From the NCBI RefSeq assembly GCF_030409835.1, contig NZ_JAUFQO010000003.1, positions 124,001-188,000 on the forward strand: a stretch of DNA of 64,000 bases, given 5' to 3'. The translations under genes were made by a program, and so were the position numbers. How positions within the stretch are numbered: the first letter of the stretch is position 1; every line of letters begins with the position of its first letter. The notes beneath the pieces are model-generated. The model searched no databases. It was not told the origin of the DNA and saw nothing but the letters and a program-made list of their open reading frames with translations. This stretch comes from Lutimonas halocynthiae (lineage in GTDB: Bacteria > Bacteroidota > Bacteroidia > Flavobacteriales > Flavobacteriaceae). Below are positions 1 through 64,000 of this stretch, piece after piece.

Positions 1-534
1 TTTTCTACTGTCTTGACAAGAACTGAACAATTCAACTATGATGACCTGGATGCTATTTCTGCCTATATCATGCGCGGAATTAAACAGCCTCCAAATTTAA
101 TGTATAATCCAAGTGGTGAATTGACGGCATCTCAGCTCAGAGGAAAGTCACTATATGAAAGAGATCATGACAAGCTGGGCAACCCGATACCTGAGAATAA
201 CCGATGTGTCACTTGCCATCCGGCTCCCTTATATTCAGATTTGAATCTGGCAGACGTGAGTACTTTGGCAACATCTGATGATCCAATTTTATTCGATACC
301 CCTCACTTATCCAATATTTTTGCCTCAGCACCCTATTTACACGATGGTCGTGCGAAAACGCTTGAAGAAATCTGGACCCTCTATGGTACAGATGATAAGC
401 ATGGCTATGTTAACGATATGAGTAAAAGTGAACTCAATGATCTGGTAAATTATTTAAAATCTTTAAGGAGTCCTACATACGACAATCCCGGTCAGGAAAC
501 ACAGCATGCAGGGCTATCCTTCTCACATAAATGA
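1..534 (+). CDS. Di-haem cytochrome c peroxidase-like protein, C-terminal part (partial)
   Basis: The reading frame is open from the first base of the window, so the true start lies upstream; the TTG at 13 is internal. The visible part holds one c-type haem site, CVTCHP, followed by TPHLSNIFASAPYLHDGR and a Leu/Glu-rich helix. The 'TP.L.N...APY.HDGR..TLEE' pattern is typical of the C-terminal haem domain of the bacterial di-haem peroxidase/MauG family, which act in the periplasm on peroxide or on a partner protein. The N-terminal haem domain would be outside the window. It is followed after 7 bases by the propeller gene and probably belongs to the same transcript. Peroxidase versus MauG/MbnH-like protein oxidation cannot be decided from this fragment. 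Confidence 0.8.
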   Translation, partial: FSTVLTRTEQFNYDDLDAISAYIMRGIKQPPNLMYNPSGELTASQLRGKSLYERDHDKLGNPIPENNRCVTCHPAPLYSDLNLADVSTLATSDDPILFDTPHLSNIFASAPYLHDGRAKTLEEIWTLYGTDDKHGYVNDMSKSELNDLVNYLKSLRSPTYDNPGQETQHAGLSFSHK

Positions 535-541
535 CAGGTAT

Positions 542-1759
542 ATGAAATATATGAAGCAACATAAAAAATCACCTACAGCCATAATCATAGCTGGACTTTT
601 CATTTTTATTTCGGTCAGTTTTATCAAAATAAATCTCGGTGCTGATGAGCCTGTATCTTCAGGTTTTTTAGCAGATGAAAATAACTTGGATGTAACTTCA
701 ATATCGAACGAATCGACTCTTTCCGAATCAGATAACGTGATGCCGATTTACGGTAATTGGGAACATTTTACATCGAAAAATGGCTTGCCTTCAGATAAAA
801 CATATTGCGTTCGAATTGATGAAGGCCGGGTTTTAGTTGGCACGCATGATGGATTATCCGTATTTGAAAAGGGCGCATGGACTACCTATACTACTGAAGA
901 TGGCTTGGCCCATAACGGCGTATTGGCTATAGACGTTAGCGAACAAACAGGAGATGTTTGGGTCGCCACAATGGGTGGCTTGTCTCGTTTTACCGCGGGC
1001 AAATTCGAAAATTTTAACCAAATGAACAGCGGTATGCCCAATGATCTTATCTATGCAGTAACCTGCGATGGCAAAGATGTTTGGGTTGCTACAGGTGGAG
1101 GTGCAGGTAAATACAACACGTTTAATAAAGAATGGGAGATCTTCACTGAAGAAAATGCACCTATGCATGAACCTTGGACCTATGGAATTTGTAGCGGGGA
1201 TAATAAAATTTATATAGCTGCCTGGGGAGGAGGTATCGTAGAATACAACAAGAAAAACGGACAATTCAGAGATTATACTGATCCGGATGGTAATATGGAA
1301 ATCGATCTCTTCCCGGATGACGGTCTGGTTCATGACATCACAACTGGTGCTTCCTGGGCTGATGGTATGCTATGGGTGGGAACTTATTTTGGGCTCAGCC
1401 GATATGATGGAACACGATGGAAAGGATATTTTGATCACGATAGCGGACTGGCCAGTAATTTTATCAATTATATCAAGGCTTCCGGAAAGTATGTTTATAT
1501 CTGTACAGACAAAGGGTTAAGTATCAGTGATGGTGAAAACTGGGTGACGTATACCCGCAACAAGGAAAATTTTTCAGGAAGCGCTGAGATCTTGATGGGA
1601 ACTCAAAAGACTGAAATCCCATTAAATCCTTCTTTGTCTCATAACTATGTTTTAGGCGTGGATATGAAGGATGACATGATCTGGGTAGCCACCTCAAAAG
1701 GCTTGAGCCGAGGTGAAATAATTAACAAAGAAGATATGGGTCTGGCTACGTCAGACTAA
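542..1759 (+). CDS. Secreted beta-propeller protein with Reg_prop (two-component regulator propeller) repeats
   Basis: The protein is about 405 residues. I chose the ATG at 542, seven bases after the cytochrome stop, because it gives MKYMKQHKKS followed by a hydrophobic segment (a signal anchor or signal peptide); an in-frame ATG at 506 would overlap the upstream gene. The body contains repeated units of the type 'W..FT...GLPSD....' and 'VWVAT.GGLSRF', spaced about 45-50 residues apart, as in the Reg_prop propellers of hybrid sensor kinases. There is no histidine kinase or response-regulator domain, so this is a free-standing extracytoplasmic propeller. Its ligand is unknown. Its position between a haem protein and secreted FG-GAP proteins suggests binding or scaffolding outside the inner membrane. 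Confidence 0.75.
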   Translation: MKYMKQHKKSPTAIIIAGLFIFISVSFIKINLGADEPVSSGFLADENNLDVTSISNESTLSESDNVMPIYGNWEHFTSKNGLPSDKTYCVRIDEGRVLVGTHDGLSVFEKGAWTTYTTEDGLAHNGVLAIDVSEQTGDVWVATMGGLSRFTAGKFENFNQMNSGMPNDLIYAVTCDGKDVWVATGGGAGKYNTFNKEWEIFTEENAPMHEPWTYGICSGDNKIYIAAWGGGIVEYNKKNGQFRDYTDPDGNMEIDLFPDDGLVHDITTGASWADGMLWVGTYFGLSRYDGTRWKGYFDHDSGLASNFINYIKASGKYVYICTDKGLSISDGENWVTYTRNKENFSGSAEILMGTQKTEIPLNPSLSHNYVLGVDMKDDMIWVATSKGLSRGEIINKEDMGLATSD

Positions 1760-1797
1760 AACCAATATAGATTATAAAATAATAAAAAGCAGGAATT

Positions 1798-2391
1798 ATG
1801 AGCAATACATTAGACATTCAGGAAAGAAAATTATTGATAGACCTTAATAAACTCACCGACGGTGAAAAATTAGAAATGCGCAAACTGGGAATTTTATCTG
1901 ATGATAATATGATAAGCCCATCTGTTTATCCAGAGGTTCACGCAGACAGGCCTCCAATTGAAAAACATGTGGTTCATGCGCCACAAACTATCAACGAAGC
2001 ATATGACTATCAAAAACCTTCTTCTTTTTCAAGAGCATTAAGACTAGATTTTGGAGGTCATAAAGTGCTTTTGATATCAGGTACAGCAAGTGTTAATGAA
2101 GAAGGTAAGCCAGAGCATATCGGTGATTTTAAAGCCCAATTGTGGAGAACTTATGTGAATATTACAAACTTACTTGAGGCTGAAGGTATGAGCTGGCATG
2201 ATGTTGTAAGAACCAGTAATTATTTGAGAGACATCGAAAGAGATTATGAAGAATTTAATAAAATAAGAACCTCTTTTTACCAATGGATGAATCTAGACCC
2301 ACTTCCTGCAAGTACAGGGATTCAGGCAAGATTATGCTGGGAGACATTATTGGTTGAAATTGAAGTTTACGCTATTTGTAAGTCAAACTAA
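1798..2391 (+). CDS. Rid/YjgF-fold protein with N-terminal extension, chorismatase-like signature
   Basis: This 197-residue protein has an N-terminal extension of about 70 residues and then a Rid (YjgF/L-PSP) domain: VLLISGTASV, a helix with QLWRTYVNITNLLEAEGM, VVRTSNYLRD, and the C-terminal strand LLVEIEVYAI. In imine deaminases of the RidA type the stretch before the last strand reads PARS, with an essential arginine; here it reads PASTGIQARL, so that arginine is replaced. The SGTASV and PASTGI segments are more reminiscent of the C-terminal half of FkbO/Hyg5/XanB2 chorismatases, but the protein is far shorter than those (about 330 residues). It has no signal peptide, so it is cytoplasmic. 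Function is not known; classical imine deaminase activity is unlikely. Confidence 0.75.
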   Translation: MSNTLDIQERKLLIDLNKLTDGEKLEMRKLGILSDDNMISPSVYPEVHADRPPIEKHVVHAPQTINEAYDYQKPSSFSRALRLDFGGHKVLLISGTASVNEEGKPEHIGDFKAQLWRTYVNITNLLEAEGMSWHDVVRTSNYLRDIERDYEEFNKIRTSFYQWMNLDPLPASTGIQARLCWETLLVEIEVYAICKSN

Positions 2392-2403
2392 AATAACTGT
2401 TTT

Positions 2404-3714
2404 ATGAGGGTTAATTGTGGTTTGTTCATTTCTATTTTAGTACTGATAGTGTTTCAGTTCGGGGATACCTATGGGCAAAATAAGGAACTAAAGTATGGGA
2501 AAACCCCAGACAAGTTATTTCCGTATCAGAATTTTCAAGAGGCATATAAGTATCATTTTGTTGAACCTGTACAGTTTTACGGGGCCGGACGTGAAAAAGC
2601 GGAACCCACAGATATTGAAGAGGTAAGGATTGGTTTTCTTGGTCCACTTGAAGGGTCTCCACTTGTGCCTCTCGGTGAACAAATGCTCAATGGTGCAACA
2701 CTAGCCATGGAGGAGGCAAATGCCAGGGGAGGATACAAAGACTTGCCTTATACTTTAATGACGCATAACGACGTAGGACTTTGGGGTGCAGCCGCTAACG
2801 AAGTGGTTAAAATGGATGAAGAAGGCGTCTGGGCATGGTTGGGCTCTATTGATGATATTGTATCTCATGTGGCACTACGTGCGACTTTGAAAATGGAAAT
2901 CATGATGGTCAATACAGGGGATCCTGATCCTACCTTTACTGAGACAAATATTCCATGGGCCATTAGAGTGATCAGTGATGACAGACAAAGTGGTTATGCC
3001 TTAGCGACTCATATTTTTGAAGAAAAAAATCATGAACGTGTTGCCGTGATTAGGGCGAATTCACGATATGGCCGGGTTGGTATTATGGAGTATTCTGGAG
3101 CTGCAGTGCGTTTGGGCCACCCTATGATGATCGAAGAAAGATTTAATGAAGGAGAAACAGATTTTTCCATGCAGTTGGAAAATATAAAAAGAGTGACTCC
3201 TGATGCCATTTTAATCTGGGCAAATGCAAAAGAGTCGGCGCTTGTTTTGAAACAGATTCGTGAAATGGGTATGCAGCAGCCGGTTTATGCTTCAGACCGT
3301 GCAGTTTCTAATGAATTTCTATCCATTGCAGGTGAATTTGCAGAAGGGATAGTAAGCACAAGTCCGTACAACCCGAATGCTGACAGTAAAAAACTAAAGA
3401 CCTTTCAGCTGGCCTATAAGAAAAGGTTCAATCTTGAAGCAGATGTTTATGCGGCCCATGCCTACGATGGAATGAATCTCATTTTAGCTGCAATAGAGAA
3501 AGTTGGTTTAAACAGGGTTTTAATTAGAGACGTGCTGACTGATCTGCATAGCTTTCAGAACTATAGTGGTGTTACCGGAGAAATTGTTTTTGATGAAAGT
3601 TGGAATGATATTGGTGAGATTTGGATGGCTGAAGTAAAAAATGGAAAATTTGTTTTCAGCCCGAGCCCTGAATTGGGTGAAAGAGCACATTCCGGAAAAA
3701 TGGTGGGGTATTGA
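2404..3714 (+). CDS. Periplasmic ligand-binding protein (branched-chain amino acid type, Peripla_BP_6)
   Basis: The 436-residue protein starts with a signal peptide ending near DTYGQ. After about 75 residues comes IGFLGPLEGS, then GEQMLNGATLAMEEANARGG, the usual opening of LivJ-type type I periplasmic binding proteins, with later segments VAVIRANSRYGR and YAAHAYDGMNLILAAIEK. These proteins bind amino acids, amides or aromatic acids and hand them to an ABC importer. No permease or ATPase of that kind is in the window. It follows the Rid gene by 12 bases and precedes a second, diverged binding protein, so the two are probably co-transcribed. The ligand cannot be inferred. Confidence 0.85.
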   Translation: MRVNCGLFISILVLIVFQFGDTYGQNKELKYGKTPDKLFPYQNFQEAYKYHFVEPVQFYGAGREKAEPTDIEEVRIGFLGPLEGSPLVPLGEQMLNGATLAMEEANARGGYKDLPYTLMTHNDVGLWGAAANEVVKMDEEGVWAWLGSIDDIVSHVALRATLKMEIMMVNTGDPDPTFTETNIPWAIRVISDDRQSGYALATHIFEEKNHERVAVIRANSRYGRVGIMEYSGAAVRLGHPMMIEERFNEGETDFSMQLENIKRVTPDAILIWANAKESALVLKQIREMGMQQPVYASDRAVSNEFLSIAGEFAEGIVSTSPYNPNADSKKLKTFQLAYKKRFNLEADVYAAHAYDGMNLILAAIEKVGLNRVLIRDVLTDLHSFQNYSGVTGEIVFDESWNDIGEIWMAEVKNGKFVFSPSPELGERAHSGKMVGY

Positions 3715-3751
3715 ATCAATAATCGTTGAAAATAATTATGAATAACCTGGT

Positions 3752-4810
3752 TTGAAAAACCTAAAGACTATTGCTACATTTATTTGTTTGTTTTCTTTTT
3801 TACTTTGTTTTCAGGTTGAAGGCAGAGGACAGCAAAAAGAAGGCAGCCAAGCCTATATTTCAATTGGATTGTTGGTTGATAAAAGCAATGAAACTGAAGC
3901 TTCGATAGCGGCCCTGAATGCCATAGAGTTAATCAATAATAAAGGCGGCGTAAAAGGGAAAAGATTAAACTTGATTATTCGCTCTGTCGAAGGGACCTGG
4001 GGGGCAGGGTCAAGTAAAATTGTGGAGCTGGTATTTGAGGAGAAGGTCATCGCGATAATAGGTTCTTTAGATGCGAGAAACACCCATTTAGCAGAACAGG
4101 TCATCGCTAAAACTCAAGTACCGTTTTTATCTGCATGGGCGAGTGAATCTAGTTTGACCAATGCTTATGTATCCTGGTTTTTTTCAATTGTTCCGAACGA
4201 CGAACAGCAGGCCCAAATTCTTCTGAACGAGACCTGTAAAAATAAAAACTTAAAGGAGTTAATGGTTGTTTTCGATGCTTCCTATGATAGTGAGCAAGCT
4301 TATAAGAGTTTGTTGGAGAAGGCTGCGAAATTACCTCAATTAAAAATACATCCACTTCGATTTCAAGCACAATCAGACGCTTCCAGTGTCGTTGCTGAAA
4401 TGAGAAAGAATAATACCGATGGCTTGATCCTTCTCGGGAGGGAATTACCGCTGAAAACGATTCAAGAGCAAATGCTAAAAACAAAGATCAATATCCCTGT
4501 TTTTGGTAATGTAGCGGCAAATGGGTCTCAAGACATTCTCGATAATGAAGATTTCATTATGCCTTTTAGAAATTCCTGGATCAATGGAAATAAAGCACTG
4601 TGTGAAGAAGCGTATTTTAGAACAAAAGAAAAAAAATGCAACATTATTGGTGCTTTAGCCTTTGATGCTGTTATGACGCTTACATCAGCGCTAGAACATT
4701 CAGCAGATAATCAAAATGACTTAAAAACGGGCTTGGATCAAATTAATTATCAAGGTATTACGGGGCCAGTTGAATTCGATTCACTGGGAAGAATAAAGAC
4801 TTCTGAATAG
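3752..4810 (+). CDS. Second periplasmic ligand-binding protein (Peripla_BP_6), TTG start
   Basis: This 352-residue protein is a shorter relative of the preceding one. It has a signal peptide (MKNLKTIATFICLFSFLL) and the family's opening strands ISIGLLVDKSNETEASI and ALNAIELINNKGGVKGKR, then VIAIIGSLDARNTHLAEQV. The only start that keeps the signal peptide is the TTG at 3752; the ATG just upstream (3738) is out of frame and stops within a few codons. Tandem paralogues that differ this much usually have different ligands or partners. No transporter membrane subunit follows; the next gene is an FG-GAP lipoprotein. Assignment to the family is good, ligand unknown. Confidence 0.8.
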   Translation: MKNLKTIATFICLFSFLLCFQVEGRGQQKEGSQAYISIGLLVDKSNETEASIAALNAIELINNKGGVKGKRLNLIIRSVEGTWGAGSSKIVELVFEEKVIAIIGSLDARNTHLAEQVIAKTQVPFLSAWASESSLTNAYVSWFFSIVPNDEQQAQILLNETCKNKNLKELMVVFDASYDSEQAYKSLLEKAAKLPQLKIHPLRFQAQSDASSVVAEMRKNNTDGLILLGRELPLKTIQEQMLKTKINIPVFGNVAANGSQDILDNEDFIMPFRNSWINGNKALCEEAYFRTKEKKCNIIGALAFDAVMTLTSALEHSADNQNDLKTGLDQINYQGITGPVEFDSLGRIKTSE

Positions 4811-4891
4811 TAGCCTTTGGATCGATTATTTGTTGCATTCGAAGAGAAAAAATTTCAATCAAATAGCTTTAGATTACTTAACTTTGATCGT

Positions 4892-7800
4892 ATGAAAAAT
4901 TTGGTGCTTTTAATTTTTTTTATCTTATTCGGAATTTTACAAGGATGTAAGGAATCAGCAGAGGAAAGACGCAAAAAATCGATTGAAATGATGACCACCC
5001 AAACCTTGGGTCTCGCGTATTTGGAAGAGTTTAAATTGGAAGAGGCTGAAATTCAATTCATTAAATTAATAGAGTTGTCTCCTGATGATAAAACCGGGTA
5101 TGCAAATCTTGGTCTGGTCTATCTTCGCATGGCTAAATACGAAGATGCTGAAGAACAAATTTTAGAGGCAGAGCGTCTTGATCCAGACGATGCTAATATC
5201 AGTCTGCTTTTATCGACTGTTTATCAAATGGATGGAAGAAGGCCAGAGGCTATCGAAGTTTTGAAAACGGCCCTTACAAAGGAGTCTGATCACAGTAAAA
5301 TATTATATGATCTGTCTGAATTGTACTCAGCCGATCCAGGGAAGGAAGCAGCAGGGATCAGAAAGAATTATCTCCAGCAGCTTGTAATAGAAGCACCTGA
5401 AAATATTGTTCCCCAATTGCAATTCATAGAATTACTTATAAAAGAGGGTGAGTCAGATCAGGCAATTGAAAGATTGGAAATTATTAAAAAGCAATTTCCT
5501 GAATTCCCTAAAGAATCTATAGCATATTATGCACAAACCATAGAAATGCTTAGAGAGCCAAACCTCGAAAAAGCCCTTATCAGTTTCACCATTTTTCATA
5601 ATTATCTGAAGGTTTCTTTTCCTTACCAAGCGGGTATAAATGAACTTAAAGGACCAGGAGGATCATTAATTGGATTTCCACTCATAAGCTATAACAGACA
5701 GGTTATTGATGAGACCATAGCTGATAAGTCTGTTCTGGAGGTTATTAAATTTAAAGACATAAGTGATGAGGCTGGTTTGTCAGCTATTAAATCCTATCCC
5801 GAAGCAGCCAAGAATTTTAAGAATACGACTCACATTAGCACTGCTGATTTTAATGGTGACGGGAACATTGATGTTTACATAGGGAGTTATAATGATCAGG
5901 GAAAAACATACGAGCATTATATGATGGAGAACAAAAGGGTTTCTTATCAGGATGTGACAAAGAATCTGGGAATAGCTCATCAGGGTGTGGAGTATGGAGC
6001 AGTATTCGCTGATTATGATAATGATGGGTTTCTTGATCTATATGTTCATATGGAAACTGGTAACATTCTTTATAGAAATGCTGATCAGGGAATTTTGGAA
6101 GACAAAACAGCAGCGTCTAAAATTATTGGGAATGCAGTTGAGAAGGCTTTGTTTTTTGACATGGATCAAGATGGTGACCTCGACTTATTTCAAGCTTCTC
6201 TTAATGGCGACAATGTATTCAGGAATAACGGGGACGGATCTTTTGTGAACATGACAGGAGAAATGGGTTTATCCTCTGAACAGAGAAAGGGTACTATGGA
6301 TGCCGCTTTTGGTGACTTTGATGATGATGGTGATGTTGACTTGATTACGACAGGAAAAACAGGAACTTATCTATATTCTAATGAACGGCAGGGGAAGTAC
6401 GAATTAGCTCAAAATTCAGGGCTGAAGGCAGATTCAGAAGGAAATTCTATTGTTGTTGTAGATGTGAATAACGACGGGTTTCTCGATGTGCTTATTGGTT
6501 CTTCAAAGTTGACGAACAGCAAGCTATATCTGAATTCGGGAAATGGAACTTTTGAGGAGATGGCCGAATTGGGGCCATTGCTTAGTTCATCTGACGAACT
6601 AACTGTTCTGGATGTGGCAAGTATTGATTTTGATAATGATGGGTTTCAGGACTTATTACTCACTGGAGAACCAGCAAAGTCTGATGGAACAGGTTTGATA
6701 TTGTTTCACAATGACGGAGCAGGTGGATTTATAAATACATCGTCTCTTATCAAAACCCCGGGATTAAGTGGTTGTCAACTTCAGGTATATGACCATGATA
6801 GTGATGGCGACAGAGATATTTTGGTAGCGCTTTCAGATGGGGGCGTCAAATTGTTCAGGAATGATGGCGGAAATATGAATCATTATGTCAATATGAAACT
6901 TGTTGGTTTAAGAACAGGAAGTGCTAAAAACAATTACTTTGGGATTGGATCGAAAGTCGAATTGCGTGCGGGAGATCTTTATCAGAGCATGGTTGTTACC
7001 GATCCGAATATTTATTTCGGACTTGGGCACAGAGAGAAAGCAGATATCATAAGAATTACCTGGACCAACGGCGTACCGCAGAATATACTATTACCTAATG
7101 CCGATCAAGCCTTGATAGAATCTCAAACCTTAAAAGGCTCTTGTCCGTTTTTATATACTTGGAACGGCAAGGAGTACGAGTTTGTAAAGGATATTACCTG
7201 GAGAAGCGCTTTGGGCATGCCATTAGGTATTATGGGTGGAACCACCAAATATGCTTTTGCGGATGCTTCAGATGATTATATCAAAATTGAAAATACACAA
7301 CTTGCAGCAATAGATGGGAAATATAAGATTCAGATTACATCTGAATTGTGGGAAACCATTTATATGGACCAGCTTGAATTAATTGCTGTTGACCACCCGG
7401 CAGATTTTGACCTCTTCGTTCCAGAACAATTTTCCCCACCACCGTTTCCTGGATTAAAATTGTACCAGGTGGATAAGAAAATATCCCCTTCATCTGCTAA
7501 AGATGAATTAGGGAGAGATGTTTTGCCAATGATCTTGCAAAAAGATGATCGTTATATTGATAATTTGACTGCGGATACCTATCAGGGAGTTACAAAGATG
7601 CATGATCTGATCCTTGATCCCGGAGAAGCAGGAAGATTGGATGGTCTTCATTTATTTTTAAGAGGATGGATCTTTCCTACTGATGCGAGTATCAATGTGG
7701 CGCTATCTCAGTCAGAAATACTAAAGGTACAAGCTCCAATAATTCAGGTTATAAATAAAAAGGGCTCATGGCAAACAGTACAAACTGATATGAGTTTCCC

Positions 7801-8452
7801 AATGGGAAAGGACAAAACAGTGATTGTCAATCTAGAAGATAAATTTCTTTCGGCTGACCATCGTATACGAATCCAAACGAATATGGAGATATATTGGGAT
7901 GAAATTTTCTTTGCTGCTGTTCAAAATTCAGAAAAAATAGCTCCTTATGTTTTAAAGGCAGAAAAAGCAGATCTTCATTACCGTGGATTTTCGCAAAGTT
8001 ATAGAAAAGGAGGCCGGTATGGGCCGCATTGGTTTGATTATGACAAAGTAGATTCATTACCTAAATGGCGTGATTTAACAGGAGCATATACAAGATATGG
8101 AGAAGTTTTGCCTCTATTGGCTGACGCTGATAACCAATATGTTATTTCAAATGCCGGTGATGAAATTTCGCTAACTTTTGATGAGGCCTCTTTGCCTGAA
8201 TTACCGAAAGGCTGGGTAAGAGACTTTTTTATTCACAGTGTAGGTTGGGTAAAAGACGGAGATCTAAATACGGCAGCAGGACAAACTGTTTCACCCTTGC
8301 CTTTTCATAGTATGAAGGCTTATCCTCCCTCAGAAACCGATATTTACCCTAAAGACACGAAACTTTCTGATTACAATAAAAACTATAATACAAGAATCGT
8401 AAGTCAAAGTACATTTCAGAACTCAATTAAACCAATTTTAAATGAAGAATAA
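4892..8452 (+). CDS. Large lipoprotein with TPR, seven FG-GAP/VCBS calcium motifs, ASPIC/UnbV domain and a unique C-terminal region
   Basis: Starting at the ATG at 4892 gives a lipoprotein signal peptide ending LFGILQGC and a protein of about 1186 residues; the upstream TTG at 4817 would hide it. Domains in order: TPR repeats (residues about 30-210, for example NLGLVYLRMAKYEDAEEQIL), then seven calcium-type loops such as DFNGDGNIDVYIG, DYDNDGFLDLYVH, DMDQDGDLDLFQA and DFDNDGFQDLLLT, which fits a seven-bladed propeller. Next comes an ASPIC/UnbV segment (GIGSKVELRAGD, FGLGHREKADIIRITWTNG). The last 430 residues or so begin LKGSCPFLYTWNGKEYEFVKD and match no domain I can name. It overlaps the next gene by 11 bases, so the two products are translationally coupled and probably work together at the cell surface. 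Confidence 0.85.
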   Translation: MKNLVLLIFFILFGILQGCKESAEERRKKSIEMMTTQTLGLAYLEEFKLEEAEIQFIKLIELSPDDKTGYANLGLVYLRMAKYEDAEEQILEAERLDPDDANISLLLSTVYQMDGRRPEAIEVLKTALTKESDHSKILYDLSELYSADPGKEAAGIRKNYLQQLVIEAPENIVPQLQFIELLIKEGESDQAIERLEIIKKQFPEFPKESIAYYAQTIEMLREPNLEKALISFTIFHNYLKVSFPYQAGINELKGPGGSLIGFPLISYNRQVIDETIADKSVLEVIKFKDISDEAGLSAIKSYPEAAKNFKNTTHISTADFNGDGNIDVYIGSYNDQGKTYEHYMMENKRVSYQDVTKNLGIAHQGVEYGAVFADYDNDGFLDLYVHMETGNILYRNADQGILEDKTAASKIIGNAVEKALFFDMDQDGDLDLFQASLNGDNVFRNNGDGSFVNMTGEMGLSSEQRKGTMDAAFGDFDDDGDVDLITTGKTGTYLYSNERQGKYELAQNSGLKADSEGNSIVVVDVNNDGFLDVLIGSSKLTNSKLYLNSGNGTFEEMAELGPLLSSSDELTVLDVASIDFDNDGFQDLLLTGEPAKSDGTGLILFHNDGAGGFINTSSLIKTPGLSGCQLQVYDHDSDGDRDILVALSDGGVKLFRNDGGNMNHYVNMKLVGLRTGSAKNNYFGIGSKVELRAGDLYQSMVVTDPNIYFGLGHREKADIIRITWTNGVPQNILLPNADQALIESQTLKGSCPFLYTWNGKEYEFVKDITWRSALGMPLGIMGGTTKYAFADASDDYIKIENTQLAAIDGKYKIQITSELWETIYMDQLELIAVDHPADFDLFVPEQFSPPPFPGLKLYQVDKKISPSSAKDELGRDVLPMILQKDDRYIDNLTADTYQGVTKMHDLILDPGEAGRLDGLHLFLRGWIFPTDASINVALSQSEILKVQAPIIQVINKKGSWQTVQTDMSFPMGKDKTVIVNLEDKFLSADHRIRIQTNMEIYWDEIFFAAVQNSEKIAPYVLKAEKADLHYRGFSQSYRKGGRYGPHWFDYDKVDSLPKWRDLTGAYTRYGEVLPLLADADNQYVISNAGDEISLTFDEASLPELPKGWVRDFFIHSVGWVKDGDLNTAAGQTVSPLPFHSMKAYPPSETDIYPKDTKLSDYNKNYNTRIVSQSTFQNSIKPILNEE

Positions 8453-10097
8453 ATTGCATATGTTTTTATGCCTCCTTTTTCTAGGGCTCCCAGTCTCATT
8501 GATTGCACAAGAAAAAGTAACTTTTGTAGATGTGGCGAAAACCTCAGGAATTGACTTTAAATATAATTTTGGCGATTATAATTATGAGAACATCTTAGAG
8601 AGCAGCGGTTCTGGCATTACAGTATTTGATTATAATAATGACGGGCTGATGGATCTTTTTATGATGAGTGGAACCTATTTGCCAGAAATATCAGATGAAG
8701 GAGGAAGGGGCTTTGCCAATAGCAGGGATAAGCTATATATGAATAACGGGGATGGTACTTTCACAGAAACCGGGAAAACAGCAGGAATCAATGATTTGCA
8801 ATGGAGTATGGCAGCCGGAGCGATCGACCTCGACCTGGATGGCTTTGAAGATTTATTCCTGCTCAATTATGGTAGTAATGTTTTTTACCACAATAATGGG
8901 GATGGAACTTTTAAGGATATCACTCAGGAACTTGGCTTAGCTGGCCCGGATAAATTAAATGGCTTCACTAAGTGGAGTATAGGCGTATCCTTTTGGGATT
9001 ATAACCTGGATGGTAGATTGGATGCTATGGTAGGTAATTTTTTAGCTTTTGATCCTGCTTATATTTCAACCCAGACTCCTGGTATGATGCCACACCCATC
9101 AGAGTATAAAGGCCAAGCCTCTTTACTGTATGAGCAACAGCCTGACGGAAGTTTTATGGAAGTGACTAAAAAAGCCGGTTTGTTTTATCCGGATTCCAAA
9201 TGTATGGGGCTTACAGTTGTTGATTATGATCACGATGGCGATCTTGATATTTTTCAGGCCAATGACCATCATTACAATTTTTTGTTTAGAAATGACAAAG
9301 GAAGTTATACAGAAGTTGGTGTTGCAAGTGGTGTTGCTGCAAACAGCAAAGGGCAGGAAACTGGCTCTATGCATGCTACGCTAGGTGATGTTAACGGAGA
9401 TGGTTTAATTGACATTTTTGTGTCTGATTTGAAATATGGGGCACTTTATCTGAATAAAGGGAACGGGTTGTTTGATGACATGACAGAGGAAAGTGGTATT
9501 GCTGCTGCTATGGCAGGAAAAGGAGGTTGGGGAGCTGCTTTTTTCGATTTTGATAATGACGGTGATCTTGATCTGATTACAGCAAATGGGACTGCAGAAG
9601 AGTTGATATTGCAATATCCTTTACTTATGGAAAACGACGGATCAGCTAATTTTACCGATGTGGGTAAAGAGCACGGACCCTACTTTTCTAAAAAAAGATC
9701 GGGTAGAGGCCTAGTCGTCTGGGACTATGATAATGACGGAGATCTGGATGTAAGCATTTCACACGTCGATTTGATGGCAAGCGCTTCACTTCTAAGAAAC
9801 GATGGAGGAAATGCCAATAACTGGCTGGGTTTAACCTTAAAAGGTGAGCTGGGTCTGGCTTCAGGAATTGGAGCCGTAGTAAGTGTCACATCAGGTAATA
9901 AAAAACAAGTCTTGGTCAATCAATGGACAAATGGTTATTTGTCAAACAAAGATTCTCGGGTTCATATCGGATTAGGAAGTAACAAAACAATTGAAGAGCT
10001 AAAAATTAATTGGCCAGATGGACAAGAAGAAATCTTTAAACAAGTACCCGTAAACACGTATCTTGAAATATATAAGGGAAAGGGAATTCAAAAATAA
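8442..10097 (+). CDS. CRTAC1-type secreted protein: FG-GAP/VCBS propeller with ASPIC/UnbV domain
   Basis: The 551-residue protein has a Sec signal peptide (MKNKLHMFLCLLFLGLPVSL, cleavage near IAQ). It carries seven Asp-rich loops: DYNNDGLMDLF, DLDLDGFEDLF, DYNLDGRLDAM, DYDHDGDLDIF, DVNGDGLIDIF, DFDNDGDLDLI and DYDNDGDLDV. The end is an ASPIC/UnbV domain (GIGAVVSVTSGNKKQ, HIGLGSNKTIEELKINWPDG). This is the standard CRTAC1 layout of bacterial secreted calcium-binding propellers. It overlaps the TPR-FG-GAP lipoprotein by 11 bases and shares its propeller/UnbV core, so the pair may be a duplication in which one copy gained TPR and C-terminal parts. The binding target is unknown. Confidence 0.88.
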   Translation: MKNKLHMFLCLLFLGLPVSLIAQEKVTFVDVAKTSGIDFKYNFGDYNYENILESSGSGITVFDYNNDGLMDLFMMSGTYLPEISDEGGRGFANSRDKLYMNNGDGTFTETGKTAGINDLQWSMAAGAIDLDLDGFEDLFLLNYGSNVFYHNNGDGTFKDITQELGLAGPDKLNGFTKWSIGVSFWDYNLDGRLDAMVGNFLAFDPAYISTQTPGMMPHPSEYKGQASLLYEQQPDGSFMEVTKKAGLFYPDSKCMGLTVVDYDHDGDLDIFQANDHHYNFLFRNDKGSYTEVGVASGVAANSKGQETGSMHATLGDVNGDGLIDIFVSDLKYGALYLNKGNGLFDDMTEESGIAAAMAGKGGWGAAFFDFDNDGDLDLITANGTAEELILQYPLLMENDGSANFTDVGKEHGPYFSKKRSGRGLVVWDYDNDGDLDVSISHVDLMASASLLRNDGGNANNWLGLTLKGELGLASGIGAVVSVTSGNKKQVLVNQWTNGYLSNKDSRVHIGLGSNKTIEELKINWPDGQEEIFKQVPVNTYLEIYKGKGIQK

Positions 10098-10186
10098 CAG
10101 CGCATCTAAATTATAGGGGGCCCCGGCTTAGGTATTTGGATTTCCTTAATTTAGCAATTCGCACAGCATCAATTTAAAGCACAAGT

Positions 10187-11518
10187 ATGATGAATCATCA
10201 ATATATAAGTAAAGTAGTAGATCTTACCGATCAGAAGAAGAACATGATCTATAATATGAGTCATGAAGAAGCTGTAGAAGTTGTTCGCTCAGGTGACCTT
10301 GAGGAGGTTAGAAAAATTGACGGACAGTTTTGCCTGATTTCTGTTGATGGAAAAACTATACGTATGGCCAGGTCAATCGGCAGACCGATACGGTATTTTA
10401 TTGCTAAACAAGCCATAGGCCCGCAATTGATTGTTGCTGAACGTATTGACGTTATTTATGAGCACCTCAAAAAGGAAGGTCTTGACGATCAGTTTCACCC
10501 CTCATACACCAGAATGGCTCCGGCACATTATGTAACGAGAATTGAGTTATTAGGCTGTCCTGATCCAAATCCAATATATGAAAGGTTTTTTACACCCAAA
10601 CGAAACGTATATCAACCCACACAAATTGAACAAATTGGCAAAGATTATATTGGTGCAGTCTATGAAGAAATCAAAAAATGGCTTCAATTCAGAGCAACGC
10701 AGGGGCCTATAGGAGTGACTTTTTCTGCAGGAATTGACAGTGGATCTGTTTTTATTTTGATGTACCATGCTTTAAGGGAGCTAGGAGAAAGCCCTTCGCG
10801 TTTAAAAGCTTTTACCTTATCGGTTGAAGGGGAAGGGGCTGATCTTATGCAAGCAAGAAAATTTTTAAGCGCTCTGGATCTTGAGTTGTTTCTCGAACCC
10901 ATTGAATTAGATTATCAATCACTAAACTGGAAAGAGGCCATTAATGTAGTTGAAGACTATAAACCTTTGGATATACAATCAGCTACTATGAATCTGTCTT
11001 TGCTAAAAAGTATCAGGTCTAAGTATCCGGATTGGAAATATATTATCGATGGAGATGGGGGAGATGAGAATCTAAAAGACTATCCCATAGAAGACAACCC
11101 TGAATTGACAATCAAAAGTGTTTTAAATAACCTGATGTTATATCATGAAGGATGGGGTGTAGAATCGATCAAGCATTCCTTAACTTATTCAGGAGGATTA
11201 AGCAGGGGCTATATGCGTACTTTTTCACCTGCGGATCTATTAGGTTTTGATGGGTTTAGCCCTTATACGCTGCCGAATGTAATCGAGATTTCAGAAGGAA
11301 TTCCATATATAGATCTAACTGATTGGGATCATCAAAAATTATATGATCTTAAAGGGCAAATCGTAGCTGCCGGAGTGAAAGCCATTACAGGAATAGATAT
11401 GCCAGTTTTTGAAAAGCGAAGATTTCAACACGGTGCCACTTCCAGTAATAACTTTAAAAAACATTTTCCGGAAAAAGACATCACCTATAGAAAGGAGTTC
11501 ATGTCTAGATATGAATAA
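10187..11518 (+). CDS. Asparagine-synthetase-like ATP-pyrophosphatase without N-terminal glutaminase nucleophile
   Basis: The protein has 443 residues. The C-terminal half has the PP-loop of the AsnB family as FSAGIDSGS (residues 179-187) and the second ATP/Mg motif DGDGGDENLKDYP (about 288-300, AsnB: GEGADE). The N-terminal part keeps fragments of the Ntn-fold (GQFCLISVDGKTIRMARSIG) but there is no Cys at position 2, so ammonia from glutamine is not expected. Such proteins adenylate a carboxylate and join it to an amine, as in beta-lactam or lasso-peptide synthetases. No signal peptide, so cytoplasmic. A radical SAM gene follows after 5 bases, which makes a two-step modification of one substrate plausible. 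The substrate is unknown. Confidence 0.82.
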   Translation: MMNHQYISKVVDLTDQKKNMIYNMSHEEAVEVVRSGDLEEVRKIDGQFCLISVDGKTIRMARSIGRPIRYFIAKQAIGPQLIVAERIDVIYEHLKKEGLDDQFHPSYTRMAPAHYVTRIELLGCPDPNPIYERFFTPKRNVYQPTQIEQIGKDYIGAVYEEIKKWLQFRATQGPIGVTFSAGIDSGSVFILMYHALRELGESPSRLKAFTLSVEGEGADLMQARKFLSALDLELFLEPIELDYQSLNWKEAINVVEDYKPLDIQSATMNLSLLKSIRSKYPDWKYIIDGDGGDENLKDYPIEDNPELTIKSVLNNLMLYHEGWGVESIKHSLTYSGGLSRGYMRTFSPADLLGFDGFSPYTLPNVIEISEGIPYIDLTDWDHQKLYDLKGQIVAAGVKAITGIDMPVFEKRRFQHGATSSNNFKKHFPEKDITYRKEFMSRYE

Positions 11519-11523
11519 TCAGC

Positions 11524-12480
11524 ATGGAAAGTTTTGACAGTCATTGGATTACTAAGAACAGGCCAGCAAGAAATGAGGTTGATAAATTTGAACCTTATGC
11601 CTGCTTAGTTGAAAAAGAGAGATCGAATTCTGGTTTGGTAGAGGATACAGGTATTATTTTCTTGACCAATAAGGAATGTTCTTTCACCTGTTTGATGTGT
11701 GATCTATGGAAAAATACAACCCTGACTTCTGTTCCTATAGGAGCTATTCCTGAACAAATTCGATTAGGCTTGAAACATATGCCTGATGTAAGTCGGTTAA
11801 AACTTTACAACAGTGGAAGCTTTTTTGATGTCAAATCTATTCCAGAAGAAGACTATAAACCGATAGCAGGTTTAGTAAAACATGTTGATAGGCTTATCGT
11901 TGAAGGGCATCCGAAATTGATAGGACAAAATTGCTTGGATTTTAGAGACATGCTGCAACCTGAGCTTGAAGTGGCTATTGGCTTGGAAACAGTAGAACCC
12001 AATGTTTTGAAAAAACTGAACAAGAAAATGGAGGTTCGAGACTTTGTTAGGGCCGTAAAATTTTTAAAAGCGCATCAAATTGACAGCAGGGCATTTATAT
12101 TGGTCAGGCCGCCGTTTATGAGTGAAAAGGAGGGTGTTTTCTGGGCAAAGAGATCGATTGAATTGGCTTTTGAAGCAGGTGTGTCATCTTGCACAGTTAT
12201 TCCGGTTAGAGCCGGTAATGGAGCTATGGATCTTTTAGAAGAACAAGGTCTGTTTCAAAAACCTTCTCTGGATTCTTTGGAAGAAGTACTTGAATATGGA
12301 ATTTCTTTAGGAGCAGGACATGTCTTTGCCGACACCTGGGACCTGGAACAATTCTCAAAGTGTCCTGCATGTTTTGATCAAAGATCAAATCGTCTGATTA
12401 AAATCAACCATAGTCAATCAGCAACTCCTAAAGTAACGTGTACATGTGACCCAAAGAAAAAGGGATATGCCATCGATTAA
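11524..12480 (+). CDS. Radical SAM enzyme with C-terminal cysteine cluster
   Basis: The 318-residue protein has the radical SAM motif CSFTCLMC (Cys 52, 56, 59) near the N-terminus, followed by RLKLYNSGSFFD, IGLETVEPNVLKKLNKKM and RAFILVRPPFMSEKEGV, the last part ending in VIPVRAGNGAM. The NSGSFFD and ETV.P..L segments resemble the RaSEA/TIGR01210 group (the radical SAM partner of archaeosine synthase), but that is only motif-level resemblance. Four more cysteines near the end, CPAC (280, 283) and CTC (306, 308), could hold an auxiliary cluster or zinc. It starts 5 bases after the asparagine-synthetase-like gene and ends the operon; the next gene is on the other strand. Reaction unknown. Confidence 0.85.
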   Translation: MESFDSHWITKNRPARNEVDKFEPYACLVEKERSNSGLVEDTGIIFLTNKECSFTCLMCDLWKNTTLTSVPIGAIPEQIRLGLKHMPDVSRLKLYNSGSFFDVKSIPEEDYKPIAGLVKHVDRLIVEGHPKLIGQNCLDFRDMLQPELEVAIGLETVEPNVLKKLNKKMEVRDFVRAVKFLKAHQIDSRAFILVRPPFMSEKEGVFWAKRSIELAFEAGVSSCTVIPVRAGNGAMDLLEEQGLFQKPSLDSLEEVLEYGISLGAGHVFADTWDLEQFSKCPACFDQRSNRLIKINHSQSATPKVTCTCDPKKKGYAID

Positions 12481-12510
12481 TCAGTTTAACTAATTTGACC
12501 AATCATAAAC

Positions 12511-12897
12511 TCACATATATTTAGTCATAAATCGGAAAAAATCTTTTTTCAGCTTGTCATAAAGATTTCTCTCTGTTTCCATTACTTCTCTGAATGAAAG
12601 ATGTTGGCTAACAAACATTTTATTTAAAACATCTTCATTTTTTTCATAATGTGAAGCCATATTTTTTTCATGCATTTCGATTTGATCCTTCAAAGCATCA
12701 AATTCTTTTTGCTGGATCATAAATTGATTTTGAAATTTTTCGATTTCGGCTAAAACCTTATGATCAGTCCATCGTTTAACCAGCTCCTCAAGTCGTAAAT
12801 GAAAGGATTTTAATTCATCTTCCCAAAAGTCGAGTTCTCGTTGCCAATTTTCGTGCTCAAAATGTAAATCGATATTGTATATTATTTCTTTTTCCAT
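12511..12897 (-). CDS. Small cytoplasmic coiled-coil protein of unknown function
   Basis: This 128-residue protein is rich in Lys, Glu and aromatic residues and predicted to be mostly helical, with heptad-like stretches such as KRWTDHKVLAEIEKFQNQFM and ALKDQIEMHEKNMASHYEKN. No signal peptide or membrane segment is seen. It ends 30 bases from the end of the convergent radical SAM gene but is on the other strand, so it is not part of that operon. I do not recognise a family. Coding is supported by the clean ATG and typical codon use for this window. Confidence 0.65.
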   Translation of the reverse strand: MEKEIIYNIDLHFEHENWQRELDFWEDELKSFHLRLEELVKRWTDHKVLAEIEKFQNQFMIQQKEFDALKDQIEMHEKNMASHYEKNEDVLNKMFVSQHLSFREVMETERNLYDKLKKDFFRFMTKYM

Positions 12898-13004
12898 AAT
12901 TATATTAATTTATACCAATATAAAATTAGATCGAAGAAATGACATGTACATTAACCAAAATCAATGAATTCATTAACCGTGATCAATGGATTGTTGAGAA
13001 AACA

Positions 13005-14042
13005 TTAATTTAAAGTATACGTAAATTGGAGATTTAGGCCGTAATCATCGTTTGAAGCATCCGCGGTTTGAGGCCTACTATCATAGGTATAGTAAAGATT
13101 TAATCCTATTTTGAAATTATCACTAAAAATGCTAACCTTTGGATTCAAATTAAACGTAAACCTGTACCTGTCATCTGTTAAATATGGCAGATAAATGATG
13201 TCTGAATCAACCCATACTTTAGGGCTCCATAATTTATACACTTTCCATTTTAATTGAAAAAGACCGGCGACATCATCTTGTGTTTGCCCGTCACCAAATG
13301 GTATTTCTCGAGATAAATTAACACCCGCTGCCGCATATAATCGATTCCATTCATTATAGGCCAAGTCTTTAATACCTGCAAGATTTAAACTCCATCTCTT
13401 ATCGGTTCCTAATTGAAGATTCTGACTCACCCCGATAGCAACATCTGCATACCACCCTTTATTTAATGTTCGTTGCCAGGATAGCGAGACGTCTGATTTG
13501 CTTGCACTCAAGGTGTCTGCCTGATACGTATCATTCGTATCCCATTTAAAACTGAATTCACTATTCCTTTTCCGATAATCAAGATTGCCTGAAAACACGA
13601 GTGTAGCAACATTACTTCCTTTGGAATAACTGGCTCCTAAATTGAAATTACCGCTCAAGCGAGTTTTAAAACTCTTTTTAATAGGATATGCCTCTACGAT
13701 ATCCTCAATTTTGACCAACACGTTCTCATTTACTAAAACAAGGTTTACTTCTCTTTCCTTTTCGGCCGCCTCAAAAGAACCAAAATAGATGCGACCACTT
13801 TCCATTTTGATTTCAAAAATTTTACTCGAAATTATTGTCGATATTTTAGGCTCTTCTAAGCTAATAGTGCCCATTCCATCCATTTTCCAGGTGACTACAC
13901 CATAATTGAGTTTTTTAAAATCACCTGTTAAGATGTTTCCATTTACATGAACAATAGTATCTATTTTTTGCCCGTAGCTCTCAAATGAAGATAAAACGGC
14001 AAAGAAAAAAAACAGTATGGTATAGGCAGTTGAACGATTCAA
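13005..14042 (-). CDS. DUF481-type outer-membrane beta-barrel protein
   Basis: The 345-residue protein has a signal peptide (MNRSTAYTILFFFFAVLSSF, cleavage after SYGQ). Residues about 25-125 form a small beta domain (HVNGNILTGDFKKLNYGVVT, ISSKIFEIKMESGRIYFGSF), and the rest alternates hydrophobic and polar residues in strands ending NDDYGLNLQFTYTLN, with an aromatic-flanked C-terminus as in outer-membrane barrels. The segment FNLGASYSKGSNVATLVFSG is typical of DUF481 (YdiY-like) proteins. Function of the family is not established. It stands alone, with its promoter region facing the serine hydrolase gene. Confidence 0.72.
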   Translation of the reverse strand: MNRSTAYTILFFFFAVLSSFESYGQKIDTIVHVNGNILTGDFKKLNYGVVTWKMDGMGTISLEEPKISTIISSKIFEIKMESGRIYFGSFEAAEKEREVNLVLVNENVLVKIEDIVEAYPIKKSFKTRLSGNFNLGASYSKGSNVATLVFSGNLDYRKRNSEFSFKWDTNDTYQADTLSASKSDVSLSWQRTLNKGWYADVAIGVSQNLQLGTDKRWSLNLAGIKDLAYNEWNRLYAAAGVNLSREIPFGDGQTQDDVAGLFQLKWKVYKLWSPKVWVDSDIIYLPYLTDDRYRFTFNLNPKVSIFSDNFKIGLNLYYTYDSRPQTADASNDDYGLNLQFTYTLN

Positions 14043-14235
14043 TCAGATGGTGTTTGTAATATAAAAATACATTTTTTATATAATGTAGGGGAAGAAAGGA
14101 TTAAAAGAAGTTAAAAATAAATATTATCTTGTTTTTTGCTTCATGCTCTTTTTTAATTGAGTTTCATCTGAAACAATTTCCAAACGTTGAGGTCTTTTGA
14201 ATAGAATTAACTGCTATCAACATAATATTATAAAT

Positions 14236-16050
14236 ATGAAATTTAAAATCTCTTTATTAAGCTTTCTCTTACTAGCATTCGTCTCATGTAGCGATACATA
14301 CGAAAAACCTGAAGTCAAGACAAAGGAACAATTGATTGAAACGAATTTGGTTCCGCCAGTTTCTATTGAGAATGACCAGCGCTGGACCATAGAAGAGCGG
14401 ATGGAACATTATGGCATTCCAGGTGTGAGTATCGCTGTAATACATAATCATGAGATTGTATGGTCAAAAGCGTACGGTGTCATGGACAAAGAAAGCAAAG
14501 AGCCAGTAACATTGAATACCTTATTTCAAGCCGGATCTATCAGTAAACCTGTGGCGTCATATGGCGCTTTAAGTTTGGTTGATAAAAAGGAGATTGACAT
14601 GGAAGAAAATGTAAATACCTATCTCATATCCTGGAAATTACCCGATAATGATTTTACGGATAAAAAGAAGGTTGGTTTAAAACATTTAGTTAGTCACACT
14701 GGCGGGTTGACGGTACATGGATTTTTAGGATACAGTCCTGACCTTGCTGTTCCTTCTTTAGTAGAAGTTTTGAATGGGGCACCACCTGCAAATTCTCCTG
14801 CCATTTTTGTAGATAAATTACCAGAAGAGAGTTTTAGATATTCGGGAGGAGGTTATACGGTAATGCAGCAAATGATGATTGACGTACAGGGGAAATCATA
14901 TCCTGAATTGATGGATGATCTTGTTTTGAGCCCTTTAGAAATGAGAAACAGTACGTATGAACAACCCTTAAGTGTAGATAAGCTTGGCTTGGCAGCCACT
15001 GGTTATTTACCCGATGGATCTATGACTAAGGGTAAAAGACATACCTATCCTGAAATGGCAGCTGCCGGACTCTGGACGACTTCAGAAGATCTTGCACGTT
15101 TTGCAATTGACGTTCAGGACACCTATAAAGGGACATCTGAGAAGGTACTTTCAAAAGAGATGGCACATCAAATGTTAACACCTTTTGTGGAAGAATTTGT
15201 TGGCCTGGGTTTGTTTCTTAATAAGAAAGGAGATGCTATCTATTTTGGGCATGGAGGATGGGATGAAGGATTTTCAAGTGAACTGATTGCTCATAAAACC
15301 AAAGGATATGGAGTTGTAGTTTTGACCAATTCGAACCATCCTGATTTTATATCAGAACTCATTCGATCTGTAGCATTAACCTATGACTGGGAAAGTTTTG
15401 TTCCTACTTATGAAAGGCTTGACTTGAGCGGTGAAGTTGTTTCTGAAATCTCAGGACGCTATAAAATTCATAACGATGACCTATTAGAGATATATGGAGA
15501 AGCGGATAAATTATATGTAAAACGCCTAGGACAACAACCTGATGAGTTGATTCGAATCAGCGATTCAACGTATATCAGTAGAGAAAATAATGAACCAATT
15601 CAATTTCAGACTGATTCAGAAACTAAGAATTTAAAAATGGTTCATTGGAACACATCAGACAAACAGATTATTTCTTCCTTTGAAATGATGTCAACGGATG
15701 AAAAAATACCTCTTGAAATGATAGCGTCTGGTGATTTTGAAAAAGGATTATCCGCCTACATAGATCTCCAAAGTGCAGATAAGAATGATGAAGCTATAAG
15801 TGAAAACAGCTTAAATCGAAAAGGTTATAATTTAATTGCTGAAAACAATATAGAACTGGCTAAGGCTATTTTTAAAGTGAACATGAAATTATATCCCGAA
15901 AGTGCCAATGTCTATGACAGTTATGCGGAAGCTTGTATGCTAAATAAGGAATATGAGCCTGCTATCAAAAACTATCAAAAATCCCTTGAGTTAAATCCGC
16001 AAAACCAAAATGCCCAAAACATGATTGACAAAATGCAAGGAGATATTTAG
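14236..16050 (+). CDS. Lipoprotein serine hydrolase (class C beta-lactamase fold) with C-terminal TPR
   Basis: The ATG at 14236 gives a lipoprotein signal (MKFKISLLSFLLLAFVSC); the TTG at 14197 adds residues before it and is less likely. The protein is about 604 residues. The beta-lactamase domain has FQAGSISKPVASYG with the SxxK pair Ser101-Lys104, FRYSGGGYTVMQQ as the Tyr motif, and YFGHGGWDEGFSS as the KTG-like strand (HGG). The C-terminal 100 residues or so have TPR character (YDSYAEACMLNKEYEPAIKN, YQKSLELNPQNQNA). Family members are D-amino acid peptidases, esterases or penicillin-binding proteins; true beta-lactamase activity is not implied. It is monocistronic and converges on the ThuA gene. 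Confidence 0.88.
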   Translation: MKFKISLLSFLLLAFVSCSDTYEKPEVKTKEQLIETNLVPPVSIENDQRWTIEERMEHYGIPGVSIAVIHNHEIVWSKAYGVMDKESKEPVTLNTLFQAGSISKPVASYGALSLVDKKEIDMEENVNTYLISWKLPDNDFTDKKKVGLKHLVSHTGGLTVHGFLGYSPDLAVPSLVEVLNGAPPANSPAIFVDKLPEESFRYSGGGYTVMQQMMIDVQGKSYPELMDDLVLSPLEMRNSTYEQPLSVDKLGLAATGYLPDGSMTKGKRHTYPEMAAAGLWTTSEDLARFAIDVQDTYKGTSEKVLSKEMAHQMLTPFVEEFVGLGLFLNKKGDAIYFGHGGWDEGFSSELIAHKTKGYGVVVLTNSNHPDFISELIRSVALTYDWESFVPTYERLDLSGEVVSEISGRYKIHNDDLLEIYGEADKLYVKRLGQQPDELIRISDSTYISRENNEPIQFQTDSETKNLKMVHWNTSDKQIISSFEMMSTDEKIPLEMIASGDFEKGLSAYIDLQSADKNDEAISENSLNRKGYNLIAENNIELAKAIFKVNMKLYPESANVYDSYAEACMLNKEYEPAIKNYQKSLELNPQNQNAQNMIDKMQGDI

Positions 16051-16085
16051 ATACAAAAGATTGGAGTATTTAGCTTTAAAAGATT

Positions 16086-16844
16086 CTAATCTTTTCCCCC
16101 GGTAATGGCCCAGTCAATGCCTCTCGTGAGCATTGTCCATACCGCAGGGTGGTCGAAATCTTCTGGATTGTGACCAATAGAGATGTAAAAAACAGGGCCT
16201 TTGTCATGATGCTTTTTCCATACAACCGGCATGCTGTTTCCTTCTATCCATGCATCGTGATCAGCGTTGAATGTTGTGGTAGCTAAGACGCGAACATTAG
16301 GATCAACATGCATATAGTATTGCTCTGTATTTTGAATTTCAAAATCTTGGAGGCCTTCTGTTACCGGATCTCCTGTATTGCTTATTTGAACGGTATAATT
16401 AATTTTCCCACCAGGATGAGTCACCCATTGTCCTCCAACCATGTATTGATAGTCTGTATTGTTTCTAAAAGAATCGCCAATACCACCGTGACAACCTACA
16501 AGCCCTGTTCCTTTTTTCACAGCCTCAATTAAGCCTTCGCTTTGTTCTTTGCTGATTTCACCCATAGTCCAATATTGAATAATAAGGTCTTGTTTGTCCA
16601 TCAGGTCTTTGTTTGAATAAACTCCTAAAGAATCTGAAACAATAACATGAGCTCCCATTTGTTTAGCCCATTTTGAAATTTTCTTGGCAAAAACTTCGGG
16701 TTGATGACCATCCCATCCACCCCATACGACTAATATATTTTTGTTTGCTAAAGAAATCGCTTCGTCAGTATTTTTAGACTGTCCTATCATTATGCTGCTA
16801 AAGCAGATAAAAAACAATAGCGACATTAATTTTTGAGTTTTCAT
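16086..16844 (-). CDS. ThuA-domain protein, secreted
   Basis: The 252-residue protein begins with a signal peptide (MKTQKLMSLLFFICFSSIMI, then GQS). The body is a ThuA (glutamine-amidotransferase-like fold) domain: ILVVWGGWDGHQPEVFAKKI near the start, GTGLVGCHGGIGDSFRNN in the middle, VGGQWVTHPGG, and GPVFYISIGHNPEDFDHP near the end. The family occurs in sugar and trehalose use and as secreted glycan-associated proteins in Bacteroidota, but the reaction is not firmly established. It sits alone, converging on the serine hydrolase gene. Confidence 0.85.
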   Translation of the reverse strand: MKTQKLMSLLFFICFSSIMIGQSKNTDEAISLANKNILVVWGGWDGHQPEVFAKKISKWAKQMGAHVIVSDSLGVYSNKDLMDKQDLIIQYWTMGEISKEQSEGLIEAVKKGTGLVGCHGGIGDSFRNNTDYQYMVGGQWVTHPGGKINYTVQISNTGDPVTEGLQDFEIQNTEQYYMHVDPNVRVLATTTFNADHDAWIEGNSMPVVWKKHHDKGPVFYISIGHNPEDFDHPAVWTMLTRGIDWAITGGKD

Positions 16845-16920
16845 TACATGAAATATTTAGGGTGATGTAAGATAAAATTCTTTTTTGAGATGTGAAAAAT
16901 AATAACAGGTCTCAACTTGA

Positions 16921-19467
16921 TCAGCCAACGGCTTCTTTTCTTAAAACTTGTAATGGAGGACTATTCAAAACACTCCTGCTATTCATTAATCCAATGATTA
17001 ATACCAACAAACTGATTCCTGGAAATAAAACCAGAAAAGGAAATGAAGAGGGGACAAATGCCAAATCAAATATAAAATAAGCAAGAGTTTGAGCACTCAA
17101 AAGCGATAATAAAATACCACTTAGACTCCCTAAAACTCCTAAATAAAGGTATTCTAATGCGGTGATTTTTAATATTTGCCTGCTAGTACCTCCCAGTGTT
17201 CTCAATAAGACATTTTCTCGTATCCTTTGAAACTTACTGGTTCTCACAGCACCTATCAGTACTATGATACCTGTAAATATGCTAAATACGGCCATAAAAT
17301 TAATTACCCAGGAGATTTTATTAAGGACGCTTTCAATAAGAACAAGAACTTGACGAAAATCGATTATAGAGATGTTCGGGAATTTCTTAATCAGTTCACT
17401 TTGAAGTTTAGCGGAAGATGCTTCATCAGGTGCATGGGTAGAAAGAACATTAAATTGCGGCGCAGATTCAAGTATTCCAGCCGGAAATACGATAGAGAAA
17501 TTGAGTTGCATTCTTCCCCAGTCAACTTTTCTGATGTTAGCGACTTTCGTTGTCATCAATACCCCTTGAACATTAAATACAATAGTGTCTCCCACTTTGA
17601 CTATAGCATCTCTTTCAATGCTTTCTGCAATTGATATGGAGACAGGAGTTTGTGGGTCATATTCTTGACTTGCGACCCAATCTCCACTGGCTAGTGATTC
17701 TGAAGCAATAAGTGAGTCTCTATAGGTTACTCTGAATTCATGATTAAGCATCCAGTCATTTATTTTACTGGTTGTATCCTTACGTATCTCGTTGACTGTT
17801 TTTCCTTTAATACTGTGCACCCTCATGGTTACGATGGGGATGTTGTCAATGACATTACCCAGCGTTTTTGCCACTTCATCTTTTTGGTCATTTTGCACAT
17901 CCATCAAAATGATATTGGGTGTATTTTCTCCACTCTGAAATGATAATTTTGCCAATAACATGTCTTTCGTGAAGTACAAAGTACTGATCAAAAAAGTGCC
18001 AACTCCAATGGCAAGAATTAAGGTCATGGTCTGATTTTGTGGCCTAAATAAGTTGAGAAGACTTTGTCTAGATATAAAACCCCATGAGCTTGGAAAGAAC
18101 TTTTGTATCAAGGTCATAAAAAGTTTTGTGATGCCAATAAGGATCAAAAATGTTACTAGAATACCAATAATAAAATAGAGCGCATATTTCCAATTGTTTA
18201 GCAGCCAAAATGAAAAAGCATACATAAATACTAAGATGATTACGATAACAACCAGGTTGGCTTTTCTTGATTTTTCATTTGTAGATTCTTCTATTCTTAA
18301 AACTCTCAAGGGGGATGCATACCATGTGCTCAATAAGGGAATTAAGGCGAACATGACTGACATGAACATGCCTAAAACAATTCCAATTAGTACTGACTCA
18401 GGATAAATAGTGGTTTCTATTGCAAAAGGAAGCATGTCACTCAATATATAAGGGAAAAGTTCTTGAAGAAAAATGCCTAGAACAGCGCCGAGTATACCAC
18501 CAATGAGGCCCATGCCCATAATCTGAATGAGAAAAATGAAAAAACTTTGTCTTCTGGTAGCGCCTAAACACTTTAATATCGCTACGGAACGCAACTTTTC
18601 TTTAACGTATATATTTACAGAGCTTGCAATACCAACACATCCTAAAAGAAGGGCTATAAAAGCCACAAGGTTTAAAAATACACCGAAGTTTTGATAGCGT
18701 TGGCCCAATTGCTGACTCGAATCTATATGGGTATCCATATCAGCCTCTTCAGCATCCAATATGGGGTCTAGTTTTTTATTCAGCGCTATGAGATCTGTTT
18801 CTTCTGAAGCAAGGAAATAATATTGGTATTCCAATCGACTCCCTACCTGAATCAATCCTGTTTTTTCTACAAATCGTAATGGGATGTATACAGGCGGAGC
18901 TATTCCGCTCGAAAAACCTCCATTTCCGGGTGCAGCATCTAATGATCCTGTAATAGGAAGCGTAATATTACCAATCTTAATGCTATCTCCAGGTTTTATA
19001 TCATACTGCAACATTAGTGTAGCATCTACCAAGGCTCCTCCCGTTTCTTGATAACTATCTCCGGCTGAGGCTGGCGTTGTTTTAAACTCGCCATAAAAGG
19101 GAAATCCTCCCTCTAAACCTTTTACGCCAACCAGTTTAGTTCCGCCATTTTTAGGGAATAATCCCATTGAGACAAAGTTTATTTCTTTGGCGTCAGCGCC
19201 GCCTAAAGAATCAATAATACTCTGTACTTTTTCATTAGGGGCATGTCGGCTGTCGATAATAAAGTCAGCACCCATCAATGCTTTCGATTGCAGCTCGATA
19301 TTTGATTTAAGGTTTTCTCCAAAAGATTGTATTGAAACAACTGCCCCGATTCCCAGCACTATGGATGCCATAAAAAGAGACAATCTCTTGTAGCTGGCTT
19401 TGGCATCTCTCCAGGCCATTTTGAACAACCATCCAGTACTTGCGTTTGATTTTCTTTTATTTCCCAC
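16921..19467 (-). CDS. ABC transporter permease, YbbP type (FtsX-like)
   Basis: The 848-residue protein has an N-terminal membrane helix, a long periplasmic domain, then two FtsX-type permease units: helices near residues 265-290 (FLNLVAFIALLLGCVGIASS), a cluster to about 445, a second periplasmic part, and a final cluster ending SLLVLIIGLMNSRSVLNS. The segment VAILKCLGATRRQSF and its second copy NVLLRTLGGTSRQILK are the coupling loops of the two halves. This two-unit layout is that of YbbP, which with YbbA forms an ABC complex linked to the TesA esterase. It starts 2 bases after the ATPase gene stops, so the two are one operon. Confidence 0.88.
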   Translation of the reverse strand: MGNKRKSNASTGWLFKMAWRDAKASYKRLSLFMASIVLGIGAVVSIQSFGENLKSNIELQSKALMGADFIIDSRHAPNEKVQSIIDSLGGADAKEINFVSMGLFPKNGGTKLVGVKGLEGGFPFYGEFKTTPASAGDSYQETGGALVDATLMLQYDIKPGDSIKIGNITLPITGSLDAAPGNGGFSSGIAPPVYIPLRFVEKTGLIQVGSRLEYQYYFLASEETDLIALNKKLDPILDAEEADMDTHIDSSQQLGQRYQNFGVFLNLVAFIALLLGCVGIASSVNIYVKEKLRSVAILKCLGATRRQSFFIFLIQIMGMGLIGGILGAVLGIFLQELFPYILSDMLPFAIETTIYPESVLIGIVLGMFMSVMFALIPLLSTWYASPLRVLRIEESTNEKSRKANLVVIVIILVFMYAFSFWLLNNWKYALYFIIGILVTFLILIGITKLFMTLIQKFFPSSWGFISRQSLLNLFRPQNQTMTLILAIGVGTFLISTLYFTKDMLLAKLSFQSGENTPNIILMDVQNDQKDEVAKTLGNVIDNIPIVTMRVHSIKGKTVNEIRKDTTSKINDWMLNHEFRVTYRDSLIASESLASGDWVASQEYDPQTPVSISIAESIERDAIVKVGDTIVFNVQGVLMTTKVANIRKVDWGRMQLNFSIVFPAGILESAPQFNVLSTHAPDEASSAKLQSELIKKFPNISIIDFRQVLVLIESVLNKISWVINFMAVFSIFTGIIVLIGAVRTSKFQRIRENVLLRTLGGTSRQILKITALEYLYLGVLGSLSGILLSLLSAQTLAYFIFDLAFVPSSFPFLVLFPGISLLVLIIGLMNSRSVLNSPPLQVLRKEAVG

Positions 19468-19469
19468 CC

Positions 19470-20153
19470 TTATAATACACTTTGTTCTTTCATGATTTTC
19501 CCTCTTTGAAGTCTTAGGATACGTTGAGTCATTTTGGCCAGGTCCATATCATGGGTTACAATCACCAGGGTAGTGCCAGCTTCTTTATTTAGTTCAAAAA
19601 GTAATTGCACCACTTTTTCACTAGTTTCAGCATCGAGATTTCCAGTGGGCTCATCTGCGAATAAAATTCTAGGTTTGTTAGAAAATGCTCTTGCCAATGC
19701 AACTCTTTGTTGTTCTCCTCCTGATAATTGAGAAGGGTAGTGGTCATACCTATCGGCTAAACCAACTTTTTCTAAAAGATCTTTTGCAATTTTCTCAGGC
19801 TTTTTGGTTCCTCTTAATTCCAATGGAACTGTTACATTCTCAAGAGCAGTTAGCGTTGGGAGTAGCTGGAAGTCTTGAAATATAAAACCAACCTCTCTAT
19901 TTCTTAGAAGCGCTCTTTCATCTTCGTTTAATGAATTGATCTTCGTGCCACAAAGCTCTATCTCTCCATGATCTGACTGGTCTAAGCCAGCACATAGACC
20001 TAGTAAAGTGGTTTTGCCACTTCCAGAAGGTCCGACAATTGCAAAAGTGTCACCGGTCTGAATACTAAATGAAATATCGTCGAGAACCTTTAATTCTTTT
20101 TCTCCACTTTTATAAGTCTTCTCTAGATTCGTTACATTTAATATATTTGTCAT
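19470..20153 (-). CDS. ABC transporter ATP-binding protein, YbbA/LolD type
   Basis: The 227-residue ATPase has Walker A GPSGSGKTT (residues 41-49), the signature LSGGEQQRVALARA (from 144), Walker B ILFADEPTGNLD (from 164) and the switch histidine in LVIVTHDMDLA. Length and sequence match the YbbA/LolD/MacB-type single-domain ATPases that drive mechanical (not import) work with FtsX-like permeases. Its partner is the YbbP-like permease immediately downstream. The esterase gene of the classic trio is next door on the opposite strand. Confidence 0.93.
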   Translation of the reverse strand: MTNILNVTNLEKTYKSGEKELKVLDDISFSIQTGDTFAIVGPSGSGKTTLLGLCAGLDQSDHGEIELCGTKINSLNEDERALLRNREVGFIFQDFQLLPTLTALENVTVPLELRGTKKPEKIAKDLLEKVGLADRYDHYPSQLSGGEQQRVALARAFSNKPRILFADEPTGNLDAETSEKVVQLLFELNKEAGTTLVIVTHDMDLAKMTQRILRLQRGKIMKEQSVL

Positions 20154-20206
20154 TCTTTATCGTATCTTTTTATAGGGTGCAGAAAGATAAGGAAAAGGAT
20201 TAAATT

Positions 20207-20214
20207 TAAATTTG
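20207..20214 (+). promoter_or_regulatory. Possible -7 box of the TesA-like gene
   Basis: TAAATTTG, eight bases before ATG 20222, in the divergent region with ybbA-like. If used, transcription would start at or near the ATG. No -33 element seen. Confidence 0.3.
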
Positions 20215-20221
20215 GCTACCA

Positions 20222-20905
20222 ATGGGTGATGTGTTAAAGTTTTGTTATTTGTCTATTTGTTTTTTAGTGATGTCTTGTGCTGGAAATGATGCAAAAAAAA
20301 TCGACAAACAAGAGAAGAAGGAATCAATAAATATTGAAACCCAAAGTGAGACGAGTCAAAAGATCATTTTGTTTTTTGGAAATAGCTTAACGGCTGGCAT
20401 GGGCCTTGAAGTTGAGGAAGCTTTTCCTGCGTTGATTCAAAAGAAGTTGGATTCAGCATTGCTACCATATAATGTAATTAATGCGGGCTTGAGCGGCGAG
20501 ACTACGGCCAGTGGCAAAAACAGGTTGTCTTGGTTATTGAAACAAAAAGTTGACGTTTTTGTGCTAGAATTAGGTGCAAACGATGGATTGCGTGGAATTC
20601 CATTGGATGAGACTAAGAAGAACCTTCAAAATATGATTGATGAGGTTAAGAAGCACAACCCTGAAGTGGTAATAGTGCTGGCAGGGATGCAGATTCCACC
20701 AAATATGGGCATTGATTATACCAAAGATTTCCAGGCTATTTTTCCTGATTTGGCTGCAGAGAATAACCTTGCATTAATTCCTTTTTTACTGAAGGATGTT
20801 GCCGGTAGGTCAGATTTAAATCAGCAAGATGGTATTCACCCTACGGCAGAAGGCCAAAAAATTCTGGCGAATAATGTTTGGGAGATATTGGAGGAAACAC
20901 TTTAA
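20222..20905 (+). CDS. TesA-like SGNH/GDSL esterase lipoprotein (arylesterase)
   Basis: The 227-residue protein has a short lipoprotein signal ending CFLVMSC and the SGNH blocks: FFGNSLTAGMG (block I, nucleophile Ser55), NAGLSGETTASG (block II, Gly), LGANDGLRG (block III, Asn) and DGIHPTAEGQ (block V, Asp-His). TesA-type enzymes hydrolyse acyl-CoA, lysophospholipid and aryl esters in the periplasm. It is divergent from the YbbA/YbbP genes, 68 bases apart, whereas in Escherichia coli tesA is also next to ybbA. A possible -7 box lies only 8 bases before the ATG, so the message may be almost leaderless or start further in. Confidence 0.9.
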   Translation: MGDVLKFCYLSICFLVMSCAGNDAKKIDKQEKKESINIETQSETSQKIILFFGNSLTAGMGLEVEEAFPALIQKKLDSALLPYNVINAGLSGETTASGKNRLSWLLKQKVDVFVLELGANDGLRGIPLDETKKNLQNMIDEVKKHNPEVVIVLAGMQIPPNMGIDYTKDFQAIFPDLAAENNLALIPFLLKDVAGRSDLNQQDGIHPTAEGQKILANNVWEILEETL

Positions 20906-20942
20906 TCTTTAGATTTAAATATGGTTGACGACGTTTAGCATG

Positions 20943-22001
20943 TCAATCTGGTTTGCTTCGGGTTCTTTTTATTATACTATTTTGGAATTTTTTATCATCT
21001 TTCATGACTTTGTAAAAACCTTCGAGATAGTTCCTAAGTTCCTTAAATTCTCGGGGATCCTTAAAATAAGTTTGATAATTGTCAACCATTGTAAAAACCT
21101 CATTTTCCTTGTCTATATATTCTTTTCTTATTTCTTGAATAACAGCTTCTTCTCTGTCAAAACCCCTATACAATCTTGTGGTCACTTTTGAAATAGGTAA
21201 TGTTTTGTTTTTAATGGCAGAAACCACCGCATAGCTGGCATTAACAAGACCAGACATGTCAAAATCATATGGAATTGGAACTATTTTATCATCAATGTAG
21301 AACAGTTTTTCATTATGCCGGTAGGTTATTGAATAATCTGTATTGCCAATCATATATTGAAATAATGCATTTCGAACAGCACTTGCAGGGTCCTGACCAT
21401 TCGGATCCATGTGTCTTTTGATGATTTTTCCATTATATGCCGCTGCGAGTTTTTTAGTATCTTGAATAAGAATTGCTAAGAGATCATGATCCTTACTTTT
21501 GCCGTCCTTTTCTTCTGCTAAAGTTATGTGAATCAGCTTCGTGTCGAAATGATAAGGTGACATGACCTCATATATTTTGTAAGCGAGAAATTCTTTGACA
21601 ACGTGGTCGTTTGCCGTTGAAGATTTTAAACAAGGCAGTACAACTTTTAATTTTTTGTCTTCCTCAAAAATGCTTCCCTTTGACTCGTTTTTGTCAATTT
21701 TAAACCAGAGCGGAAGATAATAACAATATAAGCGTCTATAGTTACCCCTGGCTCTCAGCCCAACTTTGAGTTCTTTTTGTATATCATCAGATGCCGTGAA
21801 ACTAAGACTAGATTCCAAATAAGTGGAATCATTACTGAAAGTAAGAATATCTTTTTTTGAATAATTCAATGTCACTTTTAAATCCTTTTCGTCCATAAAT
21901 AAAGGAGAAATATCATGAGCATCCGCTGTTTGCTCATAATGTTGTGCATAACTGAAAAGCCCAGTTGAGAAAATGAGAAAGAAAAAGAAAATCAGTTTCA
22001 T
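20943..22001 (-). CDS. Secreted CotH-kinase-like protein of unknown function
   Basis: The 352-residue protein has a signal peptide (MKLIFFFFLIFSTGLFSYAQ). The middle has LKVGLRARGNYRRLYCYYLP, KLKVVLPCLKSSTANDHVVK, HMDPNGQDPASAVRNALFQY, IGNTDYSITYRHN and IVPIPYDFDMSGLVNASYAV. The RGN segment followed by a metal-binding-like Asp pair (DFDMSG) and the IGNTD motif recall the CotH protein kinase fold, but the match is diverged and I cannot confirm catalytic residues. The family occurs widely in marine Flavobacteriia without a known role. Converges on tesA, separated by 37 bases. Confidence 0.6.
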   Translation of the reverse strand: MKLIFFFFLIFSTGLFSYAQHYEQTADAHDISPLFMDEKDLKVTLNYSKKDILTFSNDSTYLESSLSFTASDDIQKELKVGLRARGNYRRLYCYYLPLWFKIDKNESKGSIFEEDKKLKVVLPCLKSSTANDHVVKEFLAYKIYEVMSPYHFDTKLIHITLAEEKDGKSKDHDLLAILIQDTKKLAAAYNGKIIKRHMDPNGQDPASAVRNALFQYMIGNTDYSITYRHNEKLFYIDDKIVPIPYDFDMSGLVNASYAVVSAIKNKTLPISKVTTRLYRGFDREEAVIQEIRKEYIDKENEVFTMVDNYQTYFKDPREFKELRNYLEGFYKVMKDDKKFQNSIIKRTRSKPD

Positions 22002-22168
22002 AAGTCATTAATAATCAATTAAATATATAAATTATTAATGGAAAAAACAAGTAATAGTATGACAATCATTGATCTTAGCAGTTGAAAGATGTTATTTTGA
22101 TTTGCCAGCGACTAAAGCTAGTATAGGTGAAAAATGGATGAACTTAGTCTGATTGATTATTTCAAGTG

Positions 22169-22927
22169 CTAATTTTTGGCTCCAAAGTAATAGGCAAGAC
22201 CAAAATTAAGTGATAACAAATCAATGGTAAAATTGACATTGTGAGAATCTGAAACAAATTCATTTCCTTCTTCGTCAATAGAGGAAGATCTTTCGTATTC
22301 ATAGCCTAACACGTCAAGTTGGATTTCAAAGGCGAAGCTTTCTAAGGCGAAAAAAGTAATTCCAGGGCTTATACCGAGTCCAAATAAAAAATCTTTTGTA
22401 TCCTCTTGTTCCGTTTGTTCTCCATTCTCAAAACTTTTAGTTACAGAATCACCAAAGCCAAAATCCATTTTTATTTCATTAAAAAAACTAAAACGTTGGT
22501 TTTTTGATAAGGGATAGTAGGTTCTGATAAAAGGTGAAATAACATTTCGATTTGCAACAGATTCGCTACTGATTGTATCGGTTAGAATGATTCCCAGTCC
22601 TTCAGATGTATCCCTTCCATGGGTTATTCCTAGTCCTATAAAATTGTAATTACCAATAGAATACCCTCCTTTTACTTTAATGTCATAGTTGAATTCTTCA
22701 CCCTTTATAATGTTGTCAAACCCAATATATTTATTATCACTTTTTAAATTTGAATCTTCAATGTTAAAAGTTAATGCCGTAAACCATTTACCTTTGTTAA
22801 AAGGTTTGAACTCATCATCATAATACTCAAACATGAGTTCAACAGGAGTAAGTTTTTCTTTTTTTTGGGCGGATACTGAACTAAAAGCGAAAACGCATAA
22901 AATTAATAAAATGATATTTTTTTTCAT
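22169..22927 (-). CDS. Outer-membrane beta-barrel protein
   Basis: The 252-residue protein has a signal peptide ending SSVSAQ. The remainder shows alternating strands (YSIGNYNFIGLGI, FSFFNEIKMDFGFGD, FAFEIQLDVLGYEYE) and ends NFGLAYYFGAKN, close to the usual aromatic C-terminus of small eight-stranded barrels, as in the OmpW/OprF-like or 'porin family' proteins of Bacteroidota. Nothing shows a substrate. It is monocistronic. Confidence 0.65.
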   Translation of the reverse strand: MKKNIILLILCVFAFSSVSAQKKEKLTPVELMFEYYDDEFKPFNKGKWFTALTFNIEDSNLKSDNKYIGFDNIIKGEEFNYDIKVKGGYSIGNYNFIGLGITHGRDTSEGLGIILTDTISSESVANRNVISPFIRTYYPLSKNQRFSFFNEIKMDFGFGDSVTKSFENGEQTEQEDTKDFLFGLGISPGITFFALESFAFEIQLDVLGYEYERSSSIDEEGNEFVSDSHNVNFTIDLLSLNFGLAYYFGAKN

Positions 22928-23134
22928 GATAGATTAGAATAATTGATAAGTAAATATATAAATTAACTGTAGTTATGAGGAATTATTTTGAATTTCAAGC
23001 TCGAGAACCTGTGTCGCTCATAAAATTCTGTTAATAATTTGAATTCAGAAATTAGAATATCAAAGGTTTTTGGTATTATTGTTATGAATTCTCTGACACC
23101 TGTCTTGTCTTTGTTTTGAAATGCTTGATGATGT

Positions 23135-23929
23135 ATGATTAGTAATAAAAATTCAATTTTGGTAAAAAACATAAAAACGCTTTTATTGCTCCTATTTTTT
23201 GCTGTTTCTGGAAATATGCTGGCTCAAGAACCGGTTTTGGTTGCTGGAATTGTTCAAAGTGATTCAGTTAAGTTAGCGGATATCCATATTCTAAATCTAA
23301 GTACAAGAAAAGGAACCGTAAGTAATGCAGTAGGAGAATTTGGTATTACTGTTTCACCAAATGATACCTTGATATTTTCTGGAATACAATTTCACACTTT
23401 AGGATTGATCGTGGATAAAAAGGTTATCGACAGAAGAATACTTAAGATTGAGCTTGTTTCTCGCGTAGAAGAGTTAGGCGAAATCGAGTTAAAAGGCCAC
23501 GACCTTGATGGACTATTTTATGTTGACACAAAAAGGATGAGAGATTCATTGCCGATAATGGGAGAAGAGGCTGTGAATTTTTCAAATCAAGGATATGATG
23601 ACCCTACAAGTAGTAATTATGTGGTTCCTTCCGCCAATATTTTAAACCTCGTTTCTTTAATTGGAAAAAAAAGAAGAGAAGAAAATCGCCAGGAGGCAAC
23701 GTTGTTGGAGCGAAAAAGAGCCGCCGCAGGAGATATGAGAAGGGAGATTGGAGAGGACGTGTTTTTAGAGCAATTGGGTATTCCAAGAGTTCATATTGAG
23801 CCATTTATTCGTTATTGTCAAAAGAAGGATATCATCAACCTTTACGTTGATGGAAGAATCATGGAAGTAATTGATATCCTAATTAAAGAAAAGGATAATT
23901 ATATCAGGGAAAGAATAAATATCGACTAG
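23135..23929 (+). CDS. Secreted protein with carboxypeptidase-regulatory-like domain
   Basis: The 264-residue protein starts with MISNKNSILVKNIKTLLLLL and a signal peptide cut near AVSGNMLAQ. Residues about 30-105 look like the CarboxypepD_reg-like fold that precedes TonB-dependent receptor barrels: AGIVQSDSVKLADIHILNLS, GTVSNAVGEFGITVSPNDTL, IFSGIQFHTL. No plug or barrel follows, only a mixed alpha/beta C-terminal part with RKRAAAGDMRREIGEDVF. This is a common stand-alone protein of Flavobacteriia of unknown role. Single gene between divergent and co-directional neighbours. Confidence 0.65.
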   Translation: MISNKNSILVKNIKTLLLLLFFAVSGNMLAQEPVLVAGIVQSDSVKLADIHILNLSTRKGTVSNAVGEFGITVSPNDTLIFSGIQFHTLGLIVDKKVIDRRILKIELVSRVEELGEIELKGHDLDGLFYVDTKRMRDSLPIMGEEAVNFSNQGYDDPTSSNYVVPSANILNLVSLIGKKRREENRQEATLLERKRAAAGDMRREIGEDVFLEQLGIPRVHIEPFIRYCQKKDIINLYVDGRIMEVIDILIKEKDNYIRERINID

Positions 23930-23986
23930 TCTATTTTTTATTTTTAAACGCCTGTTTGAAACTTAAACTATAATCTCACTCATTAA

Positions 23987-24973
23987 ATGAAGGTTTTATT
24001 CATAGGAGGTACCGGAAATATTTCAATGTCAAGTACGAAGCTGGCACTTGAACGCGGAATTGATATTTTCTTATTAACAAGAGGGAAATCTCAGGCAATT
24101 CCGAAAGGGGTTAAAAGCCTCATATTAGATATCAATGATGAAGCAAAGGTGAAAGAATTAATCAAAGACCACCATTTCGATGCGGTTGTTAACTGGATTG
24201 CTTTTAGTCCAGAAGATATCAAAAGAGACTTTGCACTTTTTCGTGGTAAAACCAATCAATATATTTTTATTAGTTCAGCTTCTTGTTATCAGAAGCCCTT
24301 ATCACATCCTATTATTACTGAATCTACTCCCTTGGCAAATCCGTTTTGGGATTATTCAAGACAAAAGATTGCTTGCGAAGATGCTTTAATGGGCTTGTAC
24401 CGAAATGAAGGTTTTCCTATTACAATTGTGCGCCCTTCACTGACTTATGATACGGTTATTCCTGTTCCAATTGGAGGTTGGACTGAATACACTATTGTTG
24501 ATCGAATTAAAAAAGGAAAGAAAATCATCATTCATGGTGATGGAACTTCTTTATGGACCATAACCCATGCTAAAGATTTTGCCGTTGGTTTTATGGGGCT
24601 AATAGGTCATCAACAAGCTATCGGGCAAAGTTTTCATATTACTTCAGATGAAATCCTTACCTGGAATCAAATCTATGAAGCAGTCGCTATGGCTGCAGGA
24701 AGAGATGCTGATATTGTTCATATTTCATCTGACTATCTTGGAACTTTCGATCAGCAATTAAAAGGAAGCTTGCTAGGTGATAAAGCGGTAAGTACTATAT
24801 TTGATAATAGTAAAATACATCGGTTCGTTCCTGAATTTAATCCATGTATAAGATTTAAAGACGGGATTCTTAATACCATAAAATGGTTTGAAGAAACGCC
24901 AGAAAGAATGATTGTAAAAGACGAAACCAATGAATTTATGGATCGTATTATTAAAACCTACTTAAGACCTTAG
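23987..24973 (+). CDS. NAD-dependent epimerase/dehydratase-family protein (atypical SDR)
   Basis: The 328-residue protein opens with a Rossmann dinucleotide site, VLFIGGTGNISMSSTKLAL, and has VNWIAFSPEDIKRD, FISSASCYQKP and WDYSRQKIACEDALM, where YSRQK corresponds to the Tyr-x-x-x-Lys catalytic pair. Later VRPSLTYDTVIPVP and HAKDFAVGFMGLIGH follow the extended SDR pattern seen in CSP41-like and NAD-epimerase proteins. No signal peptide. The substrate is probably a nucleotide sugar or similar metabolite, but the GGTGN site departs from the canonical GxxGxxG of epimerases, so specificity is open. Single gene. Confidence 0.82.
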   Translation: MKVLFIGGTGNISMSSTKLALERGIDIFLLTRGKSQAIPKGVKSLILDINDEAKVKELIKDHHFDAVVNWIAFSPEDIKRDFALFRGKTNQYIFISSASCYQKPLSHPIITESTPLANPFWDYSRQKIACEDALMGLYRNEGFPITIVRPSLTYDTVIPVPIGGWTEYTIVDRIKKGKKIIIHGDGTSLWTITHAKDFAVGFMGLIGHQQAIGQSFHITSDEILTWNQIYEAVAMAAGRDADIVHISSDYLGTFDQQLKGSLLGDKAVSTIFDNSKIHRFVPEFNPCIRFKDGILNTIKWFEETPERMIVKDETNEFMDRIIKTYLRP

Positions 24974-25049
24974 AATCAGAATTTTATTAGTCAATATTTG
25001 GCTAATAAAGTTTCCAATAGAAATAAATAAATAATTAGGTCGAAAGTAT

Positions 25050-25057
25050 TAGTTTTG
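25050..25057 (+). promoter_or_regulatory. Possible -7 box of the patatin gene
   Basis: TAGTTTTG at 25050-25057 fits TAnnTTTG and ends about 28 bases before ATG 25085. It overlaps the upstream TTG that would otherwise be a candidate start, which argues against that start. No good -33 element found. Confidence 0.4.
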
Positions 25058-25084
25058 AGCTATCATTTTTACCAAGCCATGCCC

Positions 25085-27406
25085 ATGAAAAAGTTAGCGT
25101 TTATTATCCTTGTCTTAGCCTTCTCAATTTTTTCTCAAGAATTAATTGCGCAAGAAGAAAAACCAAAGGTTGCACTTGTATTGAGTGGAGGTGGCGCTAA
25201 AGGTATCGCTCATATACCATTGTTGCAGGCGCTTGACTCTTTAGGGATTGTTCCGGATATTATAATGGGAACCAGTATGGGAAGTATTGTCGGAGGATTT
25301 TATGCTGCTGGTTATTCTGGAGATAGTATAGCCGTTATGGCGAATAATGCCAATTGGACGGAGCTATTAGGTGGAGATGTCAATCTGGTAGATGTGAGCA
25401 TGGAAGAGAAAAGTGAATTTAAAAGGCATTTAGTAGATTTTGATATTATAGAGGGTAAGCCAAAGGTGAGTGCAGGGTTCCTAAGGGATCAAAAATTACG
25501 TGAATTTATCTCCTCTTATACCTACCCCGTATTTAACATAGATGATTTTGATAAATTACCTATCCCATTTAGGGCAATGACGACGGATATTGTAAATGGA
25601 AAGGAAGTATTTCTTGACAGAGGTTCACTAGGCTTTGCTATGAGAGCGAGTATGTCTATACCAGGAGTCTTTCAAGCAGTTCCATATGAAAACACCTTAT
25701 TGGTAGATGGGGGAGTGTTGAATAACTTTCCGGTTGACAGAGCTCGAGAGATGGGTTACGATATTGTTATTGGGAGTGATGTTGGTGGAGGAATGCAGAC
25801 TAAGGATAAGCTAAGCTCAATTCCGGCATTACTTTTTCAAACAGGAATGTTGACCAGTAATCTTAAAAACCCAGCAAATAGGGATGCATGTGATATTTTA
25901 ATTGACCACATGCCTTACCTGACTTATTCAACAGGTGATTTTGATAAGGCGGAGGAAATCTTTGAGGAAGGGAAAATTGCAACCGATGTGAATCTTCAGG
26001 CTCTGGCCGACCTTGCCTTTGTTTTAAAGAAATTTAAACAAAGAGAACATAGTATACCAAAAGTTGAAAATGAATTCTTAATTGACAAGGTTATCTATTC
26101 GGGAGTGAGTGAAGCTAATATGGATTTGGTTAAAGGAAGGGCGAAAATCAAAGAGGGTGAAAGATATTCAACCCAAGAATTAATTGACGGTGTTGACAGG
26201 GCTATGGGTACCAATTTGTTTAGCCAAATAACCTATGATGGTGGTCTGAATAATGGGATGCTAGAACTTCGCTTAAAAGGACATGAGCGTTCTCAAAGCG
26301 TAATAAAAGGCTCTCTTCATTATGATTCTTATAGAGGTGTCGGGCTTATGGTAAATTATACGGGTAGAAATATTATTGGTAAATCGTCACGATTTCTTGT
26401 GACTGCCGATATTGCGGAGCAACCCAGGTTTCGGGTACAATATCAAAAGCAATTTGGACCTGAGAAAACCTGGTGGTGGCGTTCAGAAGTTCTGGGAGAG
26501 TTTTTAGATCAAAAATTTTACCTATCAGGTGAAGTTGCAGATGATATGAATTCAGATTTCTTTCAGTTTGACAACCAGTTCAATAAAAATCTAAACTCAT
26601 TGCATAGTTATGTCGGACTTGATTTAAGTTACGAATTCACTAAACTAAAACCTAAAATTGATCCGAGTATTAACAATAATATTCTCAATTTGAGGCATTA
26701 TGAGTTCAAGAATTTTGAGGTTGGAATCCATTATCTTTATAATGTGATGGACAAGGTTTTTTATGCTACTTCTGGTACAATTGTAGGTGCTAAAGTTTCT
26801 CGTTCTATACATAATGAAGTGGATATTGAATATGCTGAGGGTGATGAGCGTTTTGTTAAAGGATCAACAAACGATTTCACAAAATTCAATTTTGATATTG
26901 AACACAGAAAAGCTTTTTCTAAAAAAGTATCTGGAATCGTTGGGGGTAATTTGGCTTTCATTGTTGAAGATCCAATGTCGTCTGGAGACCTGTCATTTAG
27001 TACCTATGGTTATTCAGCAAGGTATGCTTTAGGGGGTACTGTTGTATCACCTAGGAAAGGGACCTATCTATACCCAGGGATGCATGAAGACGAAATATTT
27101 GTGAGTCAAATGATGAAAATAAATCTAGGTGTCCAAATAAACCCTTTTTCAAAATTTTATTTTACGCCTCACCTTAACTTGGCAAGTGTTGGCTTTGGTG
27201 ATTTTGATGACTATATTGAAGATGCTTTTTCTCCAGAGGGAAATTGGTCAGAGGCCTTTGAGACAAGCAGTATCGTCTCAGCTGGTGTTAATTTTGCTTT
27301 CCACTCTTTTTTAGGCCCGGTTAATTTTGACGTATCTTATATAAACGATGTTAATAAAGTGAGGGTTTTCTTTAGCGTAGGTTTATTGTTTAACAGATCA
27401 AATTAA
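25085..27406 (+). CDS. Patatin-like phospholipase fused to an outer-membrane BamA/Omp85-type barrel
   Basis: I place the start at the ATG at 25085 (about 773 residues), giving MKKLAFIILVLAFSIFSQEL as signal peptide; ATG 25079 is an alternative, and the TTG at 25055 lies inside a promoter box. The patatin domain has the oxyanion hole LSGGGAKGIAH (34-43), nucleophile motif GTSMGS (62-67) and the catalytic Asp motif VDGGV (207-211). A POTRA-like stretch (IDKVIYSGVSEANMDLVKGR) leads to a C-terminal barrel of alternating strands ending VFFSVGLLFNRSN. This is the layout of PlpD-like type Vd autotransporters of Bacteroidota, in which the lipase is delivered by its own barrel. It converges on a Ysc84-like gene with a shared terminator. 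Confidence 0.9.
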   Translation: MKKLAFIILVLAFSIFSQELIAQEEKPKVALVLSGGGAKGIAHIPLLQALDSLGIVPDIIMGTSMGSIVGGFYAAGYSGDSIAVMANNANWTELLGGDVNLVDVSMEEKSEFKRHLVDFDIIEGKPKVSAGFLRDQKLREFISSYTYPVFNIDDFDKLPIPFRAMTTDIVNGKEVFLDRGSLGFAMRASMSIPGVFQAVPYENTLLVDGGVLNNFPVDRAREMGYDIVIGSDVGGGMQTKDKLSSIPALLFQTGMLTSNLKNPANRDACDILIDHMPYLTYSTGDFDKAEEIFEEGKIATDVNLQALADLAFVLKKFKQREHSIPKVENEFLIDKVIYSGVSEANMDLVKGRAKIKEGERYSTQELIDGVDRAMGTNLFSQITYDGGLNNGMLELRLKGHERSQSVIKGSLHYDSYRGVGLMVNYTGRNIIGKSSRFLVTADIAEQPRFRVQYQKQFGPEKTWWWRSEVLGEFLDQKFYLSGEVADDMNSDFFQFDNQFNKNLNSLHSYVGLDLSYEFTKLKPKIDPSINNNILNLRHYEFKNFEVGIHYLYNVMDKVFYATSGTIVGAKVSRSIHNEVDIEYAEGDERFVKGSTNDFTKFNFDIEHRKAFSKKVSGIVGGNLAFIVEDPMSSGDLSFSTYGYSARYALGGTVVSPRKGTYLYPGMHEDEIFVSQMMKINLGVQINPFSKFYFTPHLNLASVGFGDFDDYIEDAFSPEGNWSEAFETSSIVSAGVNFAFHSFLGPVNFDVSYINDVNKVRVFFSVGLLFNRSN

Positions 27407-27470
27407 TACTTTCCCCGGACAATATTCTTGTTAATTATACCATGACCTGGTTTTGTAATTAATTGCATAA

Positions 27471-27504
27471 AAAAACCTGCCAATTTTCAAATTGGCAGGT
27501 TTTT
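27471..27504. terminator. Bidirectional terminator between patatin and Ysc84 genes
   Basis: AAAAACCTGCCAATTT (27471-27486), two-base loop, AAATTGGCAGGTTTTT (27489-27504): a 16-bp perfect stem with A and T runs on its two sides. Suits termination of the convergent genes on both strands. Confidence 0.92.
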
Positions 27505-27525
27505 AATATAATATAAAAGATTATT

Positions 27526-28044
27526 TTATCTCATTTCAGTTTTGAATTTCTGTCCTCCAACTGATGCTTCATACATCAATCCTCCTTTTGCATGAGTGAA
27601 AACAAGAATTCCGTCTCTGTAATCAACATCGAATGATGCCCCGGCAGTAACTGCTACAGCTGAGGTTTGTGCGGCGAATTCAAATTTATCACCAACGAAG
27701 CGGTTATAAGCTTCCGCATTTTTAAAAAAGATTACTTCAGAATAAGCTTGTCCACCAGCTTGGAAACCAATTGTTACTTGAGACATTTTACAATCTCCAA
27801 CAATTGCTCCTCCTTTGTAAATAGTTCCATTACCGGCTGCACCTCCAACGCCTAGGCCACCTTTTCCAATAGAAGGAAAGACTGCATATGCGTAAGCAGA
27901 ATTAAAGTAAGGAGAAATTTTGTCATTTGTGTGTTTGAATTCAGCAATTGCTTCTTTCGATTTCTCAGACACATCTTTTTGTGCGTAAGAATTAAATGAG
28001 AATGCAATTAAGAATAAAGTGATAATTGTAAGTTTAGATTTCAT
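27526..28044 (-). CDS. Ysc84-type (SYLF domain) secreted protein
   Basis: The 172-residue protein has a signal peptide (MKSKLTIITLFLIAFSFNSY, then AQ). The rest is a SYLF/Ysc84 domain: AVFPSIGKGGLGVGGAAGNG, GDCKMSQVTIGFQAGGQAYS, VIFFKNAEAYNRFVG and FTHAKGGLMYEASVGGQKF. Eukaryotic SYLF domains bind phosphoinositides; the bacterial secreted form has no established role. It is transcribed alone and ends at a strong bidirectional hairpin. Confidence 0.88.
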   Translation of the reverse strand: MKSKLTIITLFLIAFSFNSYAQKDVSEKSKEAIAEFKHTNDKISPYFNSAYAYAVFPSIGKGGLGVGGAAGNGTIYKGGAIVGDCKMSQVTIGFQAGGQAYSEVIFFKNAEAYNRFVGDKFEFAAQTSAVAVTAGASFDVDYRDGILVFTHAKGGLMYEASVGGQKFKTEMR

Positions 28045-28336
28045 TGTTGAGTGTTTTAATGTTGATATATTTTTCTTTTTAAATTCCTTAATACTAAGGT
28101 CTAAGGATCCTCTAAAGGTAATGATTTTATTGAGTTCTTTAAAATAGAAAAAAATATTTTTGAATAATACTTAATTCCGTGAAAATGAACATGTTTTACT
28201 AGAGCAATTTATCGTCTTTTTTTTTAAAAAAGTATCAAAATAAAAATTGAATAATCATCTTATTCTAGGTCGTTTTAAGATTTTAATTCTTAATTTTATT
28301 TTAAATTGAATGACTTATTATTCATATTTTCCCATT

Positions 28337-29734
28337 ATGAAGAAGATCATATTATTAATTATTTCTGTCACTTTCTTTAGCCCTTTTTGGCTTGTTGGGC
28401 AAGGCTACTACAACCAGGAAAACTTTGGGAATAGATCTATTTTATTAAGTGGAAATGTGACAGGAAGTGTTGATGACTTGGGCTTGACCTATTATAATCC
28501 TGCAAGACTTGCATTGATTGAAAACCCTGTTTTTACTATCAATGCCAAGGCATTCCAAGTCAAAACTGCCAATGTAGAGAATGTCTTTGGTAGGAATAAT
28601 AAATTAAGCGACTCGAGATTCGAAGGAGTGCCCAGTCTAATAGCGGGAACTTTTAAAATTGAAAAATGGAAGAATCACCATTTTGCATATGCCTTTCTTT
28701 CTAAACAAAGAACCCGGTTGAATTTGAATTTCTCTAAAGAAATGGATGAAGATGACGTAGCTGATGGTCTGGGTGAAGTCAATCGATTTGTTGGCGATTT
28801 TAAACTTGATAATAAAGAAACGGATGAATGGTTTGGCATATCATGGGGAACAAAGCTCAGGGATAATTTAAGTATAGGCGTATCAACCTTCGTTTCGATA
28901 TATAATTACACGGCCACATATGATCTTCGGTTTGCTACTGAAGGTGATGTTTTAGGAGTAGATCTATTTAATAATGAAATAAATTTTGGACAGTCATCCT
29001 ATGGTGTTTTTTGGAAACTTGGTTTAGCATGGAAGTTGGAAAAAGTTGATTTGGGATTGAACGTGGATCTTCCATATTTGGAAGTTTTTAATGACGGTAG
29101 ATTTAGGTATCAAAGATTTTTGTCTGGTCTTAATCCTGAAGATGAAGATTTTCAGTATTACGATTTTGAAAATTTGGAAACAAAGAGAAAAGAACCTATG
29201 GGAATTTCGATTGGTATGGGCGTGCCTATTAAAAAGCATAAATTACATTTTAAAGCTGACTGGCATGCTGGATTGTCGGAATATAGTAGGATTCTAATAC
29301 CACCAGTAGAGGAAGGTGGAGAGGGTTTTGCATTTAAGGAAGAATTGAATTCAGTAATTAATTTTGGCCTAGGTGTTGAGATCTATTTGAATGAGGGCTT
29401 GAATTTATACGGTAGTATATCGACTGATTTTTCTCCAGTAGAATCAAGTGCCAATATTTTTGATCTTGTTGAAGGCGATGATAGAGATGCGAATTTTGAC
29501 GCTGATTATATGCATTATGGTTTAGGAGTAGACATCAAATTGAAAAAAGTAAAACTTGTTGTAGGAACCACTTATTCTACTGGCAGTGGAGATTTTGGTG
29601 AACCAATTGAATTTCCTAACCCAGGTGTAGAAGTACCGATTAATGATGATCTTTCTCAGGTAACAGTGACACGTTGGCGCTTTATTTTAGGGCTTGAGAT
29701 TCCAATTTTCGGTTATGATCTGGAAGTGAAATAA
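28337..29734 (+). CDS. Outer-membrane protein of the OmpP1/FadL-like superfamily
   Basis: The start at 28337 gives MKKIILLIISVTFFSPFWLV as signal peptide; an ATG at 28310 adds nine residues. The mature protein (about 445 residues) opens GYYNQENFGNRSILLSGN, then TGSVDDLGLTYYNPARLALI, the 'DDLG..YYNPA.LA' pattern found at the N-terminus of FadL/OmpP1-like and PorV-type proteins. Long strand regions follow, ending VTRWRFILGLEIPIFGYDLE. Such barrels move hydrophobic compounds or, as PorV, shuttle type IX cargo; the sequence does not say which. Single gene. Confidence 0.7.
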   Translation: MKKIILLIISVTFFSPFWLVGQGYYNQENFGNRSILLSGNVTGSVDDLGLTYYNPARLALIENPVFTINAKAFQVKTANVENVFGRNNKLSDSRFEGVPSLIAGTFKIEKWKNHHFAYAFLSKQRTRLNLNFSKEMDEDDVADGLGEVNRFVGDFKLDNKETDEWFGISWGTKLRDNLSIGVSTFVSIYNYTATYDLRFATEGDVLGVDLFNNEINFGQSSYGVFWKLGLAWKLEKVDLGLNVDLPYLEVFNDGRFRYQRFLSGLNPEDEDFQYYDFENLETKRKEPMGISIGMGVPIKKHKLHFKADWHAGLSEYSRILIPPVEEGGEGFAFKEELNSVINFGLGVEIYLNEGLNLYGSISTDFSPVESSANIFDLVEGDDRDANFDADYMHYGLGVDIKLKKVKLVVGTTYSTGSGDFGEPIEFPNPGVEVPINDDLSQVTVTRWRFILGLEIPIFGYDLEVK

Positions 29735-29820
29735 GAATTTCTGATTAATACATTGACCTTTGTATGGTTTATTTTCTATTCCCTATGAGGAATATCATAA
29801 GCAAGACCATTTAGTTGTAC

Positions 29821-29828
29821 TAAATTTG
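29821..29828 (+). promoter_or_regulatory. Possible -7 box of the four-helix membrane protein gene
   Basis: TAAATTTG, 20 bases before the ATG at 29848. Consensus match, but no clear TTG at the usual distance. Confidence 0.35.
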
Positions 29829-29847
29829 AATTGAAAAATGGACCTAT

Positions 29848-30228
29848 ATGACTAAGAAATCATTGTTGTTTATTGGAATATTTCTACTGATTATTGGTAT
29901 ACTGATTAGGAAGTTAACTGATTTTGAAAGTATAGGCTTGGTATTGATTATAGGTGGAGTAGCTTGCAAGACCATTTATATTTTTGGAAAGATTAAAACC
30001 GGTGAATACAAACCAGGAAGGGAATTATACTTCTTGTTTATTGGGCTAATCCTTTTTTTAGGAGGAATTTACATGAGGAAACATGATCTTGACTTCTTCA
30101 TTCCGGCTTTAGTGTTAATAATTGTTGGGTTGAGTTTGAAAATTATATTTATAATTTGGTTTATTAAGAAGCTTAAAGACGCGAGAATAAAGGATGTTGA
30201 AAATAATAATACAAATCTAAGTTCGTAA
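29848..30228 (+). CDS. Small inner-membrane protein with four helices
   Basis: The 126-residue protein has four hydrophobic segments separated by short charged loops: SLLFIGIFLLIIGILI, SIGLVLIIGGVACKTIYIF, LYFLFIGLILFLGGIYM and FIPALVLIIVGLSLKIIFII. The four helices form an internal repeat of two similar halves, each with a Gly-rich turn and a charged LD or KH boundary. No catalytic signature. Family members occur in Flavobacteriia as unknown membrane proteins. A TAAATTTG box lies 20 bases before the ATG. Confidence 0.6.
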   Translation: MTKKSLLFIGIFLLIIGILIRKLTDFESIGLVLIIGGVACKTIYIFGKIKTGEYKPGRELYFLFIGLILFLGGIYMRKHDLDFFIPALVLIIVGLSLKIIFIIWFIKKLKDARIKDVENNNTNLSS

Positions 30229-30250
30229 ATAATAATTGAATGATAATAGA

Positions 30251-30345
30251 AAGGCCTTATAGTCTTGCGTCACCTATTCAAACATCGGTTGAATGCCCCT
30301 CAACATTTGCAAAGCACTATAAGACCTTAATATTTAATTTTTTTG
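30251..30345. repeat. Long imperfect inverted repeat / structured element with T run
   Basis: Between convergent genes. AAGGCCTTATAGT (30251-30263) pairs with ACTATAAGACCTT (30316-30328), 12 of 13 positions, extended inward by CTTGC (30264-30268) with GCAAAG (30309-30314, one bulge). Inside is a second hairpin ATTCAA (30276-30281) / TTGAAT (30289-30294), loop ACATCGG. A T-rich tract (30335-30344) follows. It may be a bidirectional terminator, an ncRNA or a REP-like element. Confidence 0.55.
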
Positions 30346-30376
30346 TATTCAGTTTTCTGACTCCCGTCTGAAATTT

Positions 30377-30730
30377 TTAAGATCCTGCAATTTCAGTATC
30401 TGTCTCGTCAGGTTTAGAAGTTGAAGTGTCGCGGTCTATGAATGATACACCTGTATTCAAATATCTATGCGCTTTCCCAGTAACTTGCATTGAGAAATCG
30501 TCATTGATGTCTAAATAATGATTTGGTTCACTATCAGTCGTAAGACTTGTGCTATGATTACTGCAAGTTGTATTTAAGGAGATTTTATGAGAATCGGGAT
30601 TGTCTTTTAGTAACTGCCCTTGAATTATACTAGATTTTTCTTCCAGGTTCTTTTGGTGCTCCATTTTTACTGCAAGACTGTAAAAAACACCTAGGGTTAA
30701 GCAAATAAGAATAAAGCTGTAGATTTTCAT
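30377..30730 (-). CDS. Small secreted or anchored protein of unknown function
   Basis: The 117-residue protein has a hydrophobic N-terminus (MKIYSFILICLTLGVFYSLA) that may be a signal anchor or a signal peptide, followed by a Ser/Thr/Asp-rich region with a lone cysteine (SLNTTCSNHSTSL). No family recognised. It is 13 bases downstream of the stop-to-start junction with the next gene, so both are probably one transcript. Real coding is likely from the signal segment and pairing with its neighbour, not from homology. Confidence 0.5.
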   Translation of the reverse strand: MKIYSFILICLTLGVFYSLAVKMEHQKNLEEKSSIIQGQLLKDNPDSHKISLNTTCSNHSTSLTTDSEPNHYLDINDDFSMQVTGKAHRYLNTGVSFIDRDTSTSKPDETDTEIAGS

Positions 30731-30743
30731 AATTGTATGGGTT

Positions 30744-31163
30744 TTATATATAATAGTCTTTTGTAAAAATGACTTTTAAATTCAACATTTTTTTTATAAA
30801 CTCCTTGTTACCTTTTAAGAACCGATCATTTCTAAAATGTAGAAATTCACCTTGGCCATGAATGCTGAGTCCACTGGTCATGTAGGTATAGAGCTGATAA
30901 TACGGAATAATCCAGGTAAAATTATCTAGTCTGCGAGTGATTCTAACTAGGATACCTTTAGGTCTGAGTTCAATGTTAGCATAATTAATGTCAGGTCCGT
31001 TAAGTAAAGCGCGTTCTAATTTAGGGCTGACTTTGTCAATAATCATTCTGCCAGAACCTATTCCTCTCATTTGTAACTGTTTCAAAAAACTAAATGGTCT
31101 GCCTACCAATTGAATAATCTGGGCATCATTATCTTTATTATTGTATGTAGTGTTTAGAACCAT
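30744..31163 (-). CDS. Small protein of unknown function, LytTR-like C-terminal segment
   Basis: The 139-residue protein is cytoplasmic, without signal peptide. The N-terminal part is MVLNTTYNNKDNDAQIIQLV; a later stretch (NIELRPKGILVRITRRLDNF and TWIIPYYQLYTYMTSGLSIH) has the strand-turn-strand look of a small beta domain. No confident family. It is followed after 13 bases by the secreted small protein, both on the minus strand. Confidence 0.5.
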   Translation of the reverse strand: MVLNTTYNNKDNDAQIIQLVGRPFSFLKQLQMRGIGSGRMIIDKVSPKLERALLNGPDINYANIELRPKGILVRITRRLDNFTWIIPYYQLYTYMTSGLSIHGQGEFLHFRNDRFLKGNKEFIKKMLNLKVIFTKDYYI

Positions 31164-31343
31164 TTTTCTTTAAATACTTGGTAAAGATACACTTTGTTCA
31201 ACTAATATCAAAATAAGTTAAACAAAAGTTTTGATAAATAAATCAGGCCCTTCGGTAAAAGAATCATGCCTTTTGTCCAAATACGTTTGTAGGTTTGGAT
31301 GTTTTTTGATTAATTCATTCCGTAAATCTTAAACTTGATTGAA

Positions 31344-32318
31344 ATGTTATTACTTTTTAAGCTCCGATTCAAAATTGAAAAAAGCATTATACCTTTTTTA
31401 GTGACTATAGTTTATATGGGCACATTTTTCGCTTGTAACAAGCAGGCCAAAGTAACTGAGAAAGTGGATGTAAACGTTCAAACAAAAACCATAATAAATA
31501 TTGTCACTAACAACATGGATTTCCAGATTCAAGATAGCATAGAAGCTGGTTGGAATACTTTTAAGTATGATAATAGATCGGAAGAAACACATTTTTTCCT
31601 TATTGATAAATACCCTGAAGGGAAAACTATTGAGGATATGGAGAAGGAAGTTGGTCCTGTTTTTGAAAAAGGAATGGACCTGATCAATGAAGGTAAGCAA
31701 CAGGAAGGATTTGATGCATTTAATGAATTGCCAAAATGGTTTTATGAAGTCGTTTTTGTTGGGGGTTCAGGTCTTTTATCTCCAAAACAAAGCAGTATTA
31801 CAACACTTCAACTTGTACCGGGAAATTATATCATAGAATGTTATGTGAAAATGCCAAATGGCAAGTTTCATTCTAGTATGGGTATGGTCAAGTCACTTGT
31901 TGTCACAAAAAAGGTGAATAAGAACTCAGCTCCCATTGAAAGTGTAAAAATTAAACTATCTAGTTCAAACGGTATCATTTTACAAGACAGTATTAAATCA
32001 GGCAGGCAGGTTTTTATGATTGAATTTGAAGATCAAAAGGTGTATGAAAATTTTGTGGGACACGATATAAACTTGGTCATGATTTCAGATCATTCAGACT
32101 TGAACCAATTGGAGGCTTGGATGAATTGGGCAGATCCAAAAGGCTTGGTTACTCCTGCGCCTGAAGGATTTACTTTTTTGGGAGGGGTTAATGATTTACC
32201 TGCTGGATCAAAGGGGTATTTTGAAGTTGATCTTTTGCCAGGTAATTATGCCTTCATTTCAGAGGTGCCATCTGCCCGTGAGAAGAATCTATTAATGACT
32301 TTTACTATAGCAGAGTAA
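31344..32318 (+). CDS. Lipoprotein of unknown function with duplicated beta domain
   Basis: The start at ATG 31344 (about 324 residues) gives a lipoprotein signal ending VYMGTFFAC; the TTG at 31335 adds three residues. Two related halves are visible: 'IINIVTNNMDFQIQDSIEAG' with 'SLLSPKQSS..LQLVPGNYIIECYVKMPNGK' and, later, 'IKLSSSNGIILQDSIKSGRQ' with 'GGVNDLPAGSKGYFEVDLLPGNYAFISE'. This suggests two copies of a cupredoxin-like or Ig-like secreted domain, though no copper ligands are evident. No family recognised. Single gene, no operon partners. Confidence 0.55.
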   Translation: MLLLFKLRFKIEKSIIPFLVTIVYMGTFFACNKQAKVTEKVDVNVQTKTIINIVTNNMDFQIQDSIEAGWNTFKYDNRSEETHFFLIDKYPEGKTIEDMEKEVGPVFEKGMDLINEGKQQEGFDAFNELPKWFYEVVFVGGSGLLSPKQSSITTLQLVPGNYIIECYVKMPNGKFHSSMGMVKSLVVTKKVNKNSAPIESVKIKLSSSNGIILQDSIKSGRQVFMIEFEDQKVYENFVGHDINLVMISDHSDLNQLEAWMNWADPKGLVTPAPEGFTFLGGVNDLPAGSKGYFEVDLLPGNYAFISEVPSAREKNLLMTFTIAE

Positions 32319-32455
32319 ATCACCGTGATTTTATTTAGATTTCATGCTGAACCTGATAAATGTTATCAATTTTACCTTGATGCAATAGAAGCCTGGGATT
32401 TAAGATCAAGCGACATAAGGATACCTTAAAAATAAAGCTTAGATTAAAGATAAAA

Positions 32456-32481
32456 CCTCATTAAACTGTTGCTTAATGAGG
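32456..32481 (+). terminator. Hairpin downstream of the duplicated-domain lipoprotein gene
   Basis: Stem CCTCATTAA (32456-32464) and TTAATGAGG (32473-32481) with an eight-base loop. There is no strong T run afterwards, so it is at best a weak terminator; it is 138 bases after the stop at 32318. Confidence 0.4.
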
Positions 32482-32585
32482 CTTGTCAAAATACTTTTAC
32501 TCAAAATAAATTATATTGACTCGATTATAGCCCGGGAATTAGCCGTTCTGTTTTTAAGACTTTGAAAGTCTTTGATTTTAAAGGC

Positions 32586-32714
32586 CTAGTTGATAGATTT
32601 TTCTTTGCAAACACCACAATTTTTTAGGTATTCTTCTTGGGTATTACTCAATTTATCTATTTTTTTCAATTCAGCAAACCTGACCTGTTCTATAAGTTCT
32701 ATTATTTTTTGCAT
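32586..32714 (-). CDS. Very small CxxC protein (42 residues)
   Basis: The minus strand carries a short reading frame from an ATG complement at 32714: MQKIIELIEQVRFAELKKID, then about 20 residues ending LKNCGVCKEKSIN. It is strongly helical with a CxxC pair close to the C-terminus, in the style of small regulatory or anti-sigma-like metal-binding proteins of Bacteroidota. There is no homology evidence here, and no convincing promoter was found, so it may be spurious; the composition and the CxxC pair are the only support. Confidence 0.35.
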   Translation of the reverse strand: MQKIIELIEQVRFAELKKIDKLSNTQEEYLKNCGVCKEKSIN

Positions 32715-32836
32715 AATGCTTAGTTTTGTTTTTACTATGTAAAAGTAGTAATGAACTAAGATTTAGAATACGACAGATAATGTCGTTATGTGTTAAACAA
32801 TTGTTAAGGTTAAAAGGATAGGAAATAAATTCTTTT

Positions 32837-33178
32837 TCAATAAAATTTATTAAGGTCATCTATTAGTTCTGCCTCTTCAAGAAGTTTGGTTCTCTTCTTG
32901 TTCAAAATGACTTTTTCTGCTTCTAAAGATGATTTCAAAATGTCGTCTGTTTCTGTTTGAATTCTCTCATCCAATTGAGAAAGATCATTATCCAATTTTC
33001 TTAAGGCAATCTGATAATCTTCTGTATATAAAGTGTAGTTATGATCATCAAAAACTTCAGTTTGATTGTATACTGCAATATGGCTTTCACTAAGGTCAGG
33101 GAATGGGATGATTTCCTGGCTGTAGGAAGAAGACGCAGCTCCAATACTAAAGATGAATAAAATAAATAGTCTCTTCAT
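32837..33178 (-). CDS. Small secreted coiled-coil protein of unknown function
   Basis: The 113-residue protein has a signal peptide (MKRLFILFIFSIGAASSSYS) and then EIIPFPDLSESHIAVYNQTE and a helical C-terminus rich in Asp, Leu and Lys (ALRKLDNDLSQLDERIQTET, EKVILNKKRTKLLEEAELID) likely to form a coiled coil. A TAAATTTG box is present at 33202-33195 on the minus strand. No family recognised. Confidence 0.55.
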   Translation of the reverse strand: MKRLFILFIFSIGAASSSYSQEIIPFPDLSESHIAVYNQTEVFDDHNYTLYTEDYQIALRKLDNDLSQLDERIQTETDDILKSSLEAEKVILNKKRTKLLEEAELIDDLNKFY

Positions 33179-33194
33179 TTGTTCTAATAAAGTG

Positions 33195-33202
33195 CAAATT
33201 TA
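33195..33202 (-). promoter_or_regulatory. Possible -7 box of the small coiled-coil gene
   Basis: On the minus strand TAAATTTG, about 17 bases upstream of the start at 33178. The nearest TTG is 29 bases away, too far for a normal -33 element. Confidence 0.3.
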
Positions 33203-33271
33203 AGGCATTTATTTGAATTGTGTACGACAGGCAATGTCTAGAATTCATATAATAAACCGGTTTTGAATAGA

Positions 33272-33302
33272 GAAAAAAAAGAGGCTACCCTTAGGTAGCC
33301 TC
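33272..33302 (-). terminator. Intrinsic terminator after tonB
   Basis: On the minus strand: GAGGCTACC (33302-33294), loop of four, GGTAGCCTC (33289-33281), then eight or nine T. Canonical. Confidence 0.9.
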
Positions 33303-33347
33303 TCAATTGCTAAACTTAAAATTTAGCGCTCTTAACATTAAATGGAA

Positions 33348-34079
33348 TTAGATTTGCACATGAAGTGTAATTGGTAATGTATATGATACTCCCACAGGCA
33401 TTCCTCTTTGTTTTCCTGGGGTTAGATTAGGAAGCATATTAACAACACGTAAAGCTTCTTTTTCTAATCTTGCATGGGGGCCTCTGGCTCTTGCATCTGA
33501 GATTTTTCCTGTTTTATCAATCTTAAAAATGACATAGACTTTCTTTTTTCCAGGAGATAGTCCTAAATCTTGTGATAAGCCTGTGTTATAATTTTTGCTA
33601 ACGTGTTGTGTTATTTTCTCTTGTAAACACTTTTTTTTCTGTTCTTTAGTTCCTTTGCAACCTGGATAAACTGGTGGATCTTCAATAATAGAGAACGGAA
33701 TATCTTGTTCTATTTGTTCTTCCTCAACTACCTCATCGATGTCATCCATTTGAACTACTTCAACGTACTCAGATTCATCAGTTTCAGTAGATTCTAAAAT
33801 TGTTTCCTCAATTTCTTGCTCATCTGCTACGATTTCAATTACCTCGGGAGCAGGAGGTGGAGGTGGTGGTGGTTTTACTTCAAGAATCCTTTCAGTTATT
33901 GGGATTTCGAATATTTCCTCTTCCTGGATATTCATTGCGCTTAATTCGCTGACAGTTCGATCAAAAGTTTTCCATTCTATAGCGATGTAGATGATAACTA
34001 ATGACAATAATAAGCCTAGCTGAAAAAATATTTTGCTGTAGGCTCCAATTTGGGCTTTTTGTGATTTTTTAGCTAACAT
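33348..34079 (-). CDS. TonB-family energy transducer
   Basis: The 243-residue protein has an N-terminal cytoplasmic tail, one membrane helix (IFFQLGLLLSLVIIYIAIEW), a periplasmic spacer with the proline run EVKPPPPPPPAPEV followed by an acidic stretch, and a C-terminal TonB fold: DPPVYPGCKGTKEQKKKCLQ, VYVIFKIDKTGKISDARARG and GMPVGVSYTLPITLHVQI. It passes energy from ExbB/ExbD to outer-membrane receptors; those partners are not in the window. Its gene ends at a good intrinsic terminator on the minus strand (33302-33272). Confidence 0.92.
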   Translation of the reverse strand: MLAKKSQKAQIGAYSKIFFQLGLLLSLVIIYIAIEWKTFDRTVSELSAMNIQEEEIFEIPITERILEVKPPPPPPPAPEVIEIVADEQEIEETILESTETDESEYVEVVQMDDIDEVVEEEQIEQDIPFSIIEDPPVYPGCKGTKEQKKKCLQEKITQHVSKNYNTGLSQDLGLSPGKKKVYVIFKIDKTGKISDARARGPHARLEKEALRVVNMLPNLTPGKQRGMPVGVSYTLPITLHVQI

Positions 34080-34472
34080 GACGGTTAAATTTAATGTTAG
34101 GATAAAATTAGTATCAATTGAAGTGTCAAATCATGATAATTGTCACTTTAATAATTTTTCCGTGTATTTATTGTAATATTCATATTCAATATCGTTTTCG
34201 TAATAAAAGAATCATTTATATGATAATTAGGGAGGTAATTTTCGGAATATTATAACTTTTGATAACACCTTATTATTGACTAAGAACTGATTGCTTTTAT
34301 GCTCCGGATAAAGAAGGCTGATCTGCTGTTTTAAAAAGATATTTTTAACAGTTTCAGGCAATATTCATGAGAAGATAATTGCAGAATTAACAAAATAAAC
34401 TGTAACAAATGAATTGGTTTTGTCGTCTATAATTGAAAGAGCCTCTTTAACTCCAAAAGATTAATTTGACCC
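34080..34472. other. Gene-free 393-base intergenic region
   Basis: Divergent region between the tonB gene (minus strand) and the ABC permease operon (plus strand). No gene, tRNA or strong repeat was seen. A short imperfect hairpin is present at 34326-34351 (CTGTT...AACAG with A and T runs) without a clear terminator context. It should contain two promoters, but no sequence there matches TAnnTTTG convincingly. Confidence 0.6.
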
Positions 34473-35723
34473 ATGTTTGATATAGATCGCTGGCAAGAAA
34501 TTTTTGATACCATTGCTAAGAATAAGCTTCGAACTTTTCTTACTGGTCTGTCTGTGGCTTCAGGTATTTTTATACTTGTCATTCTTTTAGGTTTTGGTAG
34601 GGGGATGGAAAATGGAATAAGAAAAGAATTTGAAGGAGATGCTACGAATCTCTTATATATATGGACGCAAACCACTACTAAAGAATATAAAGGCTTAAAT
34701 CCTGGCAGGAGAATACATTTGAATAATGAAAACTACGAGCATATTATTGCTGCCAATGGAGATAAAATTGAATACAGATCAGGTGTATTTCGCGTTCCAT
34801 TTGGTACTACAGTAAATTATAAAAATGAATCAGTAAGTTATGGTGTGTGGGGTGTTCATCCCGATTACCAGCAAATTGAGAATGAAAGTATGGTTTCTGG
34901 CAGGTTTATAGATCAGATGGACCTTGATCAAAACACGAAGGTTGTTGTGATTAGTAACAAGATTAAGCGTGAGCTATTAAATAAAGTTGAAGATCCATTG
35001 ACAGAATACCTGCAAATTTCTGGGATTAATTTTAAAATTATTGGTGTTTACAGTGATGCCGCAGGAGAGAGAGAAGAAGACAGGGTCTTTGTTCCTTTTA
35101 CTACAGCTCAGGGTGTTTTTAATGGTGCAGACCGCATCAATAATCTTGCTTTCACGATGAAACCTGAGAAGGATTTTGAAACAGCTGTGAAAGAATCTTT
35201 GCGCTTTGCTGAAGAAATAAAGCAATATTTAAAAGAGACGCATAAAATATCTCCTGATGATGATGCTGCAGTTCACGTAAACAATGTAATTGAAGACACA
35301 AAGCGGTTTTATACCTTGACAAGTAGTATAGCATTCTTTTTCTGGTTTGTGGGTATTTGTACAATTATAGCAGGTGTTGTTGGTGTTAGTAATATAATGA
35401 TGATCATTGTGAAAGATAGAACCAGAGAAATTGGTATAAGAAAAGCACTGGGAGCTAAACCTTGGTCAATTATCGGTATGATTTTGCAGGAATCTATTTT
35501 TGTAACGGCAGTTTCAGGATTTGCCGGTTTAATATTTAGTATGGGACTACTTGAAATTGTAGGTCCAAACATTGAAGTGGATTATGTGTTGAATCCGTCA
35601 GTGGATTTTTCTATTGCGATGACCATGGTTGTTGTATTGATTGTTGCGGGCGCTTTGGCTGGGTTTATTCCTGCTTGGAGAGCCGCTAATATACAGCCGA
35701 TAGAGGCATTAAGAGATGAATAA
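34473..35723 (+). CDS. MacB-type ABC transporter permease, first of pair
   Basis: The 416-residue protein has the MacB-type layout: one N-terminal helix (LTGLSVASGIFILVILLGFG), a periplasmic domain of about 250 residues, and three C-terminal helices (IAFFFWFVGICTIIAGVVGV, AVSGFAGLIFSMGLLEIVGP, VLIVAGALAGFIPAWRAANI) ending with PIEALRDE. The coupling loop GIRKALGAKPWSIIGMILQE contacts an ATPase. Next, 11 bases away, is a second permease with the same fold; together they form a heterodimer. No ATPase is adjacent, unlike most such operons. Confidence 0.9.
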   Translation: MFDIDRWQEIFDTIAKNKLRTFLTGLSVASGIFILVILLGFGRGMENGIRKEFEGDATNLLYIWTQTTTKEYKGLNPGRRIHLNNENYEHIIAANGDKIEYRSGVFRVPFGTTVNYKNESVSYGVWGVHPDYQQIENESMVSGRFIDQMDLDQNTKVVVISNKIKRELLNKVEDPLTEYLQISGINFKIIGVYSDAAGEREEDRVFVPFTTAQGVFNGADRINNLAFTMKPEKDFETAVKESLRFAEEIKQYLKETHKISPDDDAAVHVNNVIEDTKRFYTLTSSIAFFFWFVGICTIIAGVVGVSNIMMIIVKDRTREIGIRKALGAKPWSIIGMILQESIFVTAVSGFAGLIFSMGLLEIVGPNIEVDYVLNPSVDFSIAMTMVVVLIVAGALAGFIPAWRAANIQPIEALRDE

Positions 35724-35734
35724 AGACAAGCGTT

Positions 35735-36994
35735 ATGTTTAATAGAGATAAATGGAATGAAATTCTTGAAGTACTGACCACCAACTGGTGGAGGACGCTA
35801 TTGACTGCGTTTGGGGTTTTCTGGGGGATTTTCATTTTGATTCTTTTACTAGCTGCCGGGAAAGGTCTTGAAAACGGGATTAGGCAAGACTTTGGGGATA
35901 TAGCGACTAATACTATGTTTATGTGGACCCAACCTGTAAGTAAATCATATCAGGGTATGCCTAAAGGGAGAAATTTCAGTTACGATCTTGATGATGTTCG
36001 CGATATTAGAAACAATGTAGATAATCTGCGATTTGTTTCTCCACGAAACCAGCTTGGCGGTTTTAGAGGAGGAGGTAACGTGATTAGAGGCTTGAATTCT
36101 GGAGCTTTCGATATTTATGGAGATTATCCGGAAATTATCAAACAAGAACCAATGAATATCGTTGAAGGACGATTTATTAATTATAATGACATAGACGATA
36201 AAAGAAAAGTAGCCATTATTGGTCGAGGGGTGGAAACTAGTTTATATGAAGACGGCGAAGAAGTATTGGGTAGTTATATCAAGATCAATGGCGTAAATTT
36301 TATGGTTATTGGAGTGTACACCAAGAAAAGTGGAGGAGGAGATAGCGAGCGACAACAGAAACAAATTTTTGTTCCCTTTACAGCCTTTTCACAGGCTTTT
36401 AATCGTGGAGATAAAGTTGGTTGGATGGCCATAACAGCAATGGATGGCACACCCATAACTGATATAAAACAAAGTATTTTTGACATCGTTAAAAATAATC
36501 ATAAGATTCATCCGGAAGACGAGAGAGCAGTTGGTCATTTTGATCTTTTTGCGCAGTTCAATAGAGTGGAAAGCCTGTTTATGGCTTTGAAAGTTATCGC
36601 ATATTTTGTTGGAATACTTGTTTTGCTTTCCGGAGTAATTGGTGTAAGTAATATTATGCTGATTGTGGTCAAGGAACGAACAAATGAAATCGGAATAAGA
36701 AGGGCCTTAGGTGCTTCGCCAGGAAAAATAAGGAATCAGATTTTGACGGAATCTGTTTTTCTTACGATCATTTCGGGTATGGCTGGAATCGTTTTTGGAG
36801 CCACCCTCATCTTTGGGTTGAATTATGCTTTAGATATGATGGATCCAATTGATATGTTCGCCAATCCAAGTGTGAATTTAGGGGTAGTGACTATTGCATT
36901 AACTATTTTGATCATTTCTGGATTATTTGCTGGATTGATCCCAGCACAAACAGCTATTAAATTAAGGCCTATTGAGGCTCTTAGAACTGAATAA
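35735..36994 (+). CDS. MacB-type ABC transporter permease, second of pair
   Basis: The 419-residue protein repeats the architecture of the first permease: N-terminal helix (LTAFGVFWGIFILILLLAAG), periplasmic domain, and C-terminal helices including VKERTNEIGIRRALGASPGK as coupling loop and IPAQTAIKLRPIEALRTE at the end. It is 11 bases downstream of the first copy and 23 bases upstream of the adaptor gene. The ATPase needed to drive the dimer is not here, so it must be encoded elsewhere or shared. Confidence 0.9.
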   Translation: MFNRDKWNEILEVLTTNWWRTLLTAFGVFWGIFILILLLAAGKGLENGIRQDFGDIATNTMFMWTQPVSKSYQGMPKGRNFSYDLDDVRDIRNNVDNLRFVSPRNQLGGFRGGGNVIRGLNSGAFDIYGDYPEIIKQEPMNIVEGRFINYNDIDDKRKVAIIGRGVETSLYEDGEEVLGSYIKINGVNFMVIGVYTKKSGGGDSERQQKQIFVPFTAFSQAFNRGDKVGWMAITAMDGTPITDIKQSIFDIVKNNHKIHPEDERAVGHFDLFAQFNRVESLFMALKVIAYFVGILVLLSGVIGVSNIMLIVVKERTNEIGIRRALGASPGKIRNQILTESVFLTIISGMAGIVFGATLIFGLNYALDMMDPIDMFANPSVNLGVVTIALTILIISGLFAGLIPAQTAIKLRPIEALRTE

Positions 36995-37017
36995 AACAAC
37001 ATTGAAATAATAAAAAC

Positions 37018-38118
37018 ATGAAGAAGTCAGTAACCATTTTTATCTTAGTATTTATCCTATTTACTTTTGGAGGTGCTATGTATTATTTGTATTCCAAAAA
37101 TCAAGAAGACCCGGTGGTTTACAATACTGAAAAACCAACGAATCAAACTATTGTAAAGAAAACTGTTGCTACGGGAAGTATTTTACCGCTTGAGGAAGTG
37201 ATCATCAAGCCCAATATTTCAGGAATTATTGAAGAAATATATGTAGAAGGGGGAGATTTGGTAAAAGCAAATGATTTGATCGCCAAAATAAAGGTTGTAC
37301 CTAATCTGGCCGCTTTAAATCAGGCACAGAATTCAATAGAAACGGCACAAATCGCCCTGAATGATGAGAAAAGACGGTATGAAAGACAAGTTGGGTTGTT
37401 TGACAAAGGTGTGATTTCTAAGGAGGAAATGGAAAGAGCAGAAGTGAGTTATAAACAATCTCAACAGTCATATTCTGCTGCAATGAAGAATTATGATATT
37501 GTTAAAACCGGATCTACTAAAGGTTTGGGTAATTCGGCTAATACACTTATAAGATCTACAGTTTCCGGAATGGTCTTGGAAATGCCTGTTGAGGTTGGAA
37601 ACCAGGTTATTTTGAGTAATAATTTTAATGAAGGTACAACAATTGCCACGCTGGCGGATGTTAACAGGATGATATTTGAAGGAAAAGTTGACGAATCTGA
37701 AGTAGGAAAAATTAAAGAAGGATACCCTTTAGAAATAACGGTAGGGGCGATAGAGAATAACACCTTTGATGCCGTACTTGATTATATAGCTCCAAAAGGA
37801 AAGCTTGAGAATGGTGCGATTCAGTTTGAAATAAAAGGGACGCTTCACAAATCGGATACTACATTTATAAGAGCGGGATTAAGTGCCAATGCTTCAATAA
37901 TATTGGCAAGAGCTGACAGTGTTTTATCAATTAAGGAAGCTTTGGTTCAATTTGATGAAGAATCGAAAAAACCTTTTGTTGAGGTGAAAACAGGTGAAAA
38001 GGAATTTGAAAGAAGAGATATTACTCTTGGGATAAGTGATGGATTGAATGTTGAAGTAAAAGAAGGTCTTACAGAGGAAGATGAGATTAAAGTTTGGAAT
38101 AAGATCAAAGATTTATAA
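37018..38118 (+). CDS. MacA-type periplasmic adaptor (HlyD family)
   Basis: The 366-residue protein has a membrane helix (SVTIFILVFILFTFGGAMYY), a biotinyl-lipoyl domain (GIIEEIYVEGGDLVKANDLI), an alpha-hairpin (EKRRYERQVGLFDKGVISKE), and the beta-barrel (ATLADVNRMIFEGKVDESEV). It connects the MacB-like permeases to an outer-membrane channel, for export of peptides, lipids or antibiotics. An intrinsic terminator follows at 38136-38170. No TolC gene is in this operon. Confidence 0.92.
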   Translation: MKKSVTIFILVFILFTFGGAMYYLYSKNQEDPVVYNTEKPTNQTIVKKTVATGSILPLEEVIIKPNISGIIEEIYVEGGDLVKANDLIAKIKVVPNLAALNQAQNSIETAQIALNDEKRRYERQVGLFDKGVISKEEMERAEVSYKQSQQSYSAAMKNYDIVKTGSTKGLGNSANTLIRSTVSGMVLEMPVEVGNQVILSNNFNEGTTIATLADVNRMIFEGKVDESEVGKIKEGYPLEITVGAIENNTFDAVLDYIAPKGKLENGAIQFEIKGTLHKSDTTFIRAGLSANASIILARADSVLSIKEALVQFDEESKKPFVEVKTGEKEFERRDITLGISDGLNVEVKEGLTEEDEIKVWNKIKDL

Positions 38119-38135
38119 AATCGGGTTATAAATAA

Positions 38136-38170
38136 TAAAGCTGGAACCTTGAGGGTAAGTTCCAGCTTTA
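38136..38170 (+). terminator. Intrinsic terminator after the MacA-type gene
   Basis: Inverted repeat TAAAGCTGGAAC (38136-38147) and GTTCCAGCTTTA (38159-38170), 12-bp stem with an 11-base loop. It lies between this operon and the convergent gene ending at 38192 and could serve both strands. Confidence 0.7.
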
Positions 38171-38191
38171 TAGCGCTATTTTAATTGGTTG

Positions 38192-38959
38192 TTAGTTTCC
38201 GCTCATAAAAGCGTTATATTCTTGAATTTCGTCCCAGCTGTTCGAAAATGTTTCAGACATCCCTTTATCAAAGGCATACCAAGAATCTTCTCCGTTTACT
38301 TTTAGGAAATGTTCCTTGAAGTTGTCTTTTTTATCATATTCTGCCCAGTTTTTCATAAATCCAACAGTGGCCATATGTCTGCCTACTTTATATCCCTGTC
38401 TGAATTCATTGTAATAAAGGCCCCATGGATTATCACCATCCATGTCTTTGACTGCATTACTAATTTGTTTAAACAGGTGATCAATTTGATAACCTTGCCC
38501 TTTATGTACTTCAAAAACTCTGATATGGAGAATCTGATATGGTGGCGTTTCAGGCGTTATCATGCTTACGTTGGATACTTTTTCATCTTGTTTCCAGTAT
38601 TCGCCCATGCTAATTTTTTTGATATTTGGCATTACATTATCTCGCCAGTCTTCGTCATGTCCGCCGTCAGAAGGTCTGTTATCAAAATGTGAATAGTTCA
38701 AAGGACCCATTCGCCAAACCAGCTTTCCGGTATTTGGTCCTGAGACTACATTATACACATTTGCTGTATACGGCCCTTCATTGTGATACTTTTTATTGTG
38801 TTTAGACATGGCTTCGCCCAAAGCCTTTAATTTGGTGTTGTCAGGAGTTAGATAAAAACTCTCCCACATGGCATAACTTTCTTCTTGAGCCTGAATCGCG
38901 GCAACTGGACCTAATAAGAATAGGGTCATCAAGAAAAACATAAGTACTTTTTTGTTCAT
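38192..38959 (-). CDS. Secreted protein of unknown function, ferredoxin-like fold possible
   Basis: The 255-residue protein has a signal peptide (MNKKVLMFFLMTLFLLGPVA, then IQAQ). The mature part is rich in Tyr, Trp and Asn: ESYAMWESFYLTPDNTKLKA, NEGPYTANVYNVVSGPNTGK and LVWRMGPLNYSHFDNRPSDG, then TVGFMKNWAEYDKKDN. Two repeated segments of about 110 residues, each beginning with a strand and ending in an 'xFW' or 'YAFDKG' pattern, suggest two dimeric alpha/beta-barrel-type domains. No catalytic residues stand out. It is probably monocistronic. Confidence 0.5.
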   Translation of the reverse strand: MNKKVLMFFLMTLFLLGPVAAIQAQEESYAMWESFYLTPDNTKLKALGEAMSKHNKKYHNEGPYTANVYNVVSGPNTGKLVWRMGPLNYSHFDNRPSDGGHDEDWRDNVMPNIKKISMGEYWKQDEKVSNVSMITPETPPYQILHIRVFEVHKGQGYQIDHLFKQISNAVKDMDGDNPWGLYYNEFRQGYKVGRHMATVGFMKNWAEYDKKDNFKEHFLKVNGEDSWYAFDKGMSETFSNSWDEIQEYNAFMSGN

Positions 38960-39198
38960 GATAATTTGGTTTTAGTTAAATTGAAAATACAATAGGAAGT
39001 AATAGATAAAAGGTTTGGATAGTTGTTACCGATTAATTCCAGTAATTTCTTGCTAAATAAAAGAAGATATAGGTATTTTGAAAATGATTTGGGACGAAAC
39101 GACCAAAATATAGTCCGCAGACCTATATTTATTTACCGAGCGGATATATAAGCAATGTTAGCGTTGGGAGTATTAAACCAGAAAAGGTCAAATATCAC

Positions 39199-39333
39199 TT
39201 AGAGTTTTGGGCAATTTCCACAATTGAATTTCCCTTTCTTCTTATATTTTTTACAACATTTTGTCTTCTTTTGAGCTATATCCATGTCGATATAGTTATA
39301 ATCAAAAACAGTATAAAGCAGTGTTGAGGCCAT
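39199..39333 (-). CDS. Very small cysteine-rich basic protein (44 residues)
   Basis: The minus-strand frame starts at an ATG complement at 39333: MASTLLYTVFDYNYIDMDIA, then QKKTKCCKKYKKKGKFNCGN and CPKL. The CC, then C..C arrangement in a Lys-rich segment suggests a small metal-binding or nucleic-acid-interacting protein; I have seen similar CCKKYKKKGK-type mini-proteins in Bacteroidota but cannot name a family. A good promoter precedes it (TTTG at 39405-39402, 18 bases, TACATTTG at 39383-39376). An internal start at the second Met (MDIAQKK) is possible. Confidence 0.6.
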   Translation of the reverse strand: MASTLLYTVFDYNYIDMDIAQKKTKCCKKYKKKGKFNCGNCPKL

Positions 39334-39375
39334 TTTAATTCCTTATTCTTATTTAAACTAATTCTAAATAAAGAG

Positions 39376-39405
39376 CAAATGTAAATAATAAATTGGTCAT
39401 TCAAA
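39376..39405 (-). promoter_or_regulatory. Bacteroidota-type promoter of the small Cys-rich gene
   Basis: Read on the minus strand: TTTG at 39405-39402, a spacer of 18 bases, and TACATTTG at 39383-39376 (consensus TAnnTTTG). The predicted leader is about 35 bases to the ATG. The match and spacing are good, and support this small gene being real. Confidence 0.6.
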
Positions 39406-39598
39406 CTGATTAAAGTCATTTTTATGTTTTTTTAACAATCAAAATTGACTTGATTTTCTGCTTGAGAATTGAAGTAAATAATACTTAGATGTTTCAAAGA
39501 TACTAGTGTCTTATCAGGCAATGTTACATCTCTTTACGAGCAATGCAATGAAATATGATATTTATCATTTTTTTTAGAGGTATTTTATCAAAACATCT

Positions 39599-39606
39599 TA
39601 TTTTTG
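39599..39606 (+). promoter_or_regulatory. Possible -7 promoter box of sucA
   Basis: TATTTTTG matches TAnnTTTG and lies 34 bases before the ATG of the 2-oxoglutarate dehydrogenase gene. No clear TTG at -33 was found, so the assignment is tentative. Confidence 0.35.
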
Positions 39607-39640
39607 TCAATCATTCCTTACAAATTGAAAGAATTTATAA

Positions 39641-42382
39641 ATGGATAGGTTTTCGTTTTTGAATACTGTACACACAGGTTTTATTGAAGAATTGTACCAA
39701 CAATATCTTAAGAATCCTGATACTGTTGAACCAAGTTGGAAGAGTTTTTTTCAAGGTTATGACCTTGCAAATTCTGATTATTCGCTGGAACCAGATGAAG
39801 AAGATATAGAGATACCACAGCAGGTATATAAAGAGTTTAAAGTCATTGAATTGATTAATGGCTATAGGACCAGGGGCCATTTGTTTACAAAAACCAATCC
39901 TGTTCGTAACAGACGTCAATACAGCCCTACATTGGCGCTTGAGAATTTTGGTTTAGGAAAGGATGACCTGAATACGATTTTTAATGCAGGTAGTATCTTA
40001 GGCTTACAGCCGTCTAAATTAAGTGAAATTGTAAATCATTTAGAGCGTATATATTGTGATTCAATTGGGATAGAATACATGTTTATTAGAAATCCTGAAG
40101 AGATTCAGTGGTGGCAGGATAAACTGAATGCAAATGATAACCATCCAAATTACGAAGCCAGTACTAAAAAGTATATACTTTCGAAATTAAATCAGGCTGT
40201 TACTTTTGAGCAATTTCTTCAGACCAAATATGTAGGGCAAAAGAGATTTTCGCTTGAAGGAGGTGAAACATTGATTCCTGCTTTAGGAGGTCTCTTTAGA
40301 ATCGCGGCTGAAAAATTTGACGTAGACGAGTTTGTTTTGGGTATGGCACATCGAGGTAGGTTAAACACCTTGGTTAATATTTTTAGAAAGCCAATTCGAG
40401 AATTGTTTAATGAGTTCGACGGAAAGGATTATGCCGAAGATGATTTTGATGGGGATGTTAAATACCACCTGGGCTCTACAATTAAGAAAACGCTTAAAAG
40501 CAATAAGCAAATTACAATGAATCTGGTTCCTAACCCGTCTCACTTAGAAACAGTGGGTGCAGTGGCTGAAGGAATTGCCAGAGCAAAAATAGAAGAAGAT
40601 TATAATGGAGATTCCTCCAAAATACTTCCGGTAGTAGTGCATGGAGATGCGGCTGTTGCTGGTCAGGGAATTGTTTATGAACTTATCCAAATGAGTAAAT
40701 TAAAAGGTTACTCAACCGGCGGGACCGTTCACATTGTGGTGAATAATCAAATTGGATTTACAACCAATTATTTGGATGCAAGGTCAAGTACTTATTGTAC
40801 TGATGTTGCAAAAGTTACTTTATCTCCTGTTTTACACGTTAATGCTGATGATGTAGAGGCGGTTACACATGCGGTTTTGATGGCATTGGATTTCCGAATG
40901 AAATTTAAAAGGGATATATTCATCGATCTTCTAGGTTATAGAAAATATGGCCATAATGAAGGTGATGAGCCAAGATTTACACAGCCACTTCTCTATAAGG
41001 CCATCTCGAAACAGCCTAATCCAAGAGATATTTATAATGACAAACTGATAAAAGAAGGAGTCATTGATCAGGAATACTTACCAAATTTGATCCAGGAGTA
41101 TAAAGATTTATTGGAAAAAGAATTTAACAGGTCTAAAGATGATTCAGCAACCAAGGTAAACCCATTCATGGCTAACGTTTGGAGCGGATTCATGCATCAG
41201 GATTTAGATGGCTTGTTGTTAAGTGTAGGGACGAAATATCCTAAATCACGACTTGAAAAAATTGCAAAAATAGTTTCAACCGTTCCTGAAGGGGTAAAAC
41301 TTTTAAGGAAAGCAGAGCGGATTTTAAAAGATCGCTCTAAAATGGTTTTTGAAACCAATAAGATGGATTGGAGTATGGGCGAGATTTTCGCCTTTGGTAG
41401 TTTGTTGGAAGAAGGGTTTAATGTTAGAATTTCAGGTCAGGATGTAGAGAGAGGAACTTTTTCTCACAGGCATGCTATCTTAAGGGATGAAATTTCATCT
41501 GAAAAAGTGAATTTGTTAAATACCAATCCAAAGAATAAAGGTGTGATGAGTATTTATAACTCCTCATTATCTGAATATGGTGTACTAGGATTTGACTATG
41601 GTTATGCTATGGCTGCCCCAAATACTTTAACAATATGGGAAGCTCAGTTTGGAGATTTTGGTAACGGTGCGCAAATCATGTTCGATCAGTACATTTCGGC
41701 TGCAGAAGATAAATGGAAGCAGCAAAACGGAATCGTGATTCTTTTACCTCATGGATATGAGGGGCAAGGATCTGAACATTCATCTGCAAGAATTGAACGC
41801 TTTCTTCAGCTTTGTGCCAATGATAATATGACGGTGGCAAATTGCACAAACCCGGCTAACTTTTTTCATTTGTTAAGAAGGCAAATGAAAAGAAATTTCA
41901 GGAAGCCATTAGTGGTTTTTACACCTAAAAGTTTACTAAGACATGCACAAGCCGTTTCAGAATTGAAAGATTTCACTGAAGGTGAATTCCAGGAAGTAAT
42001 CGATGATACGGTATCTGCTAAGGAGGTAAAACGTGTGGTGTTTTGTAGTGGTAAGTTTTATTATGACCTTTTGGAAGAAAGAAAGCAAAATGGTCGCAAT
42101 GATGTTGCCTTGGTAAGACTGGAACAGTTATTTCCGCTTCATGAAGAAAAAATTGAAAAAGTAATTGCCAGATATGAGAATGCTGAAGATCATGTATGGG
42201 CCCAGGAAGAACCTCGAAATATGGGTGCTTGGAGTTTTATGCTTCAACGTTTTGAAATGAAGCGTCTTATAGTGAGATCTCGAAAATATTATTCGGTGCC
42301 GGCAGCTGGCTCATCCACTCGTTTTAAAAAGAGACATCGAAGAGTCATTGAAAGTGTATTTGATAATAAAACAACAATATAA
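39641..42382 (+). CDS. sucA: 2-oxoglutarate dehydrogenase E1 component
   Basis: The 913-residue protein matches the thiamine-diphosphate E1 subunit of the TCA-cycle complex. Visible markers: the N-terminal FIEELYQQYLKNPDTVEPSW typical of SucA, AHRGRLNTLVNI, GDAAVAGQGIVYE and VNNQIGFTT (thiamine-diphosphate and metal site), HNEGDEPRFTQP, and LLPHGYEGQGSEHSSARIER in the C-terminal domain. It decarboxylates 2-oxoglutarate and reductively succinylates the lipoyl group of E2. The E2 gene follows after 23 bases, so this is the usual sucAB operon; the E3 gene is not in the window. Confidence 0.97.
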   Translation: MDRFSFLNTVHTGFIEELYQQYLKNPDTVEPSWKSFFQGYDLANSDYSLEPDEEDIEIPQQVYKEFKVIELINGYRTRGHLFTKTNPVRNRRQYSPTLALENFGLGKDDLNTIFNAGSILGLQPSKLSEIVNHLERIYCDSIGIEYMFIRNPEEIQWWQDKLNANDNHPNYEASTKKYILSKLNQAVTFEQFLQTKYVGQKRFSLEGGETLIPALGGLFRIAAEKFDVDEFVLGMAHRGRLNTLVNIFRKPIRELFNEFDGKDYAEDDFDGDVKYHLGSTIKKTLKSNKQITMNLVPNPSHLETVGAVAEGIARAKIEEDYNGDSSKILPVVVHGDAAVAGQGIVYELIQMSKLKGYSTGGTVHIVVNNQIGFTTNYLDARSSTYCTDVAKVTLSPVLHVNADDVEAVTHAVLMALDFRMKFKRDIFIDLLGYRKYGHNEGDEPRFTQPLLYKAISKQPNPRDIYNDKLIKEGVIDQEYLPNLIQEYKDLLEKEFNRSKDDSATKVNPFMANVWSGFMHQDLDGLLLSVGTKYPKSRLEKIAKIVSTVPEGVKLLRKAERILKDRSKMVFETNKMDWSMGEIFAFGSLLEEGFNVRISGQDVERGTFSHRHAILRDEISSEKVNLLNTNPKNKGVMSIYNSSLSEYGVLGFDYGYAMAAPNTLTIWEAQFGDFGNGAQIMFDQYISAAEDKWKQQNGIVILLPHGYEGQGSEHSSARIERFLQLCANDNMTVANCTNPANFFHLLRRQMKRNFRKPLVVFTPKSLLRHAQAVSELKDFTEGEFQEVIDDTVSAKEVKRVVFCSGKFYYDLLEERKQNGRNDVALVRLEQLFPLHEEKIEKVIARYENAEDHVWAQEEPRNMGAWSFMLQRFEMKRLIVRSRKYYSVPAAGSSTRFKKRHRRVIESVFDNKTTI

Positions 42383-42405
42383 TATCATTATAAATAAGAA
42401 ATAAA

Positions 42406-43623
42406 ATGATTTTAGAAATGAAAGTTCCCTCTCCAGGGGAGTCTATTACTGAAGTAGAAGTTGCAAGTTGGTTGGTTGAAGACGGTGACTATGTAGAAAA
42501 AGACCAAGCTATTGCTGAGGTTGATTCTGACAAAGCTACCCTTGAATTACCAGCTGAAGAAAGCGGGATTATTACTTTGAAGGCAGAAGAAGGTGATGCG
42601 GTAGATGTAGGAGCGGTTATATGTTTGATTGATATGAGTGCGGCTAAAACTTCTGGGACGAAAAAGAAAGAGGCTGCCAAGGATACAACGATTGGAGAGC
42701 CGGCTAAAGTGGTTGAAACAGCAGCAGCTGAGAATGCAACATATGCCACAGGATCTGCTTCTCCGGCGGCAAAAAAAATACTTGCAGAAAAGAACATCGA
42801 AGCAGCAAGTATCAAAGGTACCGGAAAGGATGGGAGAATAACCAAAGAAGATGCGATTAATGCTGTGCCTTCAATGGGAGAAGCCCTTAATGAGGAGAAT
42901 AGAAAAAGTGACAGAAAGAAGCTATCAATGCTTCGACGCAAGGTGGCCGAACGTCTTGTTTCTGTAAAAAATGAAACAGCAATGCTCACTACTTTTAACG
43001 AAGTAGATATGAAACCAATTTTTGATTTAAGATCAAAGTATAAAGAGAATTTTAAGACAAAGCATGAGGTTGGTCTTGGCTTTATGAGCTTTTTTACCCT
43101 TGCGGTTGTAAGAGCCTTGAAATTATTTCCGGATGTAAATTCAATGATCGATGGAGATTTCAAAATTTCTTATGACTTTGCCGATATTTCGATAGCAGTT
43201 TCGGGTCCAAAAGGTTTAATGGTACCGGTAATCAGAAATGCTCAAGATTTGAGCTTCAGAGGTGTGGAAAGTGAAGTGAAACGTTTAGCGATTAGAGCCA
43301 GAGACGGTCAGATAACAGTTGATGAAATGACTGGAGGCACATTCACTATAACCAATGGAGGTGTGTTTGGATCAATGTTATCAACTCCTATTCTCAATCC
43401 ACCCCAAAGTGCCATACTAGGTATGCATAATATCGTTGAAAGACCAGTGGCAATAGATGGGAAGGTTGAAATAAGACCAATCATGTATGTGGCATTGTCT
43501 TATGACCATAGAATCATTGATGGAAAAGAATCTGTAGGTTTTTTAGTAGCCGTTAAAGAGGCGCTTGAAAACCCAGTTGAATTATTAATGGAAGGTAATG
43601 AAAAAAAGGCCTTAGAGCTTTAA
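42406..43623 (+). CDS. sucB: 2-oxoglutarate dehydrogenase E2 component (dihydrolipoyl succinyltransferase)
   Basis: The 405-residue protein has one N-terminal lipoyl domain with [17 protein letters not shown] (lipoylated Lys about 43), an Ala/Pro-rich linker, a peripheral-subunit-binding domain ([20 protein letters not shown], then [16 protein letters not shown]) and the catalytic domain ending in [13 protein letters not shown] (catalytic His about 368, Asp 372). It transfers the succinyl group to CoA. It sits directly downstream of sucA. Its stop is 5 bases from the end of the convergent ABC gene, with no clear terminator between. Confidence 0.97.
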
Positions 43624-43628
43624 TTTCT

Positions 43629-44810
43629 TTAGACAGACTCTGAAACTTCTAATGCTGCAGTCCGTTTCTTATGTAGATATTTAAATCTGACAAATAACAA
43701 TAGGAAACCCAATAATAAAAGCAGTAAAAGGTGAATGACTTCACCTTTGATATTTACCAATACAGCTCCCTGTGACGCTAGTTTATTAAAAACAGTAAAA
43801 TAGGGAGTTGAAGGTAAAAGATTAGCAACTACTTGTAATGCTTTGGGCATGGCTTCAATGGGCCAAGAATAACCTGATACTAAAAATAGTGGGTAGGTTG
43901 AAAATGCCATTATTTCTGTCCAGCCAATAGCTGATTTAAAAAAGGTACCTAAAAAGGTTGTATAGACCATTACAGCGATAATGAATATTGAACTCAAAAG
44001 AAAGTGAAGGAATTCGGATCCTTTGAAGTCAAGGTGGTAATATGGAAAAATCACCTTGTAAAAAAGGAAGAAAAGCGAAGCATATAAGACAAAATAGTAG
44101 AGCCCCTTTGCAGTAAATATTTTTACAAATTCAAAGAAATTTACTTTTGGATCTGACAAGGTTTTAAAATGCGTTAATTCATGAAGAACACTTTGTCCAA
44201 ATCCAATTATTAAAGTTTGTTGGATAATAAGAACCAATAATATGGGCAGGAGATAATCTCCATAATTATTGGTAGCATTAAAAATTGATTTTACAACTGG
44301 CATAATGGGCTGCGTCTGTTGCATAGCCAATTCTGATGGCACTTTACTGCTAATCAAGTAACTGTAGCGAACACCACCTGAAATAGTAAGCATTACTTGC
44401 TGAACCCCTTTGTTTATATCATTTGAGGTTAAAAACTTGGTATTGTTCAACACTAATTCAACGGTAGAACCCTCCAGGTTTATTGTATTCTTTTCAAAAT
44501 CATTGGGAATGATGAGAATACCTTGAATATCCAAAGAATTAAATAAAAACAAGGCATCATTAAGGTTAGAATACGACCCCATGACCTGTATTTTCTCATT
44601 TGAATCAATCAGCCTGCCAACTGTTCTAGACAAACTGCTATGGTCATGATCTACAATAGCGATCGGAATATTGACTACGTCTTTTTCCTTATAAATGGAT
44701 CCCACAAAAAAAGCATAAAAAATAGGAGCTAATAAGCATGTTAGAAGGATGCTTTTATCCTCAATGATCAACGCCAATTCTTCTTTTATAATATGGAAAA
44801 AGCTTCTCAT
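43629..44810 (-). CDS. ABC-2 type transporter permease (YbhR/YhhJ-like), first of pair
   Basis: The 393-residue protein has one N-terminal helix (ILLTCLLAPIFYAFFVGSIY), a periplasmic domain, and C-terminal helices (GYDYLLPILLVLIIQQTLII-like and HFLLSSIFIIAVMVYTTFLG) plus FLVSGYSWPIEAMPKALQVV, as in ABC2_membrane_3 permeases of the YbhS/YbhR and YhhJ type. It overlaps the next upstream gene by 4 bases, so it is translated with it. It likely exports a lipophilic compound with an HlyD adaptor. The ATPase subunit is not in this operon. Confidence 0.85.
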   Translation of the reverse strand: MRSFFHIIKEELALIIEDKSILLTCLLAPIFYAFFVGSIYKEKDVVNIPIAIVDHDHSSLSRTVGRLIDSNEKIQVMGSYSNLNDALFLFNSLDIQGILIIPNDFEKNTINLEGSTVELVLNNTKFLTSNDINKGVQQVMLTISGGVRYSYLISSKVPSELAMQQTQPIMPVVKSIFNATNNYGDYLLPILLVLIIQQTLIIGFGQSVLHELTHFKTLSDPKVNFFEFVKIFTAKGLYYFVLYASLFFLFYKVIFPYYHLDFKGSEFLHFLLSSIFIIAVMVYTTFLGTFFKSAIGWTEIMAFSTYPLFLVSGYSWPIEAMPKALQVVANLLPSTPYFTVFNKLASQGAVLVNIKGEVIHLLLLLLLGFLLLFVRFKYLHKKRTAALEVSESV

Positions 44811-45967
44811 GATTCAATTTTTTTAACATGAAACATAAGGCCAATAACACTTACTACATAGGCAAACAGGGTAAATAGCAATAATGCGATTACCTGCGGG
44901 ATAAGAAAACTAAACGGACTACTCATTTCAATTCCCTTGATATATGCTTTGAGGAAATGTGTATAAGGTATCAAGTTTGCATACCAACTATTAAAGGCTG
45001 GCATGGCAATGATAGGAAACGTAAAGCCACTAAACACAAATGCTGGAGAATTATAAACAAAAGCAACATCCATGGCTATCGCCTGATCTTTAAACAGAAT
45101 GGAAATCATTAATCCAAGTGTTGCATTGGTGATGACAAAGATTAAAATTACCCACATAAAAGAAAGGGTATTTGCACCTGATGGAATGCCTAGAATGGGA
45201 TGGATAAAAGCGAATATCAACATGGCAATCATCATTCCAATTACTGTATAAGTCAAGAGTTTGGCGAATATTATTTTGAAAATACTACCTCCAGACAGAT
45301 CCCATAGTTCTTGAAAACTATTGCTCTTAAACTCAGAATTGATGGATCTCGTTGCCAAAAAAAACACAATCATTTGCAACAATACGGTTGTAAGACCGGG
45401 GACTAAATAATATAAATAATTATAATGTGGATTAAATAATGCTCTGGTTTGTGTTTTTACTGGCATCACCATCTTGATCGCTTTTTCGTATGGAATTCCC
45501 TTTATGGTTAGTGCACTAAGTGTTATTTTGGCTGAAAGTGTATTGATAAATGTGGCGGCTTCTTTATATAAAAGATTCCCATAAATAATATTTGATGAAT
45601 TGGTATAAACAATAAGCTTCTGTTGTTTGCCCTGCATGATGTTCATGGAAAAATTCTCAGGAATATAATACACTCCTTTAATTTCAGGATGAGACACAAA
45701 AATGTCTTCAAGCCTGTCTTCTGATGAGAAGACCTTGACGAGTTCAATTTTAGGTGAAGCCTGAATATTATCAACTACTTGTTGGCTAAATGGTGACTTG
45801 TCATTATCGAGAACACCCACTTCCACAACTTGAACGGCACCCTCTTCATAGATTGCCCCTAGATATAGAAATATGATCACTGGGATAAAAATGATCAACA
45901 CCCATGCTGATGACCTAGACTTAAGCCTTAGAATTTCTCTTACAAATATGTTCTTTATGTGCTTCAA
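44807..45967 (-). CDS. ABC-2 type transporter permease (YbhS-like), second of pair
   Basis: The 386-residue protein has an N-terminal helix (SRSSAWVLIIFIPVIIFLYL), a periplasmic domain with LPGLTT-like and NSSNIIYGNLLYKEAATFIN segments, then helices such as LLTYTVIGMMIAMLIFAFIH and FVFSGFTFPIIAMPAFNSWY. It is a paralogue of the neighbouring permease and overlaps both neighbours by 4 bases. The two probably form a heterodimer. Missing ATPase as noted for the operon. Confidence 0.85.
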   Translation of the reverse strand: MKHIKNIFVREILRLKSRSSAWVLIIFIPVIIFLYLGAIYEEGAVQVVEVGVLDNDKSPFSQQVVDNIQASPKIELVKVFSSEDRLEDIFVSHPEIKGVYYIPENFSMNIMQGKQQKLIVYTNSSNIIYGNLLYKEAATFINTLSAKITLSALTIKGIPYEKAIKMVMPVKTQTRALFNPHYNYLYYLVPGLTTVLLQMIVFFLATRSINSEFKSNSFQELWDLSGGSIFKIIFAKLLTYTVIGMMIAMLIFAFIHPILGIPSGANTLSFMWVILIFVITNATLGLMISILFKDQAIAMDVAFVYNSPAFVFSGFTFPIIAMPAFNSWYANLIPYTHFLKAYIKGIEMSSPFSFLIPQVIALLLFTLFAYVVSVIGLMFHVKKIES

Positions 45968-46947
45968 AGGCTAATATTGATACTCATTCCAGGTCGTAAA
46001 TCAGTATTCGGTTCAACTGGATAAAGGTGAATTTCAAAAGTTTTCATATCCATTCTGCCTTTGTCAGCTGTTGGGATCCAATCCGCAAAATCTGCCATTG
46101 GAGCTATATAGGACACTTTGAAATTTCTTGTTTCATTATCGAATGCTGGAAGATTCCCTTCAATTTCAGTACCTAATTTGAAATTTGCCAGCAAATCTTC
46201 TCTGACATGAATCACTGCATGTATTTCTTCTAGCTTCTGAATGGTGAAAATAGGATACCCGGCTGGCATGACTTCACTTTCTTGAGCCATTTTGGCCGAA
46301 ACTTCACCAGATACAGGGGCGTAAATTTTTAATTGTTTATAATATGCTTTCGCCTCATTAACTTGGCCTTGAACAGCATCTAACTGCCCTTTTGCTGCTT
46401 GTTTGTCTTCATCTCTGGCACCTTTTTGAGCCATTAGGTACATAGATTCAGCCGCTTTCATTTGTTCTTCAGCTGCATTCTTTTTAAAAGTCATTTCATC
46501 CATCTGTTGGGCCGAAATAAGACTGTCTTGATACATGTTAAATAATCTATTATAAGATTTATCGGCATAAGTAAATTGACTTTTTGCCATTTCGTATTGA
46601 TTCTTTGCCGCAATGATTTCCTCTTCTCGAGCACCTTTGTTTGCTTTTTCGTTTACAGAGGCTGCTGCAGAATATACGCCTTCCGCCTGCTGGATCTTTG
46701 CATCTAATATTTCACTGTCTATCGATGCCAGTAATTGCCCTTTTTCAACTGATTCACCAAGGGTGACAAAGATGCTGTCTATCCTTCCGGGCACTTCAGA
46801 GGAAACCCTTATCTGTGTGGTTTCAAATAGTCCAACAAATACTCGATTCTTATTGGCATTGGGTTTAAGGACCATTAAAATAATGATACCGGTTAAGATG
46901 ATGAGTACCGGGACCAATAGGATGATTAATTGTGTCTTTTTTTTCAT
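45964..46947 (-). CDS. HlyD-family periplasmic adaptor (membrane fusion protein)
   Basis: The 327-residue protein has a membrane helix (LIILLVPVLIILTGIIILMV), a biotinyl-lipoyl half (EVPGRIDSIFVTLGESVEKG), a long coiled coil of two helices (ADKSYNRLFNMYQDSLISAQ, QMDEMTFKKNAAEEQMKAAE), and a barrel ending VEPNTDLRPGMSINISL. It links the ABC-2 permeases to the TolC-like channel encoded just upstream. Its first base overlaps the permease start by 4. Confidence 0.92.
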   Translation of the reverse strand: MKKKTQLIILLVPVLIILTGIIILMVLKPNANKNRVFVGLFETTQIRVSSEVPGRIDSIFVTLGESVEKGQLLASIDSEILDAKIQQAEGVYSAAASVNEKANKGAREEEIIAAKNQYEMAKSQFTYADKSYNRLFNMYQDSLISAQQMDEMTFKKNAAEEQMKAAESMYLMAQKGARDEDKQAAKGQLDAVQGQVNEAKAYYKQLKIYAPVSGEVSAKMAQESEVMPAGYPIFTIQKLEEIHAVIHVREDLLANFKLGTEIEGNLPAFDNETRNFKVSYIAPMADFADWIPTADKGRMDMKTFEIHLYPVEPNTDLRPGMSINISL

Positions 46948-46952
46948 ATCAA

Positions 46953-48338
46953 TTAATTATTGAGGTTATTCATGGTTAGGCTGCCTGTTGCAGTTAATAA
47001 TTCTAAAGCTGTCTGTCTTTGCATAGCGACCATTTTATAATAGTCTAACATGGCTTCTTGGTAGTCTGATTCAGCTTCGAGTCTTTCAGAGATATTGATA
47101 AGCCCTTCACGATAGCTAGCGATGGCAAGATTTAGAGTGTTGGAAGCAACTTTCACTTCTTTCTCTTTTAAAAGAATCTGTTGATTTTTTACATCAAATT
47201 CAATTTTGACTTTTTGTTCAAAAAGTTTTAATTTTTCTTCGGCGTCCATTTTTTTATTCTCTGCCATATCTTTCTCAATGGAAGTTTTTTGAATTTCATT
47301 GTTGCTTTTAAGCCCGTTAAAGATTTCCCATTCAAAGCCTATACCTACAAGATAAGCTGGGAATCCTTCAAAATAATTGAGATCTAAATTTATCGGCTGT
47401 TCTGTTATAGGGGTTTCATATGGTGTCTTAATTTCTGAGTTGAACAAATTAAAATAACTCAAAGTGGCAAAAGCAGCAACTTTAGGTAAAAAATGATTCT
47501 TATTCATTTTTAGTTTATATTCATAAGCCTCAATACCGGCTCGTAAAGCTTCTAATTCAGGTCTGTCTGAATATGTCTGATCGTTTTGTGTAAAAAGCCA
47601 GGGTTTCAAATTAAACTCATACTTCTCAATTATACCTATGTCTTGACCTGTAAGTACTGAAAGTTTCAGATGCAGTAGGCGAAGATTCCCTTCGAGTTCC
47701 ATTCTTTTAGAAGCTAAATTGAGTTCGGCTGCTGAAATCTTTTCTCTTTCGAATGGAGTGGCCAAACCATTTTCAATAGCGGCTTTTACTTTGGTTTTTT
47801 CTTTTGATAGACGATTTTCACTTTCGACCAGAACAATTCTTGATCTTTCGAGAAGTTCGATCTTATCAAAGGTGTCTATGACATCTTTTATGATCTTCAC
47901 TTTTTCGGTTTCTAAAAGAAAATTTTTGGCTTTGATCTTTTCCTTTCCAGCTTTTGATCCATAATTAACCTGAAGGCCTGAGAATAGTAGTGCTTTTGCA
48001 GTTAAATTCGCATTGAGAAAATGACCCTTTGCATCAAACTGAGATTCGCCATCAAATAATTCGGTACCGGAAATTGGCAGTGTAAATGTTGGGATATCGG
48101 CGTTAATACTTGCAGCCCCATAGGCATATCCTCCATTCATAGTCAGCGTGGGGATAAAATTCTGCTTTATGGCTTTGGTTTCTATGCTATCGATTGTCAG
48201 GTCATTGTTGGCATTCTTTAAAGAATAGCTTTTTTGCAGGCTAAGTTGTATTAACTCAAGTTCTATATCGGATAGATTTTCCTGACTCAGCATAGCTGTT
48301 GACACGAATAGGAAGTATAGTAAAAATGATTTTTTCAT
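46953..48338 (-). CDS. TolC-family outer-membrane efflux channel
   Basis: The start at 48338 gives MKKSFLLYFLFVSTAMLSQE, a signal peptide; a further ATG at 48356 adds six residues. The protein (about 461 residues) has the two OEP repeats of TolC channels: LSLQKSYSLKNANNDLTIDS, the long helices with IELLERSRIVLVESENRLSK, AIENGLATPFEREKISAAEL, then the second repeat with DVKNQQILLKEKEVKVASNT and LAIASYREGLINISERLEAE. It heads the operon with the HlyD adaptor 5 bases downstream, so it is the outer-membrane exit for this pump. Confidence 0.92.
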   Translation of the reverse strand: MKKSFLLYFLFVSTAMLSQENLSDIELELIQLSLQKSYSLKNANNDLTIDSIETKAIKQNFIPTLTMNGGYAYGAASINADIPTFTLPISGTELFDGESQFDAKGHFLNANLTAKALLFSGLQVNYGSKAGKEKIKAKNFLLETEKVKIIKDVIDTFDKIELLERSRIVLVESENRLSKEKTKVKAAIENGLATPFEREKISAAELNLASKRMELEGNLRLLHLKLSVLTGQDIGIIEKYEFNLKPWLFTQNDQTYSDRPELEALRAGIEAYEYKLKMNKNHFLPKVAAFATLSYFNLFNSEIKTPYETPITEQPINLDLNYFEGFPAYLVGIGFEWEIFNGLKSNNEIQKTSIEKDMAENKKMDAEEKLKLFEQKVKIEFDVKNQQILLKEKEVKVASNTLNLAIASYREGLINISERLEAESDYQEAMLDYYKMVAMQRQTALELLTATGSLTMNNLNN

Positions 48339-48407
48339 AATGCAATTTTTATGCAAAGGCTAAATAATATTGTAGAGAAAGTTGGTATAAACCATAAACT
48401 TTTGTGA

Positions 48408-49046
48408 TTAGTTTTCAATTTCTAATTTCCATGTGGCCTCTCCGGCTTTTAGTTGATAGCTCACAGTCTTGTCTCCACCGGTTGGGCAACAATTTGCATC
48501 CCCTTCTTTATAAACAGGATACTTTCGGTACATTCTATTGTCTGTGAAATAGATAGAATCGTGTCCCATAAACCCATGAAAAGGTCCATCCACCTGTACA
48601 TCATTTTCTGAAATATCCGGAAAATAAATTGTTGTAAGGCTGAGATCCTGGTTTGAAGCAAAGCCAAAAACTGAGGAATAAGAACCAGATCCAACAGAGT
48701 TAGTGATAAGATAGAGCTCGTCATAACCATTGGCATCTAAATCTTTGATGGCCACCGCCTGCAAAGGATCACTATCGTTAATTCTAAGACTATCTGTACT
48801 ATTTTGAAAATCAACAGCCACGATTGTAAAGTCACTAAGGCTATTGTTTTTTTTGTTGATAATAAGTTCTATGCTTTTGCCGCTGGTAGTTTTATAAACA
48901 ATATTTTCAACCTGTTTTGAATCATCTTGAGGCGCATCGATGGTTTTATCGGGTTCATTAGCTTTATCTGATTTTGACGATGCTTGATCTTGTTTACATG
49001 CGTAAGTGAGGATTATTATGATTACTAGGGGGAGTAGCGTTTTCAT
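48408..49046 (-). CDS. Lipoprotein of unknown function, FG-GAP-like segment
   Basis: The 212-residue protein has a lipoprotein signal (MKTLLPLVIIIILTYAC), a Lys/Ser/Asp-rich linker, and a beta domain with IKDLDANGYDELYLITNSVG, SGSYSSVFGFASNQDLSLTT. The loop DLDANGYDELY is a calcium-type FG-GAP-like motif, single copy. A Cys pair (ANCCPTGG) near the C-terminus may be structural. No family recognised. It overlaps the small membrane protein gene by 4 bases. Confidence 0.6.
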   Translation of the reverse strand: MKTLLPLVIIIILTYACKQDQASSKSDKANEPDKTIDAPQDDSKQVENIVYKTTSGKSIELIINKKNNSLSDFTIVAVDFQNSTDSLRINDSDPLQAVAIKDLDANGYDELYLITNSVGSGSYSSVFGFASNQDLSLTTIYFPDISENDVQVDGPFHGFMGHDSIYFTDNRMYRKYPVYKEGDANCCPTGGDKTVSYQLKAGEATWKLEIEN

Positions 49047-49252
49047 TTTTTCAAGGTATTAGTTTTAAAATATTGGTAAACAGAAACTATAATAAGAAAG
49101 AGTAAAAATGGATAGATGAATATCAAATCAACTCTTATGAGAGGGTCACTAGGAGGTATATTTCTAGACCAGATCCATATTCCTATTTCCCAAAACACAT
49201 AACTAATAAGCATCACAATAGTTATTCTTTGGATGCTAGTAGTCTTTTTCAT
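49043..49252 (-). CDS. Small membrane protein, two helices
   Basis: The 69-residue protein has two hydrophobic segments (IVMLISYVFWEIGIWIWSRN and FIYPFLLFLIIVSVYQYFKT). It overlaps the following lipoprotein gene by 4 bases, so the two are co-translated. No family recognised. Confidence 0.55.
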   Translation of the reverse strand: MKKTTSIQRITIVMLISYVFWEIGIWIWSRNIPPSDPLIRVDLIFIYPFLLFLIIVSVYQYFKTNTLKK

Positions 49253-49293
49253 AGAATGGTATTACCAAGTTTCGAAAATACGAAAAAATGGAA

Positions 49294-49950
49294 TCAAGTG
49301 AAGTGATTTCTGAATTGTTCTACACGAAAATCTAAGGTTGTATAATTCTTGTTGGCTTTTTTCTGCATTTTATAATAAGGGTCTCCACCAATTGACCTGT
49401 TGGCAGCGCTTGAAGGAGATATAAGTGATATTGTTTTTATTTTTCGGCCTTCAAGATGTAGTTCGTGAATTTTAGGACGACCAGCACTTTTATTTATTAG
49501 TTCTAAGCCAAGTGGTTTTATTAATTTTCTAAATAAGTATTCAGGTCCATTTTTACTATTCCCTCCCATAAACAGAAGTGTTGTGATATCTTTATTTTTA
49601 ATAATATGGTTCAGGAGATTTCTCATCTTTATTTGGTCCATTCCTACATCTGAAGCATCTACTTTACCCCTTGCACAACTTTCTATAACGTCACATATAC
49701 CAATTCTGTTTTGAATTAGAAAATTTTTTCTTTGCAAAATGGCGTGATTCGTGTTTTCATATTTTAAGTTGAGATCAAATATGCGATCTAAGATGGGCCA
49801 CAATAAGCCAAATTTACTGCCGTAGCAAAAATCAACATCATCAGAAAACAGGTCTCCTGTTGAAAACCTGGGAGGAGGAATAGTACCTACAATTAATTTT
49901 ACACTATTTTCTGGAATGAATGGGGGGTAAGGATGCTGATGTAAAAACAT
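49294..49950 (-). CDS. Uracil-DNA-glycosylase-fold protein
   Basis: The 218-residue protein opens LHQHPYPPFIPENSVKLIVG, then GTIPPPRFSTGDLFS and FCYGSKFGLLWPILDRIF, followed by IGICDVIESCARGKVDAS, LLFMGGNSKNGPEYLFR and ISPSSAANRSIGGDP. The GTxPP loop near the N-terminus and the SPSSAAN loop near the C-terminus sit where the catalytic water-activating and leucine/HPSP loops of UDG-superfamily proteins are. I infer DNA base repair, or a related nucleotide function, but the usual catalytic His-Pro-Ser is not present, so activity is uncertain. Confidence 0.6.
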   Translation of the reverse strand: MFLHQHPYPPFIPENSVKLIVGTIPPPRFSTGDLFSDDVDFCYGSKFGLLWPILDRIFDLNLKYENTNHAILQRKNFLIQNRIGICDVIESCARGKVDASDVGMDQIKMRNLLNHIIKNKDITTLLFMGGNSKNGPEYLFRKLIKPLGLELINKSAGRPKIHELHLEGRKIKTISLISPSSAANRSIGGDPYYKMQKKANKNYTTLDFRVEQFRNHFT

Positions 49951-49984
49951 AGTTTTAAACGATATAGCCTGTAAAAGTCTGAAA

Positions 49985-51415
49985 TCAAACTCCTTTATAG
50001 AATAAGATGGTATTTATGGTTTTAAAGATGATTCTTATGTCAAGCGTAACCGATCTGTTTTTGATATAATACAGATCATATTCTAATTTTTTAATCGAAT
50101 CTTCAGTGTTTTCTCCATATTCATATTTGACCTGGGCCCAACCGGTTATACCCGGTTTAATAAGATGTCTGGAGTCATATAACGGAATGCTTTTCACCAA
50201 TTGATCTATAAATATTTTCCTTTCTGGTCTTGGACCTATGAGGCTCATTTCGCCCTTGAGTACTGACCAAAATTGAGGTAATTCATCTATTCTCAATTTT
50301 CTAAGGATCTTTCCAAAACTCGTAACCCTTTGATCTCCCTTTATAGACATTTTTGCCCCATGTTCTTCTGCCTTTACAATCATCGATCTGAATTTAATAA
50401 TCTCAATTTCCTTTCCTCCTTTACCAACTCTAAACTGCCTGTAGAATAAAGGGCCTTTATTCAAAAATAAATTCATGAACACAATGATTGGTGTTAAGAT
50501 CAGCATGGTTGATAATCCTAATACTGATGACAATATATCAACTAATTTATGCCATAAAAGATATATGTAGTTATGGCTGTATTTTGAAATGGGAAGAATA
50601 GTGTATAATTGGTTTCCCGCAAATTGAACAGGGATAGCCTCTTTTACGTCTTCATATAGCTTAAAATAAGTTTCTACTTGTATACCATTTCCTATCGCTT
50701 TGACCAAGGTGGTGTTGAGTGAATTTGAAATAGCTCCCTGGTCTCTATCCATAATGATTACGGTATCCATGAGTTTTTTCCTAGTCATTCTTTCTATGGC
50801 CCTTGAAAGCCTGTCAATTTGTTTCTGTTCTTTTGTTACGGTATAGGTTCTTAAAATTTTAAGCCCATATTCAAATTCAATCCCTTCAATCGATTCAATA
50901 ATACGATCAATAAGAATTCTATCTGTTTCTTCAGAAGTCAGTAGGATGCAATTCTTGGCAAATACATTTGAATGGATAACGGATGCATAAAAAACCCGCC
51001 AAAACATCAATAATAGTGTGAATATAATCGTGAAGAAAAATAAATTCTTAATTTCAATTATATAGCTAGAACTAATCGAAGTTGTTATGAAATAAGTCAA
51101 TGTAAAAATAATTCCAATAAAAAAAGAAAGGGGTAGTACTTTTCGAGTCTTGTTCACATAGTCAAGATCATAGAAGTTGAAAATGATCGTTAGGATCCAG
51201 AAAATACCAATTCCAAACAAGACACTTAAACTATTTCCTTGAAAGAAATGATAAAAAGAAAGATTCTCAGTTGTGAACTTGTGATAATAAAACAGGCTGT
51301 AAGTTAAAATGCACAGGTCTATAAAAGCCAATAGTAACTTTTTATGCCAAAGACCAAACTGAGGAACGGCAAAGCTTTTTTTAGAATTTTGTTGAATTTC
51401 GGTGACTGAATTCAA
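49985..51415 (-). CDS. Initiating sugar transferase (polyprenyl glycosylphosphotransferase, WcaJ-like)
   Basis: The 476-residue protein has four N-terminal helices, a soluble CoA-binding-like domain (RTYTVTKEQKQIDRLSRAIE), a fifth helix region (LSSVLGLSTMLILTPIIVFM) and the bacterial sugar transferase domain: KFRSMIVKAEEHGAKMSIKG, GKILRKLRIDELPQFWSVLK, GEMSLIGPRPERK and KPGITGWAQVKYEYGEN. It moves a sugar-1-phosphate to undecaprenyl phosphate, starting a polysaccharide repeat. The only in-frame start after the upstream stop is the TTG at 51415. It has its own promoter and is the last gene of the cluster. Confidence 0.93.
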   Translation of the reverse strand: MNSVTEIQQNSKKSFAVPQFGLWHKKLLLAFIDLCILTYSLFYYHKFTTENLSFYHFFQGNSLSVLFGIGIFWILTIIFNFYDLDYVNKTRKVLPLSFFIGIIFTLTYFITTSISSSYIIEIKNLFFFTIIFTLLLMFWRVFYASVIHSNVFAKNCILLTSEETDRILIDRIIESIEGIEFEYGLKILRTYTVTKEQKQIDRLSRAIERMTRKKLMDTVIIMDRDQGAISNSLNTTLVKAIGNGIQVETYFKLYEDVKEAIPVQFAGNQLYTILPISKYSHNYIYLLWHKLVDILSSVLGLSTMLILTPIIVFMNLFLNKGPLFYRQFRVGKGGKEIEIIKFRSMIVKAEEHGAKMSIKGDQRVTSFGKILRKLRIDELPQFWSVLKGEMSLIGPRPERKIFIDQLVKSIPLYDSRHLIKPGITGWAQVKYEYGENTEDSIKKLEYDLYYIKNRSVTLDIRIIFKTINTILFYKGV

Positions 51416-51432
51416 ATCGTTTCATTTTAATG

Positions 51433-51463
51433 CAAATATAAACTTAATTTATACGGATATCAA
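51433..51463 (-). promoter_or_regulatory. Promoter in front of the sugar transferase gene
   Basis: On the minus strand: TTG at 51463-51461, spacer of 20 bases, TATATTTG at 51440-51433. It overlaps the stop codon of the upstream glycosyltransferase gene, and lies 18 bases before the TTG start. Good match to the Bacteroidota consensus. Confidence 0.6.
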
Positions 51464-52269
51464 TGAATTTCGTTTACGCGAGGGTCTAACTTCTTGATGT
51501 AGACATATAATTTATGAGGTAATAAACCTAAAATGATAGGAATCAATGCATAATAGTATCTGTAAAAAGGCAGGTTTATGTGTTTGAAACATTGAAGCCT
51601 GAGTTTACAATCATAAAGTCGGTATTTTAATGATTTTCGTTTATGATAATTATTGTCGATTCTGTATTTCAGTAAAATTTCCTGGAGATTATGAAACTTA
51701 AGCCCTTTTCCTGCAGCTCTGAACCACATTTCATAATCTTGGGTAGTGCGATAAGCTTCGTTATAATACCCAATTGAAGCGAAACTCTTCTTTCTAAACA
51801 TTACGGTTGAATGCGTTATAGGATTTGCTTTGGGTAGAAGCGCAATAATATCATCGTGTGACTTTGGTGATTTTCGTAATTGAATTTCGTCTCCATTTTC
51901 ATTGATGTCAAAGGCGGCCGAACCAACCAGATCAATTTCTTGATGATCATCAAGAAATTTCACTTGCTTTTCAATTCTTGAAGGAAGTGCAATGTCGTCA
52001 GCGTCCATTCTCGCAATATATTCTCCTTTAGAAAGTGATATTCCTATATTGAGATTCGCTGTTAAGCCTTTATTTACGTCATTGAAAACGGTAATGATTC
52101 TAGTATCCTTTAGGGCAAAATTTTGAATAATTTTTTTAGTGGAATCTGTAGAGGCATCATCGAATAAAATCAATTCAAATTCCTGATATGATTGATTGAT
52201 TAGACTCTCTAAAGCCTGTTCAAGAAAGGACTCACAGTTATAAGCTGACATAACGATAGAAACCTTCAT
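51460..52269 (-). CDS. Family 2 glycosyltransferase
   Basis: The 269-residue protein has the GT-A fold opening VSIVMSAYNCESFLEQALES, the nucleotide-binding ILFDDASTDSTKKI, YIARMDADDIALPSRIEKQV containing the DxD metal motif, and TTQDYEMWFRAAGKGLKFHN near the end. It adds a sugar to the growing lipid-linked unit. Seven bases separate it from the upstream glycosyltransferase. Confidence 0.93.
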   Translation of the reverse strand: MKVSIVMSAYNCESFLEQALESLINQSYQEFELILFDDASTDSTKKIIQNFALKDTRIITVFNDVNKGLTANLNIGISLSKGEYIARMDADDIALPSRIEKQVKFLDDHQEIDLVGSAAFDINENGDEIQLRKSPKSHDDIIALLPKANPITHSTVMFRKKSFASIGYYNEAYRTTQDYEMWFRAAGKGLKFHNLQEILLKYRIDNNYHKRKSLKYRLYDCKLRLQCFKHINLPFYRYYYALIPIILGLLPHKLYVYIKKLDPRVNEIH

Positions 52270-52276
52270 CTTATTT

Positions 52277-53410
52277 TTACTTTTTGAAGCTATTCATTGA
52301 ACTTTGATATACTAGTTGGTATTTATTTGACATTAAATGAGCACTAAAATTAATTTTCATTTTGAGAGCATGTTGTTGGCTGAACTTTTGGTTTTCTTTT
52401 TGCACAATCAATTTCAATTTTTTGTTTAGATCTTTTGAATTATTAGGATCGAACAAATATGGATAATTATCCCCAATTATTTCAACATGAGGAGCTATTT
52501 TAGAAAGAATAACAGGAAGTCCAATACTTATAGCTTCTAATACAGAATTTGGCAGGCCTTCAGTTAAAGAAGCTGAAATATAATAATCACTGGCTCGTAA
52601 ATAGTTTTTGACATTGTCTACACGTCCGGCAAAAAGAATGTTTTTAGATTTGTAAGAAGATGAAAGAGAATCATATAACTCACCATTTCCAAGGAATAGT
52701 AAAACAGAATCTTTATTTTTTTGCAACTCAAAAGCCTCTATAATGATTTTTGGATTTTTCAAAACAGTCAATGCCCCGCTAACTATAAATATTTGTCCAT
52801 CAACGGGCAGGTTTAAAGATTTTCTAAGTTCATTTTTATCTTTTGTTAAGGGAGCAAAATTTTCAATAGCTATACCATTCTGAATAAAGTTGGTTTTAAT
52901 CTTATAAGTTTCTGCAAACTTGTTCATCACTGTTTTTGAACAAGCAATTGGTAATTGGATTTTTTTGATGGTATTCTTATGCTTTATTGACATCCATGAT
53001 CCCATTATTTTTCCATAGCGGTTTTTATAATCTTCAGGAGGAAAATTGTGAATCGTATTGATCGTAATGACATTATTGAGTTTTGCATTGATCATATCTG
53101 ACCTGAAATCATTAGAATGTACTATGTCAATCTGTTTGTCGTACAGTATTTTTTGAACAATTGATTTGTTAAAAAGCAATCCTTTTAAACGCGATTGATT
53201 TAATGAAATAAATTCTATTTGCAATGCCTCAAATTGATTGAGAACCGAGCCAATTTCTCCTTCAGACAAACTTAAAACATAGATGTCATAGGTTTTTGAA
53301 TCTAAACCCTTTATGATATTATACAATACACTGATCGGGCCACATTTTTTAAGGGCTGAAATCAGATAAAGTATCTTTATCTTTTGTAATGGCTTATTTT
53401 GTTCTGACAC
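52277..53410 (-). CDS. Family 4-type glycosyltransferase
   Basis: The 377-residue protein has a GT-B fold: N-terminal KILYLISALKKCGPISVLYN, middle NVITINTIHNFPPEDYKN, and the C-terminal nucleotide-sugar site ILFAGRVDNVKNYLRASDYY, ISASLTEGLPNSVLEAISIG (the E-x7-E region). It likely adds a sugar with retention, as in most GT4 enzymes. It sits between the O-antigen ligase-like gene and the GT2 gene in the same direction. Confidence 0.92.
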   Translation of the reverse strand: MSEQNKPLQKIKILYLISALKKCGPISVLYNIIKGLDSKTYDIYVLSLSEGEIGSVLNQFEALQIEFISLNQSRLKGLLFNKSIVQKILYDKQIDIVHSNDFRSDMINAKLNNVITINTIHNFPPEDYKNRYGKIMGSWMSIKHKNTIKKIQLPIACSKTVMNKFAETYKIKTNFIQNGIAIENFAPLTKDKNELRKSLNLPVDGQIFIVSGALTVLKNPKIIIEAFELQKNKDSVLLFLGNGELYDSLSSSYKSKNILFAGRVDNVKNYLRASDYYISASLTEGLPNSVLEAISIGLPVILSKIAPHVEIIGDNYPYLFDPNNSKDLNKKLKLIVQKENQKFSQQHALKMKINFSAHLMSNKYQLVYQSSMNSFKK

Positions 53411-53425
53411 TTTTATGTTTAAAAT

Positions 53426-54649
53426 TTAATCTTTTGCTGAATTGAAATTAAGCATTTCTGTTGATCCAAAAATAATGAAAGCATAAAAGAATGAAATTGC
53501 TGTGATTCCCCAAATACGATCCAACATGTTTTCAAACAGTAAGTTCAGAAAAACGATTAAAACAAGGGATACAGTAAAAATATTTCGTTTAAAAAACAAG
53601 GGTAACAAAACAAAAACGGTAGTTAATGAGAAGCCTATAAAACCAGCGTTGAGCAAACTCTGAAGAAACTGGTTATGCATATTCTTGTCAATTCCGGTGC
53701 TTTTCATTATTCTATCACGTCCTCCTGAGTTTCCAGCTCCTATGAAAAGCTCTTTTAGATTCAAATCAGCAATTGAATTCCAAAGCAGCAATCTTTCTGA
53801 AGTACTGTTAATTTTCAAGGGATTTTGCTCTGAGCTGAATGATCTATAAGCGTTCTTTAAACGTATTTCTGTTGATGGTGTTTTTGCTATGATTAAGGCC
53901 AGCAGTAAGATAGCGGATACTCCAATTAGCCTGTTTTTGTTTGATTGGCCAATAAATAGATAGGCCAGTAGCACGATAAATAATGAAATAATTCCGGTCT
54001 TGGAACTAAGGAAGATAATCATGATCACATGTATTAAAATGAAGCTCCATTTTAATAATTTTTTTAGCTTAATTGTTTGAGTGAATAGCAGGATTATAAT
54101 GGCAATAATCGAGAAGAGGGCATAATAGGAGGGGTGCATATCGAAAAAGAAGAACAATCTTTTATAACTTAATTCTCCCCAATTGATAATCATTTCGTTT
54201 TGATAAAACCTTTCAGTGGTTTCACTATCCCAATTACCATAAATGATTTGATTCTTATTGATAACCGACCTTGCTAATCCGGCAATCAAAAGTATAGAAG
54301 AGAGTAAGGTTAAGAAAAGTACATATGTTTTTAAGGCTAGATTTTTAATTTGTTCTGATGAAACTGAAAAAATAATCGGCATAAAGACAAAACTTAATCT
54401 TTTGCTAATTTGGTTAAAGCCTAATGTGTTTTGATTAAACAGATCTATAAAAAGACCTATGATGATAACTAATGTAAAGGTGTTGAATAAAAAGTACTTT
54501 TTCCAGATATTCCGTGGACGATTTTCTCTTAATAACCAGATTGAGATCAATGTACATAGTACCAGTATAATTGAATTGGCGGCGAACGAAAAAATCACAC
54601 TAGGGACAATTAAAACAAACAAATAATTAAAAACGTTTTTAATATTCAT
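53426..54649 (-). CDS. O-antigen ligase/polymerase-like membrane protein (Wzy/WaaL family)
   Basis: The 407-residue protein has about eleven membrane helices and a periplasmic loop in the middle (SSEQNPLKINSTSERLLLWN, LKELFIGAGNSGGRDRIMKS). The loop carrying 'TSERLLLWNS' and GAGN, then HNQFLQSLLNAGFIGFSLTT, is the Wzy_C signature of O-antigen ligases and polymerases. It overlaps the upstream gene by 4 bases. Whether it ligates or polymerises is not decided by sequence. Confidence 0.85.
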   Translation of the reverse strand: MNIKNVFNYLFVLIVPSVIFSFAANSIILVLCTLISIWLLRENRPRNIWKKYFLFNTFTLVIIIGLFIDLFNQNTLGFNQISKRLSFVFMPIIFSVSSEQIKNLALKTYVLFLTLLSSILLIAGLARSVINKNQIIYGNWDSETTERFYQNEMIINWGELSYKRLFFFFDMHPSYYALFSIIAIIILLFTQTIKLKKLLKWSFILIHVIMIIFLSSKTGIISLFIVLLAYLFIGQSNKNRLIGVSAILLLALIIAKTPSTEIRLKNAYRSFSSEQNPLKINSTSERLLLWNSIADLNLKELFIGAGNSGGRDRIMKSTGIDKNMHNQFLQSLLNAGFIGFSLTTVFVLLPLFFKRNIFTVSLVLIVFLNLLFENMLDRIWGITAISFFYAFIIFGSTEMLNFNSAKD

Positions 54650-55875
54650 AATGATTTAACTTTTTTAGGACTGGCTGTTTTTTCATCAATATGTTTATCG
54701 ATCCACTCAATGTCATATTTCTTTATAGAAAGTGAAATGACATTGTTATAGATAATACTTGGGATGTATCCAACTCTAATGTTTTTTTGCTGAGCGACTA
54801 TCCTCGTTGAAAAAACCAGTGTAATTGTTAGTGCTAAGCCCAGATGGATTAATTGACTATAAGCCTTCTTTTTATTTTCGATAATCATGCAGAGTATACC
54901 GAAAAATGTAGCTAATACCAAATACCTATTAAACAAATTAGGGAAAGAAAATAGCACATTTATCAATATTAAAAATGGAATTGCTATTTTTCTGTGCATA
55001 GTATTTCCTTTGGTAAGTAAAAAGTAAGCTAAGACCAGAAAATATAAAATACGCTCAATATAAATTTGGAAAAGAGCCTTCCATGTTCTCTCCTCAAAGA
55101 ATTCCAGTGCCCAATAACCTAAAAAATAATCCTCCAGCTTTTCTTTAAAAGGGATGTTCGGAAACCATTCAAGTAAGTTGTTTATTAAGAAGATAAATAT
55201 ATAGCTACCAAAAGGAATAATTAGTAAAGAAATTAAAAGGGCGGTATTCAATTTTTTTAGTGATAACCTACTTAAAAAATAAATTGGAATAGAAATCAAA
55301 GCGCCGAAATGAATCGTAGATGCGAGGATTAAAAGCAGGATGCTGTATTTTTTACCATCAATTTTATTGAGAAACGCATAAATCACTAAAAGTATGGCCA
55401 AAGGAAATCTTAAAAACAAGCCCTGAAGCAGAAAGTCAAATTGCATTACAAACAAAAGAATTATTAATACACTGATTTTTCTTGGCTGTTTTAATAATAA
55501 ATTAAATGAGAGTTGAAAAAAACTAAAGATCATCAAGAAAATAATAATTCTGATAGATAATCCAATCTTGGCGAATACATAAAGTAATGCATAAAAAAGA
55601 AAATCAGGCTTCACACTTAAGAAATCAATAAAAGAATCAAAATTAAATTCCTGAAAATCAAAATATGTGAGATACAACCTATATAAATCTCCTGTAGGAG
55701 CTAAAAGAGAAGCTGTTAATGCAAAAAACGTCGAGATCAAAATTGTATAAAATACCCGTCTCGTTTTAATCAATTGAAAAATAACCAAGGGTAAAGACCA
55801 GAATGGCATGAAAAAAAAGGCTGTGCCCAAGACAATGTCGGAAATATAATATCTTGATTTGAGCATATTTTTCAT
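54646..55875 (-). CDS. EpsG-like polysaccharide polymerase (polytopic membrane protein)
   Basis: The 409-residue protein has about eleven helices. A soluble loop near residues 60-100 has 'PTGDLYRLYLTYFDFQEF' and 'KPDFLFYALLYVFAKIGLSI', the pattern 'D.Y..Y......PDFLFY.L..' of EpsG-family polymerases; 'ASTIHFGALISIPIYFLSRL' later matches the conserved His/Gly segment. It overlaps the flippase gene and the ligase-like gene by 4 bases each. Two Wzy-type proteins in one locus is unusual; one may polymerise and the other ligate. Confidence 0.72.
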   Translation of the reverse strand: MKNMLKSRYYISDIVLGTAFFFMPFWSLPLVIFQLIKTRRVFYTILISTFFALTASLLAPTGDLYRLYLTYFDFQEFNFDSFIDFLSVKPDFLFYALLYVFAKIGLSIRIIIFLMIFSFFQLSFNLLLKQPRKISVLIILLFVMQFDFLLQGLFLRFPLAILLVIYAFLNKIDGKKYSILLLILASTIHFGALISIPIYFLSRLSLKKLNTALLISLLIIPFGSYIFIFLINNLLEWFPNIPFKEKLEDYFLGYWALEFFEERTWKALFQIYIERILYFLVLAYFLLTKGNTMHRKIAIPFLILINVLFSFPNLFNRYLVLATFFGILCMIIENKKKAYSQLIHLGLALTITLVFSTRIVAQQKNIRVGYIPSIIYNNVISLSIKKYDIEWIDKHIDEKTASPKKVKSL

Positions 55876-57137
55876 CTTGAAATAAAGATCAATCTATAGT
55901 GTATGGCAACAACTAATCTATAAATGGCCATCATAACATCAACCAGTATTCTTGACATAATGATGATTTCAAAGTTTAAAGAGTCCGTGTTCCATAAAAA
56001 TAAAAGAATCAAGATATAGATTGTTGATGGTATTATAAAACTATAATTAAAATGATTTTGATGACCAAAAGCTATTAGCGTATTTGGCCCCAATAAATAG
56101 GTCAAGACCACCACAGGAATTAGAATGCTGAGACGTTGTAATAATGAGCTGTATTCCATTAATTCAGCACCTCCTAATAGATTCATCAAAAACGCTGCTT
56201 GCCAATAGGTAAAAGCCCAAAACAATAGCGATACTGAAAATCCTATAAAAATGATCTTTTGATTCAGCAGGAGGTTCTTAGTTCTTGCTATAGTTGGGAA
56301 TAATACAACAGACAGCGTCTCAAAAGGCAGCTGCATTACTGCTATGATCTTGAATGAAATGTCAAAACTACTGACATCCTTCATCGAACAATAGATGCCT
56401 ATGAGCATAATAGCTGCAAAATTAAAGGATTTACCAAATAAGCCTCCAATGAAAAAAGCAAAGGATTCTTTTATGAGATTGGTGACGTCAGAAAATCCAA
56501 AACGAACTATTTTTATATTGAGTTTGGTAATGGCAAAAATCAAACCGAAGAAACCAATAAGTATTTGACTGATGGTTAAGAGCAGTGCATAACGCAATAA
56601 GTGCTCTGTTTGGGTGATGAACCAGAGCGTTGTAATGACAAGTAATAGTCGAAAAACAAAAACAATTTTAGTCGGTATTTCTAATTTTTCAGAACCTTGA
56701 AAAAACCATATGGGAAAAACTGCTTCACCAAAGGCAAAGCCCAATAGGATCAATAGTAAAAAGGAATTCTCTCTTAATAAAGGGAAAAAGCTCAGAGAGA
56801 TTAGTAAAAGTATGCTACTGAGAATAAAAAGAGATATTTTAATGCCCATAATGGATGAAAATACCGTATTGATTCTATTCGGATCATTATGATCTTCAGT
56901 AACGTATTTAGCTGCATAGGTGTTGAATCCAAAATTGACAACGATCACCAAGTATTGAATAATTGAAAAAGCCCAGACAAAGACCCCATAGGTCTCGCCA
57001 CCTAGAGTTCTAACCAAAAACGAAACCAGAATATATTGACTTAATATATTAAAAACCCTAAGCATTGATAAATAGGAAAAATTTTTAAAGATAATTTTCC
57101 CATCAGCGTTAAGATTTGATAAGTTGAATATATTCAC
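55872..57137 (-). CDS. Wzx-type oligosaccharide flippase
   Basis: The 421-residue protein has about twelve helices (for example FNILSQYILVSFLVRTLGGE, YGVFVWAFSIIQYLVIVVNF, NFAAIMLIGIYCSMKDVSSF) in the MATE/MOP-like arrangement of polysaccharide flippases. It moves the lipid-linked repeat unit to the outer leaflet of the inner membrane. It overlaps the polymerase gene by 4 bases, consistent with one operon. Confidence 0.9.
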   Translation of the reverse strand: MNIFNLSNLNADGKIIFKNFSYLSMLRVFNILSQYILVSFLVRTLGGETYGVFVWAFSIIQYLVIVVNFGFNTYAAKYVTEDHNDPNRINTVFSSIMGIKISLFILSSILLLISLSFFPLLRENSFLLLILLGFAFGEAVFPIWFFQGSEKLEIPTKIVFVFRLLLVITTLWFITQTEHLLRYALLLTISQILIGFFGLIFAITKLNIKIVRFGFSDVTNLIKESFAFFIGGLFGKSFNFAAIMLIGIYCSMKDVSSFDISFKIIAVMQLPFETLSVVLFPTIARTKNLLLNQKIIFIGFSVSLLFWAFTYWQAAFLMNLLGGAELMEYSSLLQRLSILIPVVVLTYLLGPNTLIAFGHQNHFNYSFIIPSTIYILILLFLWNTDSLNFEIIIMSRILVDVMMAIYRLVVAIHYRLIFISR

Positions 57138-57203
57138 CTAAAAGATACTTGGTTAATAGAAACCAATTATAGGGTTTCAGTAATAATCATTTGAAAAATG
57201 ATG

Positions 57204-58274
57204 CTAACGTTGATTCTTATAAATCACAAGTTGCTGATCTAATTTTCGAATACTAATCATTAGGAACATCAATACAAACCCTCCAATGAAGCCGATAATT
57301 GCGAAATTTTTATACCAGGTCTTGACCTTCATACCTATTGAATTAAAACTTGAAACTACATTGACAACCTCATTTTCTGCAGTCAGTGTTTTGTTTACTT
57401 CAATAAGCTCTTCATTCATAACCATATATTTATCAAAAACATCAACTTCTTTAGTTGAGTTTCCTGTTTCCGACATGAAAATACTGGTTCCTGAGCTTTC
57501 TTTAGCACTTTCAGTTAATAATACTGTTTTATACAATTCACGCAATGAATCGAGTTCCACCATTGAGCTTTCAAGCGCAGATTTTCTACTCATCAAATTT
57601 GAATATGCTGTATTTTTGACTTTGTCATAATAACTATTGCTGATAATAGAATTGATAATTGGGGTTTCTAACTTTTGAAAAATGTATTTATCTTTTGAAG
57701 TAATATTGACAATATGATATTTGAAGGATTCAATGGGTTGTCCTTTTGAAAATGTTTTATAATCAACATGTTTTACAGCATTACTGTCAAGTTCTGATAT
57801 AAAATTCTTATAAGATATTAATAATTGATTTTCATTTGAATAAGGTTCAACCTCGATCCAGGATATACTAGCAGCTTCTTCTTTAGAGATTTTCAAGCTT
57901 GTAGCTAGCCTTTCAAAGTCATTTTGTTTTACAAGACTTAAGTAATAGTCAATGTTTTTGTATAATTGAACAGCAGACCCAAAATTTGGTTCAACGGTCA
58001 TTGAAGATTCATACTGAACTTCCTTTATAGCATATTGGTAAATGGCACCAATACATCCACCAATAATTGCAGCGAGGATCATTTTTTTTAAATTACCCCT
58101 TATAAAAATCAGGAATATTAAAAACCAGCTAAAAACTGTTTTAATAAGAGATGCTATAAAATTAATAATAGCCGAGAATCCTTTGCCAATTAGAACGAAA
58201 AGTTGTGCAATATCAATATCTTCTTCTCTTGATTGACCCGATTGTTCTTTACCTTCAAGTTCATCTTTCTTCAT
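57204..58274 (-). CDS. Wzz-like chain-length determinant
   Basis: The 356-residue protein has an N-terminal helix region (LIKTVFSWFLIFLIFIRGNL and KMILAAIIGGCIGAIYQYAI), a large periplasmic helical domain (LESSMVELDSLRELYKTVLL) and a C-terminal helix (FAIIGFIGGFVLMFLMISIR). This is the Wzz layout. It lacks a tyrosine kinase domain (no Walker A). It is the first gene of the polysaccharide operon, 66 bases before the flippase. Confidence 0.82.
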   Translation of the reverse strand: MKKDELEGKEQSGQSREEDIDIAQLFVLIGKGFSAIINFIASLIKTVFSWFLIFLIFIRGNLKKMILAAIIGGCIGAIYQYAIKEVQYESSMTVEPNFGSAVQLYKNIDYYLSLVKQNDFERLATSLKISKEEAASISWIEVEPYSNENQLLISYKNFISELDSNAVKHVDYKTFSKGQPIESFKYHIVNITSKDKYIFQKLETPIINSIISNSYYDKVKNTAYSNLMSRKSALESSMVELDSLRELYKTVLLTESAKESSGTSIFMSETGNSTKEVDVFDKYMVMNEELIEVNKTLTAENEVVNVVSSFNSIGMKVKTWYKNFAIIGFIGGFVLMFLMISIRKLDQQLVIYKNQR

Positions 58275-58421
58275 AAAATGAGAATTTGTTTGAAGGGTAA
58301 AAATACTTAAAGAAACGAAAGAATCACAATAATTTTAAGCGATGTTCCTCAAAGAGTCATTAATGCCTTTTAAAAGTGACTCATTTATGAATATACTCAT
58401 GGTATAAACCAATTTCTTTAT

Positions 58422-59783
58422 TTAAAAAGAAAACACAAGAGAGGATGTAAATCTTTTATTTGTGATATCCAATTGCGCGGGTTCAGCTCCTTCTGCAGTC
58501 ATAAACCGATATTCATCAAGATAGCCAGAATTGTCATAAGCAAAGTCTAATCCGAATTGTCTGGTGAATTTGATACCTAAACCTAGAGAATATCCTGTTG
58601 TATCATATTCAGTTGAAGAGCTTACATAAGGAGATTGTATGATTCTGTACCCAGCTCTAAAACTGAGAATGCTGTATTTCCATTCCGTTCCAAATTTGAA
58701 AGAATGTGTATTTCTTAGACCAGTGCTGAGGTCTTGATTTTCATCAATGAAATTACTGGAAGGGGAGAGACTGGTTTGTTTAAAATCTTGAAAAGTATAA
58801 TCAAAACTAAACAATCCATACTTGCCAAAAACATAAGCAAGACTTCCTATGAATTTTCCAGGTGTTTTCAGCTTGTAGTCGTAATAATTTGGCAATGGAT
58901 AATCAGGGTTAGGATCAGGTTCTCCATTAAAAACATAAGATGTTCTTCCCTCAAATCTTTCAGACATGTTATACCAAATGGGAGATTGATAAGCTGCGCC
59001 TAATCTCAAGCCTTTGTATGGTGTAACGATGATTCCCAAACCAAAATTAAAACCACTTCCATAAGTAGATAAATATTCAACATTTCTCACATCCATAGTG
59101 TTGCCTTCGCCGTCATTACTACTTTCTTCAAAAACCGTATTTTGATAAAAATTGATATGATGAAAAGCCATTGAAGCTCCCATATAAACTATTTCTTTAT
59201 ATAGTGATGCAAAGCTGAAATTGAATTTGTCATTTATACCAGAAGTATAATTATAGAAATATTGATCGTCAACATTCACATAGTTAATATCATTATTAGG
59301 ATCGTCGTCAAAATTAAAATCTGGGTCATCTGGATATTCGGGAATGCCACTATTACCTTGAACGACATAATTATTGTTGAAATGGTTAACGACGCTATAA
59401 TTAAATCCAAAAGCGAATTTATAAATATCCGGGTTGCCAAAACTATCCCAGGAATTTAACCCTCCAATTTGCGAAAATCTAAAATAATCATCAGTATTAT
59501 AGATCGTATTCCCATAAAAAGATGAATTAATATCGGTATCACGATAGGTGAATGTCGTAGAAAATTCTCCCTTATTGTAAACGGCTAAGCCGGCCGGGTT
59601 GATATCTACTGCTGACATATCATTTCCGAGTGCCCCAAAAGCACCACCCATTCCAACAAATCTTGCGGTCCCAAAATTACTTTCAGTAGAGAATAAAACA
59701 GCTTGATCAGTATAGCTCAATGATTGGGCAGTTATAACAAAACTGCATAGGTATAATATGACAAAAGGTATCTTTTGGTTCAT
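58422..59783 (-). CDS. OmpP1/FadL/TodX-like outer-membrane transport protein
   Basis: The 453-residue protein has a signal peptide (MNQKIPFVILYLCSFVITAQ), then LSYTDQAVLFSTESNFGTAR, FVGMGGAFGALGNDMSAVDI and NPAGLAVYNKGEFSTTFTYR: the 'R..GMGGA..A..DD..A...NPAGLA' opening of FadL/OmpP1. The rest is strands, ending RFTSSLVFSF, an ideal barrel C-terminus. Proteins in this position are often named 'hemin receptor' in Flavobacteriia, but the sequence only supports uptake of a hydrophobic compound. Confidence 0.85.
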   Translation of the reverse strand: MNQKIPFVILYLCSFVITAQSLSYTDQAVLFSTESNFGTARFVGMGGAFGALGNDMSAVDINPAGLAVYNKGEFSTTFTYRDTDINSSFYGNTIYNTDDYFRFSQIGGLNSWDSFGNPDIYKFAFGFNYSVVNHFNNNYVVQGNSGIPEYPDDPDFNFDDDPNNDINYVNVDDQYFYNYTSGINDKFNFSFASLYKEIVYMGASMAFHHINFYQNTVFEESSNDGEGNTMDVRNVEYLSTYGSGFNFGLGIIVTPYKGLRLGAAYQSPIWYNMSERFEGRTSYVFNGEPDPNPDYPLPNYYDYKLKTPGKFIGSLAYVFGKYGLFSFDYTFQDFKQTSLSPSSNFIDENQDLSTGLRNTHSFKFGTEWKYSILSFRAGYRIIQSPYVSSSTEYDTTGYSLGLGIKFTRQFGLDFAYDNSGYLDEYRFMTAEGAEPAQLDITNKRFTSSLVFSF

Positions 59784-59801
59784 AGCATGTACTTTTTAAA
59801 A

Positions 59802-61109
59802 TTATCTTGTTCTTGATGGTCTTGACGCAGACGAACTACTTGGCTTAAATGATCTGGATGGCGCAGAAGATCTACTCGCTGAGGATGAACTCGAAGACCT
59901 GCTAGAGCGGGCGCTCGAAGACGACTTGCTGGAGCTTCTTGATGAATAATTCGATCTGTTGCTTTTTCCACTTGAAGATTTAACATTGCTGTAATTTGTT
60001 TTCTCCGTAACTGAAGGCGTATATTTTGTATAGCGTTGCATATTGCCATTGCTTCTGGCGTTGGCATAAGAAACTCTTGACCCTGAGTTGTTTTTTACAC
60101 CGCCTTGAGTTCTTTTAATAAAAGTGCGATTTGAAGAAGTTCCACTGCCGTTATTTACATTGTTATAAGACATTTGTCTCCTTCCAGAACTGCTTCTTGC
60201 GCCTGAAGAGCCACTTCTGAATCCAGATGAGCTTCCTCTTGAACTTGGCGAGTACGATCTGCTAGATGGGGCTGAAGAACGATTATAACTTCTACTATTG
60301 TTAGATCCAGAACTATTTCTATATCCAGATCTGTTATTGGTATTGCTATAACTTGATCTTTTTGAATAAGAAGTATTGTTATTCCTTGCACCACTTCTGC
60401 TGCTGGAATTTGAATAATTTGTATTTCGTCCGTTTCTGCCAGAATAGTTTGAAGCGACATTCCTACCACTAGATCTATTACTTCTGCTATTAAAGGAATC
60501 TGCTCTATTGACTCTGCCAGTATTCATTCTACCGGTATTATTAGCATAACGTTTTCCATAAGTTGCTCTTTCATAATACCCAGGATGGTATGGCGGATAA
60601 TAACCAGGATAATAAGGAGGATAGTAACCATATCCAGGATATCCCCAACCCCAACCATAGCCGTAACCCCAGCCATAACCATAGCCATAACAAGGATAAC
60701 CCCAACCGTAATAACCACCCCAACCATAACAAGGTGCACCCCATCCGTAACCAGCACCAATTCCTACATTAAAACTGATACTTACGTTTGACGATGTGGC
60801 ATCCCATGGTGGATTGCCATTATACTGTTCAACATATGTTGTGTCATTTTCATAGTCTCCCTGATAGGCATCTATGTCTGTAAAAATTTCTTCACTATTA
60901 TCTTTTTCACCTGAAAAATAACTTTGATAATAATCAGTTTTAGTATCTCTGACCATAACAACTTCTTGTTTAGTTTGCCCAGATCCATAAATACCATCAT
61001 CATCATTATAAGCCTGTTGAGTAGAACTGCACGAATAAAAACCTACCGTCAGTAATCCCAGCGTGATACTGTTAAAAAGAATATTTTTAATTAGAGTAAT
61101 GTTTTTCAT
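59802..61109 (-). CDS. Low-complexity Gly-Tyr-Trp and Ser-Arg-rich surface lipoprotein
   Basis: The 435-residue protein has a lipoprotein-like signal (LGLLTVGFYSCSSTQ), an acidic N-terminal part (TDIDAYQGDYENDTTYVEQY), then a run of Gly-Tyr-Trp repeats (GAGYGWGAPCYGWGGYYGWG) with Tyr-Pro tracts (YPPYYPGYYPPYHPGYYERA), and about 260 residues very rich in Ser, Arg and Asn to the end. Such proteins are often labelled 'vitellogenin-like' in Flavobacteriia. It resembles amyloid- or adhesin-like matrix proteins. Several other frames stay open over it only because of its composition. Divergent from proS. Confidence 0.7.
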   Translation of the reverse strand: MKNITLIKNILFNSITLGLLTVGFYSCSSTQQAYNDDDGIYGSGQTKQEVVMVRDTKTDYYQSYFSGEKDNSEEIFTDIDAYQGDYENDTTYVEQYNGNPPWDATSSNVSISFNVGIGAGYGWGAPCYGWGGYYGWGYPCYGYGYGWGYGYGWGWGYPGYGYYPPYYPGYYPPYHPGYYERATYGKRYANNTGRMNTGRVNRADSFNSRSNRSSGRNVASNYSGRNGRNTNYSNSSSRSGARNNNTSYSKRSSYSNTNNRSGYRNSSGSNNSRSYNRSSAPSSRSYSPSSRGSSSGFRSGSSGARSSSGRRQMSYNNVNNGSGTSSNRTFIKRTQGGVKNNSGSRVSYANARSNGNMQRYTKYTPSVTEKTNYSNVKSSSGKSNRSNYSSRSSSKSSSSARSSRSSSSSSASRSSAPSRSFKPSSSSASRPSRTR

Positions 61110-61146
61110 AGTGACTTATTTTTATGGTTGTAAGGCAAAAAAAAAC

Positions 61147-61154
61147 TAAGTTTG
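61147..61154 (+). promoter_or_regulatory. Possible promoter of proS
   Basis: TAAGTTTG at 61147-61154 matches the TAnnTTTG consensus, with a TTG at 61128-61130 and a 16-base spacer. Leader to the ATG at 61214 is about 53 bases. It lies between the divergent start codons. Confidence 0.5.
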
Positions 61155-61213
61155 CAACTTATTTTTCGAGTTCAAAAGTAATATTACAATATTTATGCCA
61201 AAAATTTATTTAC

Positions 61214-62689
61214 ATGGGTAAAAAACTGACTAAAAGAGCGGAAGATTATTCTAAATGGTACAATGAACTAGTTGTAAAAGCTGACCTTGCGGAGAATTCC
61301 GGGGTACGTGGAATGATGGTAATTAAACCTTATGGTTATGCAATTTGGGAAAAGATGCAGGCCGAATTAGACAGGATGTTTAAGGAGACCGGTCATGAGA
61401 ATGCTTATTTCCCTTTATTGATACCCAAATCATATTTTAGTAAAGAAGCTAGCCATGTAGCTGGATTTGCAAAAGAGTGCGCAGTTGTTACGCATTATAG
61501 ATTAAAAAACGATGAATCTGGAAAAGGAATCATTGTAGATGAAAAAGCAAAACTTGAAGAAGAATTAATCATTAGACCAACTTCTGAAACGATTATCTGG
61601 GATTCATACAGAAAATGGATTCAGTCATACAGGGATTTGCCACTTTTGATTAACCAATGGGCGAATGTGATGCGTTGGGAAATGAGAACTAGATTGTTTT
61701 TGAGGACCGCTGAGTTTTTATGGCAAGAAGGTCATACGGCTCATGAAACAAAAGCAGAGGCCATTGAGGAGACTCAGAAGATGCAAGGTGTCTATGCCGA
61801 GTTTTCTGAAAACTTTATGGCGATGCCAGTGATTAAGGGAACTAAAACAGAGAGTGAACGATTTGCTGGAGCCTTAGACACCTATACAATAGAAGCGATG
61901 ATGCAAGATGGGAAGGCACTTCAGGCTGGAACATCTCATTTTTTAGGGCAAAATTTCGCCAAGGCATTTGATGTAAAATATACAACTCGAGAAGGGAAGC
62001 AAGATTATGTCTGGGCTACATCTTGGGGCGTATCTACAAGATTAATGGGAGCCTTAGTGATGTCTCACAGTGATGATTTTGGATTGGTATTACCTCCTAA
62101 ATTAGCCCCTATTCAAGTAGTTATTGTTCCTATTTACAGAAGTGATGAGCAATTAGATTTGTTGAATGAGAGGATTGCTCCTATAACGAAAGAGTTAAAA
62201 GAAAAGGGAATATCGGTTAAGTATGACAATAGAAACACTTATAAACCAGGCTGGAAATTTGCAGAATACGAATTGAAAGGAGTTCCTTTGAGAATTGCAA
62301 TGGGGCCGAGAGATCTTGAGAATAATACGGTTGAATTGGCAAGGAGAGACACACTTGAGAAAGAAAATCTTAGTCAGGATGTATTGGTTGAACGTATAGA
62401 GGGCTTACTAATTGAAATTCAAGACAACCTTTTTCAGAAGGCATTAAGTTTTAGAAATGACTTAATAACAGAAGTCAATAGTTTTGATGAATTTAAAGAA
62501 ATTCTGGAAACAAAAGGAGGATTTATTTCAGCACATTGGGATGGTACTTCAGAAACTGAGGAGAAAATTAAAAGCTTGACCAAAGCAACTATCAGATGTA
62601 TTCCTCTTGATGCGGAACAAGTAGAAGGATCATGCGTGCTAAGTGGAAATCCATCCTCGAAAAGGGTATTGTTTGCAAAAGCATATTAA
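61214..62689 (+). CDS. proS: Prolyl-tRNA synthetase, archaeal/eukaryotic type
   Basis: The start at 61214 gives [20 protein letters not shown], about 491 residues; the ATG at 61124 would precede the promoter. Class II motifs are present: [47 protein letters not shown] and [20 protein letters not shown], then the anticodon-binding part with [13 protein letters not shown]. The short form without the bacterial editing insert is the archaeal/eukaryotic type, normal for Bacteroidota. It charges tRNA-Pro. Confidence 0.97.
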
Positions 62690-62715
62690 AAAACGAAAAA
62701 AAAATTAAAAAGTTC

Positions 62716-62745
62716 TTGCAGAGTTGAAATAATGTATTAATTTTG
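62716..62745 (+). promoter_or_regulatory. Promoter of tRNA-Glu and rpsT
   Basis: TTG at 62716-62718, spacer of 19 bases, TAATTTTG at 62738-62745. Close match to the Bacteroidota consensus, 31 bases before the tRNA. Confidence 0.75.
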
Positions 62746-62776
62746 CACTCGCTTTAATAAATAAAAGCAAACTCTT

Positions 62777-62848
62777 GGCCCGTTCGTCTATCGGCTAGGA
62801 CGCCAGGTTTTCATCCTGGTAAGAGGGGTTCGATTCCCCTACGGGCTA
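62777..62848 (+). tRNA. tRNA-Glu (anticodon UUC)
   Basis: The cloverleaf folds: acceptor GGCCCGT pairs with ACGGGCT (first pair G-U), D arm GTCTATCGGCTAGGAC, anticodon stem CCAGG/CCTGG with loop TTTTCAT and anticodon TTC, T arm AGGGG-TTCGATT-CCCCT. The 3' CCA is not encoded. Followed by rpsT after 33 bases. Confidence 0.93.
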
Positions 62849-62881
62849 CATTTGTTTAAATAACAATTTAATATTAGAAGT

Positions 62882-63133
62882 ATGGCAAATCATAAATCGG
62901 CATTGAAGAGAATTAGAAGTAATGAGTCGAAACATTTAAGAAACAAGCACCAGCACAAAACTACACGTAATGCGATTAAAAATTTGCGTACTGTAGAAGA
63001 TAAGAAGGATGCTGAGGCTTTATTGCCTAACATTGTTTCAATGCTAGATAAATTGGCTAAGAATAACATTATACACAAAAACAAGGCTGCTAATGTTAAA
63101 TCAAAATTGACATTGCACGTAGCTTCTTTATAG
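62882..63133 (+). CDS. rpsT: 30S ribosomal protein S20
   Basis: The 83-residue protein begins MANHKSALKRIRSNESKHLR, is Lys/Arg-rich and helical throughout, with LPNIVSMLDKLAKNNIIHKN and KAANVKSKLTLHVASL near the end, typical of S20, which binds 16S rRNA early in 30S assembly. It follows the tRNA gene and ends at a strong terminator. Confidence 0.96.
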   Translation: MANHKSALKRIRSNESKHLRNKHQHKTTRNAIKNLRTVEDKKDAEALLPNIVSMLDKLAKNNIIHKNKAANVKSKLTLHVASL

Positions 63134-63158
63134 TCGAAGCCAACTTAAAGATATACTA

Positions 63159-63187
63159 AGCAACCCATTCGGGTTGCTTTTTTTTTG
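63159..63187 (+). terminator. Intrinsic terminator after rpsT
   Basis: Stem AGCAACCC (63159-63166), loop ATTC, GGGTTGCT (63171-63178), then a T run of nine. Canonical intrinsic terminator. Confidence 0.9.
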
Positions 63188-63209
63188 ACTACAATTCATG
63201 AAATTTAAC

Positions 63210-64000
63210 TTACCATTCATAAATTCTATCTGCATCCAGTCTGATTAATATGAATAAAAGTACTGTAAATCCCCAAAGAGACGAGCCTCCGTAACTGAAG
63301 AAGGGTAGTGGGATACCAATCGTTGGTAACAGACCTATCACCATTCCAATATTAATGGTAAAGTGGAAAAAGAAAATAGCCACTGTAGCATAAGAAAAAA
63401 CTTTGCTAAAGATAGACTTTTGTCTGTCTGCAATCATAAGTAGCCTGATTAAAAATACCACAAACAGTATGATAACGAAACTACTACCTATAAAACCCCA
63501 TTCTTCTCCTACTGTGCTGAAAATATAATCAGTTTGTTGTTCTGGAACAAAATCCCCTTGAGTTCTGTCTCCTTGTAAAAAGCCCTTTCCATTTACACCA
63601 CCCGATCCGATAGTGATCACTGACTGAGCCGTGTTATAACCAATCCCTTGATCATCAACATCCTTTCCCAGAAGAATATTAAACCGGTCTCTGTGTCTTT
63701 GTTCGAAAACATTGTTGAAAACATAATCCACACTGACGATGAAGATACCGGTGAAGAAATAGATGATCACGAACCTTAGCCAATTGTGTCTGAGGTATTT
63801 TTTGTTTTTATATACCAGATAACCTAAAAAGCCTGAAATGGCCACAGAAGCGATTATTAGGGTTGTAAGAAACCCAAAGTACAAGGTGATAACAAATAAG
63901 ACCAAAGCAAGAAATCCAATTACCAAATAGTAAAGCGGTAACCCGAATTGATACAGGACTAAAATAAGCGAGCCATAAACCAATGCTGAACCTGGGTCTG
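63210..64000 (-). CDS. rodA: RodA/FtsW-family peptidoglycan polymerase, C-terminal part (partial)
   Basis: The frame is open to the window edge; the first visible codons read DPGSALVYGS, so the true start is outside. This Asp-Pro-Gly-Ser segment fits the conserved 'PDLGSA' of RodA. Further along come IGYNTAQSVITIGSGGVNGK (with GKGF), RTQGDFVPEQQTDYIF and FSTVGEEWGFIG (SEDS catalytic region), and at the end PTIGIPLPFFSYGGSSLWGF. It polymerises lipid II for cell elongation with a class B penicillin-binding protein. RodA rather than FtsW is judged from the sequence only, so it is not certain. Confidence 0.88.
   Translation of the reverse strand, partial: DPGSALVYGSLILVLYQFGLPLYYLVIGFLALVLFVITLYFGFLTTLIIASVAISGFLGYLVYKNKKYLRHNWLRFVIIYFFTGIFIVSVDYVFNNVFEQRHRDRFNILLGKDVDDQGIGYNTAQSVITIGSGGVNGKGFLQGDRTQGDFVPEQQTDYIFSTVGEEWGFIGSSFVIILFVVFLIRLLMIADRQKSIFSKVFSYATVAIFFFHFTINIGMVIGLLPTIGIPLPFFSYGGSSLWGFTVLLFILIRLDADRIYEW

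Follow-up and report, generated by a model that had tools for sequence, protein, structure and literature searches.

What task could unite exported haem, propeller and binding proteins with cytoplasmic enzymes of biosynthetic type in one gene block of Lutimonas halocynthiae? The question is raised by the first 12,480 bases of the window, the whole 64,000-nucleotide stretch of DNA analysed here (contig NZ_JAUFQO010000003.1, positions 124,001 to 188,000). A first-pass annotation had described these bases as a nine-gene operon.

Layout and content of the block

Positions 1–12480 held nine genes, all on the plus strand. From the second gene to the ninth the gaps measured 38, 12, 37, 6, −11, 89 and 5 bases, and the downstream gene (12511–12897) lay on the minus strand. 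The open reading frames and measured gaps bore out the annotated same-strand run, close spacing, 11-base overlap and opposite-strand neighbour. The first two genes overlapped by 29 bases if the upstream-most start of the second was taken; if translation begins at the ATG at 542, they are separated by 7 bases. The annotation had suggested that the start might lie upstream of base 1, where two further co-directional genes were indeed found; beyond them the neighbour was on the other strand. The full block comprised eleven genes in approximately 17 kb, starting 4.6 kb upstream of base 1, with the nine genes of the window as its 3' part. A RiPP cluster was rejected, since the gaps of the window block leave no space for a precursor gene. 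The Bacteroidetes-type promoter pattern had 0 matches in locus L084 (1.38 expected). The sigma-70 scan found 58 sites and the terminator scan 10, against 58.7 and 11.5 expected from shuffles.

Profile searches agreed with the families assigned earlier to the nine genes. The first had been called a haem peroxidase; bases 1–534 encode only the last 177 residues of a 677-residue protein (contig 122501–124534, window −1499 to 534). This protein was collinear with the beta-gamma fusion of anammox hydrazine synthase (HZS; NF052342, E = 5e-55; PDB matches 5c2v_B, 4e-36, and 5c2v_C, 5.4e-16). The key clue to the locus thus lay outside the window, on its upstream side. The beta-gamma-like gene was preceded by an FG-GAP gene and an HZS alpha-like gene, so that homologues of alpha, beta and gamma were encoded together. 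It was followed by a Reg_prop-type beta-propeller with a hydrophobic N-terminus (506–1759, true start possibly 542; PF07494, E = 9.9e-05). The next gene, left out of the title of the annotation, encoded a RidA-like protein of 197 residues without a hydrophobic N-terminus (1798–2391; PF01042, E = 3.1e-15) and with weak similarity to FkbO/Hyg5 chorismatases (TIGR04444, E = 7.8e-05). Two periplasmic binding proteins came next, the first of Peripla_BP_6 type (2404–3714; PF13458, E = 4.2e-41) and the second at 3752–4810 (PF13458, E = 5.6e-21). A TPR, FG-GAP and UnbV/ASPIC protein (4817–8452; PF13517, 1.2e-37; TPR_19, 2.9e-13; PF07593, 1.5e-05) showed, by eye, a lipobox-like LQGC after an internal ATG. 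A CRTAC1-type FG-GAP/UnbV protein with a hydrophobic N-terminus followed (8442–10097; PF13517, 1.7e-43; PF07593, 1.2e-18). The block ended with an asparagine-synthetase-like (AsnB-like) synthetase lacking the glutaminase Cys (10187–11518; PF00733, 1.3e-09) and a radical SAM protein bearing another Cys set close to its C-terminal end (11524–12480), a distant relative of RaSEA by fold search and by TIGR01210 score (102 bits, short of the cut-off of 212). Hydrophobic N-termini were present in the haem proteins and absent from the AsnB-like and radical SAM proteins. The block contained no permease gene.

The gamma-like part matched PF03150 (CCP_MauG, E = 8e-08) and carried two C-terminal CxxCH sites of MauG/CcP type. 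Three CxxCH motifs were found in 56 of 57 distinct beta-gamma homologues and one in all 53 distinct alpha homologues, giving four c-type haem motifs in the two proteins. An inter-haem Trp followed ten residues later by Gln is a feature of di-haem peroxidases, which also have a Glu about 20 residues after the Trp. In the gamma-like part, W486, at the site of HZS gamma-His144, and Q496, ten residues further on, were invariant in 11 aligned sequences, and the pattern held in 55/57 (loose) or 48/57 (strict) distinct homologues. The Glu stood 23 residues after the Trp, which counts against a reading of peroxidase type.

Conservation of the block and of its enzyme pair

The neighbourhood comparison that the first-pass annotation had called for came out in favour of a real gene system whose order is conserved across many Bacteroidota. 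Ten core genes occurred in one order and on one strand in 28 of 48 distinct regions, far beyond chance, and some other regions held the same genes rearranged. Of 296 radical SAM relatives, the 80 best define the near loci; a beta-gamma homologue was present in 62 of these 80 genomes. The alpha-like gene was directly upstream in 56 of 62 distinct copies, and the propeller was the next recognised gene downstream in 58 of 62. RidA-like genes were present in 25 of 28 complete distinct clusters. A DAHP synthase gene, assigned by a profile match checked on locus L070, lay between the two binding-protein genes in 19 of the 28; the window's own cluster lacked it. The distribution was patchy: within the family, 4 of 249 genomes carried the AsnB-like gene. 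In the phylum sample, 2 of 247 genomes had the beta-gamma-like gene, and these two belonged to the 17 that had the AsnB-like gene; the former gene occurred without the latter in 0 of 230, assuming the same draw of genomes for both counts. The correlated distances observed would also arise from vertical inheritance alone.

The AsnB-like gene was the most conserved of the block. In all 80 near loci (best 80 of 296) it preceded the radical SAM gene and shared its strand, with a median gap of 23 bases between matches. All 91 distinct AsnB-like homologues had a PP-loop motif of SGGxDS type, and none (0/91) had Met-Cys, the N-terminal nucleophile, in the first 40 residues. The protein missed the curated cut-off of TIGR01536 (35.5 of 267 bits). 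A fold search with the predicted model ranked beta-lactam synthetase first; this ranking is only a guide, because the model is weak (pLDDT <50) at residues 291–345, which include part of the most conserved stretch. Of 93 distinct radical SAM homologues, 92 had CxxxCxxC and 80 had the C-terminal Cys set. Sequence searches of the PDB with either protein returned nothing useful, and the pair was not found in the open-licence papers searched.

The pair was wider than the HZS-like block and was found beside three different oxidising modules. A c554-type membrane multihaem cytochrome replaced the HZS-like module in 6 of the 80 near loci (best 80 of 296). Eleven of the 16 other AsnB-positive genomes of the phylum sample were covered. 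In 11 of 11 distant loci, a halogenase-like flavoprotein adjoined the pair in place of the HZS-like module. The flavoprotein copies scanned matched halogenase/QhpG/LodB-like profiles, families that oxidise aromatic rings or residues. In the AsnB tree the flavoprotein-linked copies formed one group (99/98), and the c554-linked copies required two changes. On the stretch examined, 0 of the 11 distant loci had a relative of the haem or binding proteins, and the pair may therefore act in the cytosol alone.

A proposed pathway in two compartments and its alternatives

The earlier proposal of one system, joining cytoplasmic enzymes of biosynthetic type to exported propeller, binding and haem proteins, is supported by the conserved gene order. 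As our best explanation, with a probability of roughly one in three, we hypothesize that the cytosolic pair builds an N-modified, perhaps aromatic, metabolite and that an exported four-haem complex, of peroxidase/MauG type and not a hydrazine synthase, oxidises it. The AsnB-like synthetase, with its ATP-using fold, would link an amine to a carboxylate in the cytoplasm; the missing glutaminase Cys makes an amine, rather than glutamine, the likely nitrogen donor. The RaSEA-like enzyme would then remodel the ligated product. RidA, and the extra DAHP synthase of many relatives, may act in the same pathway. Their presence hints at an aromatic or chorismate-linked precursor, a suggestion drawn from DAHP synthase, which is missing here, and from the weak chorismatase match. 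After export from the cytoplasm, the product would be oxidised in the periplasm or at the outer membrane by the HZS-like alpha and beta-gamma proteins, as by MauG or di-haem peroxidases. A small molecule could be held or passed on by the two binding proteins, while FG-GAP, TPR and propeller proteins could form the scaffold of the assembly. The exported proteins may deliver or capture such a molecule, as suggested in the first-pass annotation. The lack of an exporter gene within the block counts against the two-compartment pathway.

Alternatively, residues of a protein of the block might be modified into a quinone-type cofactor by the cytosolic pair together with the exported di-haem complex, as in the MauG, QhpG, LodB and GoxB systems. 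The MauG/CcP-like gamma part points this way, as does the flavoprotein partner of the other subtype, of which one copy (L088) scored against QhpG, LodB and GoxB. We consider such protein maturation unlikely: no target protein was identified, albeit without a systematic search, DAHP synthase in the cluster suits a free metabolite better, and the haem proteins, unlike the pair, carry a hydrophobic N-terminus.

The two halves might also have separate jobs, with alpha, beta-gamma, propellers and FG-GAP proteins forming an exported respiratory or surface redox complex and the pair acting in the cytosol, for example in nucleoside or tRNA modification. RaSEA is a tRNA enzyme in Archaea, according to the available text of PMC11298593. 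The substitution of the c554-type cytochrome in six loci and the location of the two halves on different contigs in one genome (G119) would suit this division. The fixed order in 28/48 regions and the 0/230 genomes with the beta-gamma-like gene but no AsnB-like gene speak against it, and it too appears improbable.

A bolder proposal, which we regard as doubtful, makes the pair a new machine for nitrogen transfer. In it, the synthetase would ligate an amino acid, as nitrogen carrier, to an acceptor and the RaSEA-like enzyme would cleave that carrier off by radical chemistry, by analogy with archaeal ArcS/RaSEA; the resulting N-metabolite would be the true substrate of the widespread HZS-like family. 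If so, the family would show from what function hydrazine synthase evolved.

A true hydrazine synthase, or another enzyme making N–N bonds from NO and ammonium, would imply anammox-like chemistry in Bacteroidota. Alpha and fused beta-gamma homologues do lie side by side and collinear with HZS. However, no second CxxCH (haem alpha-II) was found in 53/53 alpha homologues. Tyr591, described in the available text of PMC12607021 and PMC12758564 as the ligand of haem alpha-I, had no counterpart within 10 residues after the alpha CxxCH in 13/13 aligned and 52/53 distinct homologues, the exception having a Tyr there. The aligned gamma-Cys165 site was Asp in 54/57 distinct homologues and Cys in one (L065), with no reading in two. 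Trp replaced gamma-His144 (numbered from Cys102 in an 11-sequence alignment) in 11/11. Scores were far below the curated NCBIfam cut-offs (beta-gamma, 187 of 1250 bits; alpha, 91 of 800 bits), and the same verdict is reached for clades I–III in the text available from Hagglund et al. 2025 (PMC12758564). A PF13447 search for HAO-type hydrazine dehydrogenase had no match in the L. halocynthiae genome, but none in any control genome either. With the key residues and haem alpha-II absent and the curated scores low, a true hydrazine synthase was rejected as very improbable. A chance grouping of unrelated operons, to which the patchy spread (4/249) might point, has a negligible probability and was rejected on the conserved order, the same genes recurring rearranged elsewhere.

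Comparison with known systems

Anammox has hydrazine synthase as its signature enzyme, and how this enzyme arose is still to be explained. The block shares with it homologues of alpha, the beta-propeller and di-haem gamma (PDB 5C2V), with beta and gamma fused as in Scalindua. It differs in lacking key active-site residues and haem alpha-II and in the extra N-terminal haem motif of beta-gamma.

The AsnB-like protein has an intact PP-loop, and its predicted model has beta-lactam synthetase, carbapenam synthetase and asparagine synthetase B as top fold matches. Beta-lactam synthetase likewise lacks the glutaminase Cys. In contrast to these enzymes, with which the structural matches had 11–18% identity, the AsnB-like gene has a radical SAM neighbour at every one of the 80 near loci. 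ArcS/RaSEA of archaeosine synthesis also combines a ligating enzyme with a TIGR01210-like radical SAM enzyme. Here the partner is AsnB-like instead of ArcS, the score is half of the curated cut-off, and the pair is bacterial and linked with a secreted redox cluster. The two C-terminal CxxCH sites, the CCP_MauG match and the inter-haem Trp are shared with di-haem peroxidases, MauG and MbnH, whereas here these are fused to a YVTN propeller that has another haem motif, in a protein whose partner is HZS-alpha-like.

The first-pass annotation knew of no described pathway with this set, yet the system is not wholly undescribed. By description, the exported core (FG-GAP, alpha, beta-gamma and two binding proteins) corresponds to the clade III HZS homologues in the text available from Hagglund et al. 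2025 (PMC12758564). These have an FG-GAP gene upstream of alpha, an alpha that has a single haem site and lacks alpha-II, a fused beta-gamma with one extra haem motif, and two substrate-binding-protein genes downstream. The terms "radical SAM" and "asparagine" are absent from the main text of that paper, and its available text does not mention RidA, DAHP synthase, Reg_prop genes or swapped redox modules. For the HZS-like fold the cluster suggests a substrate pathway that can be tested, and its loci include cultured Maribacter, Lutimonas and Lutibacter species, such as Maribacter polysiphoniae DSM 23514 (L038) and Lutibacter citreus. In it, a fixed set of eleven or twelve genes combines homologues of HZS subunits, as one half, with an enzyme pair of biosynthetic type as the other.

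Extent and conservation of the gene block

Gene reading and measured gaps confirmed the nine closely spaced plus-strand genes that the first-pass annotation placed at the start of the window. Its suspicion that the block starts upstream of base 1 was also correct, as the contig continues into more block genes (stretches L082 and L084). The first gene, annotated as a haem peroxidase, does encode a haem protein, but it is not a standalone gene: it is the 3' end of a gene for a 677-aa protein resembling the beta and gamma subunits of anammox hydrazine synthase (HZS), which begins at −1499 on the plus strand (negative positions lie upstream of window base 1). The upstream contig further encodes, on the same strand, a 500-aa open frame resembling HZS alpha (−3007 to −1505, probable ATG at −2920) and a 568-aa FG-GAP/UnbV protein (−4638 to −2932). 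Since gene 1 extends upstream and two more genes precede it, the block comprises eleven genes over approximately 17 kb. Beyond the 568-aa gene lies an FG-GAP gene on the opposite strand; in L082 (11671–15069, minus strand), a 1132-aa FG-GAP/UnbV protein is encoded divergently to the cluster, approximately 290 bases away. Promoter and terminator scans performed no better than chance. Export of block proteins was called from hydrophobic N-termini and inspection by eye.

Among the best 80 of 296 radical SAM relatives, the radical SAM gene was preceded at all 80 loci by a co-directional gene for the AsnB-like synthetase. A beta-gamma-like gene was present in 62 of the 80 genomes (44/50 and 18/30), many of them draft assemblies, with some matches being fragments at contig ends. 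Ten core genes (FG-GAP, alpha-like, beta-gamma-like, Reg_prop propeller, two binding proteins, TPR-FG-GAP/UnbV, CRTAC1-type FG-GAP/UnbV, AsnB-like, radical SAM) shared one order and strand in 29 of the 49 regions surrounding a beta-gamma-like gene (28 of 48 distinct regions), so the neighbours, whose conservation in relatives the first-pass annotation had proposed to check, do recur together. Of the other 20 regions, 18 are cut off by the end of a contig, L136 is interrupted by Ns from an assembly gap where the beta-gamma-like gene begins, and L142 holds all ten core genes, rearranged. A second arrangement, with the AsnB-like and radical SAM genes before the FG-GAP, alpha-like and beta-gamma-like genes, occurred at 13/80 loci, including Bacteroidales and two loci labelled Chlorobiota; further copies were found under the labels Calditrichota and Deferribacteres (L071, L080). 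In the AsnB tree, the Chlorobiota-labelled L061 and L070 are placed among sequences from Bacteroidota, which points to either gene transfer or mislabelled assemblies. The AsnB-like gene was patchy, occurring in 4/249 genomes of the window's family, 17/247 of its phylum and 3/59 of the phylum sampled around the L071 genome, G316. Two of the 247 phylum genomes had the beta-gamma-like gene and both also carried the AsnB-like one, the two phylum samples being assumed to be one identical draw.

Elsewhere, the window contains genes for an HlyD-type membrane fusion protein preceded by two permeases of the MacB/FtsX type (34473–38118, plus), the E1 and E2 genes of 2-oxoglutarate dehydrogenase next to each other (39641–43623, plus), one run in which two ABC-2 permeases are encoded together with an HlyD protein and an efflux protein of the outer membrane (43629–48356, minus), and exopolysaccharide-type genes for a sugar transferase, a glycosyltransferase, Wzy_C, EpsG and flippase-like proteins (49985–57137, minus).

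Haem proteins related to hydrazine synthase

The 677-aa protein matched the beta-gamma fusion model of hydrazine synthase in NCBIfam (E 5e-55, 187 of 1250 bits) and, in PDB 5C2V, chains B (beta, 4e-36) and C (gamma, 5.4e-16). The 500-aa protein matched HZS_alpha (PF18582; 65.7 bits, cut-off 26.6) and 5C2V chain A (alpha, 1.6e-12). This kinship is firmer because homologue profiles raised the 5C2V matches, to 1.7e-32 for chain A (13 alpha-like homologues) and to 6.5e-60 and 1.3e-26 for chains B and C (11 beta-gamma-like homologues). One CxxCH was present in 53/53 distinct alpha-like homologues, and three in 56/57 beta-gamma-like ones.

Judged by its testable sequence features, the haem complex is not a hydrazine synthase; the Tyr, second alpha haem, His144 and Cys165 sites differ from those of HZS (roles of these residues as given in PMC12607021 and PMC12758564). 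No Tyr occurred within 10 residues after the alpha CxxCH in 52 of 53 distinct homologues and in 13 of 13 aligned ones, and no second haem motif in any of the 53. With gamma residues counted from CxxCH within the homologue/HZS alignment, Trp occupied the His144 position in 11/11 aligned beta-gamma-like homologues, and the Cys165 site held Asp in 54 of 57, was unread in two and was Cys in one (L065, 15072–17102). A search for HAO-type proteins (PF13447) gave no match in the Lutimonas halocynthiae genome and was silent in control genomes too. The gamma-like part carried in 55/57 distinct homologues a Trp and Gln pattern of the kind seen in di-haem peroxidases, which suggests peroxidase or MauG-type chemistry. 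Second, distant alpha- and beta-gamma-like pairs were seen in L144 (G287:C143) and L145 (G317:C118), with one TAA inside each beta-gamma match; no AsnB-like or radical SAM gene was found in these stretches.

The cytoplasmic pair and its partner modules

The AsnB-like protein (443 aa) has a PP-loop in 91/91 distinct homologues and a Met-Cys start in none. Its gene is the most conserved of the block (mean pairwise identity over 24 loci 82.5%; RidA 80.5%, beta-gamma 66.8%, alpha 46.6%); the distances of block genes are correlated, a pattern that vertical descent by itself could also produce. A fold search with the AsnB-like model (pLDDT 76, pTM 0.81, weak at residues 291–345) ranked beta-lactam synthetase first and also returned asparagine synthetase, carbapenam synthetase and the hydroxyamidotransferase TsnB9. 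Kinship with RaSEA (TIGR01210, 102 of 212 bits, below cut-off) was found for the radical SAM protein, whose model (pLDDT 92.5) was nearest to MgmA and Elp3. The 28 complete distinct clusters included a RidA-like gene in 25 cases and DAHP synthase in 19, the latter assigned by curated models in L070 (461 bits, cut-off 335) and otherwise by motif and a home-made profile. L137 has its FG-GAP, DAHP synthase and TPR genes broken into two open frames apiece.

A c554-like protein was encoded adjacent or close to the radical SAM gene at 6/80 loci (L023, L037, L058, L064, L067, L077; profile match verified on L058). Its N-terminal region looks hydrophobic on inspection by eye, and all five full-length copies have four CxxCH. 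None of these six genomes had a beta-gamma-like match; the other 12 of the 18 genomes without one had no assigned module. At 11/11 more distant loci (L085–L095; 11 genomes from seven families, drawn from 16 such AsnB-positive genomes in the phylum sample), a flavoprotein lay beside the pair. The two flavoproteins scanned with Pfam matched Trp_halogenase (1.1e-14, 3.7e-14), and the one scanned with NCBIfam matched the CmlS, QhpG, LodB and GoxB profiles, all below cut-offs. Most copies showed halogenase-like motif patterns; L092, L093 and L095 gave no hit for the WxWxL-type pattern, and L092 none for the Lys pattern. At L090, a TPR-FG-GAP protein also adjoins the pair. In the AsnB tree (90 sequences), flavoprotein-linked copies formed one group (99/98), c554-linked copies required two changes (five of six included) and HZS-linked copies nine. 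Most likely, the AsnB-like and radical SAM pair is the constant unit and works with a variable oxidising module, either an exported HZS-like haem complex, a membrane c554 cytochrome or a flavoprotein.

Proposed working and known systems

The simplest interpretation has the pair making a nitrogen-modified metabolite, which would next be oxidised by the partner module. Enzyme relatives of the flavoprotein oxidise aromatic rings; this kinship and the DAHP synthase suggest an aromatic precursor.

The first-pass annotation knew of no described pathway with this gene set. For the exported core this does not hold: clade III of the HZS homologues in PMC12758564 is described there with the same layout, in which an FG-GAP gene lies upstream, alpha has a single haem, beta-gamma has one additional haem motif and a pair of binding-protein genes follows downstream. 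This is a match by description rather than accession, so the exported core appears to be already in print. The main text of that paper contains neither 'radical SAM' nor 'asparagine', and the paper concludes that its HZS homologues are without the key residues. HZS-like enzymes may belong to a broader family, according to PMC10732223. L142 (G325:C21), with the order alpha, FG-GAP, beta-gamma as in clades I and II and AsnB-like and radical SAM genes nearby, may connect the published clades. In the boldest model, by analogy, the pair would work like ArcS-RaSEA, in which, as outlined in PMC11298593, ligated lysine serves as the nitrogen carrier and the adduct is then turned into archaeosine by RaSEA.
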